Shown: piece after piece, positions 1-64,000 of the stretch
How the letters are laid out: the number at the start of each line of letters is the position of its first letter
Numbering within the stretch: the stretch's first letter is position 1
Assembly (NCBI GenBank): GCA_014896235.1
Contig: JADBKU010000015.1
Span: 1-64,000, forward strand
Direction: 5' to 3'
DNA: 64,000 nucleotides
Source of the DNA: a bacterium
GTDB lineage: Bacteria > Desulfobacterota > Binatia > Binatales > Binataceae
Notes under the pieces: model-generated
Databases searched by the model: none
What the model saw: only the letters and a program-made list of their open reading frames with translations
Told to the model about the DNA's origin: nothing
Made by a program: the position numbers and the translations under genes

Positions 1-1976
1 GGGGCGCGGGCGGCGCGGCGAAGAAATTGAACGCGCTCGCGGTGAGCGCGTTCACGATCGATCAGGGCACGGTGGTTTATCAGGATTTGGCCGCGGGCGG
101 CGCGCCGCTCAAGGTTCGCAACGTCAATTTGAAAGTTCGGAATTTTCGCTTCGACCGGCCCTTTGCTGTCACGCTGGCGCTGGCCGCGCTCGGCGACCGG
201 CAGAATCTGACCCTCAGCGGAACCGCAGGCCCGCTGATGCGCGACGGCCGGATCGATGCGAAGTCGGCGGCGCTCAACCTCAAAGCGCGACTCGGACCGC
301 TCACGTTCGCGCAGCTCCGCACGATTCCGCAGGCAGCCAAGGCGCTTCCGCCGGCGCTTAAAATCACCGGACCGATCGGCGCGACCGCGACGATCGGCGG
401 CACGGCCGGCGCGCCGCGAATCGAGGCGCGTGCCGATCTTACGGCGAACGAAATCGCGTTTCCGCCGAAGTTCGACAAGCCGGCCGGAGTCGCGCTCAAG
501 GCCGCGGTCGACGGCGGATTGCAGGACGGTCATGTGCAAATCGCCATGGCGAATCTTACGCTCGCCGACCTTCAGGCGAAGCTGAGCGAGATCGCCGTCA
601 AACCGGGCGCGATCAGCGCGCGGGTGGACTCTAACCGGTTCGATCTTGCGCCGCTGGCGCGGCTCGCGCCGGCGGCGGCGAAATATAATCCGCGCGGCGC
701 CGCCGAGATTGATAGCGCCGTCGCCTACGCGAACGGCCAGCCGTCGCTTGACGGCGCGGTCTTGCTGAGCGGCGTCAACGTGAATCTGCCGGGCGGCAAG
801 GCGCCGCCGGTCGGCAACCTTGGGGGGATGATCAAATTCGCTGGCCAAGGAGCAACGGTCGGACCGCTGAATTTCACGGTCGGCTCCGCCGGCCGTGGAC
901 GATTGCTGGCGGTGGCGAAAACCCTCCAGCCGCTCGATACGACCTATCAGCTCAACATCGACCAGTTGAATATCGCGGAGCTTGTTCCCAGCCGCGCGAA
1001 ATTCGGCGCCGAGCAGGTTGCCGGACTCGCCGCCGAGGGCGCGGTGCGGATGGCTGGCGGCGCGCCGCAAGGCACGGTGCGGGCGTCGGCGGCGTCGGGC
1101 ATGGTCGCAAACGTGAATTTTTCGAAGTTCGCTATCGACGCCGCCTACGCGGATCAGCGCGCGACTATCAATTCGCTCAAGCTCAACGCTTTCTCGGGGG
1201 CGATTCAGGCCGCCGGCGTCGCGACCGTCGGCGCCGTTCCGGCCTTCGACCTGCAACTGATGACGCAGAACGTCGATTTGCAGCAGATGCTGACGGCGGC
1301 GAAGTCGAAGGCCGCCGACAAAGTCCGCGGCCTTTTGACCGCGAGCGTCAAAGTGCGCGGGCGCGGCAAGGATTTTGACGCGATCAAGCCGACCCTGATG
1401 GGCGCCGGAGCGGCGCGGGTCGAACAGGGCAAGCTGGTCGGCGTGAACGTGGTGGCGCAAGCGCTGAACAAGGTGGACAACGTGCCGGGAATCGGCGCGC
1501 TGCTGCCGATGTCCGTCATCGCCAACCATCCGGAGCTTTTCAAATCGCCAAACACCGACTTGCAGCACGCGAGTCTGAGCTTCACGATCAACGGGCCGCG
1601 GCTGACCACCAGCGATTTGCGCGTCGAATCGGTTGATTACACCGTGCTTGGGAGCGGCTGGTTCGACTTGAATCAGACCCTCGACATGACGGCGAAAATC
1701 TTGATGTCGCCGGCGTTCAGCCGCGAGATGATCGCGGCGAAGCGAAACGTCAGCTATCTGGCGACGGAAAACGGCCAGATCGAAATTCCGCTCCAAATCA
1801 GCGGCCGATTGCCGAAACCCGCGGTTGTGCCCGACGTCGGCATTCTGGCGCGGCGGGCGGCGTCGCACGCGGTGCAAGGCGGGCTCGGCAAGCTGCTGAA
1901 CAAGAGCGGCTTGGGCGGCATCTTCGGCGGCTCGGGCGGAGGGAGCTCGAATCCGTTAAAGAGTCTGTTTCCCTGA
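1..1976 (+). CDS. AsmA-family protein, 5' truncated
   Basis: The reading frame is open from the first base, so the true start lies before the window; about 658 residues are visible. The sequence is rich in beta-strand-like, Ala/Gly/Leu repeats alternating with short charged turns, and its C-terminal third (gene positions about 1380-1830) resembles the AsmA C-terminal region, with a stretch on converting a core domain to a glycine-rich tail (GGIFGGSGGGSS). AsmA-like proteins are anchored in the inner membrane and span the periplasm as lipid-transfer bridges towards the outer membrane; that role is inferred from the family. The N-terminal membrane anchor would be in the missing part. The gene converges on mutS2, whose 3' end is 40 bases away. 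Confidence 0.75.
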   Translation, partial: GAGGAAKKLNALAVSAFTIDQGTVVYQDLAAGGAPLKVRNVNLKVRNFRFDRPFAVTLALAALGDRQNLTLSGTAGPLMRDGRIDAKSAALNLKARLGPLTFAQLRTIPQAAKALPPALKITGPIGATATIGGTAGAPRIEARADLTANEIAFPPKFDKPAGVALKAAVDGGLQDGHVQIAMANLTLADLQAKLSEIAVKPGAISARVDSNRFDLAPLARLAPAAAKYNPRGAAEIDSAVAYANGQPSLDGAVLLSGVNVNLPGGKAPPVGNLGGMIKFAGQGATVGPLNFTVGSAGRGRLLAVAKTLQPLDTTYQLNIDQLNIAELVPSRAKFGAEQVAGLAAEGAVRMAGGAPQGTVRASAASGMVANVNFSKFAIDAAYADQRATINSLKLNAFSGAIQAAGVATVGAVPAFDLQLMTQNVDLQQMLTAAKSKAADKVRGLLTASVKVRGRGKDFDAIKPTLMGAGAARVEQGKLVGVNVVAQALNKVDNVPGIGALLPMSVIANHPELFKSPNTDLQHASLSFTINGPRLTTSDLRVESVDYTVLGSGWFDLNQTLDMTAKILMSPAFSREMIAAKRNVSYLATENGQIEIPLQISGRLPKPAVVPDVGILARRAASHAVQGGLGKLLNKSGLGGIFGGSGGGSSNPLKSLFP

Positions 1977-2016
1977 TTAGCGCCGCGGCCGCCGGCGCGT
2001 TCAAGCTGCGCGGCGA

Positions 2017-4344
2017 TCAGCCGCCGATCTGCACGATAGTGGCGCCAGCGCCGCCCTCGCGCGGGTCGGCCTGACGAAATGCGGCGCAATAGGGCGACGC
2101 GCTCAGATAATCGTGCACCGCTTTCTTCAGGGCGCCGGAGCCGATGCCATGCACGATGCGAACTTCCGCGCGATTGGCGAGATAGGCCTGATCGAGGAAC
2201 TCCTCCAGCCGCCGCAGCGCGTCTCCGGTGCGCATCCCGACCAGATTCAATTCATCGCGTTCGGATTGCGAGGCGCTGACCGTGACGCGCGGTTCGCGCG
2301 CGGCAGGCGCTGTCCGGGCGCGGCGCAGCCGCTCGCGCGCGACTTCGATGCGCAGGCCGCCGCGGCCGATGATCGCGCGATGATCGTCGAGGGCGAGCAG
2401 TTCGCCGCGAATCTCGCCCAGTTCAACCTGGTCGCCGACCTTGAGGGGGCCTTCATCGGCGAGACCACCCGGCACGGTGGGCGCCGGAGCGAGTGTTTCG
2501 ATTTTTTCGGCGGCGGCGACAATTGCGCGACCAAGGTCGCGCCGCGTCTTCGCGCCGGCTTTGATTTCGGCGAGGATCGCCGAACCTTCGCGCCGCAAGT
2601 CAGCGATTACTTCCGCGCCTTCGGCGCGGATGCGGTCGCGCTCGCGGCGCTCGCTCGCGCGCATCCGTTCGGCCGCGTCGCGGGCGCGGCTTTCGCTTTC
2701 GGCCAGTTCGCGTTCGCGCGCGGCGAGGCGCTCGTTCCGTTCGTGCAGACGGGCGCGTTCCTCTTCGAGCCGCCGCAACGCCTCGGCCAGTTCGGCGCTC
2801 CCGGCCGGCAGCGCCGCCTCGGCGGAATCGACGATCGCGGCGGGCAGGCCGAGCCGGCGTGCGATCGCAAGCCCGTAGCTCTGACCGATCGTGTGCGGCT
2901 TGAGCCGGTAGAGCGGCGCCAGCCGTTCGGCGTCAAAATCGACCGCCGCGGCGTCGAAGCCGGCGCGTGAGTACGCGTGGAGCTTGACGGCGGTTGAATG
3001 GGTGGCGACCGCGACGAGACAATCGCGCGCCGCCAGATAATCCATCAGGGCGATCGCCAGCGCCGCGCCCTCGACCGGATCGGTGCCGCCGCCGGGTTCG
3101 TCGAGGATCACCAGCGCGGGCGGGTCCAGCGCGCCGATAATCTCGGAAAGGTTCGCGATATGGGCGGCGAAGCTGGAGAGGCTCGCGGCGATCGATTGTT
3201 CGTCGCCGATATCGGCGAAGACGCCGCGAAAGACCGCGATGCGCCCGCCCGGGGCGATCGGCGGGAGCAGGCCCGCCTGCGCCATCAGGGCGAACAATCC
3301 GAGCGTCTTCAGAGCGACCGTCTTGCCGCCGGTGTTGGGGCCGGAAATCACGATGCCGTGCTGGCCCGGCGCGATGCGCAGATCGATCGGCACAACCTCG
3401 CGGCCGGCGGCGGCGAGCAGCGGATGGCGCGCGGCGGCGAATTCGATGCCTCCGTCGGCGGCGATTTCGGGTTCGGCCCCGCCGAAGCGCTCGGCGAAAA
3501 TCGCGCGCGCATTGAGCGCGTCGAGCTCGACCAGCGCCTCATAGGTCATTTCCAGTTCGGCGAGATACCCGCGCACCATCGCGGTGAGCCGCATCAGCAA
3601 TCGATACTCTTCGGCCTCGGCCTCGCGCTCGAGCATCATCAGGCGGTTGTTCAGTTCGACCGCCCAAATCGGTTCGACGAACAGCGTTTCGCCCGAAACC
3701 GAACGGTCCTGCACGATCCCTTCGAGCCGTTCGGCGTAGTTCAGCTTGAGCGGCAGCACGAAGCGGCGGTTGCGGACGGTAACGATATGATCGGAGACGA
3801 TCGGCTCCATCCCGGCGGCCGTGAGCGAACGCGCGAGGCGGGTTTCCAGCTCAAGCCGCTCGTCCCGCAAACGGGTGCGCAGCCGCTTGAGCTCGGGCGA
3901 GGCGTCGTCGAGCAGGCCGCCGTCATCGGCGAGCGCGCGCAGCATCGCGTCGGCCAGCTCTTTCGGCGCGACCAGATTGTGAACGATCGCGGCGAGACGG
4001 GGGCGGGTCTCGACCCGCGAGCGCAGAAAGGCCTCGGCGGTACGCGCGGCGATCACGAAGTCGCGGATGCGCACGAGCGAGGCGCCGTTGAGCACCGCGC
4101 CCTCGGGCGCCGCGCCCAGCAGATGCGGCCGCTGGTCGTCGAATTCGTCGATCGGCACGGCGCCGGAGCGGCTGCGCAGATCGAGCATTTCGGCGGTCGC
4201 GCGTAACCGATCGCGGACAGTGGCCGGATCGCCGGACGGCCGCAGCGCATCGAGCGCGCGCCGGCCCGGTTCGGAGGCGGCGAAGCCGCGCACCAGCGCG
4301 ATCACCTTGTCGAATTCGAGCGCCTTCAGATCGCGTTCACGCAT
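2017..4344 (-). CDS. mutS2: MutS2 family DNA mismatch-repair-like ATPase/nuclease
   Basis: A 775-residue protein, the normal MutS2 length. It starts with the typical RERDLKALEFDKV segment; an upstream ATG at 4380 is in frame, but family starts favour the ATG at 4344. A helical clamp/core region is followed by the MutS ATPase with Walker A GPNTGGKT near residue 333 and Walker B VILDEPGGGTDP. Then comes a long charged coiled coil (about residues 505-590) and a C-terminal Smr domain with the HGIGSGALKKAV motif. MutS2 proteins are known to bind branched or ribosome-associated nucleic acids and limit recombination or rescue collided ribosomes; which role applies here cannot be read from sequence. 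It is divergent from the acyl-CoA carboxylase gene. Confidence 0.93.
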   Translation of the reverse strand: MRERDLKALEFDKVIALVRGFAASEPGRRALDALRPSGDPATVRDRLRATAEMLDLRSRSGAVPIDEFDDQRPHLLGAAPEGAVLNGASLVRIRDFVIAARTAEAFLRSRVETRPRLAAIVHNLVAPKELADAMLRALADDGGLLDDASPELKRLRTRLRDERLELETRLARSLTAAGMEPIVSDHIVTVRNRRFVLPLKLNYAERLEGIVQDRSVSGETLFVEPIWAVELNNRLMMLEREAEAEEYRLLMRLTAMVRGYLAELEMTYEALVELDALNARAIFAERFGGAEPEIAADGGIEFAAARHPLLAAAGREVVPIDLRIAPGQHGIVISGPNTGGKTVALKTLGLFALMAQAGLLPPIAPGGRIAVFRGVFADIGDEQSIAASLSSFAAHIANLSEIIGALDPPALVILDEPGGGTDPVEGAALAIALMDYLAARDCLVAVATHSTAVKLHAYSRAGFDAAAVDFDAERLAPLYRLKPHTIGQSYGLAIARRLGLPAAIVDSAEAALPAGSAELAEALRRLEEERARLHERNERLAARERELAESESRARDAAERMRASERRERDRIRAEGAEVIADLRREGSAILAEIKAGAKTRRDLGRAIVAAAEKIETLAPAPTVPGGLADEGPLKVGDQVELGEIRGELLALDDHRAIIGRGGLRIEVARERLRRARTAPAAREPRVTVSASQSERDELNLVGMRTGDALRRLEEFLDQAYLANRAEVRIVHGIGSGALKKAVHDYLSASPYCAAFRQADPREGGAGATIVQIGG

Positions 4345-4482
4345 CGTAGAAACCATGCGCGCGGCGCGTGCGGATCGCAATCGGCGGGTCGCCCAACGGC
4401 TTTGCCGGGAACGGCCGCGAGCCTGTAAAAATAAACGCGGCGCGGCGGCGCGATGCGCTCCGGCAGCGCGAGGTGATCAGGA

Positions 4483-6096
<1,614 letters not shown>

Positions 6097-6106
6097 GGAC
6101 GGAGCG

Positions 6107-6748
6107 ATGGATAATCAACCGGCCCGGCCCGAAGTGGCGCTGCTCTTTCCCGGCCAGGATCGCGAGGTGGCGGCGGCGCTGGGGCGCGCCTTCATCAACG
6201 ATCCGCTGTTTCTGGCGATCGTCGGCCCCAATTTTGACGAGACCGAACGCGCGCGCCGATCGGCGGGATTGTTCGGCGTGATGCTGGCGGGGACGCGCCG
6301 CCACGGCCAGCCGGTGGTGGGCGTGCTCGATAACGGGCGCGTCGCCGGCGCCGCGATTATCGAACAAGTGGCGCGGCCGCCCTCGAGCCTCGCTGTGGTG
6401 CTCGAAGGGGTCGCGCAGGTGCCGGCGCTGATCAGCGCGGTCGGCTTCGACGGATTTCGCCGCGCGGTTGCTGCGCTCGACGTGTTGCTCAAGAACCGCC
6501 CGCCCGAACCGCATCTTTACCTCAATGTGCTCGGCGTCGATCCGCCGTTCCAGCGCCGCCATTTCGGAATCGCGATACTCGATTATCTGCGCGATCAAAC
6601 GCGCCAGCGGCCGGACCTGGCCGGCGTCTATCTCGAAACCGCGACCGAAGCCAACGTCGCCTACTACACGCGATGCGGCTACCGGGTGATCGGCGAGTTC
6701 GCGCCGATCGGCGTGCGGATGTGGCGGATGATGCAGCCGCGCGCGTGA
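6107..6748 (+). CDS. GNAT-family N-acetyltransferase
   Basis: 213 residues. The acetyl-CoA binding core is visible in the C-terminal half: a beta strand HLYLNVLGVDPPFQRRHFGIAIL carries the V-x-P-x-x-Q-R-x-x-x-G pattern (pyrophosphate loop), followed by LETATEANVAYYTRCGY, the usual last strands of the fold. The N-terminal half (LGRAFINDPLFLAIVG) is like the GNAT subgroup that begins with a FxxDP segment. The substrate is unknown. It follows the carboxylase beta subunit by 11 bases with an RBS-like GGACGGAG, so the two are probably co-transcribed. Confidence 0.8.
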   Translation: MDNQPARPEVALLFPGQDREVAAALGRAFINDPLFLAIVGPNFDETERARRSAGLFGVMLAGTRRHGQPVVGVLDNGRVAGAAIIEQVARPPSSLAVVLEGVAQVPALISAVGFDGFRRAVAALDVLLKNRPPEPHLYLNVLGVDPPFQRRHFGIAILDYLRDQTRQRPDLAGVYLETATEANVAYYTRCGYRVIGEFAPIGVRMWRMMQPRA

Positions 6749-6821
6749 ATTCCGCCGCTTGTGCGGCGGATCGCGCGATGGTTTGATCTTGGGCGAAACC
6801 TCGCAATTGCAGGGAGTCGCG

Positions 6822-7958
6822 ATGGCGCGTTCGTATGCGGTAATCGACGCCGACGGGCATGTGCTCGAACCGGCGAACATGTGGTTGGATTATATCGAGC
6901 CGAAATTCCGCGACCGTGCGCCGCGCATCATCCTCAACGACGAAGGCGCCGAGATCGTGGCGCTCGGCGATCGCGAGATGACCGACAACGGCCCGGGCCG
7001 CCGGCGCGTAAAAATCGGCGCGACCGGCGCGATCGGCGCGCGCGAAGGCCGGGTCTCCGTCTGGGGCAAATACGCCGAAGGCAAACCCGGCGGCTTCGAT
7101 CCGCATAAACGCATACCGGACATGGACGGCGAAGGGATCGACGCGGCGTTTCTCTATCCAAGCCTCGGCCTGTTCCTCGGCGCGATCGACGACGCCGAAC
7201 TTTCGGCGGCCGTCTGCCGCGCGTACAACCGGTGGCTGGCCGACTATTGCGCGCCCTATCCCGATCGGTTGTTCGGCGTCGCGATGCTGCCGATGCAATC
7301 GCTGGAGCTGGCTGTCGCCGAGATGCGCTTCGCGGCGCGCGAGTTGGGCTTTCGCGCCGCCTTCGTGCGGCCTAACCCATACAACGGCCGCGTGCTGCAC
7401 GATCCGGCTAATGACGCGCTCTGGCGCGCGGCGGTCGAATTGAACCTCGCGATCGGCATTCACAGCGGCGCGGAAAGCGGCCAGCCGACCCTCGCGATGG
7501 ACCGTTTCGAGGGCCATCGCCGGGCGGTGCGCCATTGCGTCGCCCATACGCTGGAGATGATGACGGCGGCGGCCAGCATGATCATGTGCGGGCCGTGCGA
7601 TCGGTTTCCTGAACTGCGCGTTGGCTTTTTGGAATCGGGCGGCGGCTGGATGGCGGGCTGGCTCGATCGCATGGATCGTCATTTCGACGATCTCGGGATG
7701 AACGACACCGGCCTTGCGGCGCGGCCGAGCGAAATCTTCCGCCGCCAGTGTTTCGTTTCGTTCGAGCCGGTGGAAAAGTCGCTGGCGCTGCTGGCCGACT
7801 ATATCGGCGCGGAAAATATCCTCTGGGCCACCGATTATCCGCATTTCGACGGCTTTACCGGCGCGCCCCAGATGATCAAAGCGATGGGTCTGCCGGAGGC
7901 GACGCTCGGCAAGGTGCTGGCCGCCGGCGCGATGCGGTTTTACGATCTGAAGCCGTAA
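6822..7958 (+). CDS. Amidohydrolase-family TIM-barrel metal-dependent hydrolase
   Basis: 378 residues. I chose the ATG at 6822 (MARSYAVIDADGH) because it follows AGGGAG and aligns with the family start; a longer frame opens at 6759. The first strand carries D-A-D-G-H in place of HxH, as in the amidohydrolase_2 (PF04909) group. Later come an IGIHSGAES strand, CGPCDRFPELRVGFLESGGGW and the C-terminal metal/acid motif WATDYPHFDG. Members include decarboxylases and hydrolases of aromatic or acyl compounds; the substrate is not predictable. It runs head to tail with the GNAT gene and converges directly on the LLM oxidoreductase (no gap). Confidence 0.85.
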   Translation: MARSYAVIDADGHVLEPANMWLDYIEPKFRDRAPRIILNDEGAEIVALGDREMTDNGPGRRRVKIGATGAIGAREGRVSVWGKYAEGKPGGFDPHKRIPDMDGEGIDAAFLYPSLGLFLGAIDDAELSAAVCRAYNRWLADYCAPYPDRLFGVAMLPMQSLELAVAEMRFAARELGFRAAFVRPNPYNGRVLHDPANDALWRAAVELNLAIGIHSGAESGQPTLAMDRFEGHRRAVRHCVAHTLEMMTAAASMIMCGPCDRFPELRVGFLESGGGWMAGWLDRMDRHFDDLGMNDTGLAARPSEIFRRQCFVSFEPVEKSLALLADYIGAENILWATDYPHFDGFTGAPQMIKAMGLPEATLGKVLAAGAMRFYDLKP

Positions 7959-8936
7959 TCAAATCGACGGATTATCGAGCAGCGGCAGGACATCATTGCA
8001 CAGCCGGTCGAACTGCGCACGCGGATCCCATGCCGTGATGCGCAGCGCGACCGCTTTCGCGCCGGCGTCGGCGAACCTGCGCAGATGGCCGGCGCAATCG
8101 CGCGGCGTTCCCGCCGCGGTCCATCCCGCGGCCATCTCGGGCGTGAACACCGGCCCGTAATATTCGTTCAGAAAACGGCCGGTCTCTTCCAGCGCGGTCT
8201 GCCGGTCGCGCGCGATATTGACGTTCAGATAGACGATGTTCGGGAACTCCGCGGGATCGCGGCCCGCGTCTTGCAGGCAGCGCTCGAGTTTGGGCCAGAG
8301 CGACGCGAACAGGCCCGGCCGCACCTCGGCCAGCATAAAGCCGTCGGCGATTTTCGCGACGCGGCGCAGCGGCTTTTCGGCCATCGCGGGCTGCGGATTG
8401 GCGGCGATCCAGATTGGACACGGCGCCTGTTCCGGACGCGGCCGGATGGTCGCGTGCTCGAAGGCGCGGAAGCGGCCGGCGAAGCTCACGTCGTCTTCGC
8501 TCCAGAGCCGGCGGCAAATTTCCATATTTTCGGCCATCCGCGCCCCGCGTTCGCGATCCGGCACGCCCCAGACGGCGCCCTCGCGCGCGCTCGTGCCGCC
8601 CAGTCCGATTCCGGTGCAGACCGCGAGTTGCATCCGCCCGCCCGAGAGCGAATCCAGCGACGCCCACTGCGCGGCGAAGACCACCGGATCGCGCAACGGA
8701 AAGCTCGCCATGCATCCGACTCCCAGCCGCACGCGCGAGGTCGCGGCGGCGAGCGCGCCCAGCGTCGCGATCGGGTCGGGACGCGCCTTGGCCATGATGC
8801 TGTCGCCGACCCATACCGAGCTGAAGCGATGGTCGCGATCGACGGCGCGCGCCAGTTCAATCAGATCCGGCCATCCCGCCGCGCCAAACAGAATCGCGCG
8901 CTGCGGCAGCACCAACCCTATGCCAAGTCGGCCCAT
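7959..8936 (-). CDS. LLM-class (luciferase-like) flavin-dependent oxidoreductase, probably F420-type
   Basis: 325 residues from the ATG at 8936 (MGRLGIGLVLPQ); an in-frame ATG six codons upstream at 8954 is also possible. The luciferase-like barrel is clear: LARAVDRDHRFSSVWVGDSIM, then a strand TSRVRLGVGCMASFPLRDP, WASLDSLSGGRMQLAVCTG and CPIWIAANPQP. Family members use reduced F420 or FMN for hydride transfer or monooxygenation. The cofactor preference and substrate are inferred only. Its stop abuts the amidohydrolase stop, with which it converges. Confidence 0.82.
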   Translation of the reverse strand: MGRLGIGLVLPQRAILFGAAGWPDLIELARAVDRDHRFSSVWVGDSIMAKARPDPIATLGALAAATSRVRLGVGCMASFPLRDPVVFAAQWASLDSLSGGRMQLAVCTGIGLGGTSAREGAVWGVPDRERGARMAENMEICRRLWSEDDVSFAGRFRAFEHATIRPRPEQAPCPIWIAANPQPAMAEKPLRRVAKIADGFMLAEVRPGLFASLWPKLERCLQDAGRDPAEFPNIVYLNVNIARDRQTALEETGRFLNEYYGPVFTPEMAAGWTAAGTPRDCAGHLRRFADAGAKAVALRITAWDPRAQFDRLCNDVLPLLDNPSI

Positions 8937-8980
8937 CGCGAATTCTCCATCCACAGCGCGCGCATGGCGGCGTGCGCCGA

Positions 8981-10384
<1,404 letters not shown>

Positions 10385-10614
10385 CGCCTTGAACTCCGTG
10401 ATTCGCGGTCCCAAACCTTGAGGATCCTAGTCGTTGCGGCGCGGCGGATCGAGACTTCGGCCCGCTTCGGAAAAGCGCCCATGCTATGGCGCCGGAACGC
10501 GCAAAGCGTCATAAATGGGAATGGTTGACTTGAATCCGGCCGTGCGCTTTTCTAAACCGCCCGGATCGGACCGGGCCGCCCAAGCGTAATTTTCCGAGGA
10601 GATGACAAGCACCC

Positions 10615-10971
10615 ATGCCGTGGACGATTACCCGCCTTTGCATCGACTGCGTGGACACCGGATGCGTGAGCGTATGTCCGGTCGATTGCATTTACGAATA
10701 CGTCGGCGAGGACCGTGCGACCTTTCCGAATCAGCTCTACATCAACCCTGACGAATGTATCGATTGCGGCGCTTGCGAGCCGGAATGCCCGTGGCAGGCG
10801 ATCTTCGAGGAGCCGGCCGTTCCCGACGTCTTCAAGAGCGACATCGATCTGAACCACAAGACCACCGAGCTTTCAGATCAGTTCAAGGTGAAGACCTTCC
10901 AGCAGAAAGAACATCCCACGCCCGAACAGATTGCGGCCAACAAGGTCAAATGGGGCTGGACCGAAAGCTGA
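10615..10971 (+). CDS. FdxA-like 7Fe/8Fe ferredoxin
   Basis: 118 residues, slightly longer than typical FdxA. Two clusters of cysteines are seen: C9, C12, C17, C21-P with an extra C25, and C48-x2-C51-x2-C54-x3-C58-P. The second is a standard 4Fe-4S motif. The first has the widened spacing common in 7Fe (3Fe-4S plus 4Fe-4S) ferredoxins. The acidic C-terminal half (about residues 65-118) is a family-like extension. It is a soluble electron carrier; the partner is unknown. An RBS (GAGGAGA) sits about ten bases before the ATG. Confidence 0.88.
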
Positions 10972-10984
10972 AACAACTTCTGTA

Positions 10985-11036
10985 ACAAAATTAAAATTAA
11001 AGCGCGGACGCTCGTCCCGTTGGCGTAGCGTCCGCG
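10985..11036 (-). terminator. Terminator after jag (rpmH-jag operon), perhaps bidirectional
   Basis: A perfect 10-bp inverted repeat (11003-11012 with 11027-11036, loop 14) is followed on the minus strand by a T-rich run, seen as AAAATTAAAATTAAA on the plus strand. It lies 50 bases past the jag stop and 32 bases past the convergent ferredoxin stop. The U-rich side favours minus-strand termination. Confidence 0.7.
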
Positions 11037-11085
11037 TGCTTCCATTCCACTCCCGATCGCCGGGTGGCTGACCCGCTGGGTCCGT

Positions 11086-12255
11086 TCAAACAATCCGCTT
11101 CTGGCCGTGTTTGAAACCGCCCTGCTGGCCGAGCGGCTCGCGTTCGCCCTCGCCGCGCCGTTCGCGGCGCGACCTGTCGCCCGGCGGAGCCTCGCGGCGC
11201 GCGTCGACCGGCACAATCTCGACCGCGCGCAGGAAGCCTTCACCCGAGGAGCGCGTGACGATCATCGGATCGTCCTTGAGCGCGAGATGCACGATGCGCC
11301 GATCGCGCGGCGGCATCGGCTCGAGCGTCACGGCGACGTGCTCGCGCTTGGCCTGTTCGCCCTTGGCCAGCGCCATCCGCTGCAACTGGCGGCGGCGGCG
11401 CGCGCGGTATGATTCAGTATCGACCGAAACCGGCGCGGCGTCCTTGATGCGCCGCGCGAGCATCCGGTTGACCAGATATTCGATCGCGTCGAGAGTCTGG
11501 CCATGCCGGCCGATGAGCAGTCCCGAACCGTCGCTGCGGATATTCAGCTCGAGCATGTCGGGATCGTCCGATTCGGCCAGATCGATTTCCGCTTTCTCGC
11601 CCATCATGCGGAGCAGCTCCGCGAGGATTTCGCGCGCGGCGCGCGCCTGCTCGCGCAAGCTCGCGGCCGCCGCCGCGTCGGCATCGGCGACGTCGGGCTC
11701 GCGTTGATAATCCAGTTCGCCGGGCTGCGTCACTTCGAGATCGTCGGATTCGCGCACCGGCTGCGGTCGAGGCCGCGCCGCAGGCTTCGGGCGGTCGCTG
11801 CGTTCAGGAACTTCGCGCCGGTCGCGGGGGAGCGGCTTTCGCCGATCGTCGCGTCGCGGTTCACGCACAGCGCCAATATCCTCACGCGGCGCTTTCTCGG
11901 CGGGCGCGTCGATTCCGCCGGCGCGATTTTCGTCGACCTCGACCGGCGGGGGAGGCGCGGCCGGGCGTTGCGGCGGCGACGAACGGAGAGCCGGGCGCGG
12001 GGCGGATTGCGGCGGCTTTGGTTTGAGCGGGGGCGCCGGCGGCGGCGACATCACGCCGCTGCGGGCATCGGCTGGCGCATGCCGGGTGACGCGGACACGG
12101 GCCGGCCGGGCGCCAAGTCCAAGCACGCCGGAGCGCGGCGCGCTCAACACCTCGATCGCCACGTCGTCCTGTTCGGCGCCGAGTTGCGCCAAAGCCTGGC
12201 TAATCGCCTCGTCGATCGTCGAGGCGGTCACTTCGATAGAGTCGCTGGAGCTCAT
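11086..12255 (-). CDS. jag: Jag/KhpB RNA-binding protein (Jag-N, KH, R3H)
   Basis: 389 residues starting at the ATG at 12255, which overlaps the yidC stop by four bases (ATGA). The open frame continues upstream inside yidC but is not used. The Jag N-terminal domain (IDEAISQALAQLG, VLGLGARPARVRV) is followed by a long Pro/Arg-rich low-complexity linker (about residues 60-200). Next are a KH domain with the IGRHGQTLDAIEYLVNRM motif and an R3H domain with MPPRDRRIVHLAL and SSGEGFLRAVEIVP. The last 30 residues are Arg-rich. Jag/KhpB proteins bind RNA and are linked to cell-envelope control; its place after yidC is the conserved arrangement. Confidence 0.9.
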   Translation of the reverse strand: MSSSDSIEVTASTIDEAISQALAQLGAEQDDVAIEVLSAPRSGVLGLGARPARVRVTRHAPADARSGVMSPPPAPPLKPKPPQSAPRPALRSSPPQRPAAPPPPVEVDENRAGGIDAPAEKAPREDIGAVREPRRDDRRKPLPRDRREVPERSDRPKPAARPRPQPVRESDDLEVTQPGELDYQREPDVADADAAAAASLREQARAAREILAELLRMMGEKAEIDLAESDDPDMLELNIRSDGSGLLIGRHGQTLDAIEYLVNRMLARRIKDAAPVSVDTESYRARRRRQLQRMALAKGEQAKREHVAVTLEPMPPRDRRIVHLALKDDPMIVTRSSGEGFLRAVEIVPVDARREAPPGDRSRRERRGEGEREPLGQQGGFKHGQKRIV

Positions 12256-13913
12256 GTGGTCGGCGGCAATTGTTGAAATTCGCGATTGAGCACGAACTGC
12301 TGAGCGATGCCCAGCACGTTCGAAGCAAGGTAATAGAGCGTCAGTCCAGCCGGCAAGTTGACGAAAATCAGGCTGAACACGATTGGCATATACATCATCA
12401 TCTTTTGCTGGCTGGGGTCGGGCTGCTTCGGCGCCATCCATTGTTGCAGGAAACCGGTGACCACCAGCAATCCGACCAACACTGGTATTCCATGACAATC
12501 CAGATACGGCAACCGCGGCATCCACGAAACCGGCAGGCAATCCGGGGCCGACAGGTCCTTGATCCAGCCAAAAAACGGAGCGTGCCGCAGTTGAATCGCG
12601 TTGAGCAGCGCCTCGTACAACGCGATAAAAACCGGTAACTGCACCGCCATCGGCAGGCATCCGCCGAGCGGATTGACGTGATTGCGCTTGTAAAGATCGA
12701 CCATCTCGCGGTTTAGCCGCTCCTGGTCGTCCTTGAATTTTTCGCGAATCCGCTCGACCTGCGGCTGCAATCGCTGCATCTTCATCATCGAGCGCTGGCC
12801 CTTGATCGACATCGGCAAGGTCGCCAGCCGCACGACGACGGTCAAGAGGATGATAGCAACGCCGTAGTTGGGCGCAAAACGATGAAATAGCTCCAACAAT
12901 TGCAGAAATGGCAGTGCGATAATCCCCGACCATCCGAAGTCGATCGCCTTGCGCAGAGCCGGATTCGCCGCTTCGAGGATTTGCAGGTCCTTGGGGCCGA
13001 AATAGACGCGCGCGGAGAGGTTCGAGGCGCCGGGGAAAACGATATTCGCATCGCCTTCAGCGCCTGCATAGCCCATCGTGAGCAAACCTTCGATCGGCTT
13101 TACCGGCATCACGACGGACAAAAAGTATCGATCGCCGAAGCCAGCGTAAGTGATCGGTCCGCTGATCGGCGCGACGCCTTTTTGCAGCGCTTTCTGCATC
13201 TCCGTAATCGATTTGTTCGCGATATCGGCTTGAATTTCCGGAATATCGCGATAACCGGCGCCTGCGGCCAGTGGACGGCTCATCGAGATGCCGATGCTTG
13301 CGAGCTTTGCGCCAGTCGGCGCTGCGACGCCGGCGTCGAGATCAAAAACATAGCTGCCGTTATGGAAGGCGAAGGTTTTGCGGAGCGTCAAGCCATCGGA
13401 GGTGGTCCCAACCAGCGTCAGTTTGACTTCGCCGCCCTTGGGCACGAAAAGATGGTCGGCGGCGTCGGTACGATAGACCACGTCGGCATCGCTAAAAGAA
13501 ACGCCGGAGCGCTCGAAAGTCAGGCCGAGCGGCAACCGTTCAGCCGACGGCGCCATCTGGTAAGGCGGACTGTCGGCGGCGCTGGTCGCGCGGTATTTCT
13601 TGAGCAGGAAGCTTTCGAGCCGGCCGCCGCGCGTGGTGATTTCCGCACGATAAAGATCAGTATCGATTACAATATCTCGCGCCGGGCCAGCCGAAATCGC
13701 CGTTTCAGGAGCGGATTTCGGCGCGGCCGAAGCGCCCGAGGCGCCACTGGTGGCCGCCGCTTCCGGAGTAGCGACGTTGCTTGGCGACGGCAGCGGCGTG
13801 GTCTTCGGATGAGGATGGGCGAGTTCGGGGTGTCGCCACTCAAGTAGTTGATTATAAAGGAAAATAATCCCCAGCGAGAGGAACAGGGCCAGTAACAGAC
13901 GGTAGTTGTCCAA
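12252..13913 (-). CDS. yidC: Membrane protein insertase YidC
   Basis: 553 residues. I chose a TTG start at 13913 (giving MDNYRLLLALFLSLG) because YidC proteins begin this way and AAGGAA lies just upstream; the open frame reaches 14033. An N-terminal membrane segment is followed by a large periplasmic domain (about residues 60-320), typical of Gram-negative YidC. Then come the conserved insertase core with a membrane segment near LPFLQLLELFHRF, MSIKGQRSMMKMQRLQP, CLPMAVQLPVFIALY and the C-terminal hairpin MMMYMPIVFSLIFVNLPAGL. It inserts proteins into the inner membrane with or without Sec. It ends in ATGA overlap with jag. Confidence 0.95.
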   Translation of the reverse strand: MDNYRLLLALFLSLGIIFLYNQLLEWRHPELAHPHPKTTPLPSPSNVATPEAAATSGASGASAAPKSAPETAISAGPARDIVIDTDLYRAEITTRGGRLESFLLKKYRATSAADSPPYQMAPSAERLPLGLTFERSGVSFSDADVVYRTDAADHLFVPKGGEVKLTLVGTTSDGLTLRKTFAFHNGSYVFDLDAGVAAPTGAKLASIGISMSRPLAAGAGYRDIPEIQADIANKSITEMQKALQKGVAPISGPITYAGFGDRYFLSVVMPVKPIEGLLTMGYAGAEGDANIVFPGASNLSARVYFGPKDLQILEAANPALRKAIDFGWSGIIALPFLQLLELFHRFAPNYGVAIILLTVVVRLATLPMSIKGQRSMMKMQRLQPQVERIREKFKDDQERLNREMVDLYKRNHVNPLGGCLPMAVQLPVFIALYEALLNAIQLRHAPFFGWIKDLSAPDCLPVSWMPRLPYLDCHGIPVLVGLLVVTGFLQQWMAPKQPDPSQQKMMMYMPIVFSLIFVNLPAGLTLYYLASNVLGIAQQFVLNREFQQLPPTT

Positions 13914-13926
13914 GAGGTTCCTTGAG

Positions 13927-14214
13927 TTATGCGCCAGCCGGACGCCGCGGCGCCGGATCGTGGCCAAATCCGCCCGCCGGACGGCAGCGGCCGAGCCGTT
14001 TCGCGGCCATCCATCCGCCGGCGAACACGCCATGCTCGCGAATCGCGTCGCGCGCGTATTCGGAACAGGTGGGCGTGAAACGGCAGGCCGGGCCGAACCA
14101 AGCCGTCAGCAGCGGTGAAATCGAAACACGATAAAGATTAATCAGGAATATCGCAGCATATCGAGGAGCATTTCGCGCGATGCCGCCGATTCGCGATTTC
14201 GCTGGAACGTTCAT
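13927..14214 (-). CDS. yidD: YidD membrane-insertion efficiency factor
   Basis: 95 residues from the ATG at 14214. The diagnostic block ISPLLTAWFGPACRFTPTCSEYA is present, with the two conserved cysteines, followed by AIREHGVFAGGWMAAKRLGRCRP. The family is a small peripheral inner-membrane protein that aids YidC-dependent insertion. The start overlaps the rnpA stop by four bases, and the gene ends 13 bases before the yidC start, so translation is probably coupled. Confidence 0.93.
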   Translation of the reverse strand: MNVPAKSRIGGIARNAPRYAAIFLINLYRVSISPLLTAWFGPACRFTPTCSEYARDAIREHGVFAGGWMAAKRLGRCRPAGGFGHDPAPRRPAGA

Positions 14215-14549
14215 GGCGCGCGAGTCCCCGTCCGCGCCGCGATCGAGCGCACCGCCGCCAGCAGTTCGACGCGAATCGACGAATAGGGCATCGCGCCCGC
14301 GCCCGGCCGCGCAATCACGACCAGCGAGATTTCTTCCGGCAGCATCGGTCGGAGTTCCAGCCGGTAACATTCGCGAATCCGTCGCTTCACTCGATTCCGT
14401 ACAACCGCGTTGCCGATGCGGCGCGAGATGGTGACGCCCATCCGCTTGCGATCGCCGGGCGCGAGCCGTCCCGCATAAACGATGAAATGGGCGGTTTGAT
14501 AACGTGCGCCGATTCGCTGCAGGCGGAGAAATTCGCTGCGCCGATGCAA
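14211..14549 (-). CDS. rnpA: Ribonuclease P protein component
   Basis: 112 residues if translated from the TTG at 14549 (MHRRSEFLRLQ). No ATG or GTG lies in frame between the rpmH stop and this codon, so the start is uncertain by a few residues. The conserved basic motif MGVTISRRIGNAVVRNRVKRRIRE is present, with the RNA-binding RNR...R pattern, and the C-terminal VVIARPGAGAMPYSSI strand. It is the protein subunit that helps RNase P RNA mature tRNA 5' ends. It overlaps yidD by four bases and follows rpmH by about 50 bases. Confidence 0.9.
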   Translation of the reverse strand: MHRRSEFLRLQRIGARYQTAHFIVYAGRLAPGDRKRMGVTISRRIGNAVVRNRVKRRIRECYRLELRPMLPEEISLVVIARPGAGAMPYSSIRVELLAAVRSIAARTGTRAP

Positions 14550-14599
14550 TCGGTCGGCGGCGCCATACGACTGTCCAGTCCGGCCGCGCGCGTTGGCGC

Positions 14600-14758
14600 C
14601 TAGCCGGGCTGTTTCGGCGGAATCGTTACGGTCAGGCGTGCGCGCCCCTTCGCGCGGCGCCGTTTGAGGACGCGGCGTCCCCCCGGCGTCGCCATCCGGG
14701 CGAGGAAGCCGTGCGTGCGCTTGCGTCGGCGATTGTGCGGTTGATAGGTCCTTTTCAT
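14600..14758 (-). CDS. rpmH: 50S ribosomal protein L34
   Basis: 52 residues from the ATG at 14758. It starts [19 protein letters not shown], the near-invariant L34 N-terminus, followed by [21 protein letters not shown] short extra tail ([13 protein letters not shown]) extends it by about eight residues beyond many L34 proteins. It is the first gene of the rpmH-rnpA-yidD-yidC-jag operon. No dnaA gene is next to it here; a carbonic anhydrase gene lies upstream instead. Confidence 0.95.
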
Positions 14759-14989
14759 CGGTCGCGGCCAATTTTTCTGAGCTTGCGGCAATCACCGCGC
14801 TCATCACCTGTTCGGATAGTCGAAAAAGGCGCGCCGGTCTGGCCGCCCATGAACCACTAATCGAACCATACCGCGCCGTGCGCCGCAAGTCTGCCGCAAG
14901 GCTGTTCGACCATCCGCCGGAGCCAACCGCGGCGCGGCGGAGATATGGAAAATCAGGCGCTGCGCAACCGGGCGCGCTCGCCCGCGCGA

Positions 14990-15784
14990 TTACGGGGTCA
15001 GCATCGTCACCGCCTGCGTGTCAAGGCTATAGACGCCTGCGGCGATCGCCAGCGCGCCCTGTTTGACGAGGTTGCGGAACGGCTGTTTCGAACTCAGACG
15101 AGCTGCGGTCAACAGGGCATGTTGGTTGATCGCGACCGGCAGCACTTGGTTCGGATCATTGGGATTTCCGCCGCTTTGCCGAACGATGATTCGAGCTTTT
15201 CTGACTGCGGGATAGATGATGCTCACGAACACCGGCGCTGGGCGCGGATAGCTCTCGACCGCCGCTTTGACCGCGCCGCACTTCTGATGGCCAAGCACCA
15301 GCAGCGCCAGGGCGCCCAGATGGTTCACACCGTAAGCGAGGCTCTGCACGCCGACGAGAGTGTCGCTGTTGCCTGCGACGCGCACGACAAACAGGTCGCC
15401 AAGTCCCTGGTCAAAAATCAATTCCGGCGGCACGCGAGAGTCCGAGCAGGACAGAATCGCCGCGAACGGGGTTTGCCCATATTGGTCCACGCAACTGCGG
15501 CGGGTCGAATCTTCGCCCGGATGCTGCTGCTGGCCGGTCGCCCACAGATCGTTTCCGGCGGCGAGCGCCGCCAGCGCGTCGGCGGGCGTGGTTGGGCGAT
15601 TCGGATTGCAATAGACCGGAGTCGTGGCGGCAAGAGCCAGATGCGCGGGTGTCAGCGTCCAGCATAATCCGGCGATGCCGGCGAGTCCGCCAAGCCGGAG
15701 AAACGCGCGGCGATCGATCGCTTGGATTCGGGCGGACGCCGCGAGCTGTATGGAACCGTGGTTTGCGTTGCACTCGTGCTTCAT
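14990..15784 (-). CDS. Beta-class carbonic anhydrase with Tat-like export signal
   Basis: 264 residues from the ATG at 15784. Residues about 20-55 form a twin-arginine-like signal (DRRAFLRLGG followed by a hydrophobic stretch ending ALAA), suggesting export of a folded metalloenzyme. The mature part has the beta-CA zinc and dyad motifs: ILSCSDSRVPPELIFDQ, FVVRVAGN and LVLGHQKCGAVKA, so Cys, Asp/Arg, His and Cys are all in place. It hydrates CO2 to bicarbonate, here probably in the periplasm. It is 231 bases upstream of rpmH on the same strand, and probably a separate unit. Confidence 0.88.
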   Translation of the reverse strand: MKHECNANHGSIQLAASARIQAIDRRAFLRLGGLAGIAGLCWTLTPAHLALAATTPVYCNPNRPTTPADALAALAAGNDLWATGQQQHPGEDSTRRSCVDQYGQTPFAAILSCSDSRVPPELIFDQGLGDLFVVRVAGNSDTLVGVQSLAYGVNHLGALALLVLGHQKCGAVKAAVESYPRPAPVFVSIIYPAVRKARIIVRQSGGNPNDPNQVLPVAINQHALLTAARLSSKQPFRNLVKQGALAIAAGVYSLDTQAVTMLTP

Positions 15785-16003
15785 AGTTGCCGCCGCCAAA
15801 GTTGGAATGCGCGGACGATACTGATGCTCAAATAAGCAACGAGTTCAGTAAATGCAATACGTTACGGATTCGCGGATGATAGAGGTCAATAAATCGTCTA
15901 TGAGCGAAACGGCCCGCAAAGCTTATGTGGATTTGCAAAATTCCGTGTCGGCCGAATAAAGAAAGCCCTGACCGTACCGGCGAAAGCATGGAGGAAACGA
16001 TCG

Positions 16004-16612
16004 ATGGGCAAACGATTACGGCCGGTGCCGCGCGCTGAAGCGCCGGCGGAGGTGCAGGAGATTTATAAGGAATTTTTCGGCGACCGCGATCCGGTGGCGA
16101 ATCCCGGCACCGCAACCGGCACGCCGGGCGATTACTGGACCACCTATGCGCTCGTACCGGATATTCTAAAAATGTCGCGCGCGTCGCTGCTGGCGATGTT
16201 GCAGCCGGGGCGGATCGTGGAGCCGCGCTTTCGCGAACTGGCGATTTTGCGCGCCGCGATCGTCGGCGATTCGCGCTTCGAGTATTCGCAACACCTGAAA
16301 GTCGCGCGCATGGTTGGAATTTCCGAAGACAAACTCGCCGCAATCAAAGGATGGATCACCAGCGACCAGTTCGATGCGGCGGAACGGGCGGTGATGGCGG
16401 CGGCGGACGAAATGGTTGGGCGAAATTTGATCGAAGACGCCACGTTCGCCAATCTGAAGCGCCATTTCAACGACGCGCAGATAATGGAGATTGTCTATGT
16501 CGTTGCGCTGTGGCGGATGCACGGCATGATCGTCCGCGCGCTTCATCTGGAGTACGACGACGACACCACGGCGCGCATGCAGGAAATTCCCGCTCCGCCC
16601 GCGCATTCGTGA
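16004..16612 (+). CDS. Carboxymuconolactone decarboxylase/AhpD-like protein
   Basis: 202 residues, of the longer AhpD-like type. The helical CMD core is seen in FRELAILRAAIVGDSRFEYSQHLKVARMVGISEDKLAAI. However, the usual catalytic CxxC is replaced: the place where AhpD has E-x-x-C-x-x-C reads RAAIVGDSRFEYSQH, with no cysteine. A thiol peroxidase function is therefore unlikely; a decarboxylase/isomerase-like or unknown role is more probable. An RBS (GGAGG, 15990-15994) precedes the ATG. The gene stands alone with about 220 bases upstream. Confidence 0.8.
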   Translation: MGKRLRPVPRAEAPAEVQEIYKEFFGDRDPVANPGTATGTPGDYWTTYALVPDILKMSRASLLAMLQPGRIVEPRFRELAILRAAIVGDSRFEYSQHLKVARMVGISEDKLAAIKGWITSDQFDAAERAVMAAADEMVGRNLIEDATFANLKRHFNDAQIMEIVYVVALWRMHGMIVRALHLEYDDDTTARMQEIPAPPAHS

Positions 16613-16754
16613 AGATCGAGTTTTCGTTGCTGCGTCGAATAACTTAGCATCGAAAACAGCTTTCGAAGATTTATAAGTTATTAAATCAGCATAAAGCGAC
16701 GTTGGAGCTGAATCTGGCTTCACCGCTAGGGCAGCTCCGCAAAAAGTCCGTTCC

Positions 16755-16813
16755 GTCATTCTGAGCGAAGCGGAAAATCCCAGGTTCACTTCGGAGACTC
16801 CGTTCAGAATGAC
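16755..16813. repeat. REP-like interspersed inverted repeat
   Basis: GTCATTCTGA at 16755-16764 is the exact inverse of TCAGAATGAC at 16804-16813. Between them is a GCGAAGCGGAAAATCCC-like segment. This pattern (CATTCTGAGCGAAGCG ... CAGAATGAC) resembles a family of intergenic repeats found in many bacterial genomes. Only one copy is seen in this window. Confidence 0.55.
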
Positions 16814-16908
16814 AATCTGACTAAATAATCGCGTAGATTGGCTTATTGAAGCCAAAAATTGTGGTTAAAGATTAAATTTTCAAGATTATGGCGGTAATTC
16901 ATCAGTCT

Positions 16909-16932
16909 TGCATACATCCCACGAAGTATGCA
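16909..16932. promoter_or_regulatory. Palindrome upstream of the lipoprotein gene, possible operator
   Basis: TGCATAC (16909-16915) and GTATGCA (16926-16932) form a perfect inverted repeat with a 10-base spacer, about 80 bases before the lipoprotein start. It has the size and symmetry of a dimeric regulator site; the regulator is unknown. Confidence 0.3.
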
Positions 16933-17010
16933 TCTTATTGTCCGTCAGAGATAATGCTTGGCGCCGTCGAGGGGTTATTCGTCTGAAGACGGCGGGAGGA
17001 GTGCACGTCG

Positions 17011-18354
17011 ATGATACAAGAAAAACGCGGAAGAGGTCGGCTTGGAATTGCCGCTACGGCGGCGACGCTGATGGCGTTGGTTGGCGTAAGCGGATGCGGC
17101 CCGGATTCGGGCGGAGGTACCACGCCGCCGCCACCTCCAGTGACCGCGAACGCCTGTCAGCCGGGCAATGCGATGCAGGTGGTGGTGGATAAGAAAGGCA
17201 AGACGGTCACGGCCTATATCCCGAACAGCGATTGGGATGGAAGCAACGGTCCGGGCATCCAGGTGGTTCCGGTCGAAGGCTCGAGCCAGACCTGCCAGGA
17301 AATTACCACCACAGACGACATCAACTCTTGCGCTTACGACAACAGGACGCAGCAGGTCGTATGCACATCGAACGACACGAATGTTTACGTGATTTCGGGA
17401 ACCACGATCACACAGACGCTTAACAGCGGCGGCGTATATCCTGGCGGAGTGTTTTCTGGAGGTGGCTGCGCAACCTGCAATATCGCGATGGGCAACGGGG
17501 TCGCGGCAATCGGGGTCGGGATGGCCGAAGGCGTTACAGGGTACGAGTTGCTCGATCTAACGAACGATCTTTTCACCGCGCCGCTGCAGGCGTCAGCCCA
17601 AATTTCCGAGGCGCCGTCGTTCGATCCCAAGCGCGAGTTGCTGCTTAGTCCAAATTACAATCCGGTGGGTGGCTACCAGATTGTCAAGGTCAACCCTTCG
17701 AACGGCGCGATTTCGTTCTACGATTACTCAGACAATACGACCAATCTCTCCAGCTATTTCCCTGATTCCGCTGGCGAAGATTGCTCGACCGGCGTCGCCT
17801 TGAGCACGCTGGAATCCACCAACCAGATGTTCTTGGCGAATTTGAACAAGGCTATCTATTCCACGAGCGGCTCGCCGCTGACGTGGGACGCGCCCAGCCA
17901 GATTCAGACGTTGGCCGGATTCGAAACTTTCACTGCAGGAACGACCGGCATTGCGGTGGCGCCGGGTTCGCACGTCGCGTTGCTCGAAGACGAATTCGGC
18001 ACGACGGCGTTCGGCGCGATCAAATTGCCTTCGACCGCTGGCAACGGCGCGCCCTCGGTCGTCGATTGGGTGGTTGCGAACATGCCGAACGATCCGAGCG
18101 GCGCGGGATGGGAGATGCCGGACGATCCGCACGGACTGACCGCCTATGTCAGCCCGAATTCCAAAAAACCGATCGGGCTGATTACCAATTTGTCGCGGAC
18201 CTATCTTGCGGTGGTCGATATCAACGCGCTGCTCAAGGCGCAGCGCGCGGGAACGTCTGGTTCAGCCGCGCATGAAGTTAATTCGAGCGTCGATCTGTTG
18301 AGCACGGGCATCGTGAAGTTCATCCCGATGTGCGCGACGCCGCCGCCATCCTAA
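17011..18354 (+). CDS. Uncharacterised secreted lipoprotein
   Basis: 447 residues. It has a lipoprotein signal peptide: basic start (IQEKRGRGR), a hydrophobic segment and a lipobox VSGC with the acylated Cys at residue 29, then a Gly/Pro linker (GGGTTPPPPP). The rest is low in charge and rich in Gly, Thr, Ser and Asn with short strand-like segments (FETFTAGTTGIAVAPGSHVALLEDEFG), compatible with a beta-propeller-like extracellular domain. I recognise no family. It is monocistronic, with a strong terminator 30 bases after the stop. Confidence 0.75.
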   Translation: MIQEKRGRGRLGIAATAATLMALVGVSGCGPDSGGGTTPPPPPVTANACQPGNAMQVVVDKKGKTVTAYIPNSDWDGSNGPGIQVVPVEGSSQTCQEITTTDDINSCAYDNRTQQVVCTSNDTNVYVISGTTITQTLNSGGVYPGGVFSGGGCATCNIAMGNGVAAIGVGMAEGVTGYELLDLTNDLFTAPLQASAQISEAPSFDPKRELLLSPNYNPVGGYQIVKVNPSNGAISFYDYSDNTTNLSSYFPDSAGEDCSTGVALSTLESTNQMFLANLNKAIYSTSGSPLTWDAPSQIQTLAGFETFTAGTTGIAVAPGSHVALLEDEFGTTAFGAIKLPSTAGNGAPSVVDWVVANMPNDPSGAGWEMPDDPHGLTAYVSPNSKKPIGLITNLSRTYLAVVDINALLKAQRAGTSGSAAHEVNSSVDLLSTGIVKFIPMCATPPPS

Positions 18355-18383
18355 GAATTCCAGGATTGTCATGGCAAAATCTG

Positions 18384-18418
18384 CGGCGCGGGCCATCGCG
18401 GCTCGCGCCGTTTTTTTT
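18384..18418 (+). terminator. Rho-independent terminator of the lipoprotein gene
   Basis: An 11-bp stem (18384-18394 with 18400-18410, one G-U pair) with a five-base loop is followed by eight T. It lies between the lipoprotein stop (18354) and the convergent copB stop (18432). Confidence 0.85.
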
Positions 18419-18431
18419 GGCGCGGCTCGCC

Positions 18432-19247
18432 TCAGTACCAGACGCGCGTGCCGAAGACGAAACGAGGATCGACCGCGAGGCCGCCTTCGTTGCGAGTGAA
18501 ATCGGCCGTTTCGCCAAATGCCCCAGTGTACGCGAAGCCCAAGTAGGGCGCGAACTTGCGGCTGATTTCGTAACGGATGCGCAGGCCGGCGTCGAGTTCG
18601 GAAAAGCCGGTTCCGACCGCGCGCGCGGGATCGGCCTTGGTATAGAAGAGCATCTCTGCCTCGGGCTGTGCGATCAGGCGATTGGTGATCAGGATGTCGT
18701 AGCTGCCGACCACGCGCGCGGCGAAATGGCCGGCGTCGCGCGCGTAAAGCGTCGCTTCGAAATCGAAGAATTCCGGCGCAAGTCCCTCTATTCCCAGCGC
18801 GCCCCAATAGCGCGGCGGGCCGGAATCGCCGTCGTAGCGCAAGCCCGCCTGCCAATCGAAGTAGCGCAGAAAGGGAATCGGCCGATCGTAAAGCATTTCC
18901 TGGATGCCGTCGGTCATCCGGCCGCGCTCGAAAAATCCCTCCGACTTGAACCAGAGCTTGTTCCAATCGGTTCCGATCCATCCCTGACCGTCCCATCGCA
19001 GCTCCGTGTCCGGACCGTTGGTACGTCCTTCAAGCTGGTCGAAGAGGATGTGCGCGATGATCGGATCGTCCATCACCGGCGGATTCCACGAGCTGGCGGG
19101 CTGCGAGCCGCTTTGGGGAGTCGGCGGCGCGGTTTGCGCGCGCGCGGCGCCGACCGCGGTCGCGATTGCGGCCAGCAGGATCGCCAAGCATGCGAATGCG
19201 GATCGACCGGGCCGCGCCTGCGCGCACACGCGGGCGCGGCCCCTCAC
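18432..19247 (-). CDS. copB: Copper resistance protein B (outer membrane)
   Basis: 271 residues from a GTG at 19247 that overlaps the copA stop (GTGA); the open frame continues further upstream within copA. A signal peptide is followed by the CopB beta-barrel: DDPIIAHILFDQLEGR, a WDGQGWIGTDWNKLWFKSEG strand, DWQAGLRYD and a C-terminal aromatic end (RFVFGTRVWY), typical of outer-membrane barrels. The Met-rich N-terminal region of many CopB proteins is absent or very short here. CopB is thought to sequester or pass copper at the outer membrane together with CopA. Confidence 0.88.
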   Translation of the reverse strand: MRGRARVCAQARPGRSAFACLAILLAAIATAVGAARAQTAPPTPQSGSQPASSWNPPVMDDPIIAHILFDQLEGRTNGPDTELRWDGQGWIGTDWNKLWFKSEGFFERGRMTDGIQEMLYDRPIPFLRYFDWQAGLRYDGDSGPPRYWGALGIEGLAPEFFDFEATLYARDAGHFAARVVGSYDILITNRLIAQPEAEMLFYTKADPARAVGTGFSELDAGLRIRYEISRKFAPYLGFAYTGAFGETADFTRNEGGLAVDPRFVFGTRVWY

Positions 19248-21181
19248 GCTACGACTACCTCGCGGAACATCCCGGACTCCATGTGATAGAGCAGATGGCA
19301 ATGATAGGCCCATCGACCGGGCGTGTCGGCGCTGACGAGGTAACTCAGCCGTTCGCCGGGTTTGACGTTGATGGTGTGCTTGTAGGGTCGGCGATCGCCG
19401 TGGCCGTTTTCGAGTTCGCTCCAGAGCCCATGGAGATGAATCGGATGCGCCATCATGGTGTCGTTGACAAGGATAATCCGCACGCGCTCGCCCAACCTGA
19501 GCCTGAGCGGTTCGGCCTCGCTGAATTTCCGGCCGTTGAAACCCCAGATGAACCGCTCCATGTTGCCGGTGAGATGAAGCTCGATTTCGCGTTCGGGCGG
19601 CCGCGGATCGGCGCCGCGATAGCGGGCGCGCAGGTCGGCATAGGTGAGCACGCGGCGGCCATTGTCCCTCAATCCGATCCCGGGATCGCCGAGGCGTTCG
19701 GAAGGCGATTGCGCAACGTTGTCAACCTCCGGTCCGAGCCGCAGCGCGATCGGTTCCGGTGGTTGCGGCGCGGCCACGATCGCCGGAGCGCCCGCCAGCG
19801 GAGTATTCGGGTTGGGCTGAGGAAACGGCGTCGCGCCAAAATCGCGGCCGGCGCCGTTTTGACCGCCGTTTGGCGACGCCGCGGGAGCCCGCATCGAGCC
19901 GGGTTCGCTGCGCAGGGATTCGCCCATATCCATCCCGGCCATATCGCCGATCATACGGGGCATATTCATCGATGACGCGGCGGCGGGCGCGGTATGATCC
20001 TCCATCTTCATGCCGGGCGTCGAGTTCATCGCGCCCATCCCCATATCGACCATAGTCAATCGCGGACGCGGATCCATCGGCGGGATCGGCGCAGTCATCC
20101 CCGGCGCGGGCGCGAGCGTGCCGCGCGCAAAACCGGTGCGGTCTTCGGCTTGGACGAAAATGGTATAGGCGCGAGCGGCTTGTGGCGCGACGATAACGTC
20201 ATAGGTTTCGGCGACCGAGATGCGGAATTCGTCGATCGTCACGGGATCAACGTCGTTGCCGTCGGCCTGCACCACCGTCATCGGCAGCCCGGGAATCCGC
20301 ACGTCGAAGATCGACATCGAGGAACCGTTGATGAAGCGCAAGCGCACGCGCTCGCCCGCGTGGAAAAGCCCGGTCCAGTTGGCCGCGGGCGTCGCGCCAT
20401 TCATCAGATAGGTGTAGGTGGCGCCGCTCACGTCGAGGATGTCGGCGGGACTCATGTTCATCGCGCCCCATCTGAGCCGTTCGGCCAGGGTTGGTCGGAA
20501 GCCGCTTTTCCTGGCGTCTGAAATAAAGGTCCCCACCGTCGGCTGATGAAAATTATAGTAGTCGCTTTGCTGCTTCAGGTTGGCGAAGACGGTTTCGGGA
20601 TTTTCGTCAGTCCAATCCGAGAGCAGAACGACATAATCGCGATCGTATTGAAGCGGGTCGGCGCCGGCGGGTTCGATGATCAACGGTCCGTAATGGCCGG
20701 TCTGTTCCTGAAAGCGGCTGTGGCTGTGATACCAGTACGTGCCATGCTGCAGAACGGGAAAGCGATAGACGAAGGTTTCGCCCGGCGCGATTCCGGGGAA
20801 GCTGAGGCCGGGCACGCCGTCCATCGCGGCCGGCACGCGCACGCCATGCCAATGGATCGAGGTGGGTTCGCGCAGGCGGTTGGTGACGGCGATCGTAACC
20901 GTATCGCCTTCGCGCCAATGGAGTTCCGGACCCGGCACGGAGCCGTTTACGGCGGTCGCGATGCGCCGGCGGCCGGTATAATTGACGGCGACTTCCTCAA
21001 GCGTCAGTTCAAAATGCTTGCCGCGCAGGATTTCCTGCTGGCGCAGGGAATCGAGCGCCAAAACCGGCCATGAACGAAGATCCACGGCTGCGACGACGCC
21101 CGCCGCGACCATTCCCTGCACGAAGCGGCGGCGGGTGAGGCCTGCTCGCTTAAACGAGAAAGCGCTGTTTTCGTAACGCAT
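19244..21181 (-). CDS. copA: Copper resistance protein A, periplasmic multicopper oxidase
   Basis: 645 residues. The Tat signal is TRRRFVQGMVAAGVVAAV. The cupredoxin copper ligands are all seen: SIHWHG, WYHSHSRFQEQTG, AHPIHLHG and AYHCHLLYHMESGMF. A Met-rich insert (about residues 385-440, with MPRMIGDMAGMDMGES) is a likely Cu(I) site, followed by a Pro/Asn-rich linker. The family oxidises Cu(I) in the periplasm. It overlaps copB by four bases, so the two are translated together. A candidate operator lies 170-190 bases upstream. Confidence 0.93.
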   Translation of the reverse strand: MRYENSAFSFKRAGLTRRRFVQGMVAAGVVAAVDLRSWPVLALDSLRQQEILRGKHFELTLEEVAVNYTGRRRIATAVNGSVPGPELHWREGDTVTIAVTNRLREPTSIHWHGVRVPAAMDGVPGLSFPGIAPGETFVYRFPVLQHGTYWYHSHSRFQEQTGHYGPLIIEPAGADPLQYDRDYVVLLSDWTDENPETVFANLKQQSDYYNFHQPTVGTFISDARKSGFRPTLAERLRWGAMNMSPADILDVSGATYTYLMNGATPAANWTGLFHAGERVRLRFINGSSMSIFDVRIPGLPMTVVQADGNDVDPVTIDEFRISVAETYDVIVAPQAARAYTIFVQAEDRTGFARGTLAPAPGMTAPIPPMDPRPRLTMVDMGMGAMNSTPGMKMEDHTAPAAASSMNMPRMIGDMAGMDMGESLRSEPGSMRAPAASPNGGQNGAGRDFGATPFPQPNPNTPLAGAPAIVAAPQPPEPIALRLGPEVDNVAQSPSERLGDPGIGLRDNGRRVLTYADLRARYRGADPRPPEREIELHLTGNMERFIWGFNGRKFSEAEPLRLRLGERVRIILVNDTMMAHPIHLHGLWSELENGHGDRRPYKHTINVKPGERLSYLVSADTPGRWAYHCHLLYHMESGMFREVVVA

Positions 21182-21354
21182 CGATTGCTGATTCGCGCGA
21201 ATGAGGCTTGGACAAGATTGGCTCGATGGCCGCGGATGGGTCCGGCGCCGCGAAATGAATTATTGGCCTGCCGGCCCCGCCCGAAGCAAGTCTGCGCTCC
21301 GCTCGAACGGGGCGATTGCCAATGAGCCGGGCGTCCAATAAGGTGTTAGCTCAT

Positions 21355-21374
21355 GTAATGTTCAGCATCATTAC
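21355..21374. promoter_or_regulatory. Inverted repeat upstream of copA, possible cop-box-like operator
   Basis: GTAATG (21355-21360) and CATTAC (21369-21374) are inverted repeats separated by eight bases, about 175 bases before the copA start and 100 bases before the divergent nucleotidyltransferase gene. The layout resembles binding sites of CopR-type response regulators, but the match is short. No copRS genes are in the window. Confidence 0.25.
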
Positions 21375-21476
21375 GATATGCTTAATTGTACTTTGCCGCT
21401 GCGCGAAGACGTTGCGAAGCAATTCCGGCCGGAATCGGCGCGAACGACTTGGCGCAAGAATCGAAATTAATCAGCC

Positions 21477-22691
21477 ATGATTTCGCGAGAGGCCGAGCTT
21501 GTCGTCAACCTGGTTTCAGCGTATGTGGGCGGCGCGGACGGCGCGAGCGTCGCGGCGGCGGTACAGCCGGGAATCGATTGGAACGAGGTCGAACGGATCG
21601 CTACATGGCATGCGGTCGTGCCGATTCTGTATCACGTCCTGTCCGCGCGACCCGATTGCGCGCCGGCGGAGAAGCTCGCGCGGTGGCATGGAGTGGTCCG
21701 CGCGAACCTGGTGCACAATGCTTATCTGGAGAACGCCGTTGTCCGAATCACGAAGGCGCTGGCCGAGCGGGGCGTGGCGGCGCTCACGTTCAAAGGCCCC
21801 GTGCTCGCGGCGGCGGCGTATGGCGATCTTGGGCTGCGCGAGTTTATCGATCTAGACATCCTGGTGCGGCCATCCGATCTTGGGCCATGCCGCGAGACGC
21901 TCACAGCGCTGGGTTACCGATCGGAATATTCCGGTCTGGGCGATGAGGAGAAGGCTTTTTTCCAGTCATATCAGGAGACCTTCAACAGCGACGATTGGCT
22001 CGTGCCGCTGGATGTTCACTCGCGCCTGAATCCGCGCTACTTCGCGTATGCGCCGGAAGGCGAGGCGCTGTTTCGTAGGGCGGTCAATTTTGACCTTCGC
22101 AGCGGCGGCGTGAAGACGCTTGCAAACACCGACCTGCTGCTTCATCTGTGCGCGCACGGCGCCAAGCATGGATGGGACTCGCTGGGATGGATACTGGATA
22201 TCGCCGCGTTCGTGCGGCGGAATCCGGAGATCGACTGGCGGTCGATGCTGAACGACGCATCCGCGGCCGGCGGCCGGCGTTTGCTGTTGCTGGGGATTTA
22301 TTTGATCCGCGATCTGATGAACGCGCCGGTTCCGGAGGAAGTGATGGCGCTCGCGACGAGCGACAGAGTAATCGCGCGCATCGCCGCCGGCGTCAAACGT
22401 GGCCTGTTCAGCAATATCGAGCGGCGCGGCGGCGTGTTCGGCGAATGGTCCGTGCCCGTTCGCGCGATCGAATCGGCGCGCGGCCGCATTCGGTATGTCG
22501 CCGGGAGGGCGTTAGGCCCGACGATGGAGGATTGGAAGTCGCTGCCGCTGCCGCGGCCGCTCTATCCGATCTACTACGCCGTTCATCCTTTGCGGATGGC
22601 GTTCACGCAGGCGCCGCGGATGTTCAGATCGCTATTCTGGATCTCCGCCCACGCCGCCAAATCGCGCGATCCGCGCCTCGCCGAAGCCTGA
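21477..22691 (+). CDS. NTP_transf_5-type nucleotidyltransferase family protein of the lasso locus
   Basis: 404 residues. It matches the uncharacterised nucleotidyltransferase group (PF14907 type) in its WHAVVPILYHVLSA start, the GVAALTFKGPVLAAAAYGDLGLREFIDLDILV block (the D-x-D nucleotidyltransferase active-site pattern), and LLLHLCAHGAKHGWDSLGWILDIAAFV. Such proteins accompany lasso-peptide clusters, for example the paeninodin type, where they are suspected to modify the peptide. The product here is unknown. It is the first gene of a plus-strand group with the ABC exporter and a PhyH gene, 65 bases before the exporter. Confidence 0.85.
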   Translation: MISREAELVVNLVSAYVGGADGASVAAAVQPGIDWNEVERIATWHAVVPILYHVLSARPDCAPAEKLARWHGVVRANLVHNAYLENAVVRITKALAERGVAALTFKGPVLAAAAYGDLGLREFIDLDILVRPSDLGPCRETLTALGYRSEYSGLGDEEKAFFQSYQETFNSDDWLVPLDVHSRLNPRYFAYAPEGEALFRRAVNFDLRSGGVKTLANTDLLLHLCAHGAKHGWDSLGWILDIAAFVRRNPEIDWRSMLNDASAAGGRRLLLLGIYLIRDLMNAPVPEEVMALATSDRVIARIAAGVKRGLFSNIERRGGVFGEWSVPVRAIESARGRIRYVAGRALGPTMEDWKSLPLPRPLYPIYYAVHPLRMAFTQAPRMFRSLFWISAHAAKSRDPRLAEA

Positions 22692-22756
22692 CGGAACGCA
22701 ACCGATTCGCGGGAATTGCCGCGATAGAGGAGATATCCACAGTCGAGCGGCGCGTT

Positions 22757-24637
22757 ATGGAGAGCCTCGATCAGGCAGGATCGCTGCGGTCCGAGCAGCT
22801 CCACGGCGGGCGAAGCGGCGACGATTTCGCGGAGCCGCGCGGCGGCTCACTGGCGGCGTTGGCCGCCCTGGTGCGCACGATTGCGCAGGTCGCGCCATGG
22901 CGGTTCGCGTGGACGATCGCGTTGATTACGCTGTTTTCGCTTACCGAAGGCGCCGGCGTGGCGATGCTTTTTCCGACGCTCCAGTTGGCCGGATACAACC
23001 TTGAAAGCCAGGGCAAGGTTGGTCATTACGCGCGGATGGTGGGGAACGCGTTCACCGCCGCCGGATTGCATCCGACCCTGCCGCTGATGCTCAGCTTGTA
23101 TATTTTGGTGATTGCGGCGCGATCGCTGATCGATCGCTTGCGCAATGTATCCGACGCGCAGGTCCATCGGCGCCTCGAGGACGTGATGCGCCGCCGCCTG
23201 TATAAGGCGATCAGCGACGCGAGTTGGCAATTCATCAGTCGCAGCCGAATGTCGGATTTCAATCACGCGCTGACCGCGGAAATGGAGCGAATCACGACCG
23301 CGGCCGCTTTTCTTACGGCGCTGTCCGCCAACCTCTTGATGGGCGCGCTTTACGTGGGCGTCGCGCTGGCGCTGTCCGTGCCGATGACGCTGACGGTAAT
23401 CCTGTTTGGCGGGCTGATGACCGTGGCGCTGTCGCGCGGCACGCGCAGAATCGAGGAGCTGGGCGCGACATTGTCGAGACAGACGGGCCGCATGTATGCG
23501 GCTGCGGGTGATCATCTGCAGGGACTGAAGACCGCGAAAACCTACGATGCCGTGGCGCGCGATTTCGAGCTTTTCTCCGAAGTAAGCCGGCAAATCGCGG
23601 ATACATACATAAACGTGGAGCGGGAACAGGCGACGCTGAGCTCGTGGTTCGAATTCGGATCGGCTCTGGCGCTCGGCGCCGTCCTTTTCGCCGCGCTGGA
23701 GTTGTTCGCGGCGCCGCCCGCGATGATTCTGATCCTGATTCTGCTTTTCGCGCGGCTGATGCCCCGCTTCCAGTCGAGCCATCAGTATTACCGCACGATC
23801 GTTCATGCGCTGCCCGCTTTCACCAACGTATGCGCGATGGAGCAGCGTTGCCGCGCGGCCGCGGAAGCGCCCGGACCGCCGGGCCACAAGCTGATCCTCG
23901 CGAATCAAATCCGCTTGAATCGAGTGTCGTTCGCGTACGGAGCCGGCGTGAAACCGGCGCTTTCGGCGGTCGACATGACCATTCCGGCCGGCCGGATCAC
24001 GGCGATGGTCGGTCCTTCAGGCGCGGGCAAAAGCACGATCGCGGATCTCGTGATGGGATTGCTCGAACCGACGGATGGCGAAATCTCCGTGGACGACGCG
24101 CGCCTCGATTCGGCCACGCGGCGCGGGTGGCGGACTCAACTTGGATATGTCGGTCCCGACACCGCGCTTTTCAATTTAAGCATCCGCGACAACCTGCTTT
24201 GGGCGAGGCCTGACGCGAGCGAAGCCGAATTGACGCAAGCGCTCCGAGCTTCGTCCGCCGAAGAATTCGTACGGGCGCTGCCTGACGGACTGGATACGAT
24301 CGTGGGCGACCGCGGAGCGATGCTGTCGCAGGGCGAACGCCAGCGCCTCGCGATTGCGCGGGCGTTGTTGCGAAAGCCGGCGCTCCTGGTCCTTGACGAA
24401 GCCACCAATAATCTCGATTTTGAAAACGAGGCACGGGTGCTCGGCGGAATCGCCGGCCACGCCCGCGGAATGACCATTTTGATCATCGCGCACCGGCCAT
24501 CGACCATCCGCTGGGCCGATCTGATTTATGTGATTGAAGACGGAAAAGTCGCCGAATCGGGCCGTTGGGAGGATTTGGCATCGAACGGAAGCGGCCGATT
24601 TCGCGCTCTTTGCGTCGCTCAACGGCAGGTCGCGTGA
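22757..24637 (+). CDS. ABC exporter (fused permease-ATPase) of the lasso locus
   Basis: 626 residues from the ATG at 22757; the open frame extends far upstream across the preceding gene in another phase and is not real there. An N-terminal six-helix permease (about residues 40-330) is followed by an ATPase with Walker A GPSGAGKST near 418, signature LSQGERQRLAIARALL near 523 and Walker B LLVLDEATNNLDFE. There is no N-terminal C39 peptidase, so it exports rather than cleaves. By position it is the lasso D protein, giving export and self-immunity. The stop is 28-100 bases before the first PhyH gene. Confidence 0.9.
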   Translation: MESLDQAGSLRSEQLHGGRSGDDFAEPRGGSLAALAALVRTIAQVAPWRFAWTIALITLFSLTEGAGVAMLFPTLQLAGYNLESQGKVGHYARMVGNAFTAAGLHPTLPLMLSLYILVIAARSLIDRLRNVSDAQVHRRLEDVMRRRLYKAISDASWQFISRSRMSDFNHALTAEMERITTAAAFLTALSANLLMGALYVGVALALSVPMTLTVILFGGLMTVALSRGTRRIEELGATLSRQTGRMYAAAGDHLQGLKTAKTYDAVARDFELFSEVSRQIADTYINVEREQATLSSWFEFGSALALGAVLFAALELFAAPPAMILILILLFARLMPRFQSSHQYYRTIVHALPAFTNVCAMEQRCRAAAEAPGPPGHKLILANQIRLNRVSFAYGAGVKPALSAVDMTIPAGRITAMVGPSGAGKSTIADLVMGLLEPTDGEISVDDARLDSATRRGWRTQLGYVGPDTALFNLSIRDNLLWARPDASEAELTQALRASSAEEFVRALPDGLDTIVGDRGAMLSQGERQRLAIARALLRKPALLVLDEATNNLDFENEARVLGGIAGHARGMTILIIAHRPSTIRWADLIYVIEDGKVAESGRWEDLASNGSGRFRALCVAQRQVA

Positions 24638-24737
24638 TGCGTCATAAGTCCAGTAATACGCGACAATGGCAAACCCCTCGATTTGCGCCTCGCGGAATCG
24701 CGGCCAGAGCGCCGGCGAGTGGATAATCGCAGAATCA

Positions 24738-25706
24738 ATGAGGAAAAACCGCGCACGCGATGAACTGCTCGCATCGCTTCATCTCAGCCGCGAAGAATTC
24801 AGCGTTCGCGCCAGGCAGGCGACGGACCCGGATTACTGGCGTTCCCTGTCTCGCGGAATTCCAGTCGATTCATTGAACTATAACCTGAGCGAACCCGCGT
24901 TCAGCCATGATTTGATCGAGGCGTCTCTGCGCAGTCTGAGAGACCATGGCTATTTCCACGCCGGCCCGCTTGTTTCGGAACCGATCGTAAAGCAGATGCG
25001 AGAATGCGTGGAAGCGGTGAAAGCCGCTGGCTGGCCGCCCGTTTTCGCCTTCGTGTACGATCCGTTCTGGGCCGCCGCGCGCACGTCGTTCATATGCCGA
25101 TTTCTTTCGGATTTTCTCGGGGCCGGCTTCGACATAATAATGTCGCGGGTATGGTGTTATTACATCCAGCCGATACGCGGAGCTGGCGGATGGACGCCTC
25201 ATGCGGACGCATACCACGACCATCGGAATCGCATTACTCTGTGGATACCGCTTACCGATGCGACGCTTGACAATGGCTGCATGTATGTAATCCCGAGAGA
25301 CTTGATTGACGATGATCGGACGCCGGCGGAAGAACGCCTGCGCGCGTCTTCGCTGCCGAGCGAGTATTGCCTGCAACTGCTGCATAGCTGCCGGGCGCTG
25401 CCGGCGGCCGCGGGATCGGTTCTCGGATGGGATCCGCGGACCATCCACTGGGGTTCAAAATGCCATGCGCCGGGCGAACCGCGCATCAGCGTCGGATGCG
25501 AGTTCGTGAGCCACGGCGTGATTCCGAAACCCCATCGCCCGGATGAACTGGCGCCGGGCGATCGCGGCGCGCCGCTGCCCGGCTTCATGCGGAGGATTCG
25601 CAACATCGCCCTGTCGATTCGAATTCATCACGCCCGCGACCTTAAAGCGGCGCGCTTTGCGGAGTTGGCGGAGGAATTGATAAAGCAAACCGCCGGCATT
25701 GGCTGA
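24738..25706 (+). CDS. PhyH-type Fe(II)/2-oxoglutarate dioxygenase 1 of the lasso locus
   Basis: 322 residues from the ATG at 24738, chosen because its start then aligns with the second PhyH protein of the locus; an in-frame ATG exists at 24666. The jelly-roll core has the metal triad H-x-D (TPHADAY) with the distal His in RTIHWGS, and the 2OG-binding Arg in GEPRISVG. Blocks shared with the paralogue at 29226 include AGWPPVFA and LWIPLTDATLDNGCMYV. PhyH enzymes hydroxylate unactivated carbons; in a RiPP locus a peptide side chain is the likely substrate. It converges on the cyclase gene. Confidence 0.87.
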   Translation: MRKNRARDELLASLHLSREEFSVRARQATDPDYWRSLSRGIPVDSLNYNLSEPAFSHDLIEASLRSLRDHGYFHAGPLVSEPIVKQMRECVEAVKAAGWPPVFAFVYDPFWAAARTSFICRFLSDFLGAGFDIIMSRVWCYYIQPIRGAGGWTPHADAYHDHRNRITLWIPLTDATLDNGCMYVIPRDLIDDDRTPAEERLRASSLPSEYCLQLLHSCRALPAAAGSVLGWDPRTIHWGSKCHAPGEPRISVGCEFVSHGVIPKPHRPDELAPGDRGAPLPGFMRRIRNIALSIRIHHARDLKAARFAELAEELIKQTAGIG

Positions 25707-25754
25707 CCAAGCCGAATCACTCGATCGCGCGCAGCGGTTTTCTTGCGTGCGAAA

Positions 25755-27635
25755 TCAGCCGAGAACCACGTTGTGCCAAATCTCCATCGCGAGCGAGAGC
25801 CACACCGGCACGCCATAGCCGATTACGCCGCGTTGGTATTCATCGATCAATTTGTTCGCGGCGTTCCTGAGCTTGTTGGAGTTGACCCATCCGCGTCGCG
25901 CGATCGCGAGCGAGCGCCAATCAACCTGATTCTGATTGAATTTGACCGAATCGAGAAAAGGCGTGGCGAAATGTCCTTTGGTGGTCCGCCGACGGATCGG
26001 CTCTGGCAGGATTCCGCACATCGCGTTGCGCAGGATTATTCGATTCACGCCCAGCCGCGTGCGCTGCTCTTCCGGTATAGCCCAGGCGAATTCGACGATG
26101 CGCCGATCCGAAAGAGGATGACGCCCTTCGAGTCCTGTTTCGATCAGATAACGCTCGAGTCGATCCATCGTGACGTGTCGCTCGCCGTCATGAAAAAAAT
26201 TGTAGTAGTCGCGATGGGCGAGCGTCGTTGGCGGAGCGGGCGGAGGTTGCGGATGTAGCCGCTCCTCCAGCGAGATTCTGTGAGCGAAATCCGGTTCGAT
26301 CCAGTTCGGATACGAACGCGCGCGGCCGGTGAGTTCGCGCCTGAGCTGGTTGATCCATTGCGGGAGCAAGGGCAGAAGAGCATCGGCGACGAAGGTTCTC
26401 ACCGGTCCAATATTGAAGTCAGGATCGATCGGACCTCTCAATTCCCGTATCAGCGTGGCCAGCTGTCCCCGTCTGAGCAGGTCCGCGAGACGATACGGAG
26501 ACGCGCTGATCCATTCGTCGCCGCCCTCGCCAGTGAGAATCACCCGGCATCCGTTGGCGGCGGCGGTGCGGCGCAGCTCCATGCCGCATGCGGTGCTTGG
26601 ATATTCGGGGAGGTCGCGATGTTTTCTCACCGATTCCGCCAAGTCGATTCGATCAGGCGCCAAAGGGTCGAACAGATTTGTTTGGATTCCGTACTGTTTG
26701 GCTACCTCCCGTATATAGCCGGACTCGTCCCATGGCTGTCCCGGGAAGACAATCGAATAGGTTTTGAAGTCGAGCGGCGGCAGCTCGCCGCCGCGCGCCA
26801 TCGCCAGCGACGTACAGACGATCGAGGAAGAATCAATTCCGCCGCTCAGATGGGAAGCGACGGGTCCGACCGCGCGCAGCCGGCATCTTAATGCTTCCTT
26901 GAACAGCGCGAGGAAATTCTCGGCGTACTCATGATCGTCGCGAAATCGGATTTCTTTGTCGAAGTTCAGATCGAAGTAGCGGCGCGATACGGTTTTCTCG
27001 CGGCCCACGCGCATCGTGTGCGCCGGCCGCAGGCGGCGGATTGCGGCGTACATGGTTTCATCACAACTCGGGGTGCGATTCGCCAGGATTTCGCCGATCA
27101 TTCCTTCATTCAACCGGCCATCGAACCCCGTGTACGCCAACACTCCTGCGATCTCGGAGGCGCAAACGAACGCTTTGCCGTCGTCGAAGTAATACAACGG
27201 CTTGATCCCCATCGCATCGCGCGCGCACAGCAGGGTTTGCGCACGCGCGTCCCACAACGCCAGCGAAAAATCTCCAAGCAGCTTCGCGACGCACGCTTCG
27301 CCCCAGCATTGGTAGCTGCGCAGCACCACCTCGGCGTCGGCGGCGTCGCGCGCGCGCAGGCCTTGCGCCTCGAGCAGCGATCGCAGTTCCGCGCCGTTGT
27401 CGATCCGCCCGTCTAAAATCAGTATGAGCGCGCCCGTTTCGTCGCGATGCGGCTGAATTTCCTCGAGGGACTCCGGCGTAGTGTGAAACATGCGATGGCC
27501 GAGCGCCACATCGCCGCCATGCCAGATGCGACAGCCGTCCGGCCCGCGATGGGCCATCGCGTCGAGCATCCGGGTGAACGATTCGGCGGCGACCGGACGC
27601 CCGTCGCGATTGAAGACCGCGGCTAACCCGCTCAT
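25755..27635 (-). CDS. Asparagine-synthetase-like lasso macrolactam synthetase (C protein)
   Basis: 626 residues. An N-terminal glutaminase-like domain begins MSGLAAVFNRDG: the catalytic Cys2 of true AsnB is replaced by Ser, so it cannot release ammonia from glutamine. The AsnB-like half has the PP-loop SHLSGGIDSSSIVC near residue 261 and the LTGEGGDEWISASPYRL motif. This combination is the hallmark of lasso cyclases (McjC type), which adenylate an Asp/Glu side chain and join it to the N-terminal amine. It lies 31 bases after the PqqD-like gene and is co-directional with the methyltransferase. Confidence 0.9.
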   Translation of the reverse strand: MSGLAAVFNRDGRPVAAESFTRMLDAMAHRGPDGCRIWHGGDVALGHRMFHTTPESLEEIQPHRDETGALILILDGRIDNGAELRSLLEAQGLRARDAADAEVVLRSYQCWGEACVAKLLGDFSLALWDARAQTLLCARDAMGIKPLYYFDDGKAFVCASEIAGVLAYTGFDGRLNEGMIGEILANRTPSCDETMYAAIRRLRPAHTMRVGREKTVSRRYFDLNFDKEIRFRDDHEYAENFLALFKEALRCRLRAVGPVASHLSGGIDSSSIVCTSLAMARGGELPPLDFKTYSIVFPGQPWDESGYIREVAKQYGIQTNLFDPLAPDRIDLAESVRKHRDLPEYPSTACGMELRRTAAANGCRVILTGEGGDEWISASPYRLADLLRRGQLATLIRELRGPIDPDFNIGPVRTFVADALLPLLPQWINQLRRELTGRARSYPNWIEPDFAHRISLEERLHPQPPPAPPTTLAHRDYYNFFHDGERHVTMDRLERYLIETGLEGRHPLSDRRIVEFAWAIPEEQRTRLGVNRIILRNAMCGILPEPIRRRTTKGHFATPFLDSVKFNQNQVDWRSLAIARRGWVNSNKLRNAANKLIDEYQRGVIGYGVPVWLSLAMEIWHNVVLG

Positions 27636-27666
27636 CGTAGCGCTTCGATTAACAGAGCGGCACGCA

Positions 27667-27945
27667 TCAGACCGATTCGTCCGGCGTGACGATGAGCATT
27701 CCTTTTGCGGTCAAGTCACTCACCATCTTGTCGAAGTCATTGCGCAGCACAGCCGGATCGGCGTCATCGTACAACGCCTGCAATTCTTCGAGTATCCGGT
27801 CTGACGCGCCATGCTCGGCGATCAGTCGCCAGATATCGCTCCCTGCGCCCGAGAATCCGAAATAATGATTGGTGGCGAGATCGAGGATTACGATCTCGTC
27901 GCCCAGCTCGCGCCAAATCACGTCTTCAGAAATTGCTATCTTCAT
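27667..27945 (-). CDS. PqqD-family leader-binding protein (lasso B1, RRE)
   Basis: 92 residues with the whole PqqD fold: the strands EDVIWRELGDEIVILDLATNHYFGFSG, then helices SDIWRLIAEHGASDRILEELQALYDD and a C-terminal helix FDKMVSDLTAKGMLI. PqqD-like domains (RiPP recognition elements) bind the precursor leader, with the conserved YxxPxL segment lying along the beta sheet. The start overlaps the methyltransferase 3' end by 20 bases. In standard lasso clusters it acts with a B2 protease; no B2 gene is seen in this window. Confidence 0.9.
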   Translation of the reverse strand: MKIAISEDVIWRELGDEIVILDLATNHYFGFSGAGSDIWRLIAEHGASDRILEELQALYDDADPAVLRNDFDKMVSDLTAKGMLIVTPDESV

Positions 27946-29077
27946 GGACGTACGGAACCATCACTTCGGCGACGAAAGCCGCCGCCTCGGCGGACGACGG
28001 GAAAAGATTCGCGTGTTGGCGAAGCACCTCATTTTCGATCTCGCGCAGAGTCCGCCGGCCGTCGCATAGCGCGAACACCGTGCGGCGCGCTTCGCCCCAA
28101 TCGTTCAGCGTTGGCACGAAATCCGGCGCCGCCTTGCGCAGATCTTCGGGGCACAGCAGCATGCCGCGGAAAGTCGAATGACTAAAGCGCGTGCGCGGGC
28201 GCGCGTCATCGCCGATGATTTCGACAGTCCACGAAATCAACGACTCACGCGGGACGATCGTAATCGCAACCTCGAAGCGCTCATTGGCGTGCACCGTCGT
28301 CGGATCGAGCGGAAGAAAAAAGGCGGGCCGCAGAATCGCTTTTTCCGCGAACGGCGAATTCGTCATTCTCACCGACGGCGACAATTCCGCATCGAACCAT
28401 CCGGCCAAACCATGCAGCGTGGCGTCTCGGCTGAAGGCGGCGGTGACTTTATCAGCGATGCGAGATTCGGAATCGTGCGTGAGGTCGACTGAGAGGATGA
28501 CCTGGGGCGCGGCTATCGCTTGATTTGATCTGAAAGTTCTCGCATAGCCGGTGTTGACCGCAGCCGTGTACGCCGGCGTCATATCGAAACCGGCGCACGG
28601 CCGCTTCCAAAACTCGCAGTCCGCCCACGTTTCCGGCGCTTCCAAAGGCGCGACGCATAAATCGAAGCGTGCGGGAATAATTCCGCGGCCCGGTTTGAGC
28701 AGCCGATGGCGCGCGTCGCTCAGAAATTCGATTATACCCGCGTTGAAGCCGAAGTAGCCAAGCTGGTCGCATAAGACCACGTCGGCCGGCTCGGGCAATG
28801 AGACCCGCGTGGAAAAGCCCTTGATGCACACGACCCGGTCGGCAAAGCCGTTGGCGGCGAAAATTTCCCGTTCCAACTGGGTGAGGCCGCAGTTGTCGAT
28901 GGCGTAAACGCGGCGCGCGCCCGCGCGGCAGGCGAGCAATCCAAGAATTCCCGAGCCAGAGCCAAGATCGATCACTACGTCGCCCGGCTTCACGATCTCG
29001 GCGATCGCCCGGCTGAACGCGTCAATTCGGTTCGGATCGCTGAGATATTCGCGATGTTCGTCAAGGATTTGAAACAA
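27926..29077 (-). CDS. PRMT-like SAM methyltransferase with C-terminal PqqD-like tail
   Basis: 383 residues from a TTG at 29077 (MFQILDEHREYL), the usual opening of this group; no ATG is better placed. The Rossmann SAM site is VIDLGSGSGILGLLACRAGA (about residues 35-54). The PRMT double-E loop is altered to CDQLGYFGFNAG, so arginine methylation is not assured. The last 60 residues (about 320-383: EARRTVFALCDGRRTLREIE, then a helical end) look like the helical half of a PqqD domain, which could dock the leader. Its 3' end overlaps the PqqD gene, so co-translation is likely. Target residue unknown; the core peptide has two Arg and one Lys. Confidence 0.82.
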   Translation of the reverse strand: MFQILDEHREYLSDPNRIDAFSRAIAEIVKPGDVVIDLGSGSGILGLLACRAGARRVYAIDNCGLTQLEREIFAANGFADRVVCIKGFSTRVSLPEPADVVLCDQLGYFGFNAGIIEFLSDARHRLLKPGRGIIPARFDLCVAPLEAPETWADCEFWKRPCAGFDMTPAYTAAVNTGYARTFRSNQAIAAPQVILSVDLTHDSESRIADKVTAAFSRDATLHGLAGWFDAELSPSVRMTNSPFAEKAILRPAFFLPLDPTTVHANERFEVAITIVPRESLISWTVEIIGDDARPRTRFSHSTFRGMLLCPEDLRKAAPDFVPTLNDWGEARRTVFALCDGRRTLREIENEVLRQHANLFPSSAEAAAFVAEVMVPYVHEDSNF

Positions 29078-29225
29078 AATACTTTACGCCCGCTGCGCCG
29101 CACGCGCGATTACATAAGCCCGCGTTTGCTATATTCTATGTGTGGATCGCGAGATGGTGAAGTGCGGCTGCCATCGCGAGCGCGCCTTTTCAAGGCGCGG
29201 CCAAAATGAACCAAACGGCTGATCC

Positions 29226-30212
29226 ATGGAACGTGATAGCGTAACGCCGCCGTCCCGAGCCGCGCGAAAGTTGCTCGCGCGGCTGGATTTAAGCCGCGAC
29301 GAAATTGACGCCCGCTTGGCCTTGGCGCTGGATTCCGGATACTGGAAGTCGCTTTACCCCGCTTTTTCAGTCAACGATGAATCCAGCGCGCTGCCGCGCG
29401 CGGACGCCCTCACAGCGTCGCAGTACGAGCGGCTGGCGGACCATCTCACCCGCCGCGGCTATTTTCACGCGGACTCGGTGCTCGAATCCGAGACTATCGA
29501 CGCCATGCGCGGTTGCATCGAAGCCGTCCGAAGCGCCGGATGGCCGCCGGTCTTCGCCTATGTTTACGATCAGTTTTGGACGATTTGGCGCGTGGCGCCG
29601 ATCAAGCAGATGGTGCAGGCCGGGCTTGGGGAAGGGTATCGGCTGATTTCGCATCCATGGTGCCATTACGTAAATCCGGTCGCCGGAGCCAGCGGATGGC
29701 CGCCGCATGTTGACGGCAACCTGGCAAATCGGCTGTCAGTCTGGATTCCGTTGACCGACGCGACTCTCGACAACGGATGCATCTATGTGGTGCCTGGCGA
29801 TCAGAATTTCGCCCGCATCGGCGAGCTGCGCGAACTAAAATCCGCGACTAATCTTCAATTGAGAGAACTGATGCAGCGTGGCCGCGCCCTGCCGGCGTCC
29901 GCGGGCGCGATCATGGGCTGGCATTTCCGGATTCTCCATTGGGGCTCCGTCGCCAGCGGTGGGGGCCATCCCCGCATCAGCACCGTGATGGAATTCATCA
30001 AAGCGGAAGAAGCTGGTTTGCCGAGCGAAATGCCGCTTTTCGATCTGGATCGCGGATTGCCGCCGCTGCTCCAGCGATTGTTCGCAATCGGCAGGGCGAT
30101 TAATCATTACAAGCGTTTTGAGCTCCGAATGCGGCGTTATGCCGGATTGGGCCGTGCACTGATGCGCGTCGGCGATGCAGCCAATCGGGAATCGGCCGCG
30201 ACGGCGACCTAA
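29226..30212 (+). CDS. PhyH-type Fe(II)/2-oxoglutarate dioxygenase 2 of the lasso locus
   Basis: 328 residues. It is a paralogue of the protein at 24738, with the same order of blocks: LLARLDLSRDEID, GYFHADSV, AGWPPVFAYVYDQFW, then the iron triad WPPHVDGN and RILHWGS and the 2OG Arg in HPRIST. The sequences are moderately divergent (Asp-loop and lid segments differ), so two distinct hydroxylation sites or substrates are plausible. It is divergent from the methyltransferase (148-base gap) and overlaps the 3' end of the kinase gene by four bases. Confidence 0.87.
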   Translation: MERDSVTPPSRAARKLLARLDLSRDEIDARLALALDSGYWKSLYPAFSVNDESSALPRADALTASQYERLADHLTRRGYFHADSVLESETIDAMRGCIEAVRSAGWPPVFAYVYDQFWTIWRVAPIKQMVQAGLGEGYRLISHPWCHYVNPVAGASGWPPHVDGNLANRLSVWIPLTDATLDNGCIYVVPGDQNFARIGELRELKSATNLQLRELMQRGRALPASAGAIMGWHFRILHWGSVASGGGHPRISTVMEFIKAEEAGLPSEMPLFDLDRGLPPLLQRLFAIGRAINHYKRFELRMRRYAGLGRALMRVGDAANRESAATAT

Positions 30213-31216
30213 TCGCGCAATTCGTCCTCGATCATTTCGCGGACGGCGTCCAACGCGCGCAGATCGTTGGGCAGCCAAAGCCGCTTCATGGGAATATGGT
30301 TCGCGGCATATTGAGCAAAATCGAACTCGCGCGCCAATAATTCAGGATCCGTACTGTCCAGCCGCATTCCGTAATTGATCAATTCCATGCACGCATCGCG
30401 CCGCGACAAAGCTTCCATGCGGGGCTTCGCGCTCGAAGCCCCGCCAGCCGTTTCAATCCGCGACAGAAAGAAAATCCGGCTCACCGGATGCGATTGGATC
30501 GCCGCTCCCCATTTCGGCAGGTCCAGGCGCAAGCGCCGTTTCGCGGTGTAATCCGCCACCGGCGCGGCGTTTGTTCCGTCAGGTAGAAGGGCCTCTAACG
30601 AATCTTCGCGCAACTTGACGTGCGGATGCGACGGCGACGCGACCACAGTCTCGCGGCGCTCCAGGATCAGGAAGTCGTCGGTCAGGACAGCGTATCCGGC
30701 TAGCGACAGACTTGTGGCAAGCGTCGACTTGCCGATTCCGGAATCGCCCGCAAACGCACACGCTCCGCGTTCGGTTGCGACCGCCGACGCATGTAGCACG
30801 CATTTGCCGCGCAACGCCAGAATCAGCGGCAGGACGTAGTCAACCAGCAAGGCGCGGAGCGTTAGATCGGATACGTCGTCCGACCGGCTTTGGCATACGA
30901 GTTCCCGGCCGGCGCGATCCACTTCAAAATCGGCCAGATCGTGATAGCGAAGCAGATAACCTTTGACCGTTTTCGCGCGCGACGCCCATCGCGTTCCGTC
31001 GGCCAAGTCCAGGTTGATGAACCAGCTCGGCGGCGATGTTCCACGCTTCGCCGCGGCATCCTGCAGGCGGATCACCAGCGGCTCGCTGTCTTCGGTCAAC
31101 GCCCGATCGCAAGGCGTGAGCTCTGGGAGCGAAGTGTCACTTAAAATGCTAAGCTCACCGAGCCGGTACGCGTAGCGTCCGCCACCTGCGACAATTCCTT
31201 TGTATGGTGAAGCCAC
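30209..31216 (-). CDS. HPr-kinase-like peptide kinase of the lasso locus
   Basis: 335 residues from a GTG at 31216. The C-terminal half is HprK/P-like: Walker A FAGDSGIGKSTLATSL near residue 155, TDDFLILE, the H-x-x-x-K-L-R segment SHPHVKLREDSLEALLPDG, and a C-terminal helical tail. Lasso clusters of the paeninodin type encode such kinases, which phosphorylate a Ser of the precursor. Candidate acceptors in the local precursor are S42, S46, S47 and S52 (penultimate, not terminal). It follows the precursor gene by 133 bases on the same strand. Confidence 0.85.
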   Translation of the reverse strand: MASPYKGIVAGGGRYAYRLGELSILSDTSLPELTPCDRALTEDSEPLVIRLQDAAAKRGTSPPSWFINLDLADGTRWASRAKTVKGYLLRYHDLADFEVDRAGRELVCQSRSDDVSDLTLRALLVDYVLPLILALRGKCVLHASAVATERGACAFAGDSGIGKSTLATSLSLAGYAVLTDDFLILERRETVVASPSHPHVKLREDSLEALLPDGTNAAPVADYTAKRRLRLDLPKWGAAIQSHPVSRIFFLSRIETAGGASSAKPRMEALSRRDACMELINYGMRLDSTDPELLAREFDFAQYAANHIPMKRLWLPNDLRALDAVREMIEDELRD

Positions 31217-31349
31217 GAATCGAGGCGGAATGGCGTGGCTCGCAGCTTTTAGCGCCGTCCAACCCCCGCCATCCTGCGGCCATCCCGTCCCGCCGAATGA
31301 ATCTCTTCCGTGAGCGCTCGAGAATGCAAGGCAATCAGGAAAAGCCGAA

Positions 31350-31511
31350 TCAGCCGCTTCCTCTCATATTGCTGCTGTCAGGCAAACTGCGCGCTTTTGG
31401 AGTGGCCGTGATCTTTGTCACGCTCCCGTAATCGACAAGAGCAGGCGATACGTACGCCTTTTTCTTCTTGGCAGGCTTCGTCTCGGGTTCGACGGATGGT
31501 TGTTTTCGCAT
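31350..31511 (-). CDS. Lasso-peptide precursor (A gene), 53 residues
   Basis: Too short to stand out as an ORF but well supported. ATG at 31511, with AGGAG eight bases upstream, opens 53 codons to a TGA at 31350-31352. The leader has a Lys-rich stretch (KPAKKKK) then Y20-x2-P23-x-L25-x3-G29-x5-T35, exactly the lasso leader motif YxxPxLxxxG...Tx. Cleavage after T35-A36 would leave a 17-residue core TPKARSLPDSSNMRGSG, with D45 as core residue 9. A 9-membered T1-D9 macrolactam would fit the family, leaving an 8-residue tail. Thr as residue 1 is unusual (Gly is commonest). It is co-directional with the kinase, at the outer edge of the locus. Confidence 0.8.
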   Translation of the reverse strand: MRKQPSVEPETKPAKKKKAYVSPALVDYGSVTKITATPKARSLPDSSNMRGSG

Positions 31512-31939
31512 TGGCCAACTCCTGAATCAGCTAACTGTTTAGCCCGCTTTCGTTTTGTCCGATGCTGTTTTTGCTACTTACGCGAGTTCGACAGCTTGCC
31601 AACAACGCCGGGTGCGCTTTGTCGCTTGGCAGCGTGAACTATTACATCGTTTATTAGCCCAGTCAAGCTGGAAAAGAGCTTCAACACGCGATGTCGGATG
31701 CGCTGGAGTAACGGCTCGACAGGCATTTAGGCGGCGTTCCCCGATTCCCAAGCTGATCGATTGCCGGCAACGGATGCGACAACGTTGCAGCGGAGGAAAT
31801 CGGCGCCAACGTCCGAAATACAACCGCTGGCGCAGCAAGGATCAAAATGTCCGCGAGCAAGCCGGCTATATTTGAACCTTCCGACGGCTGACACGGCCGA
31901 TCCGTTGGTCGTGATTTTCTCTCCGTTTAAAGCCGTCCG
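31512..31939. other. Intergenic region upstream of the lasso precursor
   Basis: 428 bases, A+T-richer than the flanks, between the 3' end of the cobalamin operon and the lasso precursor start. I see no convincing gene: the open frame on the plus strand at 31555-31875 has no ribosome site and a random-looking Arg/Ser-rich product. The region holds a candidate promoter for the precursor (31638-31666, minus). No clear terminator hairpin for the cobalamin operon was found. Confidence 0.6.
31638..31666 (-). promoter_or_regulatory. Candidate sigma-70 promoter of the lasso precursor
   Basis: Read on the minus strand: TTGACT (-35, five of six), 17-base spacer, AATAGT (-10, four of six). It would give a 5' leader of about 120 bases before the precursor ATG at 31511. 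Confidence 0.35.
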
Positions 31940-33349
31940 TCAGCGAGCGGCGGATTCACTTGCTTTTTTCGTTCGGCGGGCGCGAACGCACGCCTCGACC
32001 ATCGCTTCCGCCATGCTGGGATTCGACGCCCAGTGTGCGTGCACATAGGAGGCGATGACGTTGTTTAGCCTGAAACCTTCTTCGAGCGCGGCGCCGTCGC
32101 GCCGGCGTCGAATCGCCAAGGCCGGCGCCATCTTCGACGACAATAATTCGAGCCTTGAATATCGAAACTGATGGCCGCGGAAAGCGCTTCCGGCGGGACC
32201 TAAGATGGAATCGTTCAGCGTACGCGCTTCCACGTAGCCAAGCGCCTGCAGACGTTCGCACATAATGGTTCGCGCGGGCACGACGCCGCACATCGGATAA
32301 ACCCGCTTATCCAGCGTCTGGAGTTCGGAACACAGATACATCAATCCACCGCATTCGGCGTGGATTACGCCGTCCGCGGCGGCAAACTCGGCGATCTGCA
32401 GTCTCATCGTGGCATTTCGTTCAAGTTCGGCCGCGTGCGCCTCGGGATAGCCGCCGCCCAGGTAAAGGCCATCGACGGCCGGCAATCGAACATCGTGTAT
32501 CGGCGAGAAGCGAATCAGCCGTGCGCCCGCATTCTCAAGCCGCGCAAGATTGTCCTCATAGTAAAAATGGAAGGCTTCGTCGTAGGCGACGCCGATGACG
32601 CATTTACTTTTGCGCCGGGCTGCCGCTGCGACGGGCGTAGCGGTTTGCAGAGGCCGGGCTTTTGCCGCGAGCGAGATTATTTCGTCCAGATCACACCATT
32701 CGCCGACCAGTTCGCCCCACCGCGAGAGCCGCGCGTCAGGAACCGCGGACTCGTCGGCGGTTCGCAGACCGAGATGCCGCTCCGGGAATCGCGCCGACGC
32801 GTCTTTCGGCAGCCCGCCAATTACCGGCGGGCGATCCGACGCTTCCCGCAAAAGTCCCAGATGCCCTTTGCTTCCGACGCGATTGCAGATTAACCCAGCG
32901 ATCCGCAGTTCGCGGTCGAAGTCGGCAAAGCCGCGCCCGACGGCCGCGATTGAACGGGCCATCCCGGAGGCGTCCACCACCAACAGCACCGGCGCATCGA
33001 GCCATTTGGCGATTTCCGCGGTCGATCCGCTCTGGTCGGTCGCCGACGCGCCGTCAAACAAGCCCATGACGCCTTCGATGATCGCGATATCGGCGTCAAC
33101 CGAAGCCCGCACGAAAGTGGCGATGACCGCCTCGCGACCCATCATCCAACCGTCGAGGTTGTGTGAAACAGAACCGGCGGCGCGCGCGTGATAAGTCGGA
33201 TCCAGATAGTCCGGTCCGCATTTGAAGATCGCGACCCTCAAGCCGCGCGAGCGAAGCGCCCGTACAAGCCCCACCGTAAAAGTGGTTTTGCCAACGCCGC
33301 TCGACGTGCCCGCGACAACGAGGCGCGGTATTTCGTGAGCCGGCTTCAT
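31940..33349 (-). CDS. cbiA: Cobyrinate a,c-diamide synthase
   Basis: 469 residues from the ATG at 33349, which overlaps the stop of cobA-hemD (ATGA); the open frame extends upstream in the neighbour. An N-terminal P-loop dethiobiotin-synthetase-like domain starts RLVVAGTSSGVGKTTFTVGL. The C-terminal glutamine amidotransferase domain has VIHAECGGLMYL with the catalytic Cys and, later, a His in GHQFRYSRLE. It amidates the a and c side chains of cobyrinate using ATP and Gln. It is the last gene of the 13-gene cobalamin operon. Confidence 0.93.
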   Translation of the reverse strand: MKPAHEIPRLVVAGTSSGVGKTTFTVGLVRALRSRGLRVAIFKCGPDYLDPTYHARAAGSVSHNLDGWMMGREAVIATFVRASVDADIAIIEGVMGLFDGASATDQSGSTAEIAKWLDAPVLLVVDASGMARSIAAVGRGFADFDRELRIAGLICNRVGSKGHLGLLREASDRPPVIGGLPKDASARFPERHLGLRTADESAVPDARLSRWGELVGEWCDLDEIISLAAKARPLQTATPVAAAARRKSKCVIGVAYDEAFHFYYEDNLARLENAGARLIRFSPIHDVRLPAVDGLYLGGGYPEAHAAELERNATMRLQIAEFAAADGVIHAECGGLMYLCSELQTLDKRVYPMCGVVPARTIMCERLQALGYVEARTLNDSILGPAGSAFRGHQFRYSRLELLSSKMAPALAIRRRRDGAALEEGFRLNNVIASYVHAHWASNPSMAEAMVEACVRARRTKKASESAAR

Positions 33350-34842
33350 TTCACTCCATCGCCCGTCCGTTCGCGCTCGAAATCGCCTTCGCCGGAGACG
33401 CCAAGGATCTTGCGCACGGCCGCAACAATCGAGTCGATGTTGTCGGCGTCGCACCGTTTCACATTGGCGGCTCCGAGGGCCTTCGCCGCAGCTTCGGTCA
33501 CGGGGCCGATCGCGATCATCGGTATCTCCACGAGCGAATGCCCATCCGCGCCCTCCAGCAACAGGCGCGCCGCGCTGGAACTGGGTAGTACGATCAACTC
33601 GGGAGTCTCAATAAATTTCGCCGCGTACTCGTACGATTGCCGATAAACCGGCGCCTCTTCCACCAACGCGCCAGCGGCTTCGAGGTCGGCTTTCAGGTTG
33701 GGCCGTCCTTGCGTTGAGGCGACCAGAAGCAGGCGCTTGCCCGGAAAGACGGACGCGGCTTTGGCGGTCGCCTCGCGGCACGCGCCGTCGAGTTCGAGAA
33801 ATGCTGAGACGCCGTTTTTCTTCAGGGCGGCGGCAGCGTCGCGGCCAACGGCGATAACTCGAGTTCCGTTCGCGCAGGACGCCCCGGAATCAATTGCGCG
33901 AAGCAGCCTCGGCGCCATATTGGCGCCCACCGCACAGCCGAACACGATGGCGTCGTAGGGAATCTTCTGAAGGGCGCGCTCCAGCGCGGCGAGGCAGACT
34001 GTTTCCTGAATCGAAACCTTGGGTCTTTCCAGCACCATGGCGCCCATGGCGCGCAGTCGCGCCGCGATTTGCGACGGTCCGGGCCGCGCACGCGCGACCA
34101 GCAGGCGGCGTCCGTGCAACGGCGCCTTCTCGAACCAGCCGATTCGTTCCCGCAGCCGCGTCGCGTCGCCGACGATCACAAGCGCCGGATCGGAGTTGCA
34201 GCCGGGCTGAACCCGGCTGGCCAATTCCGCAAGCGTACCTGTAATTACCGTCTGTCTCGGAGTGGTCGCTGCGGCGATATACGCCGCCGGCGTGGAAGGA
34301 GCGTGCCCCCTCTGGAGCAGCCGCTGGATGTTTTCCGGAAGCCGGCGGGCGGCCATGTACAACACCACGGTTTCATGCGCGCGACCGCCAGGCTCCGCAC
34401 GACGGCCGGTCGTGAGAGTGACCCGCGACGCATGATGGCGGTGGGTCAGAGGGATGCCGGCATAGGCGGCCGCGCCCAGAGCGGCGGACACGCCCGGCAC
34501 GATTTCAAACGGAATTCCAGCGTTTGCCAGTTCCTCGGCCTCCTCCGCGCCACGACCGAAGATCAACGGGTCGCCGGACTTCAACCGCACCACCACGCGC
34601 CCCGCCCGTGCGCGCTCGACCACGAGCGGATGGAGACGATAGTCGATCTTTCCGCGACCATGCCGGCGGCCGACGGCGAGCAGTTCGGCGTCGGATGAAA
34701 CGAGTGAGAGTATCTCCGAAGATACCAGTTCGTCATGGGCGACAACTTCGGCCGACCGAATCAATTCGAACGCTCGAATGGTCAGCAGCCCCGGATCGCC
34801 CGGACCCGCCCCGACCAGATATACGATGCCCTGCGCGGACAT
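33346..34842 (-). CDS. cobA-hemD: Uroporphyrinogen-III C-methyltransferase / uroporphyrinogen-III synthase fusion (CobA-HemD)
   Basis: 498 residues from the ATG at 34842. The N-terminal half (about residues 1-250) is SUMT: IVYLVGAGPGDPGLLTIRA, RLKSGDPLIFGRGAEEAE, GIPFEIVPGVSAALGAAAYAG. The C-terminal half (about 255-490) is HemD: GRRLLVARARPGPSQIAARL, FGCAVGANMAPRLL and a final PMIAIGPVTEAAAKALG. Together they cyclise hydroxymethylbilane to uroporphyrinogen III and methylate it to precorrin-2. It lies 4 bases after cobM and overlaps cbiA by four. Confidence 0.93.
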   Translation of the reverse strand: MSAQGIVYLVGAGPGDPGLLTIRAFELIRSAEVVAHDELVSSEILSLVSSDAELLAVGRRHGRGKIDYRLHPLVVERARAGRVVVRLKSGDPLIFGRGAEEAEELANAGIPFEIVPGVSAALGAAAYAGIPLTHRHHASRVTLTTGRRAEPGGRAHETVVLYMAARRLPENIQRLLQRGHAPSTPAAYIAAATTPRQTVITGTLAELASRVQPGCNSDPALVIVGDATRLRERIGWFEKAPLHGRRLLVARARPGPSQIAARLRAMGAMVLERPKVSIQETVCLAALERALQKIPYDAIVFGCAVGANMAPRLLRAIDSGASCANGTRVIAVGRDAAAALKKNGVSAFLELDGACREATAKAASVFPGKRLLLVASTQGRPNLKADLEAAGALVEEAPVYRQSYEYAAKFIETPELIVLPSSSAARLLLEGADGHSLVEIPMIAIGPVTEAAAKALGAANVKRCDADNIDSIVAAVRKILGVSGEGDFERERTGDGVK

Positions 34843-34846
34843 TGGC

Positions 34847-35614
34847 CTACCCCGCTTTGATCTTCGCCTTGCGAAAACGATGGCTGAAGTCGGGCGCGTA
34901 CAGACGCGAGTCGGCAAAATCGTTCGCGGTGAGCGTGCGGCCCACGATGATTATCGATTGGCTCTTGATCCCGGCTTCTCTCACCCGGACCAAAATGTCT
35001 CCGAGCGTTCCGCGCACGATGTTCTGGTCCGGGCAGGCGGCCTTGTGTACCACGGCGACCGGACAGTCCGCGCCGTATTCAGGAATCAGCGCTTCGCAAA
35101 CCTCGCGCAACAACGTGATGCTGAGGAAAAGAACCATGGTGGCGTGATGGCGCGCGAGGTCGCGGAGTTTTTCGCCATCCGGCATCGGGGTGCGTCCTTC
35201 GGCGCGCGTCAAAATCACCGTCTGGCTGAGTTCCGGCAGAGTCAGTTCACGGCGCAGCACCGCGGCCGCCGCGCTGAAGGAGGAGACGCCGGGCACAACC
35301 TCGTATCCGATCCCCAGTTGATCCATCCGCCGCATCTGCTCCGCGGTCGAGCCGAAAATGAGCGGATCGCCGGTGTGAACTCTTGCAACATCCTGATCGG
35401 CGTCCCGAGCCTCAACGATCACCGCGATGATTTCATCCAGCGTCATCCCTGAGGAGTCGATAACCCTGGCGTCGGCTCGGGCCATCGCGATCGCGTCGCG
35501 CGGCACCAGCGATCCGGTATAGAGCACTACCGGGCAGGACGAGATCAGTTCGGCCGCGCGCAGCGTCAGCAGCCTGGGGTCTCCGGGGCCGGCGCCGATG
35601 ATAAAGACCTTCAT
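34847..35614 (-). CDS. cobM: (Cobalt-)precorrin-4 C11-methyltransferase
   Basis: 255 residues, with the tetrapyrrole methylase motifs VFIIGAGPGDPRLLTLRA, RVHTGDPLIFGSTAEQM and YEVVPGVSSFSAAAAVLRREL. The segment SGMTLDEI and the LPELSQTVILTRAEGRTPMP region are typical of CbiF/CobM. It methylates C11 with SAM. It sits 8 bases after the small unknown gene and 4 before cobA-hemD, inside the operon. Confidence 0.94.
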   Translation of the reverse strand: MKVFIIGAGPGDPRLLTLRAAELISSCPVVLYTGSLVPRDAIAMARADARVIDSSGMTLDEIIAVIVEARDADQDVARVHTGDPLIFGSTAEQMRRMDQLGIGYEVVPGVSSFSAAAAVLRRELTLPELSQTVILTRAEGRTPMPDGEKLRDLARHHATMVLFLSITLLREVCEALIPEYGADCPVAVVHKAACPDQNIVRGTLGDILVRVREAGIKSQSIIIVGRTLTANDFADSRLYAPDFSHRFRKAKIKAG

Positions 35615-35622
35615 CGTTTCTC

Positions 35623-36036
35623 CTACAGACAGCGCAGAACCGTATCCCGGACGATGTTCCAGATCGGCGCCGGCATCTCGCCGAGCCAGCGCACATCCAC
35701 TGGTTGATCGAGGGGAAGCTCATCTTGTCCGTCCGGATCCATCAGGAGACGCCACAGCCGCTCGCTCACCGAGCCATTGCGTTCGATCAGCAGGCGCTCA
35801 GCCAGCGTGGCGGCCAGTTGTTCGCCTTCCAGATCGAGCGTCAGGCAAGGGGGGGATATCTCGACCGTGCGCCGCGCCGACAAGGGAACATAAGGCCGCT
35901 TGAGCGCGTCGATCGCTTCCGGCGGATCGAAGCCCGCAGCCTCGAAATCGCATGGTTCCTTGGTATTTCCGATCAGAAAAAATCTGCCGCCGGTCTCGGC
36001 GAGAATCGCGCCGGCCAGTCGTCCCGCCCGGGCCAT
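35623..36036 (-). CDS. Small unknown protein of the cobalamin operon
   Basis: 137 residues. The ATG at 36036 overlaps the cobJ stop (TGATG); a GTG one codon upstream is also possible. It has a Gly-rich start (AGRLAGAILAETGGRFFLIGN), a mid-segment with EAIDALKRPYVPLSARRTVEI and a Trp-rich C-terminal part. I do not recognise the family. It resembles neither CobE/CbiG-C nor CobK. Its tight coupling between cobJ and cobM suggests a role in ring synthesis, but this is only context. Confidence 0.75.
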   Translation of the reverse strand: MARAGRLAGAILAETGGRFFLIGNTKEPCDFEAAGFDPPEAIDALKRPYVPLSARRTVEISPPCLTLDLEGEQLAATLAERLLIERNGSVSERLWRLLMDPDGQDELPLDQPVDVRWLGEMPAPIWNIVRDTVLRCL

Positions 36037-36881
36037 CACTCAACCTCCGCCTGATCGGACGCCGCCTCCAGCACCAAAGAACGGCCCGGCCGTTGACCCG
36101 GCAGAGGCTCGCCGTCCGATGTGTATTTATTCGCATAGCCGCGCGGCGTAACCATGTATCCCTCGAAGACAAAGGTATTGCTCGAACCGACGATTACCGT
36201 GGTGAGCATCCCGATTTCATAGTCGAGAAAATGGTCCAGGTCGGTGAGCACGGCTTGCTGAAGTTTCCGATACGCGCTCTTTACGAGCGCAACCGGCGTC
36301 GTCGGCTGGCGATACCTGCCGATAATTGAATGTGCTTCGACGATCTGGCGCGTGCGCCGGCCGCTCGCCGGATTGTACAGCCCGATCACGAAATCGGCGG
36401 ACGCGGCGGCCTCGATGCGGCGGGCGATCACCGGCCATGGCGTCAGCAGGTCCGAGAGCGAGATGGCGCAGAAGTCGTGAACCAGCGGCGCGCCCATCAG
36501 CGAAGCGCATGAACTGAGCGCGGTGACGCCAGGTATGATGCGCAGTTCGGGCGAATCGCCGCGCTTCCATCCGATATCGCGCAGCACCTCGAACACCAGC
36601 CCGGCCATCCCGTAAACGCCCGCGTCGCCCGACGAAATCAAGGCGACCCTGGCGCCTGCGCGCGCGCGTTCGACCGCCGCCCGCGCCCTGCCAATCTCCT
36701 CGGTCATGCCGGTCCGCACGATCTCTTTGCCGCGAATCAAGTCGGCGACGAGCTTGATATAGGTCGTGTAGCCGACGATCAGCTCGGCGTCGGCGATCGC
36801 GCGAGTCGCGGCGGGAGTCGCGTGGTCGTGCGCTCCCGGCCCGATTCCGACCACGTAAAGAACGCCTTTCGCTTCAGACAT
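36036..36881 (-). CDS. cobJ: (Cobalt-)precorrin-3 C17-methyltransferase
   Basis: 281 residues from the ATG at 36881; an in-frame ATG lies two codons upstream. Motifs: VLYVVGIGPGAHDHATPAA, VALISSGDAGVYGMAGLVFE and LRIIPGVTALSSCASLMGAP, then HDFCAISLSDLLTPW, the CobJ/CbiH block, and LYNPASGRRTRQI. It methylates C17 and contracts the ring. With CbiG and CbiD beside it, the CbiH-type anaerobic reaction is more likely than the CobG-dependent one. It overlaps the cbiG 3' end. Confidence 0.93.
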   Translation of the reverse strand: MSEAKGVLYVVGIGPGAHDHATPAATRAIADAELIVGYTTYIKLVADLIRGKEIVRTGMTEEIGRARAAVERARAGARVALISSGDAGVYGMAGLVFEVLRDIGWKRGDSPELRIIPGVTALSSCASLMGAPLVHDFCAISLSDLLTPWPVIARRIEAAASADFVIGLYNPASGRRTRQIVEAHSIIGRYRQPTTPVALVKSAYRKLQQAVLTDLDHFLDYEIGMLTTVIVGSSNTFVFEGYMVTPRGYANKYTSDGEPLPGQRPGRSLVLEAASDQAEVE

Positions 36882-38037
36882 CGGCAACCTCCATCGGTCG
36901 CTTGGCGAACGGAATCCGCGCGATCGCGAGCGTCATCGAGCGTCCGGCTCCCGGCTCGGTATAGACCTGTTTGGGGACGAGCAGCCGCTCGGCGCCGGCG
37001 CCGAGCAACGCCGCGGGCTCGGCCACGCCGCGCGTGCCGACGTAACGCTTGACGGTTTCGGAAGGATTCTCAATTCCATGGACCGCGTCGAGTTCCTCGG
37101 CTGAGTGGATTTCGAGCGGCCATCCATGGCGCTCGGCAAGGGCCACGATCGCGGGCTCGTCACGCTTTTTATCGATCGTGACGAGTCGCTTCACTGATTT
37201 GAGCGACAGCCGATTGGCGTCGAACGCCTTCGCGACGCCCCGTTCCACCAACTCCGCTGGCGTATTTTTGTCGCAGCCGATTCCCAGCGCCAGGCTTCTG
37301 GGGCGATAGATGACCGCGCTTTTCCAGTGCTCCGGATGGGTTTCGCGAAAATCGCGATCCGAAGCGACAAGCAATATCTCAAATGCATGCGGATCGACGC
37401 CGTCCAGCGCCGTTGCGTAACGCACCCCGGGCGGCAACGATCGATCCAATGGCCACCAGTCGGGCTCTCCGGTCTCCTGGACGAACATGACCGGCGCGGC
37501 GTTAACCACGGCCGCACATCCGCGAGTCACGTTGCGATCGGGATCGTCGAGCGTCCAGCCGAAATCGCGGCCAAGGATGTCGACCGTCAGCGTGCCGATC
37601 GCGTCGGAGGCGGTTGTGACGACCGCCTGAGCGTCCAGCGCCTTCGCGATCCGTTCCGTGAAAACGTTGCCACGCCCGACATGGCCGGAAAGGACGCAGA
37701 TGGCGAAGCGCGCGGCGTCGTCCACGCACACCACGGCCGGATCCGTCTTTTTGTCCCGCATGAGCGGCGCGATCATCCGCACGACCGCGCCGACGCTGAC
37801 GATGAATGCGTGGCAATCGTAGGCCGGAAAGGTTTCGGCGAGCGTGGGTCCCATCGGCAGTTTGAGCGGCAGGACATTCGCGAGTCGGGGCGCGAGCGCC
37901 GCCGCCGACAGCAGTTTCTCGGAAACGTAAACGTCAGCGTCGCGGAAGGACTCCGCCAGTCGCCCGGCGATTTCCAGTCCGTGGCGCGTGATGGCGTAGA
38001 TTGCGAAGGATTTGCGCGGCGCTCCCACTTCGCTCAC
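36874..38037 (-). CDS. cbiG: Cobalt-precorrin-5A hydrolase
   Basis: 387 residues from a GTG at 38037 that overlaps the cobI stop (GTGA). The N-terminal half has FAIYAITRHGLEIAGRL, then HAFIVSVGAVVRMIAPLMRDKKTDPAVVCVDD and CVLSGHVGRGN, the CbiG signature that opens the lactone ring. The C-terminal half (LALGIGCDKNTPAELVE) is the CobE-like part. CbiG acts in the anaerobic route, losing acetaldehyde, so it marks pathway type. It overlaps cobJ at the 3' end. Confidence 0.92.
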   Translation of the reverse strand: MSEVGAPRKSFAIYAITRHGLEIAGRLAESFRDADVYVSEKLLSAAALAPRLANVLPLKLPMGPTLAETFPAYDCHAFIVSVGAVVRMIAPLMRDKKTDPAVVCVDDAARFAICVLSGHVGRGNVFTERIAKALDAQAVVTTASDAIGTLTVDILGRDFGWTLDDPDRNVTRGCAAVVNAAPVMFVQETGEPDWWPLDRSLPPGVRYATALDGVDPHAFEILLVASDRDFRETHPEHWKSAVIYRPRSLALGIGCDKNTPAELVERGVAKAFDANRLSLKSVKRLVTIDKKRDEPAIVALAERHGWPLEIHSAEELDAVHGIENPSETVKRYVGTRGVAEPAALLGAGAERLLVPKQVYTEPGAGRSMTLAIARIPFAKRPMEVADV

Positions 38038-38804
38038 ACCTCCGACAACGCGGCTTGGGCCGAAACGTCGCCGGCCAGCACGCCGCTGCGTTCCCTGCGC
38101 GCGACCACCACCATCGCGAAGCAATCGCCGCGTTCGGTGCGGACCGCTCGCAGATCGGTCGCGACCTTCTGCTCCGGCATCGTCGCTTTCGCGACATAAG
38201 CAGCCTTGTGCAGCAGCCCCGTGCGTTCGAGCGCCTCGACGACCTTCGGCATCTCCGAGCCAATTTTCATGAGAATAGTCGTGTCGAAAGCGTTCAGAAT
38301 GGCGACCAGGTCTTCAACGCCGTAGTTCGCCGGAATGATTGCGATTCGCTCCATCCCGTCCGCGAGCGGCGCGCCGAGCACCGCAGGCACGGCCGTTACC
38401 GACGACACTCCCGGAATCACTTCGACCTGAACGCCGGGCCATCGGCGCTGCGCTTCGCGATGCAGGTATCCAAATGTGCTGTAAAGTGAAGGGTCGCCTT
38501 CGGTGGCGAAGGCGACGGAGCGGCCGTTTTCGAGCCGCTCGCCGATTCTGGCGAACGCGACGTCCCATGCCCGGCGCAGGCGCGCTGGCTCTTTGCTCAT
38601 CGGAAAGGTCAAAAACAGCCGTTCCTGATCGCTCCTCTTGCCGACCACCGGTTCGATTATCCGCCAGGCCATCGACGCGCCGTAATCCGAACCGCGCGGC
38701 AGCGCGATAACGTCGGCGCGCTTGAGCGTTTCGACCGCGCGCAGCGTCAGCAGGTCCGGCGCGCCGGGGCCGACGCCCACGCCATAGAGCGCTCCGTATT
38801 TCAT
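38034..38804 (-). CDS. cobI: (Cobalt-)precorrin-2 C20-methyltransferase
   Basis: 256 residues. Tetrapyrrole methylase motifs: LYGVGVGPGAPDLLTLRAVE, then FATEGDPSLYSTFGYL, and VQVEVIPGVSSVTAVPAVL, and the CbiL/CobI-specific MKIGSEMPKVVEALE. It methylates C20 with SAM. The ATG overlaps the cobL stop and the stop overlaps cbiG, as usual in this operon. Confidence 0.94.
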   Translation of the reverse strand: MKYGALYGVGVGPGAPDLLTLRAVETLKRADVIALPRGSDYGASMAWRIIEPVVGKRSDQERLFLTFPMSKEPARLRRAWDVAFARIGERLENGRSVAFATEGDPSLYSTFGYLHREAQRRWPGVQVEVIPGVSSVTAVPAVLGAPLADGMERIAIIPANYGVEDLVAILNAFDTTILMKIGSEMPKVVEALERTGLLHKAAYVAKATMPEQKVATDLRAVRTERGDCFAMVVVARRERSGVLAGDVSAQAALSEV

Positions 38805-40057
38805 AGCGAGCCACCTCCAGCAGGCGGTTTTTCGGCGGCGAAGATCTGGATCGGATTGAGCGCCTCGAAACGCAGATAGCGCGCGAGCGGCTCCGCGCGG
38901 GAAATCTGCAGCAGAGTCACTTCCGGAACGATTCCGCGCTTGCGCAAGGCCGAATAAATCTCTCCCGAATTTTCCAGCGTGATCGCGTTCGCGACCAATC
39001 GCCCGCCAGGACGCAACCGCTCCAGTGCAAATTCGACAATCTCGTCCATGCTGCCCTTGCTTCCGCCGACAAACACGGCGTCGGGCGTTTCGAGATCGGC
39101 AAGGACTTCCGGCGCGCGCCCGGCAATGACGCGGACGTTGTCGATTGCGTGAGCGCGCAGATTTTCGCGGCAGATTTCAACCCCCTCGGGATCCACCTCG
39201 ACCGCGTACACTCGCCCGCGCGGCGCCAGCATCGCCGCCTCGATCGACACCGACCCCGAGCCGGCGCCGATATCCCAGACCACGCTGTCGCACCGTATCC
39301 GCATCGCGGCCAGCGACAACAGCCGCACCTCGCGTTTGGTGATCAGGCCTTTTTTGGGCATGCGCTTGGCGAAGTCATCCTCGTGGATGAAGGGAATCGC
39401 CGGCGGCGGCGTCCAAGCCTGCCCTTCGCGGACAAGGATCAGGACATTGAGCGGCCCGATATCCGCGCATCCGGCCAGCTCGGCGATCGAAAACGTCCTC
39501 ACCCGTTCATCGGGTCCGGCCAGATTTTCGCAAACCCAGGCCCGCCACCCGACCTGGCCGTGCTCGAGCATCAAGGCCGCCAGACGCGCCGGCGTGTTGT
39601 CAGGATCGGTGAGAACCCCCACCTTGGCGCAGGCACGGAGCCGGGTCAGAAAGCCTTCCCGGCTTCGTCCATGCAGCGAGATGAAGGCCGCGTCGTCCCA
39701 CTTCATTCCGGCGCGAGCGAACGCCCATTGCATCGAGCTTGGATGGGGCAGTATCTCGACATGCTCCGCGCCGAGCCGCTTTATCACCGCGGCGCCCACG
39801 CCAAAGAACATCGGATCGCCGGAAGCCAGGATGCAGACGTTGTTTTCATTGGCCGCTTCGGCGACGCGCTCGAGCGCGCGCGCCAGGCCGTCCTTGAAAA
39901 CGATCCGTTCACCCTCAAATTGGGGAAAAAATGCAAGATGCCGCTCGCCGCCCGCGAGCACCCGCGCCGCCGATATCGCGCCCATCGCACGGCTCGAGAG
40001 CCCGGCGCAGCCATCGTCGGAGATTCCCACGATGGTTATTGAGCGCGGCCGATTCAT
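38801..40057 (-). CDS. cobL: Precorrin-6Y C5,15-methyltransferase, decarboxylating (CbiE-CbiT fusion)
   Basis: 418 residues. The CbiE-like methylase half (about 1-210) carries ITIVGISDDGCAGLSSRA and CILASGDPMFFGVGAAVI. The CbiT-like half (about 235-400) is a Rossmann methyltransferase with LITKREVRLLSLAAMRI, VVWDIGAGSGSVSIEAAML and FVGGSKGSMDEIV. It methylates C5 and C15 and decarboxylates the C12 acetate. It overlaps cobH upstream and cobI downstream by four bases each. Confidence 0.95.
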   Translation of the reverse strand: MNRPRSITIVGISDDGCAGLSSRAMGAISAARVLAGGERHLAFFPQFEGERIVFKDGLARALERVAEAANENNVCILASGDPMFFGVGAAVIKRLGAEHVEILPHPSSMQWAFARAGMKWDDAAFISLHGRSREGFLTRLRACAKVGVLTDPDNTPARLAALMLEHGQVGWRAWVCENLAGPDERVRTFSIAELAGCADIGPLNVLILVREGQAWTPPPAIPFIHEDDFAKRMPKKGLITKREVRLLSLAAMRIRCDSVVWDIGAGSGSVSIEAAMLAPRGRVYAVEVDPEGVEICRENLRAHAIDNVRVIAGRAPEVLADLETPDAVFVGGSKGSMDEIVEFALERLRPGGRLVANAITLENSGEIYSALRKRGIVPEVTLLQISRAEPLARYLRFEALNPIQIFAAEKPPAGGGSL

Positions 40058-40704
40058 AGCTCAGCCTCCTTGGCAAGCAGGAGAAGCGCGTGAATTATCG
40101 CAACCGCAATCGCGCTGCCGCCTTTGCGTCCGCGCGCGACCACGTACGGAACGTCAACGTCAAGGATGGCCTCTTTGGACTCGGCCGCCGACACGAAACC
40201 GACCGGTACGCCGATTACCAGCGCCGGGCGGACTCCTTCTTTCTCCACCAGCCGGGCGATCTCAAGCAGCGCGGTGGGCGCGTTGCCGATCGCGACGATC
40301 GCGCCGTCGAGGAGGTTCTGACGCTGCGCCTTGCGCATCGCCTCGATCGCGCGGGTGCTGTTGTTGGCTTTCGCCGTGGCGATTACGTCGTCGTCGGAGA
40401 TGAAGCAATGCGTCGAACAGCCGTAAAATTTCAGACGATCCTCGTTGAGGCCAGCGGTAATCATCTTGACGTCCACCAGGATCGGCGCGCCGGCGCGCAG
40501 GGCGGCTATGCCCGCCCGCACTGCATCCGGATGAAAACGCATCGAATCCTTGAACTCAAAATCCGCGGTTGCGTGAATCACCCGACGGACAATCTGCCAT
40601 TGCGCAGGGTCGAATTCATGGCGACCGGCCTCGCGATCGATAATCGCGAAACTGCCATCCTCGATATTGCGGCCCAGCGCCGTCATTTGACGCATGTCGC
40701 TCAT
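40054..40704 (-). CDS. cobH: (Cobalt-)precorrin-8 methylmutase
   Basis: 216 residues from the ATG at 40704, which overlaps the cbiD stop; the frame is open further up to 41583 but that part is only antisense phase of cbiD. Motifs: RRVIHATADFEFKDSMRFH with the catalytic His, ILVDVKMITAGL, AIVAIGNAPTALLEIARL and VIGVPVGFVSAAESKE. It moves the C11 methyl to C12, giving (hydrogeno/cobalt) cobyrinate. Confidence 0.95.
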   Translation of the reverse strand: MSDMRQMTALGRNIEDGSFAIIDREAGRHEFDPAQWQIVRRVIHATADFEFKDSMRFHPDAVRAGIAALRAGAPILVDVKMITAGLNEDRLKFYGCSTHCFISDDDVIATAKANNSTRAIEAMRKAQRQNLLDGAIVAIGNAPTALLEIARLVEKEGVRPALVIGVPVGFVSAAESKEAILDVDVPYVVARGRKGGSAIAVAIIHALLLLAKEAEL

Positions 40705-41825
40705 GTCGCTTGCTCCAACCCGATAGCTTCCGGCGGATAATGGCCGAGCGGACGGCCGTCGAAGTCCACCATCCAGGCCTGAACTTCCAAATGCCCGCCG
40801 GCGTGATGCGTTCCGTGCTCGACCACGCGATGGCAAACCAGCGATGCGATCGCCAGGTGCTCGGCCGAGCACAACTCCAGCACGCGGCGAGCGGTGGCTG
40901 CGCCGCGAATTTCCGCGCACAGAGCCTCGCTCGCGCCCAGCTCCGCCGCGAGGCGCGCCAGCAACTCCATGTTGACTTCGGAACCGGCCGCGTGAGTCTG
41001 CATCCGGCCGTCCGCCATCTTTGACAGCTTGCCGATCATTCCCACGATAATCGCCCGCCTGATTCGGCGGCGCGCGCAATGCTTGAGCGCCACGCCGACG
41101 AAATCGCCCATCTGGATGAAGGCGTCCTCCGGCAAGCGCGGGAACAGCTTCATGGCGTATGCTTCCGACTTTCCGCCAGTCGTCAAAACCAGTTCCGTCA
41201 GACCCCGCCCAGCGGCGACATCGATCGCCTGCACCACGCTCGCTTTGAACGCCGCGGTGGAATAGGGGCGCACAATCCCGGTCGTGCCGAGTATCGAGAT
41301 TCCGCCGATCAGGCCAAGCCGGGCGTTGATGGTTTGCTTTGCCATCTCCTCGCCGCCGGCCACGCTGATCGTTACGACAGCTCCCTTCCACGCGCTGCCG
41401 GCAAGCTCCTCTTCCACCATCTCGACGATGTTGCGGCGGGGCGGCGCGGTAATCGACGGACCGCCGACTTCCAGGCCCAGGCCGGGCTTGGTCACGACCG
41501 CGACGCCGGCGCCGCCGCGCACTTCGACGCCGGGCTCGTCCCGCAACTCGACTTCGGCCGTCAGCTCGGCGCCGTGAGTGCAATCCGGATCGTCGCCAGC
41601 ATCTTTGATTACGCTGCAGACGGCCGCGGCGCCCGCGCGTTCGCAGCGCGTGAGCGCAAACGTTGTCTTCATGCGGTTGGGCAGGGTGGTTTCAATTTCG
41701 GTAAGCGACACGTTTCTCACCAGGCAACGGGTCGCCGCCTTCGCCGCCGCCGCCGCGCACGCGCCGGTCGTGAATCCGGTTCTCAGACCCTGCCGATTTC
41801 GCGGCGGAACGCTGCTCCCGGACAT
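40701..41825 (-). CDS. cbiD: Cobalt-precorrin-5B C1-methyltransferase
   Basis: 374 residues from the ATG at 41825. Start LRTGFTTGACAAAAAKAA is the CbiD signature, followed by SITAPPRRNIVEMVEEEL, ISILGTTGIVRPYS and ELVLTTGGKSEAYA. CbiD is the anaerobic C1 methyltransferase and has no equivalent in the aerobic CobF route, so with CbiG and CbiX it defines an early-cobalt pathway. It follows the flavin oxidoreductase by 15 bases. Confidence 0.94.
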   Translation of the reverse strand: MSGSSVPPRNRQGLRTGFTTGACAAAAAKAATRCLVRNVSLTEIETTLPNRMKTTFALTRCERAGAAAVCSVIKDAGDDPDCTHGAELTAEVELRDEPGVEVRGGAGVAVVTKPGLGLEVGGPSITAPPRRNIVEMVEEELAGSAWKGAVVTISVAGGEEMAKQTINARLGLIGGISILGTTGIVRPYSTAAFKASVVQAIDVAAGRGLTELVLTTGGKSEAYAMKLFPRLPEDAFIQMGDFVGVALKHCARRRIRRAIIVGMIGKLSKMADGRMQTHAAGSEVNMELLARLAAELGASEALCAEIRGAATARRVLELCSAEHLAIASLVCHRVVEHGTHHAGGHLEVQAWMVDFDGRPLGHYPPEAIGLEQAT

Positions 41826-41840
41826 GACCAAGCCGCGATC

Positions 41841-42572
41841 TTACGACCGCACCCTCCGATCCGGATTGTTGAAGAACGCCTCGAGCCGGATGCGTTCGAG
41901 CGGCACGCCAGCGCCCGCCAGATGATCGCGCAGCGGATAAATCAGCGCTCCGTCGCCCGCCATGTAGGCCCAATCCGTCCGCCGCCGCGCCAATACGCGG
42001 TCGCGCAGCGCACGGGCGCATGGCAGCCGTTCCGGATCGCCAACCGGAGGCGCCGCAACGATCTCGAAGCCAACCTGTTCCGTCTGGATCCACTCGCGAG
42101 CGAACGAAGCCGGAATAAAATAATCGTCGGCTTCGACGAACCAAACCACAGTCGTGTCGCCGGCAAGCTCGCGAAACCGGCGGCCGCGCAGCAGGCCAAG
42201 CGTCGCCGTGATGCCTGTATCTGTCGCAAAAACGAGCCTTGAACCCGAGGTTGTCTCAGGAAGAAATTTTCCCCACGGTCCGCTGAAGGGCAGCTCCGCG
42301 CCGACGGCGATCCGATGCATGAAGTTTGATCCGGGTCCCTGGCCGATACGCCGCACGGCCAGTTGAAATTCGGTTTGTTCAGCGTCGCTCGACACGATCG
42401 AATAGGCGCGTTTGGCCAGTTTGCCGCCTTCAAGCTCGATACCGGTGTTGACGATGATGTATTGACCGCCGGTAAACCCGAGTTCGCCGCCCGTCATCGC
42501 CAGCCTGAGCAGCCGGGCCTGCGGTCCGATTCGTTCGGCCGCGATTACGCGCGCAAGCCGGGCTTCAGCCAT
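41841..42572 (-). CDS. FNR-like FAD/NAD(P)H oxidoreductase of the cobalamin operon
   Basis: 243 residues. The FAD domain has RLLRLAM and GGQYIIVNTGIE and the flavin-binding RAYSIVSS; the NAD(P) half has LVFATDTGITATLGLL. The C-terminus ends EAFFNNPDRRVRS, unlike iron-sulfur-bearing phenol-hydroxylase types. Such proteins pass electrons from NAD(P)H. No CobK/CbiJ precorrin-6A reductase is recognisable in the window, so this could fill that step, or reduce Co(II), or feed the CbiX ferredoxin domain. These are inferences from context. It is 2 bases before the DUF3209 gene's stop. Confidence 0.82.
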   Translation of the reverse strand: MAEARLARVIAAERIGPQARLLRLAMTGGELGFTGGQYIIVNTGIELEGGKLAKRAYSIVSSDAEQTEFQLAVRRIGQGPGSNFMHRIAVGAELPFSGPWGKFLPETTSGSRLVFATDTGITATLGLLRGRRFRELAGDTTVVWFVEADDYFIPASFAREWIQTEQVGFEIVAAPPVGDPERLPCARALRDRVLARRRTDWAYMAGDGALIYPLRDHLAGAGVPLERIRLEAFFNNPDRRVRS

Positions 42573-42574
42573 TT

Positions 42575-42949
42575 TCAGTCCGCCGGGTAAATTTCGTGCA
42601 CGAAGTCGTGCATCTGTTCGAGGTCGTTAAAGAGACGGGTAAGAGCGTCCAACTGGTTGGAAAGATCCAGTTCGATTTTCTTGGTCAGGATTATCAGGCT
42701 TCTCAGGTAGGGAAGTTTCGGATCGCCGGGATTGGTCGCGGCCGTCCGCTCTTCCAAAGCCGACACCGCGGCTTCGTAGAAACTGCACAAGCTTTTCAGG
42801 TCGTTAGCCTCGCACATCGATTGGACCGGGCCAGGCTGGACGGCGCCCTCGCCCAGCTCGCTGAGCTCGTGCTGCCGGAGGGTTTCGTCGTTGATCCCGA
42901 GCAACCGCATCAGCCCAAGCCGCAACGCCGCTATCTCATGACAAGCCAT
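42575..42949 (-). CDS. DUF3209-family protein of the cobalamin operon
   Basis: 124 residues, all helical in character. It begins MACHEIAALRLGLMRLLGIN, with ELSELGEGAVQPGPVQSMCE, then LPYLRSLIILTKKIELDL and ends LEQMHDFVHEIYP, matching what I recall of DUF3209, a family found beside CbiX and other corrin genes. The conserved Cys/His (C3, H4, C46, H115, H118) could bind metal, possibly cobalt delivery to CbiX; that is a guess. It sits 12 bases after cbiX. Confidence 0.75.
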   Translation of the reverse strand: MACHEIAALRLGLMRLLGINDETLRQHELSELGEGAVQPGPVQSMCEANDLKSLCSFYEAAVSALEERTAATNPGDPKLPYLRSLIILTKKIELDLSNQLDALTRLFNDLEQMHDFVHEIYPAD

Positions 42950-42961
42950 TTCATTTCGCCT

Positions 42962-44155
42962 TCATTGCATGATCGCGTCGATCAACCGTCCCACCAGCCG
43001 ATCGCCGATCAGATGACAATCCACCAGTTCGTTCGCGTCCGCCGGCGTCACGCCGCGGTACCAGATTCCATCCGGGTAAACGGCGACGGTTGGCCCCTCT
43101 CCGCATCGGCCCATGCATGAGGTTCTGGTGACTCTGATTTCGCGCTCGCGCCCAACGCGCTTGAGCGCCCGGCGAAGCTCGCCTATGAGCGCGATACTGC
43201 CGCGCGAGGCGCAATCGACATTTCCGCACACCAAAACATGTCGGCGCATCGGCCGATGCGCGTGCGCGTGCGGCATCGCCTGCGCGTGGGTTTCCATGTG
43301 GCGGGCGCTCCACAACAAAGAACGGAATCCACCGACGTTCTCCGCGATGGCGCCGATGGGCGTCCGATACTGGCAGTTGTCGCAGGGAAGCGGCGCCCGT
43401 TCGCTTAGCGCCTCGTCGATGCGTTCATCGAACGCTTCGATCAGCTTCGGGTGGATGCCGAGATGCGGCGCGAGAACCGTCTTTATCCATGGATATCGCG
43501 CCTGGAACTCCCGCACCTGCATCTTGAGCTGGGAGATCAACCGGCCGGTAAACAGAAGGTAAGGAACGACAAGGATTTTTTCAGGACGCGCGCGGGCAAC
43601 CAGCTCGATTGCTTCGCTGAAAAGCGGCTTGGTGATGCCGATAAACGCCGGCGCGACCCATCCGAAGTCGCGTCCTTCTCCGAGCAGCCTCGCCAACTTG
43701 AAAAAATCGCCATTCGCATCCGGGTCGCTGGAGCCGCGGCCAACGATTACCAGCGCGGTCCGCTTCGCGTCCGCCAAGCCATCGGCGGCTTCAGCGGCTT
43801 CAAGCGCTCTTTGGTAGGCCAATTCCGCCATCGCGGGATGCACGCCGAGCACGCGCCCGGCGGTAAAGCGCACCGTCGGAAACTTGCGGCGCGCGGCGGA
43901 AAGCGCCAGCGGGATGTCGTTTTTTACGTGACCCGCAGTGAACAAAAAGCACGGCGCCACCACGACTCGCTCATTACCGCTCGCGATCGCGTTGAGTCCG
44001 TCCGCAAGCGCCGGCTCCGCAAGTTCGACATACGCATGCCGGACTTCCAAATCGGCGCGACGCAAACGAATGCAGCCGACAAGTTCCTCGAATTCCCGGT
44101 TCGATGCCGGCTCGCGGCTTCCGTGGCCGACAATCAAAATGCCCGTGCGCGGCAT
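42962..44155 (-). CDS. cbiX: Sirohydrochlorin cobaltochelatase with C-terminal 2Fe-2S ferredoxin-like domain (long CbiX)
   Basis: 397 residues. Two chelatase halves: LIVGHGSREPASNREFEELV (about 5-120) and TALVIVGRGSSDPDANGDFF (about 135-250). A His/Met-rich linker follows (HMETHAQAMPHAHAHRP, about 285-303), a likely metal-sequestering segment. The last 90 residues are a thioredoxin-like 2Fe-2S ferredoxin: HVLVCGNVDCASRG, then TSCMGRCGEGPTVAVYPDG. It inserts cobalt into sirohydrochlorin, committing it to the early-cobalt route. It is the first gene downstream of the riboswitch. Confidence 0.93.
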   Translation of the reverse strand: MPRTGILIVGHGSREPASNREFEELVGCIRLRRADLEVRHAYVELAEPALADGLNAIASGNERVVVAPCFLFTAGHVKNDIPLALSAARRKFPTVRFTAGRVLGVHPAMAELAYQRALEAAEAADGLADAKRTALVIVGRGSSDPDANGDFFKLARLLGEGRDFGWVAPAFIGITKPLFSEAIELVARARPEKILVVPYLLFTGRLISQLKMQVREFQARYPWIKTVLAPHLGIHPKLIEAFDERIDEALSERAPLPCDNCQYRTPIGAIAENVGGFRSLLWSARHMETHAQAMPHAHAHRPMRRHVLVCGNVDCASRGSIALIGELRRALKRVGREREIRVTRTSCMGRCGEGPTVAVYPDGIWYRGVTPADANELVDCHLIGDRLVGRLIDAIMQ

Positions 44156-44235
44156 CCGCTATGCCTGGGCGATTCCGCGCCACGCGGCGCTCCGCGATGC
44201 GGGATCGTGGCGTTGGAGAAAAAAATTAGGCATCA

Positions 44236-44268
44236 GGAGAAAACCCTCGCTTCGCTGGAAACGAGGGT
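44236..44268 (-). terminator. Candidate riboswitch expression-platform terminator before cbiX
   Basis: On the minus strand a 7-bp stem (44268-44262 with 44249-44243) plus inner pairing is followed by TTTTCTCC. It lies between the riboswitch P1 (44337) and the cbiX start (44155), where an anti-terminator/terminator switch would sit. Confidence 0.5.
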
Positions 44269-44336
44269 CATTCGGCCGAAACAGGCAGGCTGACGGACGC
44301 TCCGTTTCCACGCGGAGGCTAACGTCCGATCGTCTT

Positions 44337-44499
44337 GGGCAGGTCTCCTGGCTCGTGGCTTCAGAGAGCCTTCAGACTCTCATCACCGCCTTTCAGCCTT
44401 CCCCACGTCAACAAGACCTGAGTGGCTCAAATGAAAGACGGTTTTCCACATACAGTGGCGGGACCGCGCCGGCCTTTCACCGGCTTCCCTGTTATGCCC
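44337..44499 (-). ncRNA. Cobalamin riboswitch controlling the corrin-ring operon
   Basis: On the minus strand: P1 pairing GGGCA (44499-44495) with TGCCC (44341-44337); the conserved GGGAAGCCGGTGAAAGGCCG and CCCGCCACTGT segments; and the B12 box AGCCAGGAGACC (44353-44342). These are the diagnostic elements of the cobalamin (AdoCbl) aptamer. It lies 180 bases before cbiX and is expected to shut the operon off when B12 is abundant. Confidence 0.93.
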
Positions 44500-44869
44500 T
44501 ATTGGGCGCCCAAAACGGTCAAAACTTCAGCGTCGATCAGTATCGAAGGCGCGCTCCCCCTGTCAAGGCTACCCAGATTGACAGGGTATCCCGGCAAGCG
44601 CGCCGAAGCTAAAGCGACGGGTGATTCTATGCCGGCTTTGTAAAAATTTCCCTCTCCTGCCCAGAAAAAAGCGACCGGAATTCTAAAGGCCCCACATTTC
44701 ATGGATTTTTCGCTTCTGAAGATACGGCACATGATTTGCTCAGCTCGATTTCCGAAGCGTGCCATTTGAGGGTCACATGACGCCAGCAAATATTGTTCTT
44801 TGGAACACGACAAATAACCGACCCGCTTTGCCGCGGGCCTTTCACCCGATGCGAGACGAGGGCATAGGC
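44500..44869. other. Divergent promoter region between cobalamin operon and OmpA-like gene
   Basis: 370 bases without a gene. It holds the candidate promoter of the cobalamin operon (44539-44566), with a perfect 9-bp inverted repeat (44558-44566 and 44578-44586) around its -35 box, and the promoter region of the OmpA-like gene, in which I could not fix -35/-10 boxes. Confidence 0.5.
44539..44566 (-). promoter_or_regulatory. Candidate sigma-70 promoter of the cobalamin operon
   Basis: On the minus strand TTGACA (perfect -35, 44566-44561), 16-base spacer, GATACT (-10, four of six). A start near 44532 would place the riboswitch about 30 bases into the transcript. The -35 box lies in a 9-bp inverted repeat (44558-44586), a possible operator. 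Confidence 0.5.
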
Positions 44870-45469
44870 GTGCAGAATCATCGTTTGTGGAACATTGTCC
44901 GGATCGTCGCCAGCATCTTTGCGGTTGCGCTTTCGCTTTCAACCGTGAGCGGCTGCCTCGCCACCCGGAACTGGGTCAACGATCAGCTCAATCCAGTTAA
45001 GAGCCAGCTAAGCGAGACCAACGCCAAGGCCGACCGAGCCTTGAACGGATTGCAAAATCTGCATCTCGAGCGGCAATTGGTCTTGAATTCAAGCCATGGG
45101 CCGACTTTTGCCTTCGGTTCGGCGGCTTTGACCAGGAACGGCAAGCGCCAGATCGACGGATTCTTCGGGGACCTCGATGGCTCGACCAATCCTAGCAATT
45201 CCGGTCCGGCGTCCGACCGTCTCTTCGTTATTGCCGGGCATACCGACAACGTCGGCCCGGAGAGCTATAATTACGAACTCGGACTGCGCCGGGCCAATAG
45301 CGTCGCCGGATACTTGGTAAGCAAGGAAGGCATCGATCCGACGCAGATTCGGGTGGTCTCCTACGGCGCGAGCAAGCCGGTCGCCGACAACAGTACCGCG
45401 CAAGGGCGGCGTAGCAATCGTCGAGTGGAAATTCTGGTCTACCAGCAGAAAATCACCACGGGCAGCTGA
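44870..45469 (+). CDS. OmpA-family peptidoglycan-binding lipoprotein
   Basis: 199 residues from a GTG at 44870, chosen because GAGG lies eight bases upstream and a normal signal peptide then follows (IVRIVASIFAVALSLSTVSGC, lipobox ending at Cys29). ATGs at 44849 and 44759 are in frame. Residues about 35-70 form a short coiled coil (KSQLSETNAKADRALNGL). The C-terminal OmpA domain has PTFAFGSAALT, VIAGHTDNVGPESYNYELG and LGLRRANSVAGYLV, with VVSYGASKPVADNSTAQGRR at its end. It anchors the outer membrane to peptidoglycan. Confidence 0.85.
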   Translation: MQNHRLWNIVRIVASIFAVALSLSTVSGCLATRNWVNDQLNPVKSQLSETNAKADRALNGLQNLHLERQLVLNSSHGPTFAFGSAALTRNGKRQIDGFFGDLDGSTNPSNSGPASDRLFVIAGHTDNVGPESYNYELGLRRANSVAGYLVSKEGIDPTQIRVVSYGASKPVADNSTAQGRRSNRRVEILVYQQKITTGS

Positions 45470-45559
45470 AGACCTGGATTCAATGCATCGCTGCGGGCGC
45501 ATGCCCATCTGGAACCGCGTGGCGCTCCACTTCGGGGCGTCACGCGGGACCGAGCGCGG

Positions 45560-45817
45560 GAGGATCTGACACGGCACACCGCTTTACGCGGTCGCGCTGC
45601 GGCGGCGCGATATGACGCTTTCGTTGAATGGCCAGGCGCGCCGCCGCTTGTCAGGCGATGCGCCAATCCCGATTGGCTGCTCTTCTTCTACGATGCGAGC
45701 AAGACTCACCGGCGCCGCTGGTGCGACATGCGGGTTTGCGGCAACCTGATGAAGGTGAGGGCATTTCATCGGTGCCAGCGCCAAGCTCGGGTGGCACCAG
45801 AACGCCTTCCCAAGTAG
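45560..45817 (+). pseudogene. Remnant of a CGNR zinc-finger regulator (C-terminal part)
   Basis: Open frame without a start, ending in a TAG at 45815-45817. It translates to a C-terminal CGNR zinc finger: LVRRCANPDWLLFFYDASK then HRRRWCDMRVCGNLMKVRAFH. Known CGNR proteins read C-x4-C...RRWC-x4-CGNR. Here the second Cys of the first pair is lost (CANPDW) and the R of CGNR is L. The ABATE-type N-terminal ligand domain is missing. This is a decayed fragment, not an expressed regulator. The 5' limit is arbitrary. Confidence 0.65.
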
Positions 45818-45890
45818 TCTTGTCAGGTCAGTAGCGTGGGAGTGAATCCAGCCTCCCGAGGTAATTGCCATTCCCGCTCGGCACACCATG

Positions 45891-46517
45891 CTAGGGTGCT
45901 TCGGTGATCTCATCCTCAAACCTTTCAGGCCAAGCCCTCGGTTCCTTTTTGGCTAGGCAACCAAGCTTACAACCGTAATGTTTAGAACAAAAGAGTCCGA
46001 TGCAGAAGCAGACGATCCCCAACGCTACTATGAATACAAGATACGCACATTTCTGCCGCGCGTCCCACATGAGATAGACCGCGGCTACTACAGTGACGTA
46101 AATGATTCCGCAAAGAAAAGCGATCCAAAAAACCAAAATCATCTCGGGCGGTTTGCACCACGCCTTTTGAAAGGCCTCGGGGTTCTTTGGCCATCCTTCA
46201 AGCATTGCGCTTCGAACGCCTAAGACACTTTCGATTTTAGCGAGCTCAAGAAGCACATAACGAAAATTGTAACCTAGGGTAACTGAGTATACCGCCCCAA
46301 GAAGAAGCAGCAGTTGCGCACTCACAGTGCCAAATGTGAAGAGGGCAATAGACAAGTGCTTAAGTGTTTCAGCCTTATAATACAGCCATGCAAAGCCACC
46401 AAGAGCTGGGCCGAGGATAGCGAGGTATCGAAAGATTTCTTGCTCGCGGCTCTGCAGCGCCTCGAGTAATAAGCCATGCATCTGCTCTAAAGCGTTAGCA
46501 TGCTTGGTCCTCGTCAT
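45891..46517 (-). CDS. Unknown four-helix membrane protein
   Basis: 208 residues. Hydrophobic segments are at about 30-48, 55-80, 128-150 and 156-176 (FRYLAILGPALGGFAWLYY, LLLLLGAVYSVTLG, ILVFWIAFLCGIIYVTVVAA, YLVFIVALGIVCFCIGLFC), with a charged cytoplasmic-like loop between helices 2 and 3 and a Lys/Glu-rich tail. No family is recognised. The base composition is lower in G+C than the rest of the window, which fits recent transfer with the neighbouring integrase. Its start overlaps a small upstream frame by four bases. Confidence 0.65.
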   Translation of the reverse strand: MTRTKHANALEQMHGLLLEALQSREQEIFRYLAILGPALGGFAWLYYKAETLKHLSIALFTFGTVSAQLLLLLGAVYSVTLGYNFRYVLLELAKIESVLGVRSAMLEGWPKNPEAFQKAWCKPPEMILVFWIAFLCGIIYVTVVAAVYLMWDARQKCAYLVFIVALGIVCFCIGLFCSKHYGCKLGCLAKKEPRAWPERFEDEITEAP

Positions 46518-46726
46518 CGGTCATAGCGAGCGGCGGCGAGCCGCGCCTCCACTACTTTAAGCTCATGTGCGACTTGAGCAGGCGTTTCAGGTTTTTGCTT
46601 TCCGAATGCCAGTTTGTGGCCCTGGAATGAACAATTGTCAAGCGTCTTTTGCCTGAAACGGGCAGTTCTCTTCCGGCAGCCGCAGAACCGATACGCTGGC
46701 GCTTGCGTTTTCTCGCCCTGCGTCAT
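46514..46726 (-). CDS. Possible small protein overlapping the membrane-protein gene
   Basis: 70 residues from an ATG at 46726 (frame open to 46882). Its stop overlaps the ATG of the membrane-protein gene by four bases, the only positive sign. The product is basic with a Cys-containing segment (YRFCGCRKRTARF) and a helical end (AHELKVVEARLAAARYDR). The ribosome site is weak (GGTGGGAC). It may be a real upstream partner or a chance frame. Confidence 0.25.
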   Translation of the reverse strand: MTQGEKTQAPAYRFCGCRKRTARFRQKTLDNCSFQGHKLAFGKQKPETPAQVAHELKVVEARLAAARYDR

Positions 46727-47004
46727 GTCCCACCGGGAGCAAATCGACCATGTGCGCCGGCGGGAGTCCGTTTCATCAAAATGTGTGCACAAAGTGCACA
46801 TGCACACTTTTTCGAGGGTCGAAAACTTGGCAATCCGCTCAGAGACGGAGCGCGACGCGGCAGGAAAGTCGCAGACGGCCAAGGATAACTAACTGTCTGG
46901 ATCGCCGGATCAGATTGTCGGCATCCTCGTTGCATTCGTATCGGTACGCGGCGGTGAGGTGAGGGCGACACAATTTCAAGTCACGATCATCTCGGAGCCG
47001 AGCG

Positions 47005-47301
47005 ATGCAACAACTCGAAGACGAAACCAGCGGGCACGAATTCGTAACCGTTCCGGAACTCGCCAAATTGGTACGGCGTAATCGCAAGACGGTTTACAAC
47101 TGGATCGCCGATGGCGAGATCGGCGAGGCTGACGGGATCTTCGTGGTGCTTGGACGTATGCTATTCCATTGGCCTACGGTTCGAGCCAGGCAGTTCAAGC
47201 TGCGCGAGAGGTTGCGCGGGCAACTGCCAAATTACGAAGAGGAGGTCGCAAATGGCTTGGTTGGAACAGGACCGACACGGCCGGCTACGCCTCGCGTTTA
47301 A
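47005..47301 (+). CDS. Excisionase-like helix-turn-helix protein
   Basis: 98 residues. The N-terminal half is a winged HTH of the excisionase type: FVTVPELAKLVRRNRKTVYNWI then DGIFVVLGRMLFHWPTV. Such proteins bind the attachment region and steer the neighbouring integrase towards excision. GGAG precedes the ATG by eight bases. Its 3' end overlaps the integrase start by 50 bases, the usual xis-int arrangement. Confidence 0.7.
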   Translation: MQQLEDETSGHEFVTVPELAKLVRRNRKTVYNWIADGEIGEADGIFVVLGRMLFHWPTVRARQFKLRERLRGQLPNYEEEVANGLVGTGPTRPATPRV

Positions 47302-48486
47302 GTATTGCGACGGCGAGACGTACCGGGAACCGCTCGGAGTCGAAGCGAACAAGCGCACCCGCGCGGACGCGGAACGACTCCGAGCAACAATTCAGCTCGA
47401 ACTCGCGGCTCGCACTTTTGATTACGCCAGACGGTTCCCGAACAGCCCGCAAGTCGCGGAGCTTGGGCTCAAGTCCGCGCAGGCGAATCGCAACCAGACC
47501 CTGCAAGAGTTCGGCGAGAGTGCTTGGCTTGCGGAGAAGAAGACGGACGTGAAGCGCTCGACCCTCGTCTATTACTCCGAGCTTTTCAAAGCGCAGGTGC
47601 AGAATTCGGAAATCGGCCGGAAGCTTCTCACTGAGCTCTCAGACGAGGACGTGAACCGCTGGAAATGCGAGATGGAGAGGAAGCGCACGGTGCACAGGGC
47701 GAGCCGCTGAGCACGCGGTGGAAGAACATGGCGCTCGACGTGCTCTGCCAAATTCTGCGTCTCGCTAAAAGGCGCGGACTGACGCAGGACAAGCTCCTGA
47801 TCGACACGAGGCCGTTCAAGAGCGAGGAGAACGAAGGCGAGGTGAACCCGTTCTCGGACGAGGAGGTCGAGAGCCTGATCGGCGCGGCCCAACCGTGGGA
47901 GCGGTAGCTTCTGACCGTCTACTTTTTCACCGGAATGCGTCGCGGCGAAGTTTTCGGCTTGCGCTGGTCCAGCATCTTCTTTGACCAGGATCGCATTCTC
48001 GTGCGGAGCAGTCTCATCCGTCACGGGGAAAACTCGCCGAAGAGCAAGAGCAGCACCCGGTATATTCAGATGCTGCCACGGGTTCGCGACGAGCTTCTAA
48101 AGCAGCGCGACAGGGTCAAGCTGCGGAGCGAGTACGTTTTTCCGAATCGCGAGTGGAAGGCGCTCAACGGGAACTGGGTGACGAAGGTGCTGTGGCCCAG
48201 GATCGTGAAGCGGGCGGAAGTGCCGTATGGCCCGCTGATGCAGACCCGGCACACCTACGCGACTCTGATGCTGCAAAAGGGCGCGCCCATCGACTGGCTG
48301 CAGAAGCAGATGGGACATCGAAATCTCCAGATGCTGATCCGTCACTACTGGCGCTGGATCAACCCCGGCGAGCTAAGCCGCGAGGCTCTGGCGAGGCTGG
48401 AAACGGTGCGATCACCCTCAATTCAACCCCACCCTGACGCCACCCCGAGCCACTTTAAGGCTGTCAGCGAATCTAAAACGTCATAA
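47252..48486 (+). pseudogene. Tyrosine-recombinase (phage-type integrase), broken
   Basis: The ATG at 47252 follows GAGGAGG. The first frame (arm-type domain RLRLAFKYCDGETYREPLG, then SAM-like core) ends in a TGA at 47708-47710. The sequence continues in the next frame from about 47665-47710, so one frameshift is needed, and that frame meets a TAG at 47905-47907 before the catalytic domain. The catalytic part is otherwise intact: TGMRRGEVFGLRW (Arg), QTRHTYATLML, KQMGHRNLQMLIRHY. Two lesions make it inactive unless recoding or sequencing error is involved. It points at the adjacent tRNA-Ser, its presumed integration target. Confidence 0.85.
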
Positions 48487-48510
48487 TAAAGTCGGGAAAA
48501 GCCTTTATTT

Positions 48511-48602
<92 letters not shown>

Positions 48603-48924
48603 GCAGCGCCAATTTGCGAGCAATTCCGCGAACTTGCGCCCGATTAATATGCCCGCACTCAAGGGTTTGAATCCAGCGCGGTCCGGCATTTTCGGCGGGA
48701 CAAGCCCGGCCGCCGCATCTGACAGCTATCTGAAGCGGACTCAATCCCTTCAAAAGAAGCAATGTGGCATAACCATGCCGGCGCTGGTAGGGGCGCCGCT
48801 CTTGGAGTCGCGCGAGCCGAAGCGCGTCAAGTTGCGCGCGGTGATGATGCCGCGCTCAAAGTTGATGGCGGCCGGGCGGACCGTCACGCCATGCGACTCG
48901 ACTGCGCGACTTTATGCGCTTGAT
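48603..48924. other. Intergenic region without a recognisable gene
   Basis: 322 bases between tRNA-Ser and the metallo-hydrolase stop. A minus-strand frame of about 50 codons (VTVRPAAINFERGIITARNL) reads protein-like but has no start codon or ribosome site. I call nothing here except the tRNA promoter region. Confidence 0.4.
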
Positions 48925-49902
48925 TCAGGCGCCCGTGCGGCGGTTCCGGCGCAATTCCGCCATCAGGCTGAACAACTCCGCGATCGAGGGCATCGGCGCC
49001 GCGCCTCCGGAAAATTCCCGATAGAGCGTGGCGACGTTCACAACGATGCGTTCGGCGTCGCCCCACGACGCATAGTCGGCAAGCGAAATATCGCGCGCGG
49101 CATCCGCGGCCGGCATCCCGGCGTCGAATCGCTTGCGCGCCTCGCGCTCGATGTATTCCAAATATCCTTTAACGGCCGCGACTCCGCGCTTGTCGGTAAT
49201 CGGGCCGTGGCCGGGAACCACGGTTTCGAGATCGAGGTCGAGCATCAACTGGCAGGCCTTGATCCAGTTGCGGATCGGACCGGCCCAAATGATCGGATGG
49301 CCGCCGACAAAGAGGATATCGCCCGTATAGACCACTCGATCGGCTGGAACGTAAGCGAGGACATCTCCTTTTGTATGAGCGGGCCCCACCTCGATCAGGC
49401 GCACGGTCTTGTCGCCGACGGGCACGTCAAGTTCTCCGCCGAAGGTCCGCGTCGGCATCGCGACGTTGATTCCCTCGAAATCGAACGGCGCGAAAATCTC
49501 GGCGAAGAATTTTCCCGCCTCGCCCATCGCGGCGGCGTGGCGCTTGAAATCCGCGAGCCGGCCCGCGCCGCCATCGTGCCGCATCTCCTCATCGCAGGCG
49601 CGTGACGCGATGATCTCAGCCCCCGCGACCAATTCGTTGCCGAATATGTGATCGCCATTGGAATGCGTGTTGACCAGCGTGCCGATTCGCGCCGCCGCCT
49701 TCGGTTCGGCGCGCCGCATCGTATCGAGCATCTCGCGGGTGAGCTTGAGGTCAAATAGCGTATCGACCAGCAGCGATTCGCCTGCCGAGACGACCAGGCC
49801 CGCGTTGCTCCAGCCCCATGACCCGTCGGGCTGAAGATAGGCGTAGCACCCGTCGCCAAGGTCATGCAGTCCTTTGCTGTAAGTCCACGCAGGCGCGCTC
49901 AT
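48925..49902 (-). CDS. MBL-fold metallo-hydrolase
   Basis: 325 residues from the ATG at 49902 (MSAPAWTYSKGLHDLGDG); the frame is open to 50007. Metallo-beta-lactamase fold with NTHSNGDHIFGN, in which the second His of HxHxDH is Asn; later VGPAHTKGDVLAYVP and VVPGHGPITDKRG carry the other ligands. The H-x-N-x-D-H variant occurs in a subgroup of MBL hydrolases and still may bind two metals. The tail (about 270-325) is helical. The substrate is unknown. Its 5' end overlaps nothing; the GH15 gene lies 102 bases upstream on the same strand. Confidence 0.82.
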   Translation of the reverse strand: MSAPAWTYSKGLHDLGDGCYAYLQPDGSWGWSNAGLVVSAGESLLVDTLFDLKLTREMLDTMRRAEPKAAARIGTLVNTHSNGDHIFGNELVAGAEIIASRACDEEMRHDGGAGRLADFKRHAAAMGEAGKFFAEIFAPFDFEGINVAMPTRTFGGELDVPVGDKTVRLIEVGPAHTKGDVLAYVPADRVVYTGDILFVGGHPIIWAGPIRNWIKACQLMLDLDLETVVPGHGPITDKRGVAAVKGYLEYIEREARKRFDAGMPAADAARDISLADYASWGDAERIVVNVATLYREFSGGAAPMPSIAELFSLMAELRRNRRTGA

Positions 49903-50003
49903 TATGACCCCTCCATGGCGGGCTGGATGCGGCCCGCTCCGCACAGATAGCATCGCTCCGCCGTTCCGCGCTAGGACGGATCGCGCGCCGCCGGCATCGG
50001 CGA

Positions 50004-51806
50004 TCAATGGCGCGAACGCTCGTGCGCCGGACCGGCCTCGCGGCTGAGATTATGCGCGGTGTTGATCAAAAAAACATGGGTGAAAGCTTGCGGAAAATTC
50101 CCGAGCATCCGGCGCGCTTGCGGATCGTATTCTTCCGAAAGAAGCCCGACGTCATTGCAGAGTCCAAGCAGCCGCTCGAAAATCCGCCGCGCCTCTTCCG
50201 TCCGGCCCATCATCGCCAGATTGTCGGCGAGCCAAAACGTGCACGGCAGAAACACTCCCTCGCCGGGAGGAAGTCCGTCCACTCCCGATTCGGAGGTTTT
50301 ATAGCGCTTGACAAATCCGTGATCGGTCAAATCCCGTTGAATCGCCGCGACCGTGCCGACGATGCGCGGATCGGTAACCGGTAAAAACCCGACCAGCGGC
50401 ATGATCATCACCGACGCATCGAGCGCGTCGGCGCCGTACGATTGAACGAAGGCGTTGAGCTTGGGATTGAACGCCTGACGGCAGATATCGTCGTGAATCT
50501 GGCTGCGCAGCGCTCGCCATCGTTCGACCGGCCCCGCGAATCCGTGCCGTTCGACGCCTTTTATAGCGCGATCGACGGCGACCCACGCCATCACCTTGGA
50601 ATGGGTGAAATGGCGCCGCGGACCGCGCACTTCCCAGATTCCTTCGTCGGGCCGCCGCCAGTTCTGATCGACGAAATCGACCATTACGTTAAGGATCTGC
50701 CATGCGTCCTCGCTTGGCTCCATTCCGGCCCGCAGGGCGACGTGAAACACGTCTATCACTTCGCCATAGACGTCGAGTTGGAATTGTTCGTGGGCGGCGT
50801 TGCCGATTCTTACCGGCCGGCTTCCTTCGTAACCCGGCAGCCACGGCGCCTCGAATTCCGTGAGCCGCCGTTCGCCGGCGATCCCGTACATGATTTGGGT
50901 TTGGCCGGGCTGGCCGGCGACCGCGCGCACCAGCCATTCGCGCCACGCCGCCGCCTCCTCGTGATAACCCGAACTCAGCATCGCGTAGAGCGTGAAGGTG
51001 GCGTCGCGCAGCCAGCAATAGCGGTAATCCCAGTTTCTGCCTCCGCCAATCCATTCCGGCAGCGACGTCGTCGGCGCCGCGACGATCCCGCCCGTGGGCG
51101 CATAAGTCAGCGCTTTTAGAGTTATCAGCGAACGCAATACCTGCGATCGATAAGGTCCGGCGCAACGCGCGCGCCCAGACCACTCCGTCCACCAGGTTTC
51201 GGTCTCGTCGAGCGCTCTGAGCGGATGGCGCGTGCCCGGTTCAGCGTGATGCGACGGATACCAGGTAAGGGTAAAGGGAATCCGCTCGCCCTCCGCGACC
51301 TCGAAATTGGCGACCGTCCGGAAATTTTCGCCGCGCATCCGCACTCCGGTGCGCAACTGGAGCGCGTCCGGCCCGGCGCCGGCGCTCAAACCGTAATCGC
51401 GCCTGCGCACCCACGGGATCAGGCGTCCATAATCGAACCGAAACGCGGCGTCCGTGGCCATCGGCACGCGGCCGCGCCGTCCCTCGACGATACGCACGAC
51501 GTCCGTGCGATCTTCGCGTTTTTCGATCGGCATGAAATCGATTAAGGCGACGCGCTCGCCGCCGGGCATCTCGAATTCGGTCTCGAGCACGAGGGTGTCG
51601 CCGCGATACTTCCGGCGCACGGATTTAGCCGGCGTCGCGGGCGCGATTTTCCAGCGGCCATGTTCGGGCGTGCCCAGCAATGCTGCAAAGCAGGCGGCTG
51701 AATCGAACCGCGGCATGCAGAGCCAATCGATCGAGCCGTCGCGGCCGACCAATGCGGCTGTGCCGGTATTGCCAATCAGCGCATAATCCTCGATCCGTTG
51801 CGACAT
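50004..51806 (-). CDS. Glycoside hydrolase family 15 (glucoamylase/trehalase-like)
   Basis: 600 residues, the usual size of single-chain bacterial GH15. N-terminal beta-sandwich: IEDYALIGNTGTAALVGRDGSIDWLCMPRFDS. The (alpha/alpha)6 barrel has the catalytic acid in GGGRNWDYRYCWLRDATFTLYAM and the base near LLSEEYDPQARRMLGNFPQAFTH. The family hydrolyses alpha-glucosides such as trehalose or glycogen fragments; no signal peptide is seen, so it is cytoplasmic. It precedes the MBL gene on the minus strand and is divergent from the SDR. Confidence 0.92.
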   Translation of the reverse strand: MSQRIEDYALIGNTGTAALVGRDGSIDWLCMPRFDSAACFAALLGTPEHGRWKIAPATPAKSVRRKYRGDTLVLETEFEMPGGERVALIDFMPIEKREDRTDVVRIVEGRRGRVPMATDAAFRFDYGRLIPWVRRRDYGLSAGAGPDALQLRTGVRMRGENFRTVANFEVAEGERIPFTLTWYPSHHAEPGTRHPLRALDETETWWTEWSGRARCAGPYRSQVLRSLITLKALTYAPTGGIVAAPTTSLPEWIGGGRNWDYRYCWLRDATFTLYAMLSSGYHEEAAAWREWLVRAVAGQPGQTQIMYGIAGERRLTEFEAPWLPGYEGSRPVRIGNAAHEQFQLDVYGEVIDVFHVALRAGMEPSEDAWQILNVMVDFVDQNWRRPDEGIWEVRGPRRHFTHSKVMAWVAVDRAIKGVERHGFAGPVERWRALRSQIHDDICRQAFNPKLNAFVQSYGADALDASVMIMPLVGFLPVTDPRIVGTVAAIQRDLTDHGFVKRYKTSESGVDGLPPGEGVFLPCTFWLADNLAMMGRTEEARRIFERLLGLCNDVGLLSEEYDPQARRMLGNFPQAFTHVFLINTAHNLSREAGPAHERSRH

Positions 51807-51971
51807 CGGGCACCTCGACCAGCGCGAATCCGCCGTCGATCATCAACTATACCGGTTTGGCGAGACCGAGCACGCCGCCGGCGCGCTCCGTGCATTTGCG
51901 CGGCGGATGCGGTATCAAAAGCATAAAATCGGAACTACCGGCTTGCTCGGCATCTCGCGGGAGAATTCGGA

Positions 51972-52796
51972 ATGGGACGGCTGGACGGAAAAATCGCGCT
52001 AATCGTAGGTGGCGGCGCCGACGGACCGCCGAATAGCGGCGAAAAGCTCTCGATCGGCAACGGCCGCGCCACCGCGATCATGTGCGCCCGCGAAGGCGCC
52101 GCCGTGATGGTCGCGGACCTGAAACTCGACCTTGCCCGCGAGACTGCGGAGGCGATTCGCGCTGAAGGCGGCACAGCCGGGGCAATCGCCTGCGACGTGA
52201 GCCGCGAAGAAGACTGCCATCGGATTGTGGATGCGACCGTGCGCAAATTCGGCCGGTTGAACCTGATGGTCAACAATGTCGGAATTGCGCTCGGCGGCGC
52301 GTTGCTGCGCACGGCGACCGATCAGTTCGACAAAATGTACGCGGTCAATCTGCGCAGCCAATTCCTTACGATGCGTTATGCCGTGCCTGAAATTACCAAG
52401 GCGGGCGGCGGCGCGATCGTGAACGTATCGTCGCTTTCCGCCGTGATGGCCGGAGCCGGAATTGCCTATGAAGCCACCAAGGCCGCCTTGCTGGGCCTGT
52501 CGCGGTCGGTCGCCGTTCGCTATGCCCGCGACGGCGTGCGCGTTAACACGATCCTGCCGGGGCTGATCAACTCCTCGATGGTGCGGCGCGAGATCGGCGA
52601 CCGCGAAGCGCGCGTCGCCCCGCGCATTCCGATGGGTCGCCAGGGCACGCCATGGGAAATCGCCAAAGCGATCGTCTTCTTGCTCTCCGACGACGCATCG
52701 TACATCACCGGAACCGAATTGATCGTCGATGGCGGCCTGCGGGCGGGCGAAGGCGTACGCCGCCGCGAGGATCGCAACCCCGCGACGGGAGGGTGA
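51972..52796 (+). CDS. Short-chain dehydrogenase/reductase
   Basis: 274 residues. The nucleotide site is the extended form VGGGADGPPNSGEKL then IGNGRATAIMCAREGA, with an insertion relative to the classic TGxxxGIG motif, as in a subgroup that has GNG. Further: VMVADLKLDLA (NAD preference), NNVGIA, VNVSSLS, the catalytic YEATK and the C-terminal YITGTELIVDGG. The substrate is unknown. It is one base before the GST gene and is translationally linked to it. Confidence 0.88.
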   Translation: MGRLDGKIALIVGGGADGPPNSGEKLSIGNGRATAIMCAREGAAVMVADLKLDLARETAEAIRAEGGTAGAIACDVSREEDCHRIVDATVRKFGRLNLMVNNVGIALGGALLRTATDQFDKMYAVNLRSQFLTMRYAVPEITKAGGGAIVNVSSLSAVMAGAGIAYEATKAALLGLSRSVAVRYARDGVRVNTILPGLINSSMVRREIGDREARVAPRIPMGRQGTPWEIAKAIVFLLSDDASYITGTELIVDGGLRAGEGVRRREDRNPATGG

Positions 52797-52797
52797 A

Positions 52798-53568
52798 ATG
52801 AAGCTTTTTACCTTCGCGACCAGTCCCTACGCGCGCAAAGTGCGGATTGTCCTCGATTTCAAGGGCATCGACTGCGAATACGCCGAGCGCTGCTATTCCC
52901 TGGATCGCAAGGAAGATCTGCGCGCCGCCTCCGACCGCGCCGAAGTGCCGGTTCTAGTGCTCGACGACGGCCGCACGATCGCCGACTCGACCATCATTTG
53001 CGAATATCTTGAGCAGGTTTATCCTGAGCCGGCGGTTTATCCCCGCGACCCTTACGAACGCGCCCGGATGCGCATGATCGAAGACCTCTGCGACCGCACT
53101 TTCGACGCCGTGGGCTTCGGCTATTTCCTCGCCATTTTGCGCGCCGACGCGCCCGAAGCATCAGCGATGCAATCCGCGGCGCGCGAGGAATGCCGCGCGC
53201 TGATGGAACGGCTCGAGCGCGAACTCGACGGCCGCGACTTTTTTTGCGGCGAAGTGAGCCTCGCCGATTTCGCCGCCGTCTGCCACGCACCGCTGGCGCA
53301 TGCGATGAAAATCGATTTAACCGACCTGCCGGGCGTCCGCGCATGGATGGATCGCATGCGCAAGATTCCCGCCGTCGCCGCCGACCGCGAACGCGCGTCC
53401 AAAGCATGGGCTGGAGTGCACAATATCGCGGCCGAATTCGAAGGCCCCGACGGCAAAATCCATTGGCGCGACAGCCGCCTCGAATGGCCCGTGCGCAACG
53501 GTTTTGTCGATCTGGTGGCGCGCGAATTCAGAGCGGGTAAAATGATGTTTCCGCCGCGTGCGTCCTAG
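52798..53568 (+). CDS. Glutathione S-transferase family protein
   Basis: 256 residues from the ATG at 52798, with GGGAGGGTGAA just upstream (inside the SDR end). N-terminal thioredoxin fold: KLFTFATSPYARKVRIVLDF, PVLVLDDGRTIADSTIICEYLE (the cis-Pro and ADS glutathione contacts). The C-terminal helical domain has LADFAAVCHAPLAHAM and VRAWMDRM. It probably conjugates or reduces electrophiles. It is near a MAPEG gene, a putative selenoprotein and thiol peroxidase, suggesting a detoxification/redox group. Confidence 0.85.
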   Translation: MKLFTFATSPYARKVRIVLDFKGIDCEYAERCYSLDRKEDLRAASDRAEVPVLVLDDGRTIADSTIICEYLEQVYPEPAVYPRDPYERARMRMIEDLCDRTFDAVGFGYFLAILRADAPEASAMQSAAREECRALMERLERELDGRDFFCGEVSLADFAAVCHAPLAHAMKIDLTDLPGVRAWMDRMRKIPAVAADRERASKAWAGVHNIAAEFEGPDGKIHWRDSRLEWPVRNGFVDLVAREFRAGKMMFPPRAS

Positions 53569-53608
53569 AATATGGAATTTTGATAAATCAGACGGAGGTA
53601 TCTGAATA

Positions 53609-54463
53609 ATGCCGGTTGAATATATCCCGCGTACGCGCGAGCTTTATCGCGCCTACGCGCCCTATCGATGGGTCGTCAACACGGATACGCCTCCATGGAC
53701 TCCCCTGCGCAAACCGATCGCCAAATCAAAACTCGCGCTGATCGGTTCGGGCGGAATTCTCTATCGCGATCAGCCGCGGTTCCATCGCGAAGATGCGACT
53801 TACCGCCTCATCCCGAAAAATGCGACACAGGCCGATCTCGATATTTGGCACTTCGGCTATAAAACTGACGATGCGCGCCGCGATCATAATTGCGTCTTTC
53901 CTCTTGCCCGATTGCGCGAGCTAGAGGCCGAGGGCGTGATCGGCGAATTCGCCGACCCGGCCTACAGTTTCATGGGAGGCATCTATTCCGCCCGCAAGGT
54001 TCGTGAGGAATTGGCGCCGCGTATCGCCGACGAGCTTAAATCCGCCCACGTCGATGCGCTACTGCTGGTGCCTGCTTGACCCGTGTGCCATCAGTCCGTT
54101 GGACTGATCGCTCGCGTGGTCGAAGCCGCCGGCATCCCGACTCTCTGCATGACCTCGGCGCTGGATATTACCCGGGCGGTGAATCCGCCCCGCGCGGTGT
54201 TCTTGAATTTCCCGCTGGGCCATCAGACGGGCAAACCCAATCAGCCGGATTTGCAGCGCCAAATACTCCGCGACGCGCTGCGCGCCTTCGAAACGATCGA
54301 GAGGCCCGGCACGATAGTCGAGTTGCCCTATGTTTGGGACGAAAACGATCGGACTTGGGAGGCGACGGACTATACCGACGGCTTTTTGCCCGAACGTCCG
54401 GCCAAAGTCGATGCCGATAAAGCCGAAGCGGACCGTCGCGCCCGCTTCTCCGAGTCATCGTGA
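53609..54463 (+). CDS. GrdB/PrdB-like selenoprotein with in-frame TGA (Sec157)
   Basis: 284 residues if TGA at 54077-54079 is read as selenocysteine. The two halves share one frame: VDALLLVPA, then U157, then PVCHQSVGLIARVVEAAGIP. U-P-V-C is a redox UxxC motif where relatives have C-P-V-C or U-P-V-C. The first half (LALIGSGGILYRDQPRFH, DDARRDHNCVFPLARL) and second half match the glycine/sarcosine/betaine/D-proline reductase B family. A hairpin at 54090-54108 lies ten bases after the TGA. The ribosome site GGAGGT precedes the ATG. A real stop is less likely because the reading frame and conservation continue without a break. Confidence 0.8.
54090..54108 (+). promoter_or_regulatory. Candidate bacterial SECIS hairpin
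   Basis: ATCAGTCC and GGACTGAT form a perfect 8-bp stem with a GTT loop, beginning ten bases after the in-frame TGA (54077-54079). The apical loop is about 18 bases downstream, the distance seen in bacterial SECIS elements. The loop is shorter than the E. coli fdhF type. Confidence 0.55.
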
Positions 54464-54488
54464 TCGATTCGCCAGTTGCTGTACCTCG

Positions 54489-54526
54489 GCCCGGCGCACG
54501 TTTCCGCGTGGCGCCGGGCTTTTTTT
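54489..54526 (+). terminator. Rho-independent terminator after the putative selenoprotein gene
   Basis: A 12-bp G+C-rich stem (54489-54500 with 54508-54519, one bulge) is followed by seven T. It lies 25 bases after the stop of the putative selenoprotein gene and closes the SDR-GST-selenoprotein unit. Confidence 0.85.
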
Positions 54527-54565
54527 CGCTTCGCTCGCGACGTTCAAAAGCGGGAGATATGCGTC

Positions 54566-54949
54566 ATGCGATGGCTTGAACTGATCACGTTGCTTGCGCT
54601 TATCGAGTACCTGGCGATGGGCCTGATGGTCGGACGCGCGCGCGATTTGTACAAGGTCGCCGCGCCCGCCACGATCGGCGATCCGACTTTCGAGCGCTAT
54701 TATCGCGTCCATCACAACACGCTCGAAGCGTTGATCATCTTTATCCCGGCGCTTTGGCTCTTCGCCCTGCTGGCGAATCGTCCGCTCGCGATCGTTTTGG
54801 GCGCCATCTTTATCATCGTGCGCGCCTGGTATGCGCGTTCCTATATCGCCGATCCCGCCAGCCGCGCGCCCGGCGCAATCGCGACTTTCGCGATCAATGC
54901 GATCCTTCTGCTCGGCGCCCTCGTCGGCTTGATCGTCCACGCGCTTTGA
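54566..54949 (+). CDS. MAPEG-family membrane protein
   Basis: 127 residues from the ATG at 54566 (GGGAGA upstream); an open frame to 54476 overlaps the terminator and is not used. Four membrane segments: ELITLLALIEYLAMGLMVG, TLEALIIFIPALWLFALL, LAIVLGAIFIIVRAWYA, IATFAINAILLLGALVGLIV. The RYYRVHHNTLEAL block with conserved Arg, His, Asn and Glu is the MAPEG signature (glutathione-binding family). Enzymatic activity is not certain; its place near a GST is suggestive. Confidence 0.87.
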   Translation: MRWLELITLLALIEYLAMGLMVGRARDLYKVAAPATIGDPTFERYYRVHHNTLEALIIFIPALWLFALLANRPLAIVLGAIFIIVRAWYARSYIADPASRAPGAIATFAINAILLLGALVGLIVHAL

Positions 54950-55056
54950 CGCTACCGGCGCGCCCCGTCGGTCCGCCGGTTTACGCGCGGAGCCCAAGCG
55001 GTTAGATTCTTAGACCCGATAGGTCAACTATCCGTCTTCAAAAAGGAGAGGCTGCT

Positions 55057-55578
55057 ATGGCGGTAGAACGCAGCGGCGCCGTGACGATGCGCGGCAATCC
55101 GCTTACTTTGATTGGCGCTGAACTCAAGCCCGGACAGCCCGCGCCCGCATTCAAACTGGTTGGCGCAGGGATGAAGGAAGTCACCCTCGATCAATTCAAG
55201 GGCAAGGTCAAAATCATCTCGACCGTCCCCTCGGTCGATACCCCCGTCTGCGACGCCGAGACCCGCCGCTTCAATGAAGAGGCGGCCAAGCTGCCCAGCG
55301 ACGTCGTGATTCTGACGGTTTCGATGGATTTGCCGTTCGCGCAGGCGCGCTGGTGCGGTGCGGCCGGCGTGGACAAGGTGACCACGCTCAGCGATTATCG
55401 CGGCGCCCATTTCGGCGAGGCCTACGGCGTGCTTATCAAGGAATTGTATCTTCTCGCCCGCGTGGTTTTCGTGGTCGATAAGAACGACAAAATCACCTAT
55501 GTCGAGTACGTCAAGGAGGTCGCCAACCATCCGAATTACGAAGCCGCGCTTGAAGCGGCGCGTAAAGCGGCTGCCTGA
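55057..55578 (+). CDS. tpx: Thiol peroxidase (2-Cys, atypical)
   Basis: 173 residues. It has the Tpx pattern: PAPAFKLVG, the peroxidatic Cys in STVPSVDTPVCDAETRRF, and the resolving Cys in SMDLPFAQARWCGAAG. C-terminal LLARVVFVVDKNDKITYVEYV is typical. It reduces peroxides with thioredoxin. AAGGAGAGG is a good ribosome site. It is 57 bases before bluB on the same strand. Confidence 0.94.
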   Translation: MAVERSGAVTMRGNPLTLIGAELKPGQPAPAFKLVGAGMKEVTLDQFKGKVKIISTVPSVDTPVCDAETRRFNEEAAKLPSDVVILTVSMDLPFAQARWCGAAGVDKVTTLSDYRGAHFGEAYGVLIKELYLLARVVFVVDKNDKITYVEYVKEVANHPNYEAALEAARKAAA

Positions 55579-55634
55579 TTTTGTTTCCCGGCGGCGATGC
55601 GAGCCGACCTTGCGCGCCGCCGCGGTCTCCTGCG

Positions 55635-56429
55635 ATGACCGAAAAACCATCGACCGAACCTCGCGACGGCGATCTTGGCGCTGCCGCGATCCCGGATTTG
55701 CGGCGCGCATTCCCGGCGCCGTTGCGCCGCGGCCTGTACGAAGCGATCTTCCGCCGCCGCGACATCCGCTCGTTTCTGCCCGATCCGGTTCCGGACGAAA
55801 CGCTCGCGCGCGTTCTGGTTGCGGCGCATCACGCCGCCAGCGTGGGCTTCACGCAACCATGGGATTTCGTAGTGATCCGCGATCTCGAACGCCGCCGCGA
55901 GGTGCATCGCGTTTTCGCCGAGGAACGCCGCCGCAACGCTGATCAGTTCATTGGCGCTCGCCGCGAAAAATTTCTCTCTTTCAAACTCGAAGGCATCCTC
56001 GACGCGCCCCTGAACCTGCTCGTCACCTGCGAACCCGAACGCTTCGGCCCGGCGGTGCTGGGCAAAACCAGCATCCGCGACGTCGAGATTTATTCGACCT
56101 GCCTCGCGGTGGGAAATTTGTGGCTGGCGGCCCGCGCCGAGGGACTTGGCGTCGGATGGGTCAGCATCCTGCGCAATGACGCGCTCGCCGCGATTTTCGG
56201 CCTGCCTGACAAGGTGATTCCGATCGCCTATCTCTGCGTCGGCTACGTTGCGGAGTTTCCTGATCGTCCGCTCCTGGAGAGCGCCGAATGGGCGGCGCGG
56301 CTGCCCGCCAAATCGCTAATCCATTTCGATACATGGAACGGCGTCGGCGATGCGCGCGACCATCGTCTCGCCGAGCTCGTGCAAAGCGCGGAAATCTGGA
56401 AGTCCATCTTTTCCGCCGATCCGGATTGA
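55635..56429 (+). CDS. bluB: 5,6-dimethylbenzimidazole synthase
   Basis: 264 residues from the ATG at 55635; a longer open frame starts at 55581. Nitroreductase-like BluB signatures: RRRDIRSFLPDPVPDETLARVL, ASVGFTQPWDFVVI, then STCLAVGNLWLAARAEGLGVGWVS and IPIAYLCVGYV. BluB cleaves reduced FMN with O2 to make the B12 lower ligand, so this organism meets oxygen even though its corrin route is of the anaerobic type. It leads the nucleotide-loop gene group. Confidence 0.93.
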   Translation: MTEKPSTEPRDGDLGAAAIPDLRRAFPAPLRRGLYEAIFRRRDIRSFLPDPVPDETLARVLVAAHHAASVGFTQPWDFVVIRDLERRREVHRVFAEERRRNADQFIGARREKFLSFKLEGILDAPLNLLVTCEPERFGPAVLGKTSIRDVEIYSTCLAVGNLWLAARAEGLGVGWVSILRNDALAAIFGLPDKVIPIAYLCVGYVAEFPDRPLLESAEWAARLPAKSLIHFDTWNGVGDARDHRLAELVQSAEIWKSIFSADPD

Positions 56430-56456
56430 CCGATCCGTTCGCGGCCGCCGCTACAG

Positions 56457-57164
56457 ATGAACGAACCGCGAGCTTCGCGCATCCTCGGTCCGTGGCGATG
56501 GTTCGTTTGCGACCGCACACTCGCGGTCGTGCTGCCGGCGCGTTATGACGCGCTCGGATGGGCGCCGTTGGGCGGCGGGTTTCGCCGTGTCGTCCAGATT
56601 CTCAATCATCAGGTCTCGCTCGGCGATCGTGCAGTCACCGAGGCTCCCGCAGCCGGCCTGCGGCGCGTCGCGCGCAACCTCGGTTTCAAACCGGCGGAAA
56701 CAACCGCGATGATGACCGGCGCGGCGGTGGACCGCGCCGCCGCGGTTCTAGCCCGCCGATCGAAACTTGCGGTCGGAGTATGGTGCACGGCGGGGCTGTC
56801 GAATGCGCTGCGCGTCGGCGATCGCGCGACCGCTGGCGACAGCGCTCCCGGCACAATCAATTTGATCGCCGCGATCGACCGTCCGATGAGCCGTTCGGCG
56901 CTTGTCGAAGCGGTTCAAATCGCCGTTGAAGCGCGCACCGCCGCGATGCTCGACGCGCGCGTTACGAGCGTGCGCTCCGCGCGCCCAGCCACCGGAACGG
57001 GTACGGATTGCGTCGTCGTCGCGGCGGCCTCTGCGTCCGTGGAATTTCCGGCGCCGCTGATTTATTGCGGTATGCATACCGTCGCCGGAGAATTGCTCGG
57101 CCGCGCGGTCTATGCGAGCGTCACGCGCGCGATTGCCCGCGCGATCCGCAATTCGCCGCAGTGA
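56457..57164 (+). CDS. cbiZ: Adenosylcobinamide amidohydrolase
   Basis: 235 residues. CbiZ features: LGWAPLGGGFRRVVQILNHQV, AVDRAAAVLARRSKLAVGVWCTAGLSNALRVGD and PGTINLIAAIDRPMSRSALVEAVQIA. The family removes the aminopropanol side chain of cobinamide to give cobyrate, allowing salvage of foreign corrinoids into the local loop. It sits 27 bases after bluB and 16 before cbiB. A salvage enzyme beside a full synthesis set suggests corrinoid remodelling. Confidence 0.9.
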   Translation: MNEPRASRILGPWRWFVCDRTLAVVLPARYDALGWAPLGGGFRRVVQILNHQVSLGDRAVTEAPAAGLRRVARNLGFKPAETTAMMTGAAVDRAAAVLARRSKLAVGVWCTAGLSNALRVGDRATAGDSAPGTINLIAAIDRPMSRSALVEAVQIAVEARTAAMLDARVTSVRSARPATGTGTDCVVVAAASASVEFPAPLIYCGMHTVAGELLGRAVYASVTRAIARAIRNSPQ

Positions 57165-57180
57165 ACCGCGATCGCCGTAA

Positions 57181-58152
57181 ATGCACTACTCAATTTATCT
57201 ATCCGCGCCGATGATTCTCGCGGCGCTCCTGAGCGACGCCGCGTTTGGCGATCCCGCCGGGTTACCCCATCCGGTACGGCTTTTCGGCGCGATGATCGCC
57301 GCGGGAGAACGCGCATTATGGTCGGGCGATTCGCGCCGTGATTCCATCCGCGGCGCGTTCCTTGTGGCCGTTGTAATCGGCTTTGCCGCGATGCTGGCGG
57401 TTCTCTTGATCGGCGTGGCCGGAACGATCGCGGGATGGCTCGCCGCAGCCGTCGCTATTGTGCTGGCGTGGACGACGCTCGCGGCGCGCGGACTCGACGA
57501 CGCCGCCGCGACGATCGAACGTGCGCTCGCGGCGAACGATCTGGCGGGAGCGCGCAAAGCGATTCCGGCATTGGTGGGGCGCGATCCCGAAAGTCTCGAC
57601 CCTGCCGGGATGATCCGCGCGACGATCGAATCCGTCGCTGAAAACGCTTCCGACGGAATCATCGCGCCGCTATTCTTTCTTTTCGTCGGCGGACCGGCCG
57701 CGGCTTTCGCTTACAAGGCGATTAACACGCTCGACTCGATGATCGGTTATCGCGACGCGCGCTATCTCTATTTCGGCCGCGCGGCGGCGCGAAGCGATGA
57801 CGCTGTTAATTTCCTGCCCGCCCGCCTCACCGCGCTCTGCCTGATCGCCGCCGCGTATCTGACCGGATTCCGCGGCGCCGAGGCGTGGCGCGTATGCCGC
57901 GCCGACGCCCGACGCCATCAGAGTCCCAACGCCGGATATCCGGAGTCGGCGATGGCCGGCGCGCTCGGCCTGCGGCTTGGCGGTGACGCGATTTATGGCG
58001 GCGAGGTCGAGCGCCGTGCGACCCTCGGCGCGGACGGGCGTGAACCGGCCGTCGCGGATATTGCGACCGCGCGCCGCCTGGTGCGACTCGCGGTCGCGCT
58101 GGCGTTTTGCCTGCTGGCGCTCGTGCGTCTTATCCTGACCGGCGGACTATGA
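57181..58152 (+). CDS. cbiB: Adenosylcobinamide-phosphate synthase
   Basis: 323 residues, membrane protein with about five hydrophobic segments. N-terminal ILAALLSDAAFGDPAGLPHPVRLFG and LVGRDPESLDPAGMIRATIE with ENASDGIIAPLFFLFVGGPA are the CbiB/CobD blocks, then NTLDSMIGYRDARYLYFGRA. It joins aminopropanol phosphate (or aminopropanol) to cobyrate. It leads directly into the threonine-phosphate decarboxylase gene (12 bases). Confidence 0.93.
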   Translation: MHYSIYLSAPMILAALLSDAAFGDPAGLPHPVRLFGAMIAAGERALWSGDSRRDSIRGAFLVAVVIGFAAMLAVLLIGVAGTIAGWLAAAVAIVLAWTTLAARGLDDAAATIERALAANDLAGARKAIPALVGRDPESLDPAGMIRATIESVAENASDGIIAPLFFLFVGGPAAAFAYKAINTLDSMIGYRDARYLYFGRAAARSDDAVNFLPARLTALCLIAAAYLTGFRGAEAWRVCRADARRHQSPNAGYPESAMAGALGLRLGGDAIYGGEVERRATLGADGREPAVADIATARRLVRLAVALAFCLLALVRLILTGGL

Positions 58153-58164
58153 TGAAATCTGCGC

Positions 58165-59313
58165 ATGCCGCCCGCATCTGACCATCGCCGTATGGCTGCG
58201 GTTCGCGTCAATCGCGTCCAACGCCCGGAAGGTCCGGCGATTCCGATCGATCGCACGCACGGCGGCGCCGCGCCGCCCGGCATGCTCGATTTCAGCGTCA
58301 GTTTGAATCCGCTCGGACCGCCGGAGGCGGCGATCGCCGCGTACTTTCGTGCGGCCGGCGAAATCTGCCGTTATCCCGCTCCCTATCCGGGCGCGCTGGC
58401 CGCGCGAATCGCGGATTGGGTGGGGGTCACGCCGGAAAACGTGGTCGTCGGCAACGGTTCGACCCAGTTGATCTATTTGATGGCGCGGCTGTTTCGATGG
58501 CGGCGGCCCGCCGTCGTCATCCCGACGTTCAGCGAAATCGCCAACGCGCTGACGCTCGCCGGCGGCGAACCCGCCGCAATCCAGCTTAGCGCCAGCCGCG
58601 AGTGGCGTCTCTCCGTGAACGACGCGGCGCACGCGCTCGCTGGCGGCGCCGACGCGATTCTGGCCGGACGCCCGAACAGTCCGACCGGCGCGATGCTGGA
58701 GTACGACGACGCGCAAGCGATAGCCGCCGCCGCGGCGGAATCCGGCGCCGCGTGCGTATTCGACGAAGCCTTTATCGATTTCGCCGCGGGCGCGCGCTCG
58801 CTTGCGCAATTCGCCGCCGCGTCCTCAAACCTGATCGTTTTACGCTCGCTCACCAAGATCTTCGCGATTCCGGGGCTGCGCCTCGGCTTCGCGGTGGCGA
58901 ATCGGGAGCTTGCCGAGCGGATGCGCGATGCGCTTGAGCCGTGGTCGGTGAATGTCGCGGCCGAGCGTGTCGGCGCGGCATGTCTCGACCATGCCGCCGA
59001 ATATATCGCTCGAACCCACGCGCTGATCGCGCGCGAGCGCGCTTTCGTGAGCGGGGAACTGGCGCGAACGCCGCGCTTGCGGCCGTTTCCGTCGGCGGCC
59101 AACTTCCTGATGCTCGCGGCGGACGAAAACGCGCCGGGCGCATTCGGAAACTTCATGCACGAGCGCGGAATCGCGATCCGCAGTCTGGCGGCGCTGCCCG
59201 GATGCGATCCGCATCTGTATCGAATCGGATTGCGCAGCCGTGCCGAGAACCTGCGCTTGATTGAAGCGGCGCGTGAATTTGCCGGCGGAAACGACCATGT
59301 CAGCGCTCGATGA
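58165..59313 (+). CDS. cobC: PLP-dependent L-threonine-O-3-phosphate decarboxylase-like (CobD/CobC type)
   Basis: 382 residues. Fold type I aminotransferase: HGGAAPPGMLDFSVSLNPLGPP, GNGSTQLIYLMARL, AGRPNSPTG (NP-x-P-T-G-like), VFDEAFIDF and the PLP-binding Lys in LRSLTKIFAIPGLRLGF. In cobalamin operons this fold is threonine-phosphate decarboxylase, giving the aminopropanol phosphate linker. Histidinol-phosphate aminotransferase is the chief alternative, but the neighbours favour the former. It overlaps cobT at the 3' end. Confidence 0.87.
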   Translation: MPPASDHRRMAAVRVNRVQRPEGPAIPIDRTHGGAAPPGMLDFSVSLNPLGPPEAAIAAYFRAAGEICRYPAPYPGALAARIADWVGVTPENVVVGNGSTQLIYLMARLFRWRRPAVVIPTFSEIANALTLAGGEPAAIQLSASREWRLSVNDAAHALAGGADAILAGRPNSPTGAMLEYDDAQAIAAAAAESGAACVFDEAFIDFAAGARSLAQFAAASSNLIVLRSLTKIFAIPGLRLGFAVANRELAERMRDALEPWSVNVAAERVGAACLDHAAEYIARTHALIARERAFVSGELARTPRLRPFPSAANFLMLAADENAPGAFGNFMHERGIAIRSLAALPGCDPHLYRIGLRSRAENLRLIEAAREFAGGNDHVSAR

Positions 59314-60361
59314 GACCGTCGCGGCGATCGCGCCGCCTGACGAAGATGCGGCGCGCCGCGCCGGCGAGCGGCTCGATTCGCTCACCAAGCCGCCGGGAAG
59401 CCTTGGCTATCTCGAGGAGATTGTGCGGCGCTACGCCGCGATTCGCCGCGACCCTGAAGCGTTATTCACGCGCGGCGCGATCGCCGTCTTCGCCGCCGAC
59501 CACGGCATCGCCGCCGCCGGCGTGAGCGCGTACCCCGCCGCGGTCACGGTCGAGATGCTGCGCAATATCGGCGCGGGCGGCGCGGCGATTAGCGTTCTCG
59601 CCCGCCGCTTCGGCTACGAACTCCTAGTCACCGACGTCGGCGTCGCGACCGACACCAGCGCCGCGCCATTCCCCGGCGTTCGCTACCGGCGGGTGGGCGC
59701 GGGCACGCGCAACTTTCTCGACGGTCCGGCGATGACTCCCGCGCAGGCGCGAAGCGCGCTTGAAGCCGGAATCGCGACCGCGCGCGAGGCGCTAGCCGGC
59801 GGAGCGACCCTGCTCGGAATCGGCGAGATGGGCATCGCGAACAGCACGTCCGCCGCCGCTCTGCTCGCCGCGGCCACTGGAATCGCGCCCGCCCGGCTCG
59901 CTGGCCGCGGCACGGGCGTGGACGATCGCGGACTCGCCCGCAAAATCGCTGTGATCGAGCGCGCGCTTGCGCTGCATCGCGATGCGTTCGGCGACGGCGT
60001 CGCGACGCTCGCGGCGATCGGCGGTTTCGAGATCGCCGCGATGGCCGGAGTGTGCCTTGCCGGCGCCGCGGCCGCGACTCCGGTCGTCGTGGACGGGTTT
60101 ATCGCGACGGCCGCCGCGGCGATCGCTGAACGAATCCGTCCAGGCGCGCTCGGCCACCTGTTTTTCAGCCATCGGTCGGCCGAAGGCGGACATGCGCTCG
60201 CGCTGGAAGCGCTCGGCGCGCGGCCGGTGCTCGACCTCGATATGCGGCTGGGCGAGGGAACTGGCGCCGCGCTCGCGATGAATGTGATCGAGTCGGCGCT
60301 CGCGCTGTTCCATCAAATGGCGACGTTCGCGAGCGCCGGCGTTTCTGGAAAACTTGCATGA
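59297..60361 (+). CDS. cobT: Nicotinate-nucleotide--dimethylbenzimidazole phosphoribosyltransferase
   Basis: 354 residues from the ATG at 59297, overlapping cobC; an earlier start at 59261 is possible. CobT blocks: LTKPPGSLGYLEEIVRRYAAI, AIAVFAADHGIAAAGVSAYP, LLGIGEMGIANSTSAAALLAA, ARLAGRGTGVDD and HRSAEGGHALALEALGARPVL, with the catalytic Glu in LDLDMRLGEGTGAALA. It activates DMB to alpha-ribazole phosphate. Its stop overlaps cobS (ATGA). Confidence 0.94.
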   Translation: MSALDETVAAIAPPDEDAARRAGERLDSLTKPPGSLGYLEEIVRRYAAIRRDPEALFTRGAIAVFAADHGIAAAGVSAYPAAVTVEMLRNIGAGGAAISVLARRFGYELLVTDVGVATDTSAAPFPGVRYRRVGAGTRNFLDGPAMTPAQARSALEAGIATAREALAGGATLLGIGEMGIANSTSAAALLAAATGIAPARLAGRGTGVDDRGLARKIAVIERALALHRDAFGDGVATLAAIGGFEIAAMAGVCLAGAAAATPVVVDGFIATAAAAIAERIRPGALGHLFFSHRSAEGGHALALEALGARPVLDLDMRLGEGTGAALAMNVIESALALFHQMATFASAGVSGKLA

Positions 60362-61140
60362 ACGCGGCAGGAACGGAGCCTGCGCGCTCCGCCGCGCCGA
60401 TCGCACGGCATATCGGCACGCGGATCCGGCTGGCGGCGGCGTTTCTGACGATCCTGCCGGTCGCGCCGTCCGCTCAGGCCGATCCCGCTGACGTCGCCGC
60501 GTCCTACGGATGGTTTCCGCTCGTCGGGTTTTTCATCGGCGCGGCGCTGTGCGTTTTCGATCGCGCGCTTGCGCCGGTTCTCAATCCGTCGCTGCGATCG
60601 ATTCTCGTGATTGCGGCGCTCGCCGCCGTCACCGGCGCGGTTCATCTTGACGGTCTCGCCGACGCCGCCGACGCGCTGGGCGCCGGACGCGACCGTGCGC
60701 GCTCGCTCGAAATATTGCGCGACAGCCGGATCGGCAGTTTTGGCGCGATCGCGCTGATTTTCATTTTGACGCTCAAGTTCGTCGCGCTTGCGACCGCGGC
60801 TTCGGCCAATCGCGGCGCGGCGTTGATTCTCGCGCCCGGCCTGGGCCGATGGGCGATGGTCGCGGTGGCGCGCGGACTGGATTATTTGCGGCCGAGCGGC
60901 GCCGGCTCGGGATTGCTCACGGAGACCAACGGCCGCAATCTGCGCGTCGCGACCATAATCGCGCTGGCGGGCGTCGCGATTTTCGCCGTCCGCCGCCCCC
61001 TGGCCGCGATAATCGTGGCCGCGGCGATAGCCTACGCGCTGCGCGCGCTCTACCGGCGCTGGCTGGGAGGAATCACCGGCGATCTGATCGGCGCCGCCGG
61101 AGAGATCGTCGAAACCGCCGTCCTGATCGTGTTGTCATGA
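60358..61140 (+). CDS. cobS: Adenosylcobinamide-GDP ribazoletransferase
   Basis: 260 residues, membrane protein with about six hydrophobic segments. The CobS signature VHLDGLADAADALGAGRDRARSLEILRDSRIGSFG is complete, with its acidic residues for Mg2+. It joins ribazole phosphate to adenosylcobinamide-GDP, the last step. The ATG overlaps the cobT stop, and the convergent cobU gene ends 13 bases downstream. Confidence 0.93.
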   Translation: MNAAGTEPARSAAPIARHIGTRIRLAAAFLTILPVAPSAQADPADVAASYGWFPLVGFFIGAALCVFDRALAPVLNPSLRSILVIAALAAVTGAVHLDGLADAADALGAGRDRARSLEILRDSRIGSFGAIALIFILTLKFVALATAASANRGAALILAPGLGRWAMVAVARGLDYLRPSGAGSGLLTETNGRNLRVATIIALAGVAIFAVRRPLAAIIVAAAIAYALRALYRRWLGGITGDLIGAAGEIVETAVLIVLS

Positions 61141-61153
61141 TGCGCCGCGAGGG

Positions 61154-61678
61154 TCATTTGAGCCGGATTGGATAGCCCGCCGCCATCAGAAAGGCTTCAT
61201 CGGCGGCGCGCGCGATAATCTGATTGGTCCATCCGAGCAGATCGCGAAACCGCCGCGCCAGCGGATTTTCCGGCACGATTCCGGCGCCCACTTCGCCACT
61301 GACCACGATGATGCGCGGCTTTGCGGCGTCGAGCGCCGCGCCAAGTTCGCCGGCCGCGCGGATTATCGCGGAGTCGTCGAGCCCGTCGCCGAGCAGGTTC
61401 GAGATCCACAACGTGAGACAATCGATTACCGCGACGCCGGCGCCGCGCCGATCGATTTCAGCGATCGCTTGAGCGACGGCTCGCGGCGCCTCGATCGTGA
61501 CGTAATCGTTCGAGCGCTGCGCGCGATGATGCGCGATGCGGTTGCGCATCTCGTCGTCGAGCGCCTCGGCCGTAGCGACGAAATATCGCGGCGGCGCGCA
61601 CGACTCTCCAGCAAGCGCCAGCGCATACGCGCTTTTGCCGCTGCGCGCGCCGCCGGTAATAAACGTCACCCGCGCCAT
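61154..61678 (-). CDS. cobU: Adenosylcobinamide kinase/guanylyltransferase
   Basis: 174 residues. P-loop FITGGARSGKSAYALALAGE, then YFVATAEALDDEMRNRIAHHRAQR with the His that takes GMP, APRAVAQAIAEI and VVSGEVGAGIVPENPLARRFRDLLGWTNQ, all typical of CobU/CobP. It phosphorylates and guanylates cobinamide for CobS. It is transcribed against the other loop genes from its own promoter near 61.7 kb. Confidence 0.93.
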   Translation of the reverse strand: MARVTFITGGARSGKSAYALALAGESCAPPRYFVATAEALDDEMRNRIAHHRAQRSNDYVTIEAPRAVAQAIAEIDRRGAGVAVIDCLTLWISNLLGDGLDDSAIIRAAGELGAALDAAKPRIIVVSGEVGAGIVPENPLARRFRDLLGWTNQIIARAADEAFLMAAGYPIRLK

Positions 61679-61781
61679 ACCAGGCAGGGTAACGGATTTT
61701 CGATCCGTCCTGAATTGGTCGGGCGCGACGAGGGATCGTCACAATGCGATTTTTACTGAGAAGAAAAAATTTAGCCGCCCA

Positions 61782-61810
61782 TTGACCGCGAGAATCGCTT
61801 CGCATATCTA
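61782..61810 (+). promoter_or_regulatory. Candidate promoter of the BtuB-like gene
   Basis: TTGACC (-35, five of six, 61782-61787), 17-base spacer, TATCTA (-10, weaker). Transcription would begin just before the riboswitch. Confidence 0.45.
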
Positions 61811-61819
61811 GGTAGGCCG

Positions 61820-61955
61820 CATCCGGTGTACGGGAAGCCGGTGAAAATCCGGCGCTGCCCCGCAACTGTGAGGGAGGACGAAGGCCCATCGCGCCACCGC
61901 GCCAGCGGGAAGGCGGGCCCGAGCGAGATTCCCAAGCCAGGAGACCGGCCGGATG
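61820..61955 (+). ncRNA. Cobalamin riboswitch controlling the TonB-dependent receptor
   Basis: P1: CATCCGG (61820-61826) pairs with CCGGATG (61949-61955). Conserved core GGGAAGCCGGTGAAAATCCG, then GCTGCCCCGCAACTGT and the B12 box AGCCAGGAGACC (61935-61946). This is a standard cobalamin aptamer. It lies about 145 bases before the receptor ATG, with no clear intrinsic terminator, so translational control is possible. Confidence 0.95.
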
Positions 61956-62101
61956 ATCTGGCTGTCTGCCGTCCGTGGGGATGGAGGATGCCGCGCGACC
62001 TTGATCGAGAATCGCGCCCGACGATCGCGTTGGGCCGGTCCAGGCCGCCCGTAGCGCCTTAATGTCCCGCCGGAAGCGGACGCCGCATCACGAGGGTGGT
62101 C

Positions 62102-64000
62102 ATGTGGCGTTTTATTTCTTTTGTTCTCATATCGTTAGCTTTCACAGTTTGGATACTCCCTGTTGACGCGCACGCGGAACCGTCCGCGGCGCCATCACAA
62201 GTCTCCGCCGCGCCCGGCGCCGCTGCGTCGGCGCCTCAGGAAAAGTACGAATCACCGTCTGGCCACGCCAAAACCCAGCCAGCAGACGGCCACAAGATCG
62301 CGAAAAAGCGCGATCAAAAACTGCCGCGCATGATGATCGTCGTCACGGCGACGCGGATGAAAACGCCGCTCGGCGAAGTCGGCACGGCCACCTCGGTCGT
62401 GACTGATACGAAGATTCAAGCGCAGCAGATGCACGACGTGACCAACGCTTTGCGCGAGGTTCCCGGAGTTATCGTTACGCAGGACGGCGCGCCCGGCACG
62501 CTTGCCGAAGCCTCGATCCGCGGCGCGACGCCCGCGCAGACGCTGGTGATGATCGATGGCGTGCCGCTGAACGATTCGACCGACGGCTCGTTCGACCTGA
62601 GTAACCTGATGACGGACGATCTCGACCGAATCGAGGTTGTTCGTGGCGCGGGCGGCTCGCTTTACGGATCGCAGGCGATCGGCGGCGTGATCAACATGAT
62701 CACTAAGGAGGGTTCGGGCGCGCCGAAATTTTCCATGACTTCGGAGGGCGGCAACGTCGGAACGCAGCGCCAGGTCGCGACGGCCGACGGCGCAGACGGC
62801 AAACTAGCCTATTCCGGCGCGATTTCGTACTTCTCGACCAATGGTTTTCTTCAACGCAATGACGGTTCGGACAACCTCTCCGGCGCCGGCCGCCTCGATT
62901 ATCATCTGGATCCCGATACGACGATTCGCGCCTTCGCCCGCTATACGGCCGCCAACGTCGGCCTCGCGACCTATTCGATCTACGCCGGCATCCCGATCAA
63001 TCCGGTTGCCCATCAGCGCACCGAATTCATGCTTTACAAGGGCGAAATCGACCATCGGTTCGGCGAGAAGCTGACCACCAGCCTGAGCGGCTACTTCGTG
63101 CGCGACATGCTGCGAATCAACGCGCCGCCGTTCAGCGGCCTCGACATTTTCGAGGCCGACCATATCGCGCAGGAAACGCGCGGCGCGATCGCGCAGGCGA
63201 TCTACCACTGGAGCCGCGACTTCAGATCGTTGGCGGGTTTCGAACTGCGCGATCGCTGGGCTCATTCGCAAAGCGATTATTTTTTCTACAAGCCGCCTCC
63301 GACCACGCAGTCGCTAACCATGTTCAACGCGCATCGCGATGATTTTTCTGGATATATCGAGCAGGAGGCGCATTTTTTCAGAAATCATTTGATCGCGACC
63401 GGCGGCTTCCGTGTGGACGGCAACACCCAATTCGGAAACGAAGTCAGCCCGTCGTGGGCGGTGGCGATGCCGTTTCCGGACCAGGGCCTGACTTTCCGCG
63501 GCAGCTACAGCGAAGGATTTCGCGCGCCCGATTTCGATTCGCTCTATTTTCCGGGATACGGTAATCCCAATCTGGCGCCGGAAATTTCTTCGGAGTGGGA
63601 CGGCGGCGTCACCAAGGATCTTGGCGACGGCGTGGAAATCACCGCCAACTATTTTTCGCGCCGCGTGCACAACCTGATCGTCGCCGTACCCTGCGCCTAT
63701 AACGCGGCGACCTGTCCCGACGGCGCCCACGCGGGCAACGCCGGCCGCGTCGATACTCAGGGAATCGAGTTCATCCCGTCGGCTCATCCGGTCAAGGGGC
63801 TGAGTTTGTCGGGCAGTTTCACCTATCTCGACGAAACCCACGTCTCGAGCGCGGCGGACGTCCAACCGACGCGCGTGCCGAAGTATTCCGCTCAGGCCCT
63901 GGCCGAGTATACGCGTGCGAACCTTCTACGCTCCGAGGACAGCGGCACGATCACCGTTGCTTACACGTTCGTGGGCGATCGCAACGACATCACGCCGCAG
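62102..64000 (+). CDS. btuB: TonB-dependent receptor, BtuB-like, 3' truncated
   Basis: 633 residues are open to the window end. ATG at 62102 with GAGGGTGG upstream. Signal peptide (WRFISFVLISLAFTVWILP then DAHA), a variable linker, and MIVVTATRMKTPLGEVGTAT, the TonB-box region. The plug has LREVPGVIVTQDGAPGTLAE, SIRGATPAQTLVMIDGVPLND, DRIEVVRGAGGSLYGSQAIGG; barrel strands follow with FRGSYSEGFRAPDFDSLYF and the NPNLAPEISSEWDGG motif. The cobalamin riboswitch upstream makes corrinoid uptake likely. The C-terminal strands lie beyond the window. Confidence 0.92.
   Translation, partial: MWRFISFVLISLAFTVWILPVDAHAEPSAAPSQVSAAPGAAASAPQEKYESPSGHAKTQPADGHKIAKKRDQKLPRMMIVVTATRMKTPLGEVGTATSVVTDTKIQAQQMHDVTNALREVPGVIVTQDGAPGTLAEASIRGATPAQTLVMIDGVPLNDSTDGSFDLSNLMTDDLDRIEVVRGAGGSLYGSQAIGGVINMITKEGSGAPKFSMTSEGGNVGTQRQVATADGADGKLAYSGAISYFSTNGFLQRNDGSDNLSGAGRLDYHLDPDTTIRAFARYTAANVGLATYSIYAGIPINPVAHQRTEFMLYKGEIDHRFGEKLTTSLSGYFVRDMLRINAPPFSGLDIFEADHIAQETRGAIAQAIYHWSRDFRSLAGFELRDRWAHSQSDYFFYKPPPTTQSLTMFNAHRDDFSGYIEQEAHFFRNHLIATGGFRVDGNTQFGNEVSPSWAVAMPFPDQGLTFRGSYSEGFRAPDFDSLYFPGYGNPNLAPEISSEWDGGVTKDLGDGVEITANYFSRRVHNLIVAVPCAYNAATCPDGAHAGNAGRVDTQGIEFIPSAHPVKGLSLSGSFTYLDETHVSSAADVQPTRVPKYSAQALAEYTRANLLRSEDSGTITVAYTFVGDRNDITPQ

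Follow-up and report, generated by a model that had tools for sequence, protein, structure and literature searches.

Does a short open reading frame lying within a cluster of peptide-tailoring genes in a Binatota genome encode the precursor of a lasso peptide, and which enzymes would mature it when the locus itself carries no leader peptidase? To address this question we analysed a 64-kb stretch of DNA (the window, 64,000 nt) from genome G000 together with related genomes, among which G003 is the closest relative and G003 and G006 belong to the same genus. The features on which the analysis rests are the following (window coordinates unless a contig is given).

31350-31511, minus strand: predicted lasso precursor gene (A), 53 aa, defined by translation, leader pattern, conservation and dN/dS
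31519-31523, minus strand: AGGAG ribosome-binding site, 7 nt spacer to the ATG at 31511
31404-31511, minus strand: predicted leader peptide, residues 1-36 (Y20-P23-L25-G29-T35-A36), conserved in 12 precursors
31353-31403, minus strand: predicted core peptide TPKARSLPDSSNMRGSG, T1 codon 31401-31403, D9 codon 31377-31379
30209-31216, minus strand: HprK-like kinase of the paeninodin tailoring type, H-K-D-D motif
29226-30212, plus strand: PhyH-type Fe/2OG oxygenase 2 (H161xD163, H238)
27926-29077, minus strand: PRMT-fold methyltransferase lacking the canonical double-Glu motif
27667-27945, minus strand: stand-alone PqqD/RRE protein (PqqD2), TbiB1 being its best solved relative
25755-27635, minus strand: asparagine-synthetase-like lasso cyclase (LasC), assigned by the lasso cyclase model
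24666-25706, plus strand: PhyH-type Fe/2OG oxygenase 1 (H179xD181, H261)
22700-24637, plus strand: ABC exporter (approximate start) for which no C39 peptidase domain was reported
21477-22691, plus strand: NTP_transf_5 nucleotidyltransferase, as in pseudomycoidin-type clusters
G000 contig C35, 6043-6802 (L005:6043-6802): orphan lasso B1 and B2 genes next to an RND transporter

The first-pass annotation had described a 53-codon minus-strand frame at 31350-31511, and translation reproduced it exactly as MRKQPSVEPETKPAKKKKAYVSPALVDYGSVTKITATPKARSLPDSSNMRGSG, 53 codons followed by a stop. It had also placed AGGAG eight bases before the ATG; the motif is there, and is present in G003 and G006 as well, but the spacer is one nucleotide shorter. 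The leader pattern that it had proposed, Y-x2-P-x-L-x3-G-x5-T-x, was matched residue for residue (Y20-x2-P23-x-L25-x3-G29-x5-T35-A36). Being so small, and with a leader scoring 17.7 bits against NCBIfam lasso_leader_L3, just below the curated cut-off of 19 (18.2 bits in a six-frame search of the genome), the frame might be a chance ORF with no role. Against this, the strict form Y..P.L...G.....T after a start codon occurred once in the window, whereas 400 first-order Markov simulations averaged 0.02 chance occurrences per 64 kb, the whole gene gave dN/dS values of 0.32 against G003 and 0.14 against G006, and both the ribosome-binding site and the position upstream of the HprK-like kinase were kept in these two genomes. 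The leader was also the top lasso-leader match genome-wide. We therefore regard a chance origin as extremely improbable, and 31350-31511 is almost certainly a real gene encoding a lasso-peptide precursor.

Comparison with relatives yielded the profile expected of such a precursor. Residues Y20, P23, L25, Y28 and G29 were invariant in 12 of 12 aligned precursors and T35 nearly so, giving a leader with the [Y/W]xxPx[hydrophobic] RRE motif of lasso precursors and a Thr at -2. By the Thr(-2) rule, cleavage is predicted after A36. The Asp announced at core position 9 is residue D45, within the core 7-9 interval where lasso precursors carry Asp or Glu. This acidic ring acceptor was conserved among relatives at core 8 or 9, as D9 in G003, G006, G034, G015 and G036 and as D8 or E8 in most others, and the leader pattern together with an acidic ring residue recurred in about 30 related clusters. 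Lack of conservation of the Y-P-L-G-T pattern and of D9 had been set in advance as grounds for abandoning the lasso reading, which thus survived the comparison. Between the window and G003, 5 of the 36 leader codons had changed, only one of them altering the amino acid, and 7 of the 17 core codons had changed, six of them with replacement, while T1, P2, K3, P8 and D9 stayed the same. Slow leader and fast core divergence is usual for RiPP precursors. The extreme C-terminus also varied: the window precursor ends GSG-stop where that of G006 ends GSCL-stop, and other relatives end in CL, GG, IG, GP and others.

The Thr at core position 1 had been flagged as unusual, and it is: the first residues named as experimentally observed in lasso peptides are Gly, Cys, Ser, Ala and others, plus Asn, and Thr is absent from them (PMC12670498). 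Nonetheless, the Thr(-2) rule yielded Thr1 also in G003, G006, G034, G015, L127, L130, L136, L142 and L146, relatives from several phyla, and this recurrence argues that Thr1 is not a sign of misprediction. Metanodin, a lasso peptide from a soil metagenome, likewise begins with an unusual residue, and standard annotation had missed its precursor; it differs in having Asn1, in coming from a different organism group, and in having been refactored as A, B and C genes with no split (PMC12670498).

The genes around the precursor form four units, A-HprK (minus, 31511 to 30209), PhyH2 (plus), methyltransferase-PqqD-LasC (minus, 29077 to 25755) and NTP_transf_5-ABC-PhyH1 (plus, 21477 to 25706). LasC scored 462.7 bits with the lasso cyclase model NF033535, just under its cut-off of 525, and has the traits of a lasso cyclase, with Ser2 at the place of the glutaminase Cys and SGGIDSS as its ATP loop. 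Residues 4-81 of PqqD2 matched TbiB1 (E 5e-8), as expected of the RRE (B1) protein of a lasso system. In the kinase, H142, K163, D180 and D181 were invariant, and both PhyH proteins contained HxD and a distal His. All genes examined (A, PqqD2, LasC, methyltransferase, HprK, both PhyH, B1 and B2) showed dN/dS of 0.10-0.32 against G003, with 0.18 for the methyltransferase, indicating that the locus is not decaying. The cluster is bordered on one side by the copper-resistance genes for CopB and a multicopper oxidase (18432-21181) and on the other by a long corrin ring (cobalamin) synthesis operon on the minus strand (31940-44155).

Except for B2, this gene set equals that of paeninodin/pseudomycoidin-type clusters (A, C, B1, B2, HprK-like kinase, nucleotidyltransferase, ABC), and it shares with them the His-Lys-Asp-Asp signature of the kinase and an NTP_transf_5 protein. 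Unlike those clusters, it has a PRMT-like methyltransferase, two PhyH oxygenases and Thr1, and no B2 in the locus. The paeninodin kinase phosphorylates a C-terminal Ser (PMC9266682); the window precursor lacks this residue.

No B2 (PF13471) of the kind found within lasso clusters was detected in the 64-kb window. We also considered the ABC transporter as leader peptidase, since the transporter of cochonodin is described as having this double role (as cited in PMC10885120), and rejected it on finding that Pfam assigns it ABC and membrane domains and no peptidase. The single good PF13471 match of G000 is on contig C35, next to another PqqD protein (B1). This orphan B2 scored 101 bits with NCBIfam lasso_biosyn_B2 (cut-off 33) and keeps Cys88 and His123. 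A single LasC-type match (E up to 1e-30) was obtained in G000, as was a single B2 above the family cut-off, and G003 likewise has one of each, on contigs C15 and C44; judged from contig ends, the distance between the two loci is at least about 27 kb in G000 and, in G003, at least about 40 kb. The cluster is split, with the B2 enzyme present in the genome. Adjacency of B2 to a lasso cluster is usual and not obligatory. The remote B1, like PqqD2, matched the TbiB1-type lasso RRE structures (PDB 5V1U/5V1V), so that, in contrast to the TbiB1 system, G000 has two separate RREs, the first next to LasC and the other next to B2. Because the peptidase is missing from the locus while a second B1 and the only B2 are on another contig, PqqD2 may not be the sole or the actual leader-binding partner in cleavage.

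Synteny and trees revealed where the remote pair came from. The RND-B1-B2 arrangement of G000 and G003 corresponds by synteny to the first part of RND-B1-B2-LasC-HprK-NTP-ABC in G002, G004 and G005 (in G004 HtrA lies downstream); since this second cluster is intact in the latter three genomes, its LasC half was most simply lost in G000 and G003. In the B2 tree the orphan B2 fell within the canonical clade of the genus (support 100/100), and in a quick LasC tree the window LasC grouped with those of G006 and G007, separate from the canonical LasC clade. Synteny and trees thus agree that the cyclase and protease halves derive from different clusters, and the orphan B1-B2 is apparently what survives of a second lasso cluster that has lost its cyclase half. 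The remnant is still constrained (dN/dS against G003 of 0.22 for B1 and 0.30 for B2). A search with the leader pattern and a leader profile found no precursor near it, and the pair could serve some other, unrecognised precursor. The canonical RND-B1-B2-LasC-HprK-NTP-ABC clusters L045 (G001), L046 (G005), L049 (G002) and L050 (G004) likewise have no recognisable precursor. Elsewhere, B2 and LasC are linked in at least 12 other genomes of the family; B2 is also on a different contig in G008, and G031, G036 and G037 display the other split, with B1-B2-ABC remote from LasC-A-HprK-NTP (in G037 the LasC half was seen only as LasC-PqqD at a contig edge). For split or trans-encoded lasso peptidases we found no precedent in the titles and abstracts searched, a coverage that omits most subscription journals.

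We consider it likely that A is the precursor for a split, hybrid lasso pathway that combines the remote B1-B2 with the LasC and tailoring genes of the window, and we infer a lasso topology, cleavage in trans and tailoring. An RRE would hold the Y-x2-P-x-L segment of the leader, PqqD2 for tailoring and/or cyclisation and the distant B1 for cleavage, and the tailoring enzymes would work on the leader-bearing precursor. The remote B1-B2 would then cleave after T35-A36, LasC would adenylate Asp9 and close the ring onto the Thr1 amino group around the threaded tail, this tail would probably be held by the conserved Met13-Arg/Lys14 as plug, and the ABC protein would export the product. For the unmodified 17-residue T1-D9 lasso the computed [M+H]+ is 1742.86, from a neutral mass of 1741.853, and [M+2H]2+ is 871.934; the linear core weighs 18.011 more.

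The main weakness of cleavage in trans lies in G006, which has the same locus and in whose 96%-complete assembly no B2 was found, suggesting that cleavage may not need the orphan B2. A generic host protease might instead remove the leader, or LasC might use a pre-trimmed peptide, the remote B1-B2 being an unrelated survivor. Out-of-cluster host proteases are known for other RiPPs (PMC10885120), and for pseudomycoidin, formation in vivo has been reported in the absence of both leader and leader peptidase (Zyubko 2019, as cited in PMC13381572). Nevertheless, in G000 and G003 the B1-B2 pair is still intact and under constraint despite the loss of its own cyclase, and the complementary split exists in other genomes of the family, for which reason we judge this explanation unlikely. 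The absence of B2 from the locus would also suit a linear or branched RiPP, phosphorylated, methylated or hydroxylated and with no lasso fold, all the more as the linear polyphosphorylated peptides (LPPs) have in common with the window a kinase, a nucleotidyltransferase, an RRE and YxxPx[VL] leaders (PMC13381572). LPP clusters, however, have no macrolactam cyclase, whereas here the precursor lies next to a conserved lasso cyclase and the ring position keeps Asp or Glu, which leaves a non-lasso product improbable.

The methyltransferase has the fold of PRMT1, PRMT6 and CARM1, with three further C-terminal helices predicted at lower confidence; Foldseek aligns it with PRMT6 at E 4e-27, and by sequence it matches CARM1 at E 6e-24. 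It differs from these enzymes at the double-Glu motif, where the alignments place Asp at the first position and Ala at the second. Because this motif is missing and several cores of the methyltransferase group contain no Arg, arginine methylation should not be taken for granted. An RRE (PqqD-like) domain at its C-terminus was considered and discarded, the profile comparison giving a probability of just 0.6%. We tentatively propose, as a possibility somewhat short of an even chance, that reciprocal loss between two lasso clusters created the hybrid pathway and that its product is a Thr1-Asp9 lasso bearing at least one modification new to lasso peptides, introduced by the PRMT-fold methyltransferase and/or the two PhyH oxygenases.

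The methyltransferase marks a kinase-containing lasso subgroup in Rokubacteria, Nitrospirota, Acidobacteria, Thermoleophilaceae and Binatota, with the order B1-B2-LasC-A-MT-HprK contiguous in most loci. Precursors ending in Cys-Leu, very frequent in L127-L146 and L153 (Rokubacteria, Nitrospirota, Acidobacteria, Thermoleophilaceae), were present in 18 of 27 loci with the methyltransferase vs 0 of 7 without it (P = 0.002, Fisher test, counted by hand and taking no account of relatedness). The window and G003 precursors do not have this ending, and none of the methyltransferase-group precursors read had a C-terminal Ser. One acidobacterial locus contains three tandem precursors with near-identical leaders between LasC and the methyltransferase (L145:9331-9984). 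Separately, a single ORF of G013 (L116:9295-9804, minus strand) joins a PqqD domain, a lasso-like leader (NRPYAPPRLVAYASVAQLTV) and a Lys-rich tail; it adjoins B2, HprK and an NTP-transferase with no cyclase within 19 kb, and may represent a cyclase-free RiPP with a built-in RRE. The combination of lasso, arginine methyltransferase and PqqD had no precedent in the titles and abstracts searched, most subscription journals lying outside that coverage.

The peptide class itself is known; the separation of cyclase and protease between what is left of two clusters, and likewise the methyltransferase subgroup, are without precedent in the literature searched, which is incomplete, and no paper there joins lasso peptides with Binatota. 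The locus extends lasso peptides to this uncultured lineage and indicates that cyclase and protease are separable in a genome and recombinable between clusters, an arrangement that searches demanding an adjacent cyclase and protease would miss. It also offers a natural test case for the specificity of RRE/leader recognition in vivo. Beyond the window, clusters that pair a kinase with a PRMT-like methyltransferase occur in Rokubacteria, Nitrospirota, Acidobacteria, Actinomycetota and Binatota. Their precursors often have Thr1 and a Cys-Leu tail, and together these clusters resemble a lasso subgroup still to be characterised, from which new tailoring chemistry might come.
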